Source: a virus
Virus record (IMG/VR): IMGVR_UViG_3300031920_000452
Coordinates: 1 to 21,128 of that record
Reading direction: 5' to 3' (one strand)
DNA length: 21,128 nucleotides
In this document: one piece after another, positions 1 to 21,128 of the stretch
Numbering within the stretch: the stretch's first letter is position 1
Layout of the letters: each line of letters begins with the position of its first letter
The notes under the pieces: generated by a model
Database searches by the model: none
What the model saw: the letters and a program-made list of their open reading frames with translations, nothing else
Told to the model about the DNA's origin: nothing
Program-made: the position numbers and the translations under genes

Positions 1-950
1 TCAACTAAATTGCCAGAACCAATACAATTCTTTAGCTTAACAATACTGCCGCTATTACCTTCGTCAATACCAAATCCACGCACAGTACAATCGTTGGCTT
101 GGCAATAATAAGCATAGATAGGACCTGAGTACCCTAAATAAAATCCAGAAGCACAATCATAGGCAATGCAGTTATTGAGGATAATCTTAGCGCCTGCTGA
201 GGCGGCTGCCTTTACCCCAATGGTGGCATTATATACCAATATGTCGCTGGCTGTAGCCATTTTCGGCAAACTAAGAGCTACTGACGTTCCACCACCAGCC
301 ATTTCAATAGCAATATCAGTTATTTCGGTATTATCTTCGCTATTGATAATAGCCGTATTATTAAAGCCGGTATTCTTAATGGTAAAACCAAGATATGTCG
401 AGCCTGATTTTAATTGTCCACTATGAGCATTTCCAGAAGCGGATCTGAATATAATACGATTTACGGCATTTGTTGTCCATCCATCAAAATTTACTTCACC
501 GTCTAATGGTGTTGTTTCCCAGCCATCCTTGTAACCCTCCAATACGGCAATAGCTGAATCGCCAACGTTTGATGTCATGACGTAATGAGTATTTTCTGTA
601 ACATATACTTGCTCGCCAGATTGAAACGTACCCGTTATCCACTTGATCATACACTGAGTGCCAGTAGCGTGAGTAAGCGTACCGGTAGCGCCAGATGTTT
701 GACCAACTACAGCAACACCATCGTTCATGGCACCAATGATGCCACCATGGGAAAACACTAATGTTGTGCCTATAGTATCAGTTATATTTGACCCATTGGC
801 CGCATCCCAAGCTGCGGGTGTCGTATAATCGCCGCCAGATGATTTTAGTGTACATATAAATTCTGTTGCCATATTCGGAACCTCGCCGTTATATGAAATA
901 TCAATATCGCCATACGTTACTGTTGAATCTGCGTATGTTTTAATTGCCAC
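1..950 (-). CDS. Beta-helix-like phage structural or fibre protein, 3' end outside window
   Basis: The frame is open from a GTG at 950 to the window edge (316 codons, no stop). The GTG sits 15 bases after the preceding stop, with GGGGGAT five bases upstream. An ATG at 872, in the same frame and with CGAGG eight bases upstream, is an alternative start; the segment after it (MATEFICTLKSSGGDYTT) looks like the natural N-terminus of phage proteins of this kind. The sequence is rich in Gly, Ser, Thr and Asn and ends in short repeating strands such as ILVYNATIGVKA, IILNNCIAYDC and IYAYYCQANDC. That is the rhythm of a right-handed parallel beta-helix, as in tail spikes and pectate-lyase-like fibres. 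A segment near residues 75 to 95 carries SGATGTLTHATGT, similar to small repeats seen in phage fibre proteins. The structural role is inferred; no catalytic motif is identified. Confidence 0.7.
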   Translation of the reverse strand, partial: MAIKTYADSTVTYGDIDISYNGEVPNMATEFICTLKSSGGDYTTPAAWDAANGSNITDTIGTTLVFSHGGIIGAMNDGVAVVGQTSGATGTLTHATGTQCMIKWITGTFQSGEQVYVTENTHYVMTSNVGDSAIAVLEGYKDGWETTPLDGEVNFDGWTTNAVNRIIFRSASGNAHSGQLKSGSTYLGFTIKNTGFNNTAIINSEDNTEITDIAIEMAGGGTSVALSLPKMATASDILVYNATIGVKAAASAGAKIILNNCIAYDCASGFYLGYSGPIYAYYCQANDCTVRGFGIDEGNSGSIVKLKNCIGSGNLV

Positions 951-965
951 TATCGATCCCCCAAG

Positions 966-1724
966 TTAAGCCTTCGACAATTCAGCTTCACTCCCTAAAG
1001 AATCAATTTGAAAGTGAATATCAAACTCTAACAATGCAGGACTTTGCGCCGCCGTTACTCCAGCCCAAGTATCTTCCGCGTCAGAATCTCTATATAGCCT
1101 ACAAACGAGCATTGAAGATATTCCGCCTCCACTTCCATCTATTTCTGCGCCAGCAACAGTTCCAGCTAACTCATGATAGTCGTCTATTCCAGTGCAAGCT
1201 TGTGTCATATCAATACCTGATGCAGTTGGAAAAACACCATGAATCGAGCCAAAAGAATAGTCTAATTTCCACGCTACCGTATTTCCGCTTTCCTCATTGC
1301 CTCTATCGCATGGAGTCCAATGGATGTGTGGTCTTAAATTAGTTCCTTCTTTATAGGTGTGGGGCAACTGACAAGTAAAAAATGCTTCATCGTCATTCAC
1401 AAATTTATAAACCTTGAAAGTTGTACCGGTTCCTGCTGGCTGCCAATCAGAAATTGTAGGATCTCCAGCACCAACAAACTGAAACGCCCCAGGAACAACT
1501 CTAAGATCATCCCACTCTACAGATGTACCTTTAAGCCTCGACCTTCCGGTTGTATCTATGTTGCCGTAATTTCCGCTATCAACATCCCCGCGTCTTATAT
1601 TACCAGCAGAATCAACAGAAACAGATTTTGCCGGAGCAGAATTATCAACAGCAATAACTCTATGTGCTACAGAATGATCTGGGTTATTTAGCGCGTCAGA
1701 TCCTATTGGTTGTTCTACGGCCAT
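966..1724 (-). CDS. Phage structural protein of unknown role (252 aa)
   Basis: This is a 252-residue protein starting at ATG 1724, with AAGGT upstream at an acceptable distance (AAGGTAGAACATC-ATG). It has no signal peptide or membrane segment. The N-terminal ~70 residues are polar and low in complexity (DSAGNIRRGDVDSGNYGN). A more ordered part follows, with WDDLRVV near residue 71, then QLPHTYKEGTNLRPHIHW around residues 119 to 136 and an aromatic-rich C-terminal half. The WDDLR / PHxYKEGT / PHxHW pattern recalls hypothetical structural proteins from tailed-phage and metagenomic viral genomes, but I know no assigned function. It lies between two other presumed structural genes, 15 bases before the beta-helix gene, which supports a virion or fibre role. 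The function is inferred from context only. Confidence 0.7.
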   Translation of the reverse strand: MAVEQPIGSDALNNPDHSVAHRVIAVDNSAPAKSVSVDSAGNIRRGDVDSGNYGNIDTTGRSRLKGTSVEWDDLRVVPGAFQFVGAGDPTISDWQPAGTGTTFKVYKFVNDDEAFFTCQLPHTYKEGTNLRPHIHWTPCDRGNEESGNTVAWKLDYSFGSIHGVFPTASGIDMTQACTGIDDYHELAGTVAGAEIDGSGGGISSMLVCRLYRDSDAEDTWAGVTAAQSPALLEFDIHFQIDSLGSEAELSKA

Positions 1725-1745
1725 GATGTTCTACCTTTTATTTTA

Positions 1746-2579
1746 TTATGTTATCTTATCTTGTATTTTATTAGCAAGAGTTACTTTATTAACAGAAATA
1801 GTCCCTTGATTATTTTCTAATATAATTAAATCTGACTCTTGGAAATACATACGCCGACGTCGGACAGAGTTTAATGTTTTTACTGCCTCTATAAGTGAAT
1901 CTTTTAGTGCCGATGTGACTATATTGCGGTTAATAATAAACCGAACGCCTCCGGTGACACTTGCCATGACTGTGCCGCCGACTTCCTCTATCTTTCTTAC
2001 CACAGCAAGGGGTTTTATGTTTGTATTTGAATAATCGAGATCAATGATGTGTGTTCCAGTATCAGGATTGTAAGAATTCTCACTAAATATAATATTTGAA
2101 ACATCTGCATTCCAGAAGGCTTTGCTGAAAAGGATACTCTCTGATTTATAAATATTATTAGAGATATAAAAATGGATAGAAACAGAATTGGTAGTATTCG
2201 AACCAATTTGTACATTCCATTTACTCAAGAATGTATCTACCATGCCTAATGTCAGGTTGCCCAAATCTGAAGATGAGTGATCGGATTCACTAAATAACGT
2301 CGCTTCATATTTATCCAAGACCGCATTGTGACTATCGAGAGTCCAATCTAAATCTATTGTCCACGATTTTTCTATTCGAGAAAATGCTGTTATGACTTCG
2401 CTTTTAGTCGCGTCCGTAATTGTTATGATTCCCCATCCAGGCAACCCAATTCCGCTACCAATCTCATCGGCGATTTCCGCGACCAATACCACATCACCAC
2501 GCTTATAGCATGAAATGGCACTTTTCTCAAGGTCTTCTAGTGTGTTGTCTGTCATCTTAATCAATAATTTGCAGGGCAT
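1746..2579 (-). CDS. Hypothetical phage structural-module protein (277 aa)
   Basis: The frame extends back to a TTG at 2591. The ATG at 2579 is preferred because GGAA lies six bases upstream and because the N-terminus it gives (MPCKLLIKMTDNTLEDL) begins with a natural beta-strand. The segment CYKRGDVVLVAE, around residues 24 to 35, resembles short N-terminal domains in phage structural-module proteins. The rest is a mix of beta-strand and polar segments with no recognised motif. A basic patch, VRRRRMYFQESD, occurs near the C-terminus, followed by a segment that begins LIILENNQGTISVNKV. It lies downstream of the 114-aa gene and probably in the same transcript, which starts at the promoter near 3030. 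A role in head-tail connection, or as a baseplate or fibre accessory, is possible but not shown. Confidence 0.65.
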   Translation of the reverse strand: MPCKLLIKMTDNTLEDLEKSAISCYKRGDVVLVAEIADEIGSGIGLPGWGIITITDATKSEVITAFSRIEKSWTIDLDWTLDSHNAVLDKYEATLFSESDHSSSDLGNLTLGMVDTFLSKWNVQIGSNTTNSVSIHFYISNNIYKSESILFSKAFWNADVSNIIFSENSYNPDTGTHIIDLDYSNTNIKPLAVVRKIEEVGGTVMASVTGGVRFIINRNIVTSALKDSLIEAVKTLNSVRRRRMYFQESDLIILENNQGTISVNKVTLANKIQDKIT

Positions 2580-2640
2580 AGTTGATTCCAAGAATAAGAT
2601 TGAATGAATTTACATTTGAAATTTTTATTTTAATATATAA

Positions 2641-2985
2641 TTAAAATTTTCTATAAGACAGGTTAATTCCACACGCATCGCCTGAAGCTGGTGTTACTGT
2701 TACAACAAGAGCTTCATTCTCGGATGTATGAATTATTTTTGGATCAGAAAAAGTCGCTCCAGATGTAGATGCAGCAGTACCAAAATGAGTCCAAACAACA
2801 ACCCCACCAATACTTATCGTGATCTTAAAATTTTCCACTTCAGCATACCCAGAAAACGCCAAAATGCCATATCGTTCTCTAGCACTAGCAGGAACTGTAA
2901 CAGATAAACTTGCAGAACTTCCGCTTGTAGAGTTTGTTAGTGCAACTGCCGGATTGGAATATTCGCCTTCATAGCCGTCTGACAT
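2641..2985 (-). CDS. Small Ser/Thr/Ala-rich structural protein, possibly head fibre or decoration (114 aa)
   Basis: This is a 114-residue protein starting at ATG 2985, with a strong ribosome site (AAGGAG, seven bases before the ATG). It is rich in Ser, Thr, Ala, Gly and Val and forms alternating hydrophobic strands (SASLSVTVPASARERYGILA, FKITISIGGVVVW, ALVVTVTP), suggesting a single compact beta-sandwich or jelly-roll domain. It has no signal peptide, membrane segment or catalytic motif. It is the first gene after the capsid terminator, and its own 17-base promoter ends 42 bases before the start codon, so it should lead a separate, well-expressed transcript. Small beta-rich proteins at this position are often head fibre or capsid decoration proteins. 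That assignment is inference. Confidence 0.65.
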   Translation of the reverse strand: MSDGYEGEYSNPAVALTNSTSGSSASLSVTVPASARERYGILAFSGYAEVENFKITISIGGVVVWTHFGTAASTSGATFSDPKIIHTSENEALVVTVTPASGDACGINLSYRKF

Positions 2986-3027
2986 AATTGTACTCCTTTG
3001 AAAGTTGAATCAAATTATATTTTTCCC

Positions 3028-3044
3028 TACTATTATATACACGA
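3028..3044 (-). promoter_or_regulatory. Phage-specific promoter copy 1, upstream of the 114-aa gene
   Basis: The minus strand reads TCGTGTATATAATAGTA, identical over 17 bases to the copies at 5597..5613 and 8547..8563. TATAAT sits inside it. No TTGACA-like -35 box is visible and the flanks differ among copies, so the element is short and self-contained. It lies just after the capsid terminator and 42 bases before the start codon at 2985, so it should restart transcription for the fibre/structural block. The promoter role is inferred from position and repetition. Confidence 0.8.
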
Positions 3045-3084
3045 AAAAATACAGAAAATGGCTATAAAATCAAAAAATTGCCTT

Positions 3085-3123
3085 AAAAAGAAAAAAGGTC
3101 TGAGATTCAAAACCTCAGACCTT
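3085..3123 (-). terminator. Intrinsic terminator after the major capsid gene
   Basis: On the minus strand AAGGTCTGAG (3114..3123) pairs perfectly with CTCAGACCTT (3095..3104) across a nine-base loop, giving a 10-bp stem. A run of T with one interruption (3085..3094) follows. It begins 33 bases after the capsid stop codon and directly precedes the promoter at 3028..3044, so it marks a transcription unit boundary. Confidence 0.88.
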
Positions 3124-3156
3124 AAATTCCTAATATTTATTTCTACTGATGTTTGT

Positions 3157-4176
3157 TTAGAAAGAACCTACGAAAGTCGCGCGTGAATCTAGTACTGCGC
3201 TTCCAACATGTGTCCAACCATAAACTCCGGCTTTGCCACTTCTATGCAGTGTCGGATCATCATACGTGCTTAACATTTCAGAGAAAGGCTGCACAAAGGT
3301 TGTTGCTCGTTTCCGAGGATCGAGATCAAGACCAACAAAGATCTCTTCGTCGCTACCGGTCATCGATGTCTTAGAAGCTAATGCATCATACTTAACCTGA
3401 TATGGCTGACCAACACCGAATTCTGGATAAATATGAACAATAGCGCCGTACAGTTTTGCAAGACCATCATTCACAAAAATATCGCGCATGGTTGTTTCAT
3501 CTATATCACCAGAGCTTAATGTCCAGTTTCTTACATCGCCCATAGCTTCAGGACTGATATAAAGATCTGTTACATCAAAATTCCAAAGACTTGTAGCATT
3601 TCCGCCGGAGCGTTGTGCGCCAATCTTCATCATATTAAAAGCTTTCTTCGTGAAAACACCAACTGAAGCAGCGGTATCGGAATACATAGTGCCTTTTCCG
3701 CCAGCCGCAGCAAGAATAACCGTCCAACCATCGTCATTGTTCTTTTTGGTAAATCCGGCTTCATAAACATCCAGAAGACGAGAAATAACATCGAGACGAG
3801 AGTTTCTAGCATAACTAAGATTCCAATCGATCGAATTAGCAACACGATAGGTCGTAACCCAAGTTTCATCCCCATCAACGTGTCTCAGAGGAACAGCCGC
3901 ACCACTTTCGGGCATAGTATAAGCCGCGTAGTCGTCTTCTGTACCCGTAGCAATCGGATCTTTAGGAAAAGGAACAGAACCGTTCTCTTCTGTAGCATCA
4001 ATCGGCTCAAAAATTCCATTAACATTATCGCCATCAAAAACAGCGCGCTCTACTGGTTCGCTAACAACTGCTTCTGTGAACATTGCCATTGCTTCTGCCG
4101 AAACTTTTGGATCTGAATCTCCAGTTTTCTTGATAAGGTCCTTCGCAGCACTATCAAGATCTTTTAACTTAATCAT
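3157..4176 (-). CDS. Major capsid protein, HK97 fold (339 aa)
   Basis: This is the main building block of the icosahedral head. The start chosen is ATG 4176 (MIKLKDLDSAAKD), because AAGGAG lies seven bases upstream; a longer frame to 4206 has no ribosome site and would overlap the promoter candidate. At 339 residues it has the usual length for this family. The acidic/helical N-terminus is followed by VERAVFDGDNVNGIFEP, RNSRLDVISRLLDVYEAGF (a long spine-like helix near residues 125 to 145), DVTDLYISPEAMGDVRNW, and a C-terminal domain with YDALASKTSMTG and EEIFVGLDLD. This pattern matches HK97-fold capsid proteins. Its place after portal, protease/scaffold and decoration genes is the classic head order. 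It is followed by a strong terminator and preceded by its own promoter candidate, consistent with high expression. The call rests on sequence character plus gene order; no structure search was possible. Confidence 0.85.
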   Translation of the reverse strand: MIKLKDLDSAAKDLIKKTGDSDPKVSAEAMAMFTEAVVSEPVERAVFDGDNVNGIFEPIDATEENGSVPFPKDPIATGTEDDYAAYTMPESGAAVPLRHVDGDETWVTTYRVANSIDWNLSYARNSRLDVISRLLDVYEAGFTKKNNDDGWTVILAAAGGKGTMYSDTAASVGVFTKKAFNMMKIGAQRSGGNATSLWNFDVTDLYISPEAMGDVRNWTLSSGDIDETTMRDIFVNDGLAKLYGAIVHIYPEFGVGQPYQVKYDALASKTSMTGSDEEIFVGLDLDPRKRATTFVQPFSEMLSTYDDPTLHRSGKAGVYGWTHVGSAVLDSRATFVGSF

Positions 4177-4202
4177 TTTGATTCTCCTTAGTAATTTCCA
4201 AC

Positions 4203-4254
4203 GCAATATTATATTGCAGAAATTTTAGTTACAAAATACAGAAATTTTAACTAC
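4203..4254 (-). promoter_or_regulatory. Candidate capsid promoter with dyad and two direct repeats
   Basis: On the minus strand two near-identical 16-base direct repeats, GTAGTTAAAATTTCTG (4239..4254) and GTAACTAAAATTTCTG (4217..4232), start 22 bases apart. They lead straight into the dyad GCAATATAATATTGC (4203..4217), which contains TATAAT. The capsid ribosome site and ATG (4176) follow about 27 bases later. The core ATATAATA is shared with the 17-base promoter, but the flanks are not. The repeats could be activator or sigma contact sites and the dyad an operator. The promoter role is inferred. Confidence 0.5.
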
Positions 4255-4269
4255 ATACATTTTTATTGT

Positions 4270-4713
4270 TTACAGACGAATATCAACATAGTAATACGAA
4301 TCAGAATCTGGCTCTGACATAAACTGACCAACTTCCAATGCTCCAGATGCCTGAACATTACTAACCAGACCAGAAGCCGCAAGATAAGCAACTTCACCAA
4401 CCGTTGCCGTAATTGCAGGATCAACCATATTGGTACGAACTTGACCAATAGTAATAAGACCGAGCTGTTCACCAAAAGCAACATCAGACTTATCAGTAAA
4501 ACGAGGCCGTGCTGTCCAGTCATGATCACCAACATTAACAACAAGAACGCCAACTGGCTTTGCACCACTTGGATTTACAGCATAAGAAACAGAAGTTTCA
4601 TTGCCAGATGCAGCAGTATTAACACTAACAATTCCACCAGCAGTCATAGCAAGACTTGCAGCAACAAATTTCATCTCTGTTGCAGTTACGGTTCTATCAC
4701 CTTTAAGTGCCAT
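4270..4713 (-). CDS. Probable head decoration protein (147 aa)
   Basis: This is a 147-residue protein starting at ATG 4713, with GGAGGG seven bases upstream. It is rich in Ala, Val, Gly and Thr, and has a small-domain beta pattern: GDRTVTATEMKFVAASLA, then GGIVSVNTAASGNETSVSYAV, KPVGVLVVNVGDHDWTARPR, and a closing YYYVDIRL. No transmembrane segment is convincing and there is no catalytic motif. It sits between the scaffold gene and the major capsid gene, where lambda-like and HK97-like phages place the head decoration or stabilisation protein (gpD-type). Its length is also usual for that role. The sequence shows only a small beta-rich soluble protein; the decoration role comes from gene order. 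Confidence 0.65.
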   Translation of the reverse strand: MALKGDRTVTATEMKFVAASLAMTAGGIVSVNTAASGNETSVSYAVNPSGAKPVGVLVVNVGDHDWTARPRFTDKSDVAFGEQLGLITIGQVRTNMVDPAITATVGEVAYLAASGLVSNVQASGALEVGQFMSEPDSDSYYYVDIRL

Positions 4714-4801
4714 TTTAAAACCCTCCGATTGTTCTATTTAAATTGTATTTTGTTTAAATTGTTTTTATTTCAATCTCTATTATTTCGCCAAAAAGCTTGA
4801 A

Positions 4802-4861
4802 CTCTTCTAAAAGAAGCCTATTTCTTCTGAAAGAAGCCTTATTTCTTTTCAAAGAAAGCCT
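4802..4861 (-). repeat. Three imperfect ~21-bp tandem repeats, each self-complementary
   Basis: On the minus strand three imperfect units follow one another: AGGCTTTCTTTGAAAAGAAA, AGGCTTCTTTCAGAAGAAAT and AGGCTTCTTTTAGAAGAG. The first encodes the end of the scaffold protein (KAFFEKK-stop); the next two are non-coding copies after the stop. Each can fold into a small hairpin (for example CTTCTTTCAGAAG). They may act as a weak terminator or RNA-processing signal, or may just be duplicated coding sequence. Confidence 0.6.
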
Positions 4862-5558
4862 TTTTGAGACCAGCGATAGCCTTTTCATTTTCCGTTAAAA
4901 GTTTATCGTCTTCTTTGTCCTTCTTTGCAGAAGCCTTATTTAATGCAGCAGTTGCAGCATCTGCGTCGGTATCTGCGTCTGCATCGATATCTACATCAGC
5001 GTCTGCGTCGGTATCTGCATCGGTATCTGCGTCTGCATCTGCATCTGTATCAGCGTCTGCGTCGGTATCTGCATCTGCGTCTTCGCTGTCTTCATCACTA
5101 GCTTCGCTCTTCAAAGGAAGCAATGCATCATATCGAGCAACGAGTTTATCAAATGCGTCTTTGTCTTTATAATCAAGTGTAGCGATTTCTTCTGTGATCA
5201 CTTTTGCCTGATCCTCAGAAATATCATACTTGTCTACAATGACAGCCCGTTCTGCATCAACCTTTTCCTTTTCTGCCTCTTCAATTTTAGCAGTCAGCTC
5301 TTCGTTCTGAGTCTTCAATGTTTCAATATCTGCATCGAAAGTTTTCGCAGCGTCTTCGAGTGCGCTTTTTTCAACATTGATTGTTTTGATCTCTTCAGCC
5401 TTTACACTGAGATCTTCAATCGCCTTATCTGTAGCGACATTAGCTTCAACCAATTCAGCCTTAATTGCCTCAACAGCCTTAACTGCTTCAGAGCTTTTCA
5501 ATGCTTCAATCTCACTTCTAAGCTCTTTGTTTTCAGTTGTCAGTTTTTCAACATCCAT
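4839..5558 (-). CDS. Head scaffold protein, nested in-frame in the protease gene (239 aa)
   Basis: This is an internal translation product of the protease/scaffold gene, starting at ATG 5558 (MDVEKLTTENKELRSEIEAL). The start is supported by an excellent ribosome site, GGAGGTG, six bases upstream, and by a perfect copy of the 17-base phage promoter 38 bases upstream. Residues 1 to about 105 are strongly helical with heptad-like Leu/Ile/Val spacing and many Glu and Lys, predicting a coiled coil. Residues 106 to 150 form a second helical segment (VDKYDISEDQAKVITEEIA). Residues 155 to 205 are an acidic Asp/Ala repeat, and a basic/amphipathic tail follows (LTENEKAIAGLKKAFFEKK). This matches scaffolds: coiled-coil rod, flexible acidic linker, C-terminal capsid-binding helix. 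The arrangement parallels lambda gpNu3 inside gpC. It should act inside the procapsid and be removed by the protease encoded in the longer frame. Confidence 0.82.
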   Translation of the reverse strand: MDVEKLTTENKELRSEIEALKSSEAVKAVEAIKAELVEANVATDKAIEDLSVKAEEIKTINVEKSALEDAAKTFDADIETLKTQNEELTAKIEEAEKEKVDAERAVIVDKYDISEDQAKVITEEIATLDYKDKDAFDKLVARYDALLPLKSEASDEDSEDADADTDADADTDADADADTDADTDADADVDIDADADTDADAATAALNKASAKKDKEDDKLLTENEKAIAGLKKAFFEKK

Positions 5559-6752
5559 GCTATTCACCTCCAATTTATTAAAATTATTTTTTGCTTTACT
5601 ATTATATACACGACTTTTTTCATTTTTAAGATATTTTTCTATATTTTTTTTATTTATTTTTAAATCTATAATGTTGCCAGCCTTGATTTTATATTTATCG
5701 AAGAAAGATGAATCAGCGCAAAAAAGAGTTTTCGCCTTTTGATCTGACATAAGTTTTTTATATCCAGGCTTATTTTTTATGACATCCACTATAACGTTTT
5801 TGCTATTGATCCATGCAACAGATGAATTCTCTGTAATGTTTTTTGTTTCTATTTTTTTATAATATTCTTCTTCGTAAGAAACCATAAATGGGTCTACGAT
5901 CGCAGACTGAGTTTCCGCAAAAACCTTTTCCTCGAATATTGTAGCGGTAATTATTTCGCCGTTTACTGCAACAGCTTTCATTGTTGGGATAGAATGTTTG
6001 ACATATTCCTGCAACCCATTACTGGCAACAGTGAGAATAAAACTATCTTTATTTCCTGGCTCATCAACAATTCCCTGACCACTGAAGAATATGTTACGAA
6101 GAACTCTTTTAACTGTTTTGCCATTAAATATACCAGATCCGCCGAAGCACCTAAGATATTGAACGAGGAAATCTGTTGCTTCTGTTCTTTTGATAATCTC
6201 TTCACCATAAAGGAAATCAAAATCTGCGAAATAACATTCCATTGAGACGAATTTTGTTCCCTTTTTCGCGCCTTCGACAATATCATCTATTATTTCTGGG
6301 TATACATACTTATAAAGAACTCCACTAGATAGAATATGAAAAAATGAATCTTCCCCTTTTTTCTCTATCATTTCTGCAATATCGTCATTTGACAAATATG
6401 ACATATTCTCATTAACGAACTCAGCAGAATACATTGACCCAATAATAAATCTCTTATCATGCTCATTGTTGACTGGTTTTGATGGGATTGTGTCTATCGC
6501 AGGATATAATTCTGTCGGCAAAAAAACGTCATCATTCAAATTCGCGCCAGATGTAACGTGAATTGCGTCAAAATAAAGAAGGTCGAACTGTTTTTCGCGG
6601 ACAAGACTTGGGATATTATCTATCGTATATTGATCTCGATAATCCTCAAATGCCTTCGCTTTATTTTTGGGGATATCTTTAGAGATCTCCGCCTTGGCAG
6701 TTAAATGTATTTTGTACTTATAATCGGCTGGGTCGAATTTTTTTCTATTCAT
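4839..6752 (-). CDS. Prohead maturation protease fused to scaffold region (637 aa)
   Basis: This product should cleave scaffold and capsid proteins during head maturation. The start is ATG 6752 (MNRKKFDPADYK) with AAGGAT upstream; a GTG at 6761 lies too close to that site. Residues 45 to 240 look like a phage prohead protease of the T4 gp21 / herpes assemblin-like group. VNNEHDKRFIIGSMYSAEF around 94 to 112 supplies a candidate catalytic His98, and KGTKFVSMECYFADFDF around 164 to 180 supplies a candidate nucleophile Ser170. SGQGIVDEPGNKDSFIL at 224 to 240 is the usual end of the domain. Residues 241 to 398 are an unrecognised Lys-rich linker. Residues 399 to 637 are the scaffold, also made separately from ATG 5558. 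It lies 24 bases after the portal gene. The catalytic residues are inferred from motif position, not alignment. Confidence 0.8.
   Translation of the reverse strand: MNRKKFDPADYKYKIHLTAKAEISKDIPKNKAKAFEDYRDQYTIDNIPSLVREKQFDLLYFDAIHVTSGANLNDDVFLPTELYPAIDTIPSKPVNNEHDKRFIIGSMYSAEFVNENMSYLSNDDIAEMIEKKGEDSFFHILSSGVLYKYVYPEIIDDIVEGAKKGTKFVSMECYFADFDFLYGEEIIKRTEATDFLVQYLRCFGGSGIFNGKTVKRVLRNIFFSGQGIVDEPGNKDSFILTVASNGLQEYVKHSIPTMKAVAVNGEIITATIFEEKVFAETQSAIVDPFMVSYEEEYYKKIETKNITENSSVAWINSKNVIVDVIKNKPGYKKLMSDQKAKTLFCADSSFFDKYKIKAGNIIDLKINKKNIEKYLKNEKSRVYNSKAKNNFNKLEVNSMDVEKLTTENKELRSEIEALKSSEAVKAVEAIKAELVEANVATDKAIEDLSVKAEEIKTINVEKSALEDAAKTFDADIETLKTQNEELTAKIEEAEKEKVDAERAVIVDKYDISEDQAKVITEEIATLDYKDKDAFDKLVARYDALLPLKSEASDEDSEDADADTDADADTDADADADTDADTDADADVDIDADADTDADAATAALNKASAKKDKEDDKLLTENEKAIAGLKKAFFEKK
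4959..5078 (-). repeat. Asp/Ala (DADADT) codon repeat in the scaffold gene
   Basis: Forty consecutive codons (scaffold residues 161 to 200) encode almost only Asp and Ala with periodic Thr (DADADT units), from short repeats of GAYGCN and ACC codons. Codon third positions vary, so it is not a perfect microsatellite. It probably gives a flexible, highly acidic linker, and the tract is a likely site of length variation. Confidence 0.9.
5565..5571 (-). promoter_or_regulatory. Strong internal ribosome binding site for the nested scaffold
   Basis: The minus strand reads GGAGGTG, followed by AATAGC and ATG (5558). It lies inside the protease coding frame and is one of the best Shine-Dalgarno matches in the window. 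It decides the nested scaffold start. Confidence 0.85.
5597..5613 (-). promoter_or_regulatory. Phage-specific promoter copy 2, inside the protease gene
   Basis: This copy of TCGTGTATATAATAGTA (minus strand) is identical to those at 3028..3044 and 8547..8563. It is embedded in the coding sequence of the long protease/scaffold frame and ends 38 bases before the internal ATG at 5558. It would produce a separate transcript for the scaffold, decoration protein and possibly the capsid protein. That a perfect 17-mer is kept within a coding frame argues for selection on the DNA signal. Confidence 0.82.
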
Positions 6753-6776
6753 AATGTACACATCCTTGCAGAAAAG

Positions 6777-8492
6777 TTATTTTTGGTCGCCGGACATTTC
6801 CGCAAACTCTGTCATAAGGGAACTGACACAAGAAGCCCAAGCCTTATCCTCTATACCTTTAACGGCTACTGGCCCAGGGGCCTTGCCGGTCTTTTCTTTA
6901 TATTCGGCTATGCTATTTTTAATTGTATCGCTCACTAGTTTATTAAGCTCTTCTGGTGCGTTTTCTAACCGATTGGCTATATCCATTCCGGTAGGCTTTG
7001 TCTCTCTCTCAATTTCTTGCTTTTTGGTATCTCCAAGAGGACGACCAGACCCCGGCTCTCCAAGTGCATCGTCATCTCTTTTGAATGGACCTCTCTTAGT
7101 TATAGTTCCATCCTCTTCCAGCTTATTCTCTCTCTTAATTCTTTCAACTTCAACATCTATATTTTCTCCGATATGTTTCAATGATGTTTCCATGCTGAGA
7201 GCTCCGCGATCAAGCATATCTTTGATAAGCTTTTTCTCTTGGGCTTCATCTCTGAGTGATATTGTATCAATTCTGACTTCTGGATATGTTCTAAATCCAA
7301 GCGTATCGGCTACATATCTTGTCTCTTTTGTCCAAAATTCTATCGCGTTTTCTTGTCCCGTCTTGATTTTCTCTGCAACAGTTTTGACTTGAAGAAACGA
7401 ATTACTAAAATTAGAACCATCGCCATTGACCAAAATTTCTGGAACCCCAAGACCCGACAAAATATCAGCATTAACACTCTCATATTTTTCAGATCCAAGA
7501 ATATCTTTTACCGGTAAGTGTATATTTTCAACTTCTAAATTGTTATCCCACATAACATTAAGGGATGGAGAACTACCACTAATAACAGCAGCAAGTTTTT
7601 TGAATAGCTTTCTTGTCGCCGGAAATTCATCAGACCCAATTTTGAATAAAGTAATTACATTTATAACTGAATCCATAGCCGCCTTATCCATTTCACGAAG
7701 CTTTAACTTGAAATTCACATCATGAATTGACGGATATATCATCGGAATCGCCCATCTATTCCAATCGCTCTTTTTGTATTGCATAATAAAAACTTTTTCA
7801 GTCTCTATCTTTTTTCTACCATCTTTATCTACTTTAGATCCGAGGTATCTAGCAAACTCTTTGTCTGTTGATTCGTTTGATGCGTATTTTCTTGAATAAG
7901 AACTTCCTTTTAATGAGGCGTTTTTTAAATAATATTCTCTATTACCGAGAATGTCGTCACCTTCAATATCAACAGCTCTTGGGTTTATAGATCTATAACC
8001 AATAGGGATTTGCACTTGCCGTTTTGAACCCTGTATGATAGTGTCCATATCACCAAGAACTCTATAAATAATAACATTTGAAGTTTTATAAAATTCTGTC
8101 AAAAATGTATTTGTTCGAGATGTGCTTGAAACCTTCTGACTCCACATATCATAGAATCTTTGAATGCTATTGCTTTTATGTACGAATTCTATACCGTTCG
8201 CAGAAAAATCGCCGAGCATATCTACGATATTTTTCATAAAAGAAACGCTTGAATACATCTCTTGCGAAGCTTTTAACATGCTTAAAATATACTGATCGAC
8301 ATTTTCGTACTTAATCTTATATTCGCCAGAATTTATTCCCTCTGTATGAATATCTCTTTTGAGATTCGCTCTCGCAAATTTAAGAATATCTTCTGTAGCG
8401 GCCTCTAATTCGAGTGGTCCAGATGTAACATTAACATCCGAAGTTTTTACAATAGCTTTTCCTTCTTTTTTACTTACTTTTTTAATAGCCAT
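6777..8492 (-). CDS. Portal protein (571 aa)
   Basis: This protein forms the dodecameric ring at the head vertex through which DNA is packaged and to which the tail attaches. It starts at ATG 8492 with a modest GGAA site seven bases before the ATG. At 571 residues it is in the normal portal size range. Features typical of phage portals include a helical N-terminal region with a VDMLGDFSANGIEFV segment around residue 87, ADILSGLGVPEILVNGDGSNFSN around 343 to 366 (the conserved portal G-x-P-x-x-L turn), and a long helical stem region (VKTVAEKIKTGQENAIEFWTKE). The hydrophilic tail, with FKRDDDALGEPGSGRPLG, is also common near portal C-termini. It directly follows terminase, in the usual order, and has its own promoter copy 54 bases upstream. 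No membrane segments are present. Confidence 0.85.
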   Translation of the reverse strand: MAIKKVSKKEGKAIVKTSDVNVTSGPLELEAATEDILKFARANLKRDIHTEGINSGEYKIKYENVDQYILSMLKASQEMYSSVSFMKNIVDMLGDFSANGIEFVHKSNSIQRFYDMWSQKVSSTSRTNTFLTEFYKTSNVIIYRVLGDMDTIIQGSKRQVQIPIGYRSINPRAVDIEGDDILGNREYYLKNASLKGSSYSRKYASNESTDKEFARYLGSKVDKDGRKKIETEKVFIMQYKKSDWNRWAIPMIYPSIHDVNFKLKLREMDKAAMDSVINVITLFKIGSDEFPATRKLFKKLAAVISGSSPSLNVMWDNNLEVENIHLPVKDILGSEKYESVNADILSGLGVPEILVNGDGSNFSNSFLQVKTVAEKIKTGQENAIEFWTKETRYVADTLGFRTYPEVRIDTISLRDEAQEKKLIKDMLDRGALSMETSLKHIGENIDVEVERIKRENKLEEDGTITKRGPFKRDDDALGEPGSGRPLGDTKKQEIERETKPTGMDIANRLENAPEELNKLVSDTIKNSIAEYKEKTGKAPGPVAVKGIEDKAWASCVSSLMTEFAEMSGDQK

Positions 8493-8546
8493 AAGTTTCC
8501 ATTATTAAATTTGTTTAAAGAATTAGAAGGAGGGCTATTTTCCGCC

Positions 8547-8563
8547 TACTATTATATACACGA
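8547..8563 (-). promoter_or_regulatory. Phage-specific promoter copy 3, upstream of portal
   Basis: This is the third perfect copy of TCGTGTATATAATAGTA (minus strand); it also shares flanking bases (TT before, GG after) with copy 1. It lies in the 96-base gap between terminase and portal, 54 bases before the portal ATG. Upstream of it is an A/T homopolymer-rich stretch (8568..8595) with no recognisable -35 box. It should drive the portal/head operon independently of the terminase transcript. Confidence 0.82.
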
Positions 8564-8588
8564 AATTTTTATTTTTTTTTATTTTTTT

Positions 8589-11570
8589 TTATTTTTGCTC
8601 AATAAATTCTTCCATCCATCCACCTATATCATCACTATCGTCATATCTTGGAACAATACCGGCAGATGATTCTACGGCAGATGCAGCATAATTTGCCAAT
8701 AACAATGCACTATATAAGTCCTTACGCCCCTTGATCTTACGCTTATTTTCACCGTCATTTATTACGGATGTCGGAACGTCGAAATGTGCGAGTCCAGACT
8801 GAGTTAATGACAACTGAACACTCATAACCTGTTTTGCTAAAGTATCGATATCTTCGTATGCATTTTCAATCTGAATGGACTTTCCTCCCTGTCTTGGGAA
8901 TAATATCCGTCTATGTTGAAAATCTCCCTGTAAATCATTATTCGCTTTTAATATCCACTGCGAAGAAAAATTTACCATCTCCATTATATATCTTCCATCC
9001 TCACAATTAGGCTTCAATAAAGACTCTTCGAAAATTCTTGGCTGTTCTTTCATAATATCCTTATTGCTTAAATAGCTGTTTATGGTCCAACCACCACCAC
9101 CAGCATCGACTGCAACGCGACGAACATCATAAGACATAAAAAGTCCCTTGATTATGGCTATTGCCTCAGTATAATTAAAATCCTCTATACAGATAGCTCT
9201 GATTATTTTTCTATAATCACTCCCAACTCTTATAATGACAATTCCTCCAACAGCCTCTTTCCCACCAGAACTAGGATCAATACCCATAACGCAAACATCT
9301 CCATCATTTGATCGTGTCTGTGCGTAAAATTGATCACCAGAATTAGAGTTTTCATAGTTACATTTTCTTAAATCTGCATACTTAAAAAATCCATCTGAAT
9401 TTCCTTGAAACTCGCAAAGCAACTCCATTGCAAAAGAACTTTTACTCATCGTTAATCTTGCTTGGCTTATTTGTTTTTCGTCCATATATCCGCGTGGCAG
9501 ATTTTTAAAATTCAAATGATATACAATGTAATCTGTATAATCAACATATTCTGCTCCAACCGCATCGCTTCCAGCGTTACTAACAGACCCCTTATATTTA
9601 CCATTTATAATGCCAAGATATTTTGAATATGTTCTATAAAAATGATTCTCCATAAACCAAGCAGTCCCAAACAGACAAATCTGATTTGAAGATAATCTCA
9701 ATTCTGGCGGAACTTCTTTTCCCTGTCTTCTTAATTCTTGTATTTTTGCGACAACCTTAACTCTCTTAACTGGATCGGCGGCAACAGACGCGAAGTTTCT
9801 TACAACAACCTGAAAAATATCATAATCTATACTCGCGAATTCATCGACCAGAACCCTTGTGGCTCTCATACCTCTAACGCTCGATCCATCACCTAGCGGA
9901 ATCGCTTTAATTGAAGATAACCCTATAATGAGTTCTGCTGTCGTCGTTCCCTTAGTAGGTCTTTTTGGAGCAATTCTTCTTAATATTGGGGCTCTATTAT
10001 ATATTTTGATAATCTCATCGAAAATAAGAAGAGAGTTGTGATTCAGAAATCCAGAAGCAAAATACCGAGAACTATTCGCAACTTCAATGTCATGTGTAAT
10101 ATTTTTTTTATTCTCAACTTTTACGATTTCATCATTGAATACTTTTTCAATAGAATATAGAGATAATAATTCTTCTATTTTGTATTCTTTGGCTATTTTT
10201 TTTACTCTCTCTATAGGGATTCTTTTTGATCTTACAAATTCTCCCCAAGTATGATATGAGACACCGTTATCGAGAAATATCTTTCTTAGTTCGTCTGTGA
10301 GATCGATAGAATCTCTATGCTTCGTCCTTCTCATTTTAACACCAACAGTTGAAGATAGATCTTTGTGATATGTATCAAGACCAAAAATCGAAGAAAATTT
10401 ATCGCAATCTTCCTTCATTCGGATCTCTATCTTTACAGAAGATTTTTTAATAATGAGTTTGCTTATTATGCCGAAGTTGAGCAAGAGCATATGAATCAAT
10501 TTATGAGCTTCGAGATTAGATCCTGGGATAACAACAGTTGGAACTTTTGTTTTTTTGTTGATCTTAATAGAGCAGATACTTTCAAAATAGGATCTTAAAA
10601 ACTCAAGAACAATGTTTCGATCTGACTCAAGTATAAATTTTGGAATCTTCCTCTCGGTAAAATCGAAATCATTACACTTGAAAAAATTATAAATAAAATC
10701 GTCGTCTATTTTGCATTCTGTTCTTTTGCCGTTTTTGACTATTGTTGACTTGGTATTAAAATACTTTTTGGCAATCTTTGAAAAATCAGAAACAAAAGAT
10801 CTTTCTTTCGAGTGAAATTTAAGTCCGACATCCTGAACGACGCAGAATTTAGAAAAAAGCTTTCCTACGAACCATGCAATATCCTCATTAACAACATCTG
10901 GCTGTTTCATTTTTCTTCTTGTATTTTCTGGTCCTTCCAACTTATCGAATTTACATCTCTTCTTCGCGAAACAATCTTGACCATAATATATCTGAATTGT
11001 ATCTCCAGAAGATAATCCCTCAATCTTTTTCCATTCGCCACCGACTAAAACTCTATGCCCCTCAGCTCCCTCTTCTGAATACCCGTTTCTGGTAGTGATC
11101 TTAATAGTTATCTGCTCTTCGTTGACCCATTTGTTTTTAACTTTATTTCTTCCGCCCATATCTTCAATAACAGTGCCTTTTACCAAATCTTCGAATCTTT
11201 TTATTCCGTCCTCTGTAAAAAAAACTGCATCTCCAGTAAGACACTGCCGATAGCTTTTTGAAACAAGTACAATTTTAGACCCTTGATCTACAATCGAAGT
11301 GCAGAGTGCATATAGGGCATAAATAAAAGATTTTCCGAGACCACGACTCCCAACTAATAACGGAAAAGATTTATGATACATTGATGTTAGAATATAATTC
11401 TGGAATGGAAAAATTTCTGTATTCAATACATACTTACAGAGAATACCAAAATTAGAAATACAAAGTTGCGCAAATTGCTCGCTAAGAGGATTCTCAACAA
11501 CGTCCGGCAAATAAAAGATATTATCAGTTCTAAATTGTGCTGGTTCAAGAATCAACGGAATTCCCCCCAA
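8589..11570 (-). CDS. Terminase large subunit, intein-containing precursor (993 aa)
   Basis: This is the ATP-driven DNA packaging motor and headful or cohesive-end nuclease. The N-extein (residues 1 to 109) has Walker A, GSRGLGKS, at 74 to 81. The C-extein (513 to 993) has Walker B, RVLVDEFASID, with D576 and E577. The RNase H-like nuclease domain shows three candidate metal-binding acids: D765 (VMGIDPSSGG), D822 (VAVDAGGGG) and D951 (GRKDLYSALLLA). Excision of residues 110 to 512 leaves 590 residues, a normal terminase length. The frame overlaps the nuclease gene upstream by 26 bases if it starts at TTG 11570. A TTG at 11555, preceded by a G-run (GGGGGGA), is an equally plausible start. No small terminase subunit is visible. 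The gene ends just before the portal promoter. Confidence 0.93.
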   Translation of the reverse strand: MGGIPLILEPAQFRTDNIFYLPDVVENPLSEQFAQLCISNFGILCKYVLNTEIFPFQNYILTSMYHKSFPLLVGSRGLGKSFIYALYALCTSIVDQGSKIVLVSKSYRQCLTGDAVFFTEDGIKRFEDLVKGTVIEDMGGRNKVKNKWVNEEQITIKITTRNGYSEEGAEGHRVLVGGEWKKIEGLSSGDTIQIYYGQDCFAKKRCKFDKLEGPENTRRKMKQPDVVNEDIAWFVGKLFSKFCVVQDVGLKFHSKERSFVSDFSKIAKKYFNTKSTIVKNGKRTECKIDDDFIYNFFKCNDFDFTERKIPKFILESDRNIVLEFLRSYFESICSIKINKKTKVPTVVIPGSNLEAHKLIHMLLLNFGIISKLIIKKSSVKIEIRMKEDCDKFSSIFGLDTYHKDLSSTVGVKMRRTKHRDSIDLTDELRKIFLDNGVSYHTWGEFVRSKRIPIERVKKIAKEYKIEELLSLYSIEKVFNDEIVKVENKKNITHDIEVANSSRYFASGFLNHNSLLIFDEIIKIYNRAPILRRIAPKRPTKGTTTAELIIGLSSIKAIPLGDGSSVRGMRATRVLVDEFASIDYDIFQVVVRNFASVAADPVKRVKVVAKIQELRRQGKEVPPELRLSSNQICLFGTAWFMENHFYRTYSKYLGIINGKYKGSVSNAGSDAVGAEYVDYTDYIVYHLNFKNLPRGYMDEKQISQARLTMSKSSFAMELLCEFQGNSDGFFKYADLRKCNYENSNSGDQFYAQTRSNDGDVCVMGIDPSSGGKEAVGGIVIIRVGSDYRKIIRAICIEDFNYTEAIAIIKGLFMSYDVRRVAVDAGGGGWTINSYLSNKDIMKEQPRIFEESLLKPNCEDGRYIMEMVNFSSQWILKANNDLQGDFQHRRILFPRQGGKSIQIENAYEDIDTLAKQVMSVQLSLTQSGLAHFDVPTSVINDGENKRKIKGRKDLYSALLLANYAASAVESSAGIVPRYDDSDDIGGWMEEFIEQK
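10035..11243 (-). other. Intein in terminase with degenerate LAGLIDADG endonuclease (403 aa)
   Basis: This in-frame insertion encodes residues 110 to 512 of the terminase precursor. Splice block A begins with Cys1 (CLTGDAVFFTEDG). Block B is GAEGHRVLV with His63; the usual Thr three residues earlier is Ala. Block F is ITHDIEVANSSRYFASG, and block G is GFLNHN with the penultimate His and terminal Asn. The next residue is Ser, as required for splicing. The join restores SKSYRQ-SLLIFDEI. The central part is LAGLIDADG-like: DIAWFVGKLFSKF (about 121 to 133) and VLEFLRSYFESIC (about 212 to 224). In both, the position of the catalytic acid seems replaced (Lys and Ile). Self-splicing is therefore likely, but homing activity is probably lost. 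The insertion point lies 28 residues after the Walker A motif. Confidence 0.92.
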
Positions 11571-12045
11571 AATAGACTTCTGCTTTAACGAGAATATCTT
11601 TAATTATCTTTGCTGATGTTCTTTTATCTCCAGCAAAAATAGGAATGACATTCAGCTTATGCTTCATACTGAAACTTAATAGTTGAGCGATAATATTTGC
11701 GCCATAGGGCATTGTCATTATCGTCTTCCCACCCTTACGAATAAAATTCCCGACATAAATTTCGCTTAACTCTTCCTCTATAACGATATAGAAAAATTTA
11801 ACTCCTGCTTCATAAGCCCTATCTAATTCCGCCAAAAATCTTTTCCTGTTTCTGCCAAGAGTCCCAAATAAATCCGTTTTCGTTTTTCTTTCTATTACAA
11901 CAAGGTTTTTTAATTTCTCTGTTGTGTAGTCCGCGAACTCCATTTTCTTTCTTATTGTCCCATCGACAAACTTTAGCATAGAAAAATCAACGGGACGACT
12001 TTCTCTTGTATCAACTATGATCTCTATTGATTTTCTTTTATCCAC
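11545..12045 (-). CDS. ERCC4/XPF-type nuclease (166 aa)
   Basis: This is a small single-domain nuclease of the ERCC4 (XPF/Mus81) fold that should cut branched or single/double-strand junction DNA. It starts at GTG 12045, with TAGGAG seven bases upstream and one base after the preceding stop codon. Visible motifs are IIVDTRESRP (residues 9 to 18, Asp12), MEFADYTTE (Asp39, in place of the usual GDY), and VVIERKTKTDLFGTL with the signature ERK at 52 to 54 and Asp58. RNRKRFLAELDRA then gives the basic helix. There is no helix-hairpin-helix domain, unlike cellular XPF. It overlaps the terminase frame, so translation is probably coupled. By analogy with HNH nucleases beside terminase in HK97-like phages, it may assist packaging or resolve branched replication DNA. 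Recombination is the alternative role. Confidence 0.88.
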   Translation of the reverse strand: MDKRKSIEIIVDTRESRPVDFSMLKFVDGTIRKKMEFADYTTEKLKNLVVIERKTKTDLFGTLGRNRKRFLAELDRAYEAGVKFFYIVIEEELSEIYVGNFIRKGGKTIMTMPYGANIIAQLLSFSMKHKLNVIPIFAGDKRTSAKIIKDILVKAEVYFGGNSVDS

Positions 12046-12046
12046 G

Positions 12047-12775
12047 TCACACTCCTATTGCTTTTATGTTGTTATTTTCGTTATTCTCTATTAACCCATG
12101 AATACTACACTGGAAGACTGTTATCTCTCCCAACGAAGATAGCATATTTATTTTTTCAAGACTTACTTCATCTGCATAAGTCAGAATCTTACACCATTCT
12201 ACGGGGGATATTTTTGTCATTCTATATTTGTCATTGTATGCTTCGTCGTTGACACTTAATCCTCCTCCATTCGTAAAAGAAAGAACAACTAATCTTGACG
12301 CATCCATTGTTACACGACTAAGACCTTCCATTATTCTATAAATTTCTTCCTCTGAATAATATTCAAGAATTGCAGAAGCAAAAACAACATTAAATTCATC
12401 TTCTTCAAAATATTCTGGTAGATTTAAAATATCTCCGCAAACAACCTTACTTTTAATATCTGGAGCACACACATTCTCAATCGCGTAATCTGATATATCA
12501 ACGCCTTTTGTATTTACACCTGAATCGTTTAACATCTTAACGAGATATCCGAATCCGCATCCAAGATCTAAAGCTTTTATGCCACCTTTAAAAAGACCAA
12601 CTCTTGAATAAAGTTTTTCTATCTCTTTCATAACGCTGATTAAACAGGAATATGATTTCCTATAGTTGTCGAGCGTTAGACCTTCTTCGTTATAATAAGA
12701 GATATCTCTATTCGTGAAATATTCCTTATTGAATAATTCTCTTTTTGTTTTTTTGAACTTATTCTCAAGATTCAA
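12047..12775 (-). CDS. SAM-dependent class I methyltransferase (242 aa)
   Basis: The predicted role is methyl transfer from S-adenosylmethionine to a small molecule, sugar or glycan. It starts at TTG 12775, supported by an excellent GGAGGGAG site six bases upstream; the codon overlaps the preceding stop (TATTGA). Rossmann methyltransferase motifs are clear. Motif I is ALDLGCGFGYLV at residues 68 to 79, the ribose-binding acid lies in GVDIS (Asp93), then come VVCGDILNLP (111 to 120) and FNVVFASAILEYYSEEE (128 to 144) as motif IV/post-IV. The length and layout are those of UbiE/Methyltransf_11-type enzymes. Its position at the end of the sugar cassette suggests O- or N-methylation of the glycan, although its neighbour on the other side is the nuclease/terminase pair. 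The substrate is unknown. Confidence 0.85.
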   Translation of the reverse strand: MNLENKFKKTKRELFNKEYFTNRDISYYNEEGLTLDNYRKSYSCLISVMKEIEKLYSRVGLFKGGIKALDLGCGFGYLVKMLNDSGVNTKGVDISDYAIENVCAPDIKSKVVCGDILNLPEYFEEDEFNVVFASAILEYYSEEEIYRIMEGLSRVTMDASRLVVLSFTNGGGLSVNDEAYNDKYRMTKISPVEWCKILTYADEVSLEKINMLSSLGEITVFQCSIHGLIENNENNNIKAIGV

Positions 12776-13920
12776 TATTGGCTCCCTCCAAATAGATAAT
12801 TTAACCTATTGTTCATTTTTTTAACAGCGTCCTTCCAAGTCCAATTGTTTACCATATCTAACCTGGCAACGATCCCAAGATCTATCCCTTTTTCTCTATT
12901 ACTGTAAAGATATTTCATCTTATCGATCAAATCATCCTCAGATGGATCAGCCCAATTTTGACCAGCATAGGATGGATGTCTTGAATAAAACGAAGCTGGA
13001 ACCGGCACTATCTTGTAGTCGAGCAGTAGGCTGTTTGACGTATTCATAAACTCTGTGTTTCCAGACCACCCAGTCGATATAGTCGGCAATCCGGTAGCCA
13101 TCGCCTCAGATGCTGTCAAAGACCAACCTTCGCCGGAAGAACATGAAACATAGGCATCTAACGTCGCGTAAAATTCTGGTATCTGTGAGTCTGGAATAAT
13201 ATTAGAAATAAGATAAACCTTTGGAAAATCTTTAACATCGACACTTTCCTTGCATTCCTCTATTCTGTCAACCATATATTTTAAAGATTCACTGACTGGA
13301 TGCTGAAAATATGATTTTAATAAAAGAACAACATCTTTTCTGCCATCAAAAGCTTTCCAGTATGCTTTTAATAATAATTCTGGATTCTTTCTGTCCGTCC
13401 AGTCGAAATTGGCGCCAAAAACATACGTGTCTTTAAAATGTTTCTTAAACTTTTCGAATCCTGCATTCATAGGAGAGAATTTGTCAGTATCGACTCCATG
13501 AGGAATCACAGTTATCGGTCTATTAATTCCGGCACTCCTAAACGCACTCTGTCCAAATCTTGTATATGTCCAAATCTCATCCATCGCTTGCATTTTCATA
13601 ACCCAATCATTCGGCAAACCATCTGTTTCGAATGTGGTCATTCCAATATGATATGGAATACTTTTATCGTAAACAAAAATATTCGGAGTTAAATTTTGGA
13701 CAAAGCAATCTGATTTCTCATTGTCGGAAACTATCATTTCTCTGACTTCTGGGAATTCCTTGGATAAAGAAACAAGTTTTCCATTAAAGAAATTTCTCGG
13801 AATTAACCTAACATTTATCTCTTCACTATGATATTTGGATAGATTGCTTAAATAGGATCTTGTGCAAGACCCGTACCCAGAACAATCTTTTGCGCTTCCA
13901 GACCAAACAACATCTATCAT
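12772..13920 (-). CDS. Glycosyltransferase, GT4-type GT-B fold (382 aa)
   Basis: This enzyme should transfer a sugar from a nucleotide-sugar donor with retention of configuration. It starts at ATG 13920 with GGAGAAG five bases upstream and is one base from the preceding stop. The N-terminal domain (about 1 to 155) binds acceptor. The linker ITVIPHGVDTDKFSP (136 to 150) is typical of the family. The C-terminal donor domain runs from TYVFGANFDWTDRKNPELLLKA to the signature SSGEGWSLTASEAMATGLP (261 to 279), which includes the EX7E pair Glu264 and Glu272. No membrane segment is present. It is one of three glycosyltransferases in the cassette and the only GT-B one. The acceptor may be a host surface glycan or a virion protein. 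The family call is strong; the substrate is unknown. Confidence 0.9.
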   Translation of the reverse strand: MIDVVWSGSAKDCSGYGSCTRSYLSNLSKYHSEEINVRLIPRNFFNGKLVSLSKEFPEVREMIVSDNEKSDCFVQNLTPNIFVYDKSIPYHIGMTTFETDGLPNDWVMKMQAMDEIWTYTRFGQSAFRSAGINRPITVIPHGVDTDKFSPMNAGFEKFKKHFKDTYVFGANFDWTDRKNPELLLKAYWKAFDGRKDVVLLLKSYFQHPVSESLKYMVDRIEECKESVDVKDFPKVYLISNIIPDSQIPEFYATLDAYVSCSSGEGWSLTASEAMATGLPTISTGWSGNTEFMNTSNSLLLDYKIVPVPASFYSRHPSYAGQNWADPSEDDLIDKMKYLYSNREKGIDLGIVARLDMVNNWTWKDAVKKMNNRLNYLFGGSQY

Positions 13921-13921
13921 T

Positions 13922-14782
13922 TTATCTTCTCCGATCTTTTATTATATTAGAATTAAACAAAGCTTCTATTACATCACTTGGCTTAAATCCAAATTCGCCA
14001 GCAATTATATCGACACCCCTTTTAAGTCCATGAAATTGACAGAAAAGCCAAATTTTGCTTTTGAGTCTCTCGTCGTCACTTGGTAGAGCCTGACCTCTCG
14101 ATAGAATAAGTCTGCATAAGTCCTTCATTATGTTATCTTCAAATAATATTGCAGCATTGCTCTGTACGCAATGACCCCCAATTGGACCATCAACATGATT
14201 AAGAATTGGTCTTACGACATTCTCCATTCCGAGTTTCTTATATCCGTAATTATAAGTCTCTGTCCAGTCTCTGTAAGCAATATCATAATCAATCTCTAAT
14301 TTGTCGCATTCTTCCTTCATCATTTTTTCAAATGCAATCTCCATGCCGTATCTGGTTGTAGACATGAGCTTCGAAAATTCTAACGTCTTTCTCTTCTCAA
14401 CACATCTCGCATTTAATCCTAATCCAACAAGGTAGACCCTCAATTCTTCGTTTATCGGCGCCAAATATTTTACAAAAGTTCTAATCCCATCCTCTAAATT
14501 TGGATGAACTCCGCGAATCGGAGAATAATACGCATTACATAGATCGGAAGTTCCAATTTTAACGGTAGAATGAATTATTGTGTATTCTGGCTGATATTGT
14601 TCTATATATTTATTTACAATAGAAACAAAATTATCAGAATATGGAATACAAATATGTAGAATAAAAATATTGTCTATACTAAGTGGCTCTATGTCTTTAA
14701 TGAATGTGTCGGGTTCGGCTTTTTTAATAATATTATATACAGCCTTACCTACTTCTCCACCGCCAATAATTAAATTTCGCAT
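13922..14782 (-). CDS. Compact UDP-sugar 6-dehydrogenase-like oxidoreductase (286 aa)
   Basis: It starts at ATG 14782 with AAGGAAA upstream. The N-terminal Rossmann motif is LIIGGGEVGKAVY (4 to 16). HSTVKIGTS (71 to 79) and RGVHPNLEDGIRTF (90 to 103) match positions conserved in NDP-sugar dehydrogenases. TLEFSKLMSTTRYGMEIAFE (133 to 152) corresponds to the helix carrying a catalytic Lys (Lys138 here). GPIGGHCVQSNAAIL (199 to 213) matches the catalytic-Cys segment of the UDP-GlcNAc/ManNAc dehydrogenase group (GGHC, Cys205). The usual C-terminal UDP-binding domain is missing: 286 residues against about 400 to 430. It may therefore act on a smaller or different substrate, or have lost activity. 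It would feed an acidic sugar to the neighbouring glycosyltransferases. The family assignment is fair; the reaction is inferred. Confidence 0.72.
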   Translation of the reverse strand: MRNLIIGGGEVGKAVYNIIKKAEPDTFIKDIEPLSIDNIFILHICIPYSDNFVSIVNKYIEQYQPEYTIIHSTVKIGTSDLCNAYYSPIRGVHPNLEDGIRTFVKYLAPINEELRVYLVGLGLNARCVEKRKTLEFSKLMSTTRYGMEIAFEKMMKEECDKLEIDYDIAYRDWTETYNYGYKKLGMENVVRPILNHVDGPIGGHCVQSNAAILFEDNIMKDLCRLILSRGQALPSDDERLKSKIWLFCQFHGLKRGVDIIAGEFGFKPSDVIEALFNSNIIKDRRR

Positions 14783-14794
14783 AAGATTTCCTTG

Positions 14795-15916
14795 TTAAAT
14801 TAGGTTTCTATCAACATTGTCATTAACAAAAAAGTTATTAAAAAACTTATCATATCCATAATTACTACATCGGATATTGCATTGTGGTCCTTTTCCATCA
14901 CAATTCAATATATTTCTTACGATATTAACATGTTTGGACGACCCCCAGGCTTCTTTTAGCGCCATCCACCCATCAGTTCCACAATCACACAATAATGTTT
15001 TCTCGTCGTATCTTCTGTCTACACACGGCCAACATTTTCCATCAGATGTCATCGTTACAGTCAGCGGTGTTAAATGGCAGTACTTTGGAAGAACCTTTTT
15101 AAAATCATCTGTAAACTTATGCCTTACTCCAACAATCTCAAAAACGCCTTCTTCGTTAAAATCATCCATCGCCCTCATTATTTGACTATTAACTTCAAAG
15201 ATATTTATTTGAGCTCTTTCATCTGCCGGTAAATCGGCTGGTCTGATCTGAACGTATGAAGTTCCAAGATCTTTTGCTATACGACATGCTTCATAAAGAG
15301 TCTTGTATGTATCTGGCAAAATCAAAAACTTAAAACCTATGTCTTTCCTTATCTTATTTTTATCTACAGATTTAACTAATTTTTCGATATTCCCAAGAAC
15401 TTTTTCCCAAGCGTCTCTTGGTGCGTTTTTGCATTTTAAATAAGATTCCTTCGTTCCTGCGTCCATAGATATTCCAATAAATTTTGTATAAAACGTTGAG
15501 TATTCAATCATCAAATCGCTAAAAGCATATCCGTTTGTCACGAGCCCCATTTCTACACCAGAAAAGAAAACAGACCGAAGTAATTCATGCAACCTCGGAT
15601 AAAGAAGCGCATCTCCCTTACTGCCAACACAACAAATAGCCTTTATCTTTTGACCGTTCACATCCCAATGCTGTAAAAAATAAGGAAGAGTCTCAAGTAG
15701 CCTATCTGATAAATCTGGCAACGATCTATCTCCTATTTGTTTCCGTCTATGATGACAATGATTGCATCTATACTGACATCGGCCTGTAACGTCCAAATTC
15801 AATACAATTGGCGGTAAATACATCTCGTTCACTATTGCTTCCATCCTATCGCCATGCGCCAAAATTTTCTGCGAGTTAAATGGATTATACGGGTTGTCCC
15901 ACTCTCTTGTTCCCAT
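14795..15916 (-). CDS. Radical SAM enzyme with SPASM/twitch C-terminus (373 aa)
   Basis: It starts at ATG 15916, with AGGAGAT six bases upstream. The radical SAM cluster motif CxxxCxxC is CQYRCNHC, with Cys47, Cys51 and Cys54. The core barrel follows, with AICCVGSKGDALLYP (GGE-like region), MGLVTNGYAFSD and FIGISMDAGTKESYLK. The C-terminal part is Cys-rich: KYCHLTPLTVTMTSDGKCWPCVDRR, LLCDCGTDGW and CNIRCSNYG. This matches a SPASM or twitch auxiliary iron-sulphur domain. Such enzymes perform dehydrogenation, epimerisation or peptide modification by a 5'-deoxyadenosyl radical. In this cassette, between a glycosyltransferase and a sugar dehydrogenase homologue, a sugar-modifying role like that of BtrN-type dehydrogenases is plausible. 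Modification of a ribosomal peptide is less likely because no precursor gene is visible. The substrate is unknown. Confidence 0.88.
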   Translation of the reverse strand: MGTREWDNPYNPFNSQKILAHGDRMEAIVNEMYLPPIVLNLDVTGRCQYRCNHCHHRRKQIGDRSLPDLSDRLLETLPYFLQHWDVNGQKIKAICCVGSKGDALLYPRLHELLRSVFFSGVEMGLVTNGYAFSDLMIEYSTFYTKFIGISMDAGTKESYLKCKNAPRDAWEKVLGNIEKLVKSVDKNKIRKDIGFKFLILPDTYKTLYEACRIAKDLGTSYVQIRPADLPADERAQINIFEVNSQIMRAMDDFNEEGVFEIVGVRHKFTDDFKKVLPKYCHLTPLTVTMTSDGKCWPCVDRRYDEKTLLCDCGTDGWMALKEAWGSSKHVNIVRNILNCDGKGPQCNIRCSNYGYDKFFNNFFVNDNVDRNLI

Positions 15917-15927
15917 TCTGTGATCTC

Positions 15928-16689
15928 CTAACTATTCACTTCGTCAAATTTGATATTTGTATATCCCCAATTCTCATTATTTTTTTTAAGTTTTAAATTT
16001 TCTTTATTCGCTCTTGGTTCATCCCTCTTACTCCTTGACTCTTTTGCGTAATCGCTATCATCATGATGGTCTACGTGCCAAATTTCAAAATTCCAAAGAG
16101 GAATCGAGGTAGATCCTTTTTCAATAATATCAACTGCAAACATCGTATCGGAACACCCACTTATTTCTCCAATCCTGAATCCATTCACGGAAAACGCAGA
16201 CTTCTTATCCACCAACATAAAATCTCCAGTTGCACCCATTGCAGACGCAGGCTTTTTACACCTCACAACTCCCTCTTTTGTTATATGGAGTTTTGATCCA
16301 AAATATATCTTTTTCTTATCTATGCTCTTTAATGGGAAGCTATTACAAAAAATAATATCTGGATTACCTATTACTAAAAAATCACTATTTGCTCTTGCAA
16401 CTCCAATATTTTTGGCAACATACTCCATAACACCAAATTCTGATTTATCTGTTATCGTTTTATGAAATTCATTTGGGACAATTATCCATCTAATACCTTC
16501 AGTGTCAATCTCTTCATGTAAATGCTTCCTATCTTTTAGATTATTATATTCTACAAATATAATTTCAAGATCAAAATTAGAGAAAGACGATCTCACACTA
16601 CCAAAAAAACTTTTAATTCTATTTGAGTTATCAGAAATATAGTCATCATTTCTTCCACTTACAATTACAGAAAGTTTCTGCTTAGACAT
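15928..16689 (-). CDS. GT-A-fold glycosyltransferase, GT2-like (253 aa)
   Basis: It starts at ATG 16689, with GGAGGT six bases upstream, and overlaps the previous gene by eight bases. The N-terminus LSVIVSGRNDDYISDN is the nucleotide-binding strand of family-2-type transferases. VAKNIGVARANSDFLVIGNPDIIF (residues 91 to 114) is the diagnostic helix plus donor/metal-binding strand, with NPD at 109 to 111 in place of a strict DxD. GATGDFMLVDKKSAFSVNGF (152 to 171) and GEISGCSDTMFAVDII match the acceptor-side segment of GT2/galactosyltransferase-like domains. FEIWHVDHHDDSDY, near 201 to 214, may supply a metal-binding His. No membrane anchor is present, so it acts in the cytoplasm. The last 35 residues are Lys/Glu-rich. 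Donor and acceptor are unknown. Confidence 0.82.
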   Translation of the reverse strand: MSKQKLSVIVSGRNDDYISDNSNRIKSFFGSVRSSFSNFDLEIIFVEYNNLKDRKHLHEEIDTEGIRWIIVPNEFHKTITDKSEFGVMEYVAKNIGVARANSDFLVIGNPDIIFCNSFPLKSIDKKKIYFGSKLHITKEGVVRCKKPASAMGATGDFMLVDKKSAFSVNGFRIGEISGCSDTMFAVDIIEKGSTSIPLWNFEIWHVDHHDDSDYAKESRSKRDEPRANKENLKLKKNNENWGYTNIKFDEVNS

Positions 16690-17656
16690 TAAAATACCTC
16701 CAGTCGTAACTATTAAACGTATCTACAAACTCACTCATAATAGATCCAGAAAGTTCCTTTTTAACAGACTCTATATTCTCTCTCGCCGGATCGTGGCAAA
16801 AACCCCATTTTTTCAAAAAAGAACTATGGGCAATATCTCTATATTCTCTTATCATCGCAGCAGACCTTGTGCTAGGATTTATATAATTTGACCTATGATG
16901 CTCTGTTAAAAATTCAGGTATCCAACAATTATAATATCCAGACTTCATTGCTTCTATATTGTAATCTAGTTCGTTGAGAAGCGTCCAGGGTGTCCAATCT
17001 TCAATTTTCGAGATATTGGACGCATTCTCTGTTTTCAATACCATAACAGCAGACCATGATGAAAATATCTTGACAGGTCCGCTTGGATAATCAAGTAGTG
17101 CTTCCTCGCTCTCTGTCCATTCACTGTAAATCTTTTCCCTTCCCCAGTTATCAGGAAGATTATGAAACTGAAAAGCAACACCCTTATTCCAAGCTCCATC
17201 CAAAACATCTTTATAAAAACCATCTCTACAAGGTGTTATTGGAGATCTTGTTTTCTTATATGTTGTACACGTTGATGTTATTACTCCTACATTATCAATA
17301 TTTTTAACATTTTTCTCTATAATATTAAACCAACTATCGCAACGAATAAAAACATCGTCATGAAATATAGCGATGTATTCGAATTCACCCTGAGCAAAAT
17401 CTATCGCATCATTTATATCTTTAGCCCAAGATCCAATACTATCCTTCAAAACGACATTTTCGTTAGAAGATTCAATTTGTTTTGCTAAAAAAGAAACATC
17501 ACCTAAAACATTATTCTCGTCTAAGTAAATCAAGTGAATAAACTCAGATATATCTAATCCAACGTTCTTATATATAGTTTCAAAAGACGTTGAAAATACA
17601 AAAGAGTCTGAAAGCTTAGAAGACAATGTTTGAACAATTAATAATTTTTTACTCAT
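16682..17656 (-). CDS. Probable GT-A-fold glycosyltransferase (324 aa)
   Basis: It starts at ATG 17656, with a GAGGGAAAT site directly upstream, seven bases after the previous stop. FEYIAIFHDDVFIRCDSWF (residues 92 to 110) is the donor/metal-binding strand of a GT-A fold, with HDD at 99 to 101 serving as the DxD-like element. The preceding SWAKDINDAIDFAQGE helix matches the usual helix that precedes it. IFSSWSAVMVLKTENAS (near residue 194) and WTLLNELDYNIEAMKSGYYNCWIPEF resemble the acceptor and C-terminal segments of GT2-like enzymes that act on saccharides. EHHRSNYINPS provides a His-rich motif after this. It has no signal peptide or membrane segment. It overlaps the next glycosyltransferase, so the two may be translated together and build successive linkages. 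The family is inferred from motif shape. Confidence 0.72.
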   Translation of the reverse strand: MSKKLLIVQTLSSKLSDSFVFSTSFETIYKNVGLDISEFIHLIYLDENNVLGDVSFLAKQIESSNENVVLKDSIGSWAKDINDAIDFAQGEFEYIAIFHDDVFIRCDSWFNIIEKNVKNIDNVGVITSTCTTYKKTRSPITPCRDGFYKDVLDGAWNKGVAFQFHNLPDNWGREKIYSEWTESEEALLDYPSGPVKIFSSWSAVMVLKTENASNISKIEDWTPWTLLNELDYNIEAMKSGYYNCWIPEFLTEHHRSNYINPSTRSAAMIREYRDIAHSSFLKKWGFCHDPARENIESVKKELSGSIMSEFVDTFNSYDWRYFNV

Positions 17657-17663
17657 ATTTCCC

Positions 17664-18266
17664 TCAAAATGGCTGAAAATTTATATGATTGTCAATTCCA
17701 ACAAAAATAAATACAGCACCAACACCTACATTTGCAAGCCCATATTCGGATCTCTGATTGTACCTTATATCTCTGACATCAGAATTAGACAAAAACTCTG
17801 AAATGTACTTTATATCGCTAACTCCATTATATTTCAAATTCAAATTTTCTGACTTAAAATCGTGTATGCATAAAACAAATTGTTTGAAGCCTCTATTCTG
17901 TATAACTAAAAGTTCGTCATCCAAAATTAAGCTTCCGCTTTTATTCCCGCAGTTAGCATCAAGAAAAAATAATCCTGCTCCATTTAACTCTTCAATATCG
18001 TCAATCATATCTACCGACGGGCAATTTGAAAGTTTTACGTTTTTATTCTTATCGGCATTAAGAAATTTTATAGAAGAATTGAAATAATTAGCATCAACTT
18101 CTGCTCCGTACAACTCAACACTTGGATATTTCTCGCTTATTTTTTTTAGTATATATGCATCACGAAAACCTGTTTCAATGTAGGTTGTTATTTTAAAATT
18201 CTCTATTATTGACAAAAAAGAATCAACTAAAAACTTATCATATTGTCTTTTTTCGCTATCTTCCAT
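17664..18266 (-). CDS. Class I methyltransferase-like protein (200 aa)
   Basis: The start chosen is ATG 18266, which shares its A with the TGA stop of the preceding gene and has GGGGGAAG upstream. A GTG at 18269 is also in frame. TTYIETGFRDAYIL (27 to 40) has the ETG form of the SAM-binding loop, LYGAEVDANYFNSSI (52 to 66) gives the ribose-binding strand, and GLFFLDANCG (98 to 107) is motif IV. QFVLCIHDFKSEN (129 to 141) provides a further strand and His-Asp pair. This pattern recalls hypothetical methyltransferase-like proteins associated with glycan clusters, where an E-TG loop and FFLDAH-type motif occur together. The catalytic residues cannot be verified. Context suggests modification of a sugar or of a glycosyltransferase product. 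A non-catalytic binding role is possible. Confidence 0.65.
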   Translation of the reverse strand: MEDSEKRQYDKFLVDSFLSIIENFKITTYIETGFRDAYILKKISEKYPSVELYGAEVDANYFNSSIKFLNADKNKNVKLSNCPSVDMIDDIEELNGAGLFFLDANCGNKSGSLILDDELLVIQNRGFKQFVLCIHDFKSENLNLKYNGVSDIKYISEFLSNSDVRDIRYNQRSEYGLANVGVGAVFIFVGIDNHINFQPF

Positions 18267-19141
18267 CACTTCTTCCCCCTCAACCTATTTCTGTCTTTTT
18301 CGCCAGACTTATACAAAACCTTTTCTTCAGCTCCGAGTCCAGCGATAATATTTTCTGACTTCCTAATCAATAAATCCATCTCTGAAATCTCAAGAGAATT
18401 GCTTTGGTCTGACCCCCATGATTCTTTATCGAGAGTAATGTGCTTTTCTATAATATCAGCGCCTAGCGTTATTGAAACCAAAGATCCATCGATCCCAACG
18501 TCATGTCCGCTATAGCCAAAAAAACTTGAAGAAGAAAATAACTCTTTCATTTTAGGGATAAACCGAATATCTAATTCCGAGTTCATCGCTGGATATGCAG
18601 AATTACACTGCAATAAAGAGAAACTGCAAGATTCTTTTTCCATTACGGAAACAGCAACCTCAATTTCTTCAATAGAGCTCATTCCAGTTGAAAGAATAAG
18701 ATGTATCCCAGACCTCGCCGCCTCTGTAAGCAACTCTATATTATGAAGGTGTGCGGACGGTATCTTTATGAAAGGGACTTCATATTGCAGTATGAAATGT
18801 AAACTTGGGAGATCCCACACAGATACAGTCCAATCTATCGGCTTTTCCCTACAGTATTTATCTATATAATCATATTCAAGCTTGTCAAATTCGGTTATTT
18901 TTCTATAATCTATATACGGCATGATACCCCAAGGGGTATCTTTTGGCTTCTGTTTTTGATCTTCTGGAACACAGAGATCTGGAGTTCTCTTTTGAAACTT
19001 TACACAATCCCAACCACAAGAATAAGCAGCGTCTATTAATTTCTTTGTCTTTTGCAGATCACCACAATTGTTCACGCCCACTTCAGCTATGAAATATGGT
19101 GTCTTTATATTGTTAAAATCAAACTTTGAATTATTTTGCAC
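18266..19141 (-). CDS. NeuB-type nonulosonate (sialic acid) synthase homologue without SAF domain (291 aa)
   Basis: The family condenses phosphoenolpyruvate with an amino sugar to form a nine-carbon acid (sialic, legionaminic or pseudaminic acid). The start is a GTG at 19141, with GGAG six bases upstream; the frame continues back to a TTG at 19153 without a ribosome site. The TIM barrel motifs are TPYFIAEVGVNNCGDLQKTK near the N-terminus, CGWDCVKFQKRTPD, PFIKIPSAHLHNIELL, LILSTGMSSIEEIEVAV, FSLLQCNSAYPA, FFGYSGHDVGIDGSLVSITL, and IIEKHITLDKESWGSDQSNS (the C-terminal substrate loop). The protein ends soon after, so the SAF/antifreeze-like domain found in cellular NeuB (about 340 to 350 residues) is absent. 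It overlaps the preceding radical SAM gene by 11 bases. The product is probably used by the downstream glycosyltransferases. Confidence 0.87.
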   Translation of the reverse strand: MQNNSKFDFNNIKTPYFIAEVGVNNCGDLQKTKKLIDAAYSCGWDCVKFQKRTPDLCVPEDQKQKPKDTPWGIMPYIDYRKITEFDKLEYDYIDKYCREKPIDWTVSVWDLPSLHFILQYEVPFIKIPSAHLHNIELLTEAARSGIHLILSTGMSSIEEIEVAVSVMEKESCSFSLLQCNSAYPAMNSELDIRFIPKMKELFSSSSFFGYSGHDVGIDGSLVSITLGADIIEKHITLDKESWGSDQSNSLEISEMDLLIRKSENIIAGLGAEEKVLYKSGEKDRNRLRGKK

Positions 19142-20189
19142 AGTATTCTCCAATTAGTTTCATATCACACTGACTCGTACATTTAATTTTTTTCTTCATA
19201 TTGAAATGCCAGAGTCTGAACGCTTTATATTTTTGCCCATTCCAGATGTCATATAAAGACTCTTTTCTTACATCTCCTAAAACAATTTCATTATTAAAAT
19301 CCTCTACACACTGACAAGACTCGCCATTGGATTTTATAGTCATAGACGACCAAGGGAATTGACAAAATTCGGTCCAGTGAATCGATTTCGTACCCTCATT
19401 TTTATTTTGATACCACTGCTGATCCTGGCTCTTTAAATAAATATAGACATCTGTACCAGAAAATTTTTCTTTAAGCTTCTCAAAGTCTTCGATCTGACCT
19501 TCTCTTTTGAGGTCTAACATTGTAATAACAATTGTTGTGTTCAGTCCTCTTTTATCCTTTTCATTTATCAATTTCATTATCTTTTTATATGATTTTGTAA
19601 AATCGGAAGCACTCCCTCTAATCTTCTTATGTGTTTTATCGTTAACGGATTCAATAGAAAATTTTATATAATCAAGACCCTCTTCAAAAATATCTATAGT
19701 TCTATTATTTATTAGGGCCGGATTACTACTAAAATATGATAACATATTATTGTCTGTGGCACACTTTATTTTATCTGGCGCGAATTTGTCTATTAAGATT
19801 TCTCCATATGAATGAAATTGTATTACTTTTGGAATAATATATAAGAAAAAATGATTCTCGCTCATTTCGTCTTCTTTAATCCCATAATATCTCGTCGCAA
19901 AATCTCCCCAATCAGACCACTCTTTTTCAGTCCAAGGTCTTAATTGTTCCATAACTTTTCTAATCGTTCCAACGTCAAGATCTACCAACTCTCTCGTCAT
20001 CATGGTTGTTCTGGGGCACATTTCGCATTTCATTGGACATCGGTTCGTCGGCTCTATATTATAAACAACTGGGTGTTCAGATCTAGCGGTTTCGAGAATA
20101 TCAAAGAGACAGCTCTTGCTGATTTTCTCTCCAAGAACAAGTCTTTCTTTGAGGTGGGCTATTTTTTGATAAAAATTTATGTCTATCAT
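19131..20189 (-). CDS. Radical SAM enzyme with SPASM-like C-terminus (352 aa)
   Basis: It starts at ATG 20189, one base overlapping the preceding stop (TAATG), with GACGGAAAA upstream. The radical SAM cluster motif is CPMKCEMC (Cys51, Cys55, Cys58) after VVYNIEPTNR, the usual first strand. VIQFHSYGEILIDKF supplies the GE-containing strand, and DYIKFSIESVNDKTHKKIRG the following barrel strand and helix. The C-terminal region, FCQFPWSSMTIKSNGESCQC through CTSQCDM, carries the SPASM pattern, including the GDV-xxx-SLYDIWNG segment common in this class. A 30-residue insert (residues 85 to 115) lies between the first and second strands. It belongs to a different subfamily from the enzyme at 14795..15916. 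Its neighbours, a PLP aminotransferase and a NeuB homologue, suggest sugar or aminosugar chemistry. The substrate is unknown. Confidence 0.88.
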   Translation of the reverse strand: MIDINFYQKIAHLKERLVLGEKISKSCLFDILETARSEHPVVYNIEPTNRCPMKCEMCPRTTMMTRELVDLDVGTIRKVMEQLRPWTEKEWSDWGDFATRYYGIKEDEMSENHFFLYIIPKVIQFHSYGEILIDKFAPDKIKCATDNNMLSYFSSNPALINNRTIDIFEEGLDYIKFSIESVNDKTHKKIRGSASDFTKSYKKIMKLINEKDKRGLNTTIVITMLDLKREGQIEDFEKLKEKFSGTDVYIYLKSQDQQWYQNKNEGTKSIHWTEFCQFPWSSMTIKSNGESCQCVEDFNNEIVLGDVRKESLYDIWNGQKYKAFRLWHFNMKKKIKCTSQCDMKLIGEYCAK

Positions 20190-21128
20190 TATTTTCCGTC
20201 CCTAAGAAGCTTTACTTCTTTTATTGTTTTCATAAGCGCGTCTGCTTTTACAGTGCAAAGTTCTCTATTTCTATAATTTGTTTTAAATTGAATAAGTTTT
20301 TTTTGTAATTCTATTGCGACAGGACAAAGCTTTTCCCAATTATATTTTCCTACGATATCTTTATCAACAAAACTCATGTAACTTTTATTTGTAATCGCTG
20401 GCTCTAAAAATATCGGCTTCCATGCTCCGTAAAAACCATCCCCACCGTTTTTTATATACAGCTTGCGAAAATCATGCCAAGACATACCAGCCTTATCTTC
20501 ATCAAACAAACACCCAAAAATCCAACAAGAATGAGGATTGAGAAAATCAACTGCCTGGCTCGTTAAGAAATCTGCATTTTTTACTTCAGCAGAAAAAGAA
20601 TAAGATGACAGACTTCTAGCGTCAAGCAATTCCTCTATCGATTCGAGCTGTCCAAGGGCTATCGCAGAAAGAAATTCGGACAATCTATAATTATAACCGA
20701 CTTCCGTATGTCTGAAATAGTCTGGAGACTGAAATTCGTCATCGTTAAATCTTGTCCTGCCGTCTTCTGCTGTTGAATTTTTAAAACCGTGATTCCCAAA
20801 CTTTCTAGCAAATTCTGCAACAAACGGATCATCAGTACAGACCACCCCTCCCTCGCCGCAATTCAAGAGCTTCGAGCTCTCTAAAGAAAAAATCGCCACA
20901 TCTCCAATGACAGACATACCCCTGTATAAACACTGAGCATTGTCCTCTATAACAAACTTACCGTTCTCTTTGGCGTATGCTACTATCTCTTCAATATATG
21001 ATCTCTTATGGAGCCCGTACAGGTTTACTATTACAATACCTGAAATATCTGGGTCTTCATCTATTCTTTTTTTGATACTTTCAAAATCTATAATGAAATC
21101 GTCCTCCCGTACATCTGCGAAAATTGGA
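20189..21128 (-). CDS. DegT/DnrJ/EryC1-family aminotransferase, 5' end outside window
   Basis: This is a PLP-dependent sugar aminotransferase of the DegT/DnrJ/EryC1/StrS family. The frame is open to the window edge; about 70 residues precede the internal ATG at 20917, which is not the true start. Family motifs are in order: ISGIVIVNLYGLHKRSYIEE, then FVIEDNAQCLYRG, then GDVAIFSLESSKLLNCGEGG. The Lys in SSKLLNCGEGG corresponds to the Schiff-base lysine of the family's SFHxxKxxxxGEGG motif. The later segments YFRHTEVGYNYRLSEFLSAI and LGQLESIEELLDARS match the substrate-binding region. The 3' half is complete, ending at 20189. It is upstream of, and overlaps by one base, the radical SAM gene. 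It would make an amino sugar for the cassette. Which nucleotide sugar it uses is not visible. Confidence 0.9.
   Translation of the reverse strand, partial: PIFADVREDDFIIDFESIKKRIDEDPDISGIVIVNLYGLHKRSYIEEIVAYAKENGKFVIEDNAQCLYRGMSVIGDVAIFSLESSKLLNCGEGGVVCTDDPFVAEFARKFGNHGFKNSTAEDGRTRFNDDEFQSPDYFRHTEVGYNYRLSEFLSAIALGQLESIEELLDARSLSSYSFSAEVKNADFLTSQAVDFLNPHSCWIFGCLFDEDKAGMSWHDFRKLYIKNGGDGFYGAWKPIFLEPAITNKSYMSFVDKDIVGKYNWEKLCPVAIELQKKLIQFKTNYRNRELCTVKADALMKTIKEVKLLRDGK

Follow-up and report, generated by a model that had tools for sequence, protein, structure and literature searches.

Capsid assembly poses a basic problem of numbers: hundreds of scaffold and shell copies are required, together with few proteases and only twelve portals. 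Phages whose protease and scaffold are fused are usually thought to balance these parts by translation from one mRNA, and herpesviruses by means of a nested promoter. The DNA analysed here, a stretch of 21,128 nucleotides from IMG/VR virus record IMGVR_UViG_3300031920_000452 (hereafter the window), raises the question of whether a phage can also control its scaffold in the second way. A preliminary description of the sequence had proposed that the protease gene contains a nested scaffold gene under a promoter of its own.

Head genes and the protease domain

The head genes of the window follow the order terminase (with an intein), portal, protease-scaffold, a 147-aa head protein, putative major capsid protein and terminator, and the features concerned are:

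6777–8492, minus strand: portal gene (phrog_2739 portal, E 4e-11)
4839–6752, minus strand: protease-scaffold ORF, 637 aa (homologous syntenic ORF in 108 family loci)
6006–6752, minus strand: N-terminal procapsid protease domain, aa 1–249 (AlphaFold model, structural matches)
4839–5558, minus strand: nested scaffold gene, 239 aa, start ATG 5558, MDVEKL...FEKK (in-frame ORF)
5567–5571, minus strand: Shine-Dalgarno GGAGG of the nested start (anti-SD duplex energy)
4270–4713, minus strand: 147-aa head protein, presumed decoration protein, without an element of its own (synteny; the L004 relative matches phrog_563, virion structural protein)
3157–4176, minus strand: putative major capsid gene, without an element of its own (synteny, weak PHROG matches)
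3095–3123, minus strand: intrinsic terminator closing the head unit (terminator prediction)

Relatives have the same order of head genes, as do three distantly related phages in culture, MaeS, Slash and SPbeta. No minus-strand terminator was predicted between 8563 and 3123. The structural model of the capsid protein was too poor for use (pLDDT 45), and the identity of this protein therefore rests on synteny and weak PHROG matches.

For the protease-scaffold protein, Pfam and PHROGs gave no usable match, and a sequence-profile search against the PDB likewise found none, similarity to solved proteases being undetectable at that level; identification was therefore by predicted fold only. The AlphaFold model of residues 1–249 (pLDDT 83.7) was compared with known structures by VIA-align, and the matches included the assemblin of VZV (Z 11.7), that of PRV (10.8) and T4 gp21 (5jbl, 10.2). 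Ranks 1–37 were all herpesvirus proteases or gp21, and the next unrelated row had a Z of 6.1. With Foldseek, these families came out as well, at E values that were weak (0.04 at best). Of the candidate catalytic residues, H98 and S170 do not vary across 51 sequences, and H139 is kept in at least 90%. As modeled, the protease domain has a fold of the assemblin/gp21 type.

The nested start

As the preliminary description had stated, the internal ATG at 5558 lies in the protease frame; it opens a product of 239 aa. The ribosome site in front of it, TTGGAGGTGAATAGC, reaches -10.6 kcal/mol in anti-SD duplex energy, which makes it the strongest among the internal start codons of ORF 4839–6752 and among the best in the 21,128-base window. 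The start is thus internal, in frame and preceded by a Shine-Dalgarno sequence, as in lambda C/Nu3, and the scaffold part shares both the frame and the 3' end of the protease gene, which at the level of sequence is the arrangement of UL26/UL26.5.

The scaffold character attributed to this segment was retained in part. Its acidic stretch of 47 residues carries a net charge of -25, and its tail is mildly basic (+3); for the proposed coiled coil, heptad periodicity is no more than modest, the best block having p about 0.01. The acidic linker, Asp-Ala-Thr, is encoded by an in-frame DNA repeat at 4960–5090. This acidic Asp-Ala repeat is missing in the closest relative, a 154-kb contig (L012), and was therefore probably expanded recently.

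A promoter-like element in the window

Upstream of the nested start lies one of three copies of a promoter-like element:

5597–5613, minus strand: nested promoter element TCGTGTATATAATAGTA (exact repeat, synonymous-codon tests)
8547–8563, minus strand: promoter element TCGTGTATATAATAGTA upstream of the portal gene (exact repeat)
3028–3044, minus strand: promoter element TCGTGTATATAATAGTA after the terminator, upstream of gene 2985–2641 (exact repeat)

The core GTATATAATAGTA occurs exactly at 3028–3040, 5597–5609 and 8547–8559, every copy on the minus strand; the promoter copy that had been noticed 38 nt upstream of ATG 5558 is thus exact and ends at 5597. When up to two mismatches are allowed, four matches are found in the window against 0.97 expected. 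The identity of the three sites extends to the 17-mer TCGTGTATATAATAGTA, of which about 1.6e-5 copies are expected by base composition. The portal-side copy sits in the gap between terminase and portal.

The three sites have only TCGTGTATATAATAGTA in common and share no upstream hexamer. The element is thus short and downstream-only, with no -35, as in T4 late promoters, and it is A+T-rich, like an extended -10 element. A generic sigma-70 scan of the window showed no excess (80 vs 71.6), and a scan of viral contigs for the exact 17-mer gave two single-copy matches only. As far as sequence can tell, the copy at 5597–5613 departs from the lambda C/Nu3 arrangement, in which no promoter precedes the scaffold start.

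Conservation of the element as DNA

The capsid protein of L012 is 57% identical to that of the window, and its protease-scaffold protein 41%. In this relative, GGTGTATATAATAATAGTA precedes the nested ATG, whose ribosome site is TTAAGGAGGAGAGC, GGTGTATATATAATTAG precedes the portal gene, and GGTGTATATTATAGTAGGG follows a terminator-like hairpin behind the capsid gene. A matrix built from the three window sites alone was scanned over the whole contig (about 308,800 positions), where the post-capsid site ranked 1st, the portal site 6th and the nested site 7th. Top scores in simulated sequences ranged from 12.5 to 15.7; the portal and nested sites of L012 score within this range and are not significant by score alone, so that it is their positions that count. 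Between its capsid gene and the post-capsid promoter, L012 also has an extra ORF of 596 aa (7148–8938) with several helix-turn-helix matches, which is absent from the window.

A capsid-profile search of viral contigs identified at least 531 related stretches, of which 80 were kept. In the family, 108 protease-scaffold ORFs were extracted, forming 52 clusters at 80% identity and 27–28 at 60%. A tblastn search with the protease and capsid proteins found no cultured phage, and all family members with the GTGTA[AT] element are uncultured. A relative is also present in four contigs from metagenome-assembled bacterial genomes, which are probably binned phage contigs. Three clades were distinguished: clade A, which comprises the window and L012; clade B, with an ORF of about 640–683 aa and a nested product of 165–192 aa; and clade C, with an ORF of about 480–550 aa and a nested product of about 200–270 aa.

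Nearly every ORF of the family has a nested start preceded by a ribosome site, and the start is shared by MaeS, Slash and SPbeta, cultured phages that are distantly related. Some of the clade B ribosome sites at this start are weak (L033, -2.9 kcal/mol). The distance of GTGTA[AT] upstream of the nested start is 53 nt in clade A, 24–27 nt in clade B and mostly 44 nt in clade C. Exceptions are L014, which has no clear nested start, and L130, which has no element.

The retention of the element was assessed by a synonymous test, in which the amino acids were fixed, codons were redrawn from each locus's own usage, and the element was sought 24–59 nt upstream. Of 28 representatives (<60% identity), 25 had GTGTA[AT] before the nested start, where 2.8 were expected (P 8e-25); the corresponding figures were 6 of 8 clusters at <45% identity against 0.85 (P 7e-6) and 4 of 5 at <35% identity against 0.51 (P 2e-4). 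These P values assume that clusters are independent of one another, an assumption that related sequences satisfy only approximately. When the rule that defines the nested start was altered slightly, the element was present in 24 of 27 representatives (2.6 expected). At other in-frame ATGs of the same ORFs, it was found once in 322 cases, against 1.9 expected.

The codons at the site point in the same direction. In clade C, the Gly-Val at the site is written GGTGTA in 35/35 cases, as opposed to 5/39 elsewhere; in clade B, Val-Tyr is written GTGTAT in 9/9 cases at the site and in 0/8 elsewhere, and GTG makes up 9% of Val codons. Moreover, the hexamer lies in reading frame 0 in clade B and in frame +1 in clades A and C. 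Codons that are fixed at the site and a frame that shifts between clades place selection on the DNA and not on the protein.

Possible recognition of the element

Between genes, the element is strongly oriented, with a density of 3.62 per kb in the sense direction vs 0.43 in the antisense direction in clade B, and of 2.52 vs 0.43 in clade C. It lies no more than 80 nt ahead of the portal, protease and post-capsid genes, except that the clade A protease gene lacks an element of its own. Among the 51 representatives, 49 have the element before the nested start and none before the capsid gene; it stands before the decoration gene in clade B, but outside that clade in only 1 of 42 cases, a member of clade C. 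In clades A and C, the nested element is therefore the nearest one ahead of the genes for scaffold, decoration and capsid proteins. From this layout, the nested promoter probably raises the whole high-copy shell module over portal and protease, and not just scaffold over protease.

As for the factor that may read the element, a small Sigma70 region 2 protein is encoded in all nine long contigs of the family (9/9), in several of them no more than a few kb away from the head genes; the sigma-like gene of L012 is distant from these. In the nine contigs, matches to region 4 fall in other proteins than those with region 2, with one exception. In T4, the late promoter consists of 8 bp, and its recognition is confined to this downstream site, with no equivalent of sigma region 4 (PMC2988020). 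A link between the small sigma protein and the element would fit this pattern; the evidence for it is circumstantial and comes from the long relatives. A search of the nine contigs for a T7-type RNA polymerase gave no match, but its control gave none either, and the result says little.

Proposed mechanism and alternatives

The element, the ribosome site, the conservation of both as DNA and the gene order are observed, and the protease fold is a model; from these we infer a transcription start, a short protein, a stoichiometry, a cleavage and a role for sigma, which would combine as follows. Very probably, judging from the comparative evidence, the locus holds two 3'-coterminal genes in one frame, and a further late promoter lies within the part that codes for the protease. 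The portal promoter (8563–8547) would give a long mRNA for portal, full protease-scaffold, scaffold, decoration and capsid proteins. The nested promoter (5613–5597) would give a shorter one, expected to start near 5594, about 35 nt before ATG 5558, to code for the 239-aa scaffold alone, decoration and capsid, and to end at the terminator (3123–3095). The high-copy shell parts would thereby be in excess over portal (12 copies) and protease. The full-length protein would enter the procapsid through the shared scaffold part, carrying the protease inside, and would later cleave the scaffold free. Host RNA polymerase probably reads the element together with a small phage sigma factor without region 4, comparable to gp55 of T4.

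The foremost alternative is that ribosomes use the nested start on the long mRNA only, as in lambda C/Nu3, and that the element is not a promoter. Internal scaffold starts without a promoter of their own occur in Mu-like phages (PMC4378225), one gene serves for both proteins in lambda and P2 (PMC8508860), and MaeS, Slash and SPbeta have a nested start without the element. However, translation from the long mRNA leaves unexplained why GTGTA[AT] is retained at synonymous sites 24–59 nt upstream of the start, and why the same element stands before intergenic late genes; we consider this reading improbable, though it is the one that deserves most attention after an internal promoter.

It is considerably less probable that the element is a signal for RNA processing or mRNA stability, which would provide a 5' end for the scaffold mRNA with no new transcription. 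A signal of this kind would leave the same trace in the DNA, on one strand only and ahead of late genes, as was found, but the element is A+T-rich and resembles an extended -10, and at 3044, as at the same place in L012, it lies directly behind a terminator, where not much upstream RNA would be available for processing. Least likely, and rejected because of the codon fixation at the site, is that the element codes for a conserved peptide motif such as a protease cleavage site separating protease and scaffold: Val-Tyr (clades A and B) or Gly-Val (clade C) does occur just before the scaffold, but its codons are fixed (35/35 and 9/9) although synonymous ones are common in the same genes, residues and frame vary between clades, and the identical 17-mer is also found in non-coding DNA.

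Comparison with known systems

An internal promoter that drives a scaffold gene is known from herpesviruses. In HSV-1, a promoter inside the protease coding region of UL26 gives the 3'-coterminal scaffold transcript UL26.5 (PMC2949831), and a comparable UL80.5 transcript is known for UL80 of HCMV (PMC9732275). In both pairs, as in the window, a protease of assemblin fold (here a model) is fused to a scaffold, and an in-frame, 3'-coterminal scaffold gene is present. Unlike in herpesviruses, the ribosome site here is of bacterial type, the promoter is -10-like, and the shorter mRNA is expected to include decoration and capsid genes as well.

The likeness to lambda C/Nu3 suggested in the preliminary description applies to the internal in-frame start; UL26/UL26.5, which has a promoter inside the protease coding region, is the closer parallel. 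In lambda C/Nu3 as in Mu, the scaffold start lies in frame within the protease gene and has its own Shine-Dalgarno sequence, but here a DNA element common to other late genes precedes it. The protease/scaffold genes of lambda and Mu rely on one shared late transcript, and lambda C is generally classed with ClpP/SppA-type proteases, whereas the model obtained here resembles assemblin and gp21. T4 shares with the window the modeled gp21 protease fold (5jbl, Z 10.2) and the short downstream-only form of the promoter; its gp55-type sigma factor without region 4 may have a counterpart in the small sigma proteins of the long relatives. It differs in that the element here is GTGTATAWW and not the T4 octamer, and the protease and scaffold of T4 are in separate genes.

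SPbeta YonD, Slash and MaeS have in common with this family the order portal, protease-scaffold, small head protein, capsid, and a nested start with a strong ribosome site, but no GTGTA element at that start. Control by a dedicated promoter is therefore not universal, and the nested start would be the older feature, to which the promoter was added in this lineage. The protease-scaffold genes of these phages are annotated as hypothetical (MaeS, L145 7219–8283; Slash, L147 6848–7867; SPbeta YonD, L148 5835–7271, with its internal start at codon 232).

Taken together, these comparisons make it probable that a widespread lineage of uncultured phages sets its capsid stoichiometry in a herpesvirus-like manner, with an assemblin-type protease gene, an internal promoter and a 3'-coterminal scaffold transcript. 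A search of the open-access literature for a phage whose protease-scaffold gene has an internal promoter returned no report. The assemblin-like protease of this phage group, together with its conserved promoter-like element, would link the phage and herpesvirus solutions. The nested promoter may be convergent or a remnant from a common ancestor of tailed phages and herpesviruses, convergence being more likely than common descent of the promoter. If the nested promoter is real, the ratio of scaffold to protease should depend on GTGTATATAATAG. In addition, GTGTA[AT] together with the ribosome site is a signature by which the scaffold can be annotated in at least 500 related contigs.

Further features of the two clade A phages are recorded here. 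A small palindrome around TATAATAT precedes the capsid gene in both (window, 4177–4275, minus strand; L012, upstream of 6004; GCAATATAATATTGC; GGGATATAATATCC) and may represent a further promoter or a hairpin in the leader. In the window, the gene for the large terminase subunit (8589–11570, minus strand) contains an intein with a LAGLIDADG-like domain, and that of L012 apparently does too. Upstream of the terminase (12047–20917, minus strand), the window encodes a methyltransferase, a glycosyltransferase, two radical SAM proteins, a NeuB-family synthase (E 1e-62) and a DegT aminotransferase, a sugar-related cassette that suggests the synthesis of surface or virion glycans.

Follow-up and report, generated by a model that had tools for sequence, protein, structure and literature searches.

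Gene content and layout of the locus

The window (the whole 21,128-nucleotide stretch analysed here) carries ten minus-strand open reading frames that lie back to back from 12047 to 21127 and run, tightly packed, into the genes for an ERCC4-type nuclease and the terminase large subunit (Table 1). The ORF coordinates bore out the initial annotation, which had placed ten consecutive minus-strand genes directly upstream of ERCC4 and terminase. The tenth ORF, DegT, is open at the contig end and incomplete, and genes further upstream fall outside the window. From DegT to ERCC4 the intergenic distances were -1, -23, -4, 7, -8, 11, 12, 1, -4 and 1 bases; the tight packing and many overlaps described earlier thus held, but the largest gap was 12 bases and not 11. 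The ERCC4 ORF overlaps the TerL ORF by 26 bases, and a Shine-Dalgarno-like AGGAG for ERCC4 is embedded in the last codons of the preceding methyltransferase gene. No terminator-like sites were found on the minus strand between 8400 and 21128 of the window. The cassette and the packaging genes share the same strand and have similar GC; their codon usage differed somewhat, with an equal or larger difference in 5/300 random splits. We infer that the cassette is expressed on one transcript with the packaging operon.

Table 1. Features of the cassette and the adjoining packaging genes
Feature	Position	Strand	Basis
DegT/DnrJ/EryC1-type PLP sugar aminotransferase, 5' end missing	20189..21127	-	PF01041 4.9e-30
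rSAM1, radical SAM with one-cluster 'twitch' C-terminal domain, BtrN/DesII-like	19131..20189	-	PF04055 + PF13186
NeuB-family synthase, SAF-less subtype	18266..19153	-	PF03102 1e-62
201-aa protein, methyltransferase label unconfirmed	17664..18269	-	no profile match
324-aa protein, GT-A-like by eye (HDD motif), unconfirmed	16682..17656	-	no profile match
253-aa protein, glycosyltransferase-like by eye, unconfirmed	15928..16689	-	no profile match
rSAM2, second radical SAM enzyme, twitch-like C-terminal cysteines	14795..15916	-	PF04055 5.5e-10
Short UDP-sugar-dehydrogenase-like protein	13922..14782	-	PF00984 E 0.014 (below cutoff) + motifs by eye
GT4/group-1 glycosyltransferase	12772..13920	-	PF13692 2.5e-9; phrog_2170 2.5e-31; 147 phage records
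Class I SAM methyltransferase	12047..12775	-	PF08241 1.6e-11; phrog_27380
ERCC4-type nuclease, first gene of conserved packaging block	11545..12045	-	PF02732 2.4e-7; phrog_3490
Terminase large subunit (TerL), in-frame intein aa 110-512	8589..11570	-	phrog_2, Intein_splicing, LAGLIDADG_3
Portal protein	6777..8492	-	phrog_2739; 30% to kin phage L162

Six of the ten functional labels given initially were confirmed by profile, the UDP-sugar dehydrogenase stayed sub-threshold, and two glycosyltransferases and one methyltransferase had no profile support. These last three (the 253-, 324- and 201-aa proteins) matched nothing in Pfam, PHROG, NCBIfam or the PDB sequences, and the 201-aa protein had no match among phages either. 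The 324-aa protein has relatives at 25-27% in phages L105 and L015 (tblastn), and none was found in 301 genomes of one carrier's phylum in a search without a positive control. Rossmann and GGHC motifs were seen by eye in the dehydrogenase-like protein, whose length leaves no room for the UDP-binding C-terminal domain; because its AF2 model was unusable (pLDDT 39), the label comes from the motifs only. No relative of it was found in 30 rSAM1-bearing genomes or in 285 genomes of another carrier's phylum (again without a positive control), nor in a single-protein search of viral contigs. In rSAM2, C47, C51 and C54 together with C280, C298, C346 and C350 are common to two distant phage homologues, and there was no Pfam SPASM match. 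Its closest genome relatives were at 34% and 31%, and a search of viral contigs gave a single distant match. The window, which ends inside DegT, holds no cytidylyltransferase, dehydratase or epimerase gene, and it has no GT29 or PF01973 gene.

The window NeuB, at 295 aa, has the NeuB TIM-barrel domain and lacks the C-terminal SAF domain. It scored 197 and 154 bits, under the equivalog cutoffs of TIGR03569 (399.7) and TIGR03586 (340.3). When it was aligned to 6ncs/2wqp, H217, H238 and K52 were retained, and in the motif KIPSAHLHN a His stands where characterised NeuB enzymes have Glu/Asp. Single-protein searches of viral contigs with NeuB gave no match, and alignments were needed. The DegT protein has the PLP-lysine region SKLLNCGEGG and is 35-44% identical to the DegT proteins of other phages.

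rSAM1 resembles amino-sugar radical SAM enzymes

Two radical SAM/SPASM enzymes had been proposed. Both were radical SAM enzymes by profile, but their cysteines form a four-cysteine 'twitch' pattern and not a full SPASM domain. In rSAM1, C51, C55 and C58 of the CX3CX2C cluster motif were invariant across 45 homologues, and C276, C294, C337 and C341 were the only invariant C-terminal cysteines. Full SPASM (two auxiliary clusters, seven cysteines) was rejected for rSAM1 despite its PF13186 match, and the label was changed to 'twitch' because of these counts. The BtrN auxiliary cluster is held by four cysteines (PMC9012708), and the four invariant auxiliary cysteines of rSAM1 fit this arrangement, i.e. 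one predicted auxiliary [4Fe-4S] cluster.

BtrN, the 2-deoxy-scyllo-inosamine dehydrogenase of butirosin biosynthesis, works with a DegT aminotransferase. It was the top match when the rSAM1 profile was compared to the PDB (4.5e-12) and when the AF2 model (pLDDT 93) was submitted to Foldseek (8e-10), and it has the same CX3CX2C motif and four auxiliary-cluster cysteines. rSAM1 is about 100 residues longer than BtrN, to which it is 16-22% identical in structural alignments, and it is linked to NeuB instead of inositol chemistry. Foldseek also found DesII, a TDP-4-amino-4,6-dideoxyglucose radical deaminase whose known partner is the DegT aminotransferase DesI. VIA Z scores for the model were 18.1-18.9, with BtrN, DesII and SuiB within Z 1 of each other and DesII the highest (18.9 over 281 residues), but identity to DesII was 14% and the window has no NDP-deoxysugar genes. 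The fold similarity to both enzymes is remote (about 12-20% identity), and SuiB and other RiPP enzymes come close to them in score. The sequence, the cysteines and the high-confidence model of rSAM1 together predict BtrN and DesII, two amino-sugar enzymes, as its nearest counterparts. Among the matches listed, none of the curated NCBIfam radical SAM families (e.g. TIGR04317, TIGR04311) reached its cutoff for rSAM1. A tungsten-oxidoreductase maturase name stood first in the profile listing and was rejected (56 bits vs 380 for TIGR04317). The searched databases and open papers gave no name for this kind of enzyme.

The DegT–rSAM1–NeuB core in other phages and in bacteria

The DegT–radical SAM–NeuB core is also carried by unrelated IMG/VR phages, two of which have it inside the head-gene operon. 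In the T4-like phage L007 and in L087, which has a P22-type portal and major capsid protein (MCP), the order is DegT–rSAM1–NeuB, directly preceded by an SpsF-type cytidylyltransferase gene, and in L087 B12-radical SAM genes are inserted. Phage L086 shows the order terminase–portal–MCP–SpsF–DegT–MT–rSAM1, after which the contig ends. The initial annotation had considered the pairing of SPASM enzymes with NeuB and DegT unusual in a phage and undescribed. The latter agreed with the literature searched, where no paper was found to deal with radical SAM together with nonulosonic or legionaminic acid, but the pairing is not unique to the window phage. The locus of phage L097 lies in a glycan island, and cyanophage AG-345-L05 has NeuB/DegT sets in a long run of glycan genes.

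A search with rSAM1 only gave 60 genome loci, and with 5 phage loci a total of 65 was counted. NeuB was found at most 4 kb from rSAM1 on the same strand in 55 of the 65, and these NeuBs were mostly of one subtype, SAF-less with the motif KIPSA-X-L/I-T. The partner of rSAM1 was DegT only at 19 loci, an NAD-dependent sugar oxidoreductase (SDR/Gfo) only at 36 and both at 3; this exclusivity gave p 2e-9 in a Fisher test on raw counts and p 0.125 in a sign test on 5 phylogenetically independent pairs. Sister loci carry a CTP transferase and a HAD phosphatase. GT29 sialyltransferases were present in phages with NeuB or rSAM1 of these kinds (L097, 6e-30; L002, 8e-32), as were MptE-like PF01973 proteins; of 80 viral loci, 22 had one no more than 300 bases from NeuB, in 21 cases on its downstream side. 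At least 15 phyla have genomes with a member of the rSAM1 family, and the culturable Pelolinea submarina is one of the carriers. The core is a module widespread among bacteria and archaea, neither phage-born nor unique to the window phage, and it was captured by phages more than once.

Proposed pathway, product and target

A sugar-synthesis cassette for an acidic sugar had been suggested, and this was supported: profile matches show a NeuB-type core, and the cassette adjoins the packaging genes directly. In our model, the cassette would have entered at the upstream border of the packaging operon, with which it would be co-expressed. rSAM1 may oxidise a secondary hydroxyl group on a sugar, yielding a ketone, as its BtrN- or DesII-like fold, cysteine pattern and partners suggest; DegT would transaminate this ketone to an amine, and the SAF-less NeuB would, from its family function, condense the amino-aldose with phosphoenolpyruvate to a keto-acid sugar. 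Activation would fall to an SpsF-type CTP-dependent transferase, which adjoins the core in other phages and in bacteria and would here lie past the truncated end. The glycosyltransferases, rSAM2, the UDP-sugar-dehydrogenase-like protein and the methyltransferases may then extend, modify or transfer the sugar. Described nonulosonic acid pathways (Neu5Ac, NeuB/NeuA; legionaminic acid, LegI; pseudaminic acid, PseI; Bacillus subtilis SpsC-SpsE-SpsF) likewise combine a NeuB-family synthase with DegT, and have the CTP transferase and HAD phosphatase of the sister loci. Unlike them, the present core has a radical SAM enzyme, and its NeuB is without a SAF domain and without the Glu/Asp of the characterised enzymes. 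The 4,6-dehydratase, the hydrolysing epimerase and the CMP synthetase that accompany NeuB in the legionaminic and pseudaminic pathways are absent from the window, whose contig stops within DegT. A nonulosonate-type product is likely, and we consider it an even call that the cassette as a whole is a phage-captured pathway for such a sialic-acid-like sugar, expressed late with the packaging operon and probably decorating virions.

The virion, through capsid or tail protein glycosylation, is the likeliest target, at slightly under even probability, because a late (head/packaging) operon houses the genes in the window, in two further core-bearing phages and in a phage whose cassette is of another kind. 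The last is the Manatee Spring podovirus ctQWt234 (MW202801), where radical SAM, glycosyltransferase and methyltransferase genes follow shortly after the MCP gene within the head/tail operon; its radical SAM enzyme is rSAM2-like (24%), and it has neither NeuB nor DegT. Virion glycosylation is a demonstrated use in mycobacteriophages (PMC12363180), and there and in marine phage glycan islands glycosyltransferases are phage-encoded, some close to structural genes. The mycobacteriophage cases were described via glycosyltransferases, whereas the window phage carries a whole sugar-acid biosynthetic core. Instead, in infected or lysogenic cells, the same pathway could place its sugar on the host envelope, blocking superinfection or mimicking the host surface. 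This second, less probable target fits the glycan-gene surroundings in AG-345-L05 and L097, but the cassette is in a head/packaging operon in the window, L087 and L086, and late expression would leave little time to remodel the host surface.

For rSAM1 itself, a sugar oxidase/dehydrogenase-type activity is mildly favoured. It is rather unlikely that the enzyme carries out a DesII-like elimination of the amine installed by DegT, or a NeoN-like carbon epimerisation, giving another deoxy- or epi-sugar before NeuB. DesII as the top VIA match and the DegT type of its partner would suit such a role, but at most bacterial loci rSAM1 is accompanied by NeuB and DegT is absent, and the DegT product therefore cannot be the general rSAM1 substrate.

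PHROG annotation left most structural genes of the window phage unrecognised, and kin were therefore sought through the terminase. In kin phages L164, L183 and L184 an ERCC4 homologue precedes TerL, and the nearest packaging-gene kin retain the packaging block without the cassette. Thus, the cassette is an insertion, and the ten-gene order beside terminase, which was looked for in viral genomes and not found elsewhere, is specific to the window phage. The initial annotation had also raised a host contig misjoined to a phage contig. That a host glycan operon was joined in this way during assembly is compatible with a single 21-kb contig, the mild codon usage difference, the grouping of rSAM1 with bacterial sequences and an exact-junction search of IMG/VR that found no second copy (near-identical records may be hidden). 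However, ERCC4 starts one base after the methyltransferase gene that contains its Shine-Dalgarno-like site, the strand is the same and GC is similar across the junction, and the same core lies within structural operons of other phages, so a simple misjoin was not supported and we rejected it as very improbable. Least credible was the earlier suggestion that the cassette hypermodifies phage DNA with sugar: phage glycosyltransferases frequently act on DNA (PMC12619734), but genes for base modification, such as a thymidylate synthase, a hydroxymethylase or a base kinase, are absent from the window, and the core is a keto-acid pathway tied to sialyltransferase families in other phages.

More speculatively, rSAM1 may mark a branch of nonulosonate biosynthesis that has not been described and is spread over at least 15 phyla. 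In this branch the ketone would come from radical SAM oxidation rather than from the usual nucleotide-sugar 4,6-dehydratase, followed by a DegT step to an amino sugar or an SDR/Gfo step to an epimer, and phages would have captured it repeatedly to coat their own particles with a sialic-acid-like sugar. If this is true, a widespread and so far unnamed radical SAM route to sialic-acid-like sugars is carried by phages in a late operon, and the SpsF-type transferase, DegT, rSAM1 and NeuB would form a compact four-gene unit that could be reconstituted in vitro. Radical enzymology, bacterial surface glycans and virion glycosylation would become connected, and the contribution of phages to glycosylation would grow from transferases to a whole sugar-acid pathway.

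The sugar cassette and its packaging neighbours

Ten minus-strand ORFs fill positions 12047-21127 of the IMG/VR record, a linear fragment of 21128 bases, and continue directly into the ERCC4 nuclease and terminase genes. The contiguity reported in the initial annotation was borne out: overlaps occur at five of the nine junctions within the cassette, and a single base lies between the final cassette gene and ERCC4, with the Shine-Dalgarno-like AGGAG of ERCC4 inside that final gene. The packing was as tight as claimed, except that the widest gap was 12 bases rather than 11. A scan of 8400-21128, performing at chance level, found no minus-strand terminator-like sites. GC content was alike across the whole window, and codon usage differed mildly between cassette and packaging genes. 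Six of the ten proposed functions were profile-supported, namely DegT (cut off by the contig end), both radical SAM proteins, NeuB, one GT4 glycosyltransferase and one methyltransferase; the dehydrogenase label was below threshold (E 0.014), and three ORFs had no match in any library searched. The earlier observation was real and contiguous, and its interpretation partly correct.

Features of the cassette and packaging region
Feature	Position	Strand	Remark
DegT aminotransferase	20189-21127	minus	core
rSAM1, first radical SAM enzyme	19131-20189	minus	core
NeuB	18266-19153	minus	core
ORF	17664-18269	minus	no profile match
ORF	16682-17656	minus	no profile match
ORF	15928-16689	minus	no profile match
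rSAM2, second radical SAM enzyme	14795-15916	minus	
Dehydrogenase-like ORF	13922-14782	minus	
ERCC4 nuclease	11545-12045	minus	adjoins cassette
Terminase large subunit	8589-11570	minus	after ERCC4
Portal	6777-8492		
Protease/scaffold-like protein	4839-6761		640 aa

Terminase and portal have distant relatives in Bacillus phage Slash and Microcystis phage MaeS, and nearer kin were found in IMG/VR (loci L162, L165, L166, L183 and L184). After terminase the kin share the window's order of portal, protease/scaffold-like protein, small head protein and likely major capsid protein (MCP), these proteins being roughly 30-40% identical. Ahead of terminase, L164, L183 and L184 have a match to ERCC4, and L162 and L165 an ORF of ERCC4 size. 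Within the upstream DNA examined, the cassette was absent from every kin phage; in L162 and L165 its place before the nuclease is taken by a gene resembling, by eye, a small terminase subunit (no PHROG match for that of L162). Because the kin keep the packaging block without the cassette, the latter is best read as an insertion at the edge of that block.

The terminase contains a 403-aa in-frame intein (residues 110-512, CLTGDAVF...ASGFLNHN) with a LAGLIDADG_3 domain, inserted directly after the SKSYRQ motif. An extended Asp/Ala repeat (DADADTDAD) lies close to the C-terminus of the protease/scaffold-like protein, which resembles proteins of Slash and MaeS most clearly in its N-terminal part. 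By eye, a ribonucleotide-reductase-like gene of L162 (2949-5438) contains an intein-like insert, a LAGLIDADG-type gene of the same phage follows portal (12436-13323), and L165 has several homing-endonuclease-like genes.

The core in other phages and in cellular genomes

The pairing of two SPASM enzymes with NeuB and DegT had been called unusual in a phage. The full ten-gene order beside terminase was not seen elsewhere, but the core is shared. Viral NeuB relatives are frequent (at least 538 stretches), and DegT-rSAM1-NeuB is present in L007 (IMG/VR 3300035698_004628), a phage locus with T4-type DNA polymerase and SbcC, where a SpsF-type cytidylyltransferase stands just before it. It is also present in L087 (IMG/VR 3300001687_001099), with extra B12-binding radical SAM genes inserted, between head genes (portal 1e-125, MCP 9e-63) and another phage gene. 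L086 (3300014656_001345) has SpsF, DegT, methyltransferase and rSAM1 in that order after its terminase, portal and MCP genes. Three further phages carry rSAM1, with SDR replacing DegT in two of them. The two B12-binding genes of L087, whose head genes are P22-type, lie either side of DegT (8409-9809 and 10840-12189); similar genes turned up in 15 of the loci surveyed, which hints that the same sugar is methylated or undergoes a further radical step.

With rSAM1 as the sole query, 60 genome loci were found at 45-62% identity from at least 15 phyla (assigned by record title; many are MAGs); one of these genomes, that of Pelolinea submarina, is complete. The strongest recurrent orders were HAD-SpsF-DegT-rSAM1-NeuB and SDR-NeuA-rSAM1-NeuB. 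On the same strand within 4 kb of rSAM1, 55 of 65 loci had NeuB, while 19 had DegT only, 36 SDR or Gfo/Idh/MocA only, and 3 both. The split gave a Fisher p of 2e-9 over 58 tree rows with a nearby pathway gene, among which related genomes are non-independent; on well-supported branches about four of five independent pairs were as expected (sign test p 0.125). The alternation is a pattern worth testing, short of proof.

In the rSAM1 tree the phage copies did not group as a single clade: the AU test gave p 0.019, and supported branches force at least two changes. The copy in the window fell outside the well-supported clade of other phage copies, near Anaerolineae, Omnitrophota and Desulfobacterales sequences. 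A third setting, NeuB-HAD-TPP enzyme-Gfo oxidoreductase-rSAM1, occurs in six loci from unrelated bacteria (L127, L132, L140, L145, L148, L150). Four Lachnospiraceae loci with close rSAM1 copies (L137, L138, L153, L159) had no NeuB, DegT, SDR or Gfo detected within 4 kb, and the linkage is therefore not universal.

rSAM1 and NeuB

Over 45 rSAM1 homologues the only invariant cysteines were C51, C55 and C58 together with C276, C294, C337 and C341, a pattern that predicts a radical SAM site together with a single auxiliary cluster bound by four cysteines, i.e. the twitch arrangement. None of the NCBIfam families shown attained its cutoff with the window rSAM1. In the pathways of BtrN and DesII, each enzyme acts alongside a DegT aminotransferase. 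BtrN was the top sequence match among solved structures (4.5e-12), and with a confident predicted model (pLDDT 93) Foldseek placed BtrN first (8e-10) and DesII high; by VIA Z, DesII (18.9), SuiB (18.2) and BtrN (18.1) were ties. BtrN carries out a two-electron oxidation of an amino-cyclitol and has a four-cysteine auxiliary cluster (PMC9012708); the invariant C-terminal cysteines of rSAM1 are compatible with a cluster of that kind.

The window NeuB lacks a SAF domain and retains the barrel lysines and the metal-binding histidines of solved NeuBs, but at a position occupied by Glu or Asp in the solved enzymes shown it has His. This short form is shared by nearly all rSAM1-linked NeuBs and the other viral ones, which makes the usual N-acetylmannosamine an improbable substrate. 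Phages with this NeuB or rSAM1 also encode GT29 sialyltransferases (L097, 6e-30; L002, 8e-32) and PF01973 MptE-like proteins, a family to which Maf-type flagellin nonulosonate transferases also belong. Of 80 viral loci, 22 had an MptE-like gene, defined by tblastn to the L096 protein (Pfam score 22.2 bits, under the 34.6 cutoff), no more than 300 bases from NeuB, and in 21 of the 22 it was downstream. These neighbours favour a sialic-acid-like product that would then be transferred to an acceptor. The 484-kb uncultured phage L002 (LR756508.1) has at least two GT29 genes flanking NeuB (14244-14873 and 16975-17655).

Proposed pathway and target

Most likely, rSAM1 would form a keto sugar, DegT would aminate it and NeuB would join PEP to the aminated sugar; a transferase outside the window's gene set would activate the product, and other cassette genes would elaborate and attach it. 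The core lies in head/packaging operons of three phages, which argues for late expression and the virion as target, with the host surface second. Virion glycosylation is known in mycobacteriophages (PMC12363180).

The initial annotation did not know this as a described system. In agreement, none of 5.39 million open papers combined 'radical SAM' with 'nonulosonic acid' or 'legionaminic acid', and the five that combined 'radical SAM' with 'pseudaminic acid' had titles unrelated to such a pathway. Judged on open literature, a radical SAM nonulosonate route is provisionally undescribed. The cassette is akin to known nonulosonate and phage-glycan systems and has a radical SAM core enzyme, rSAM1, which merits biochemistry.
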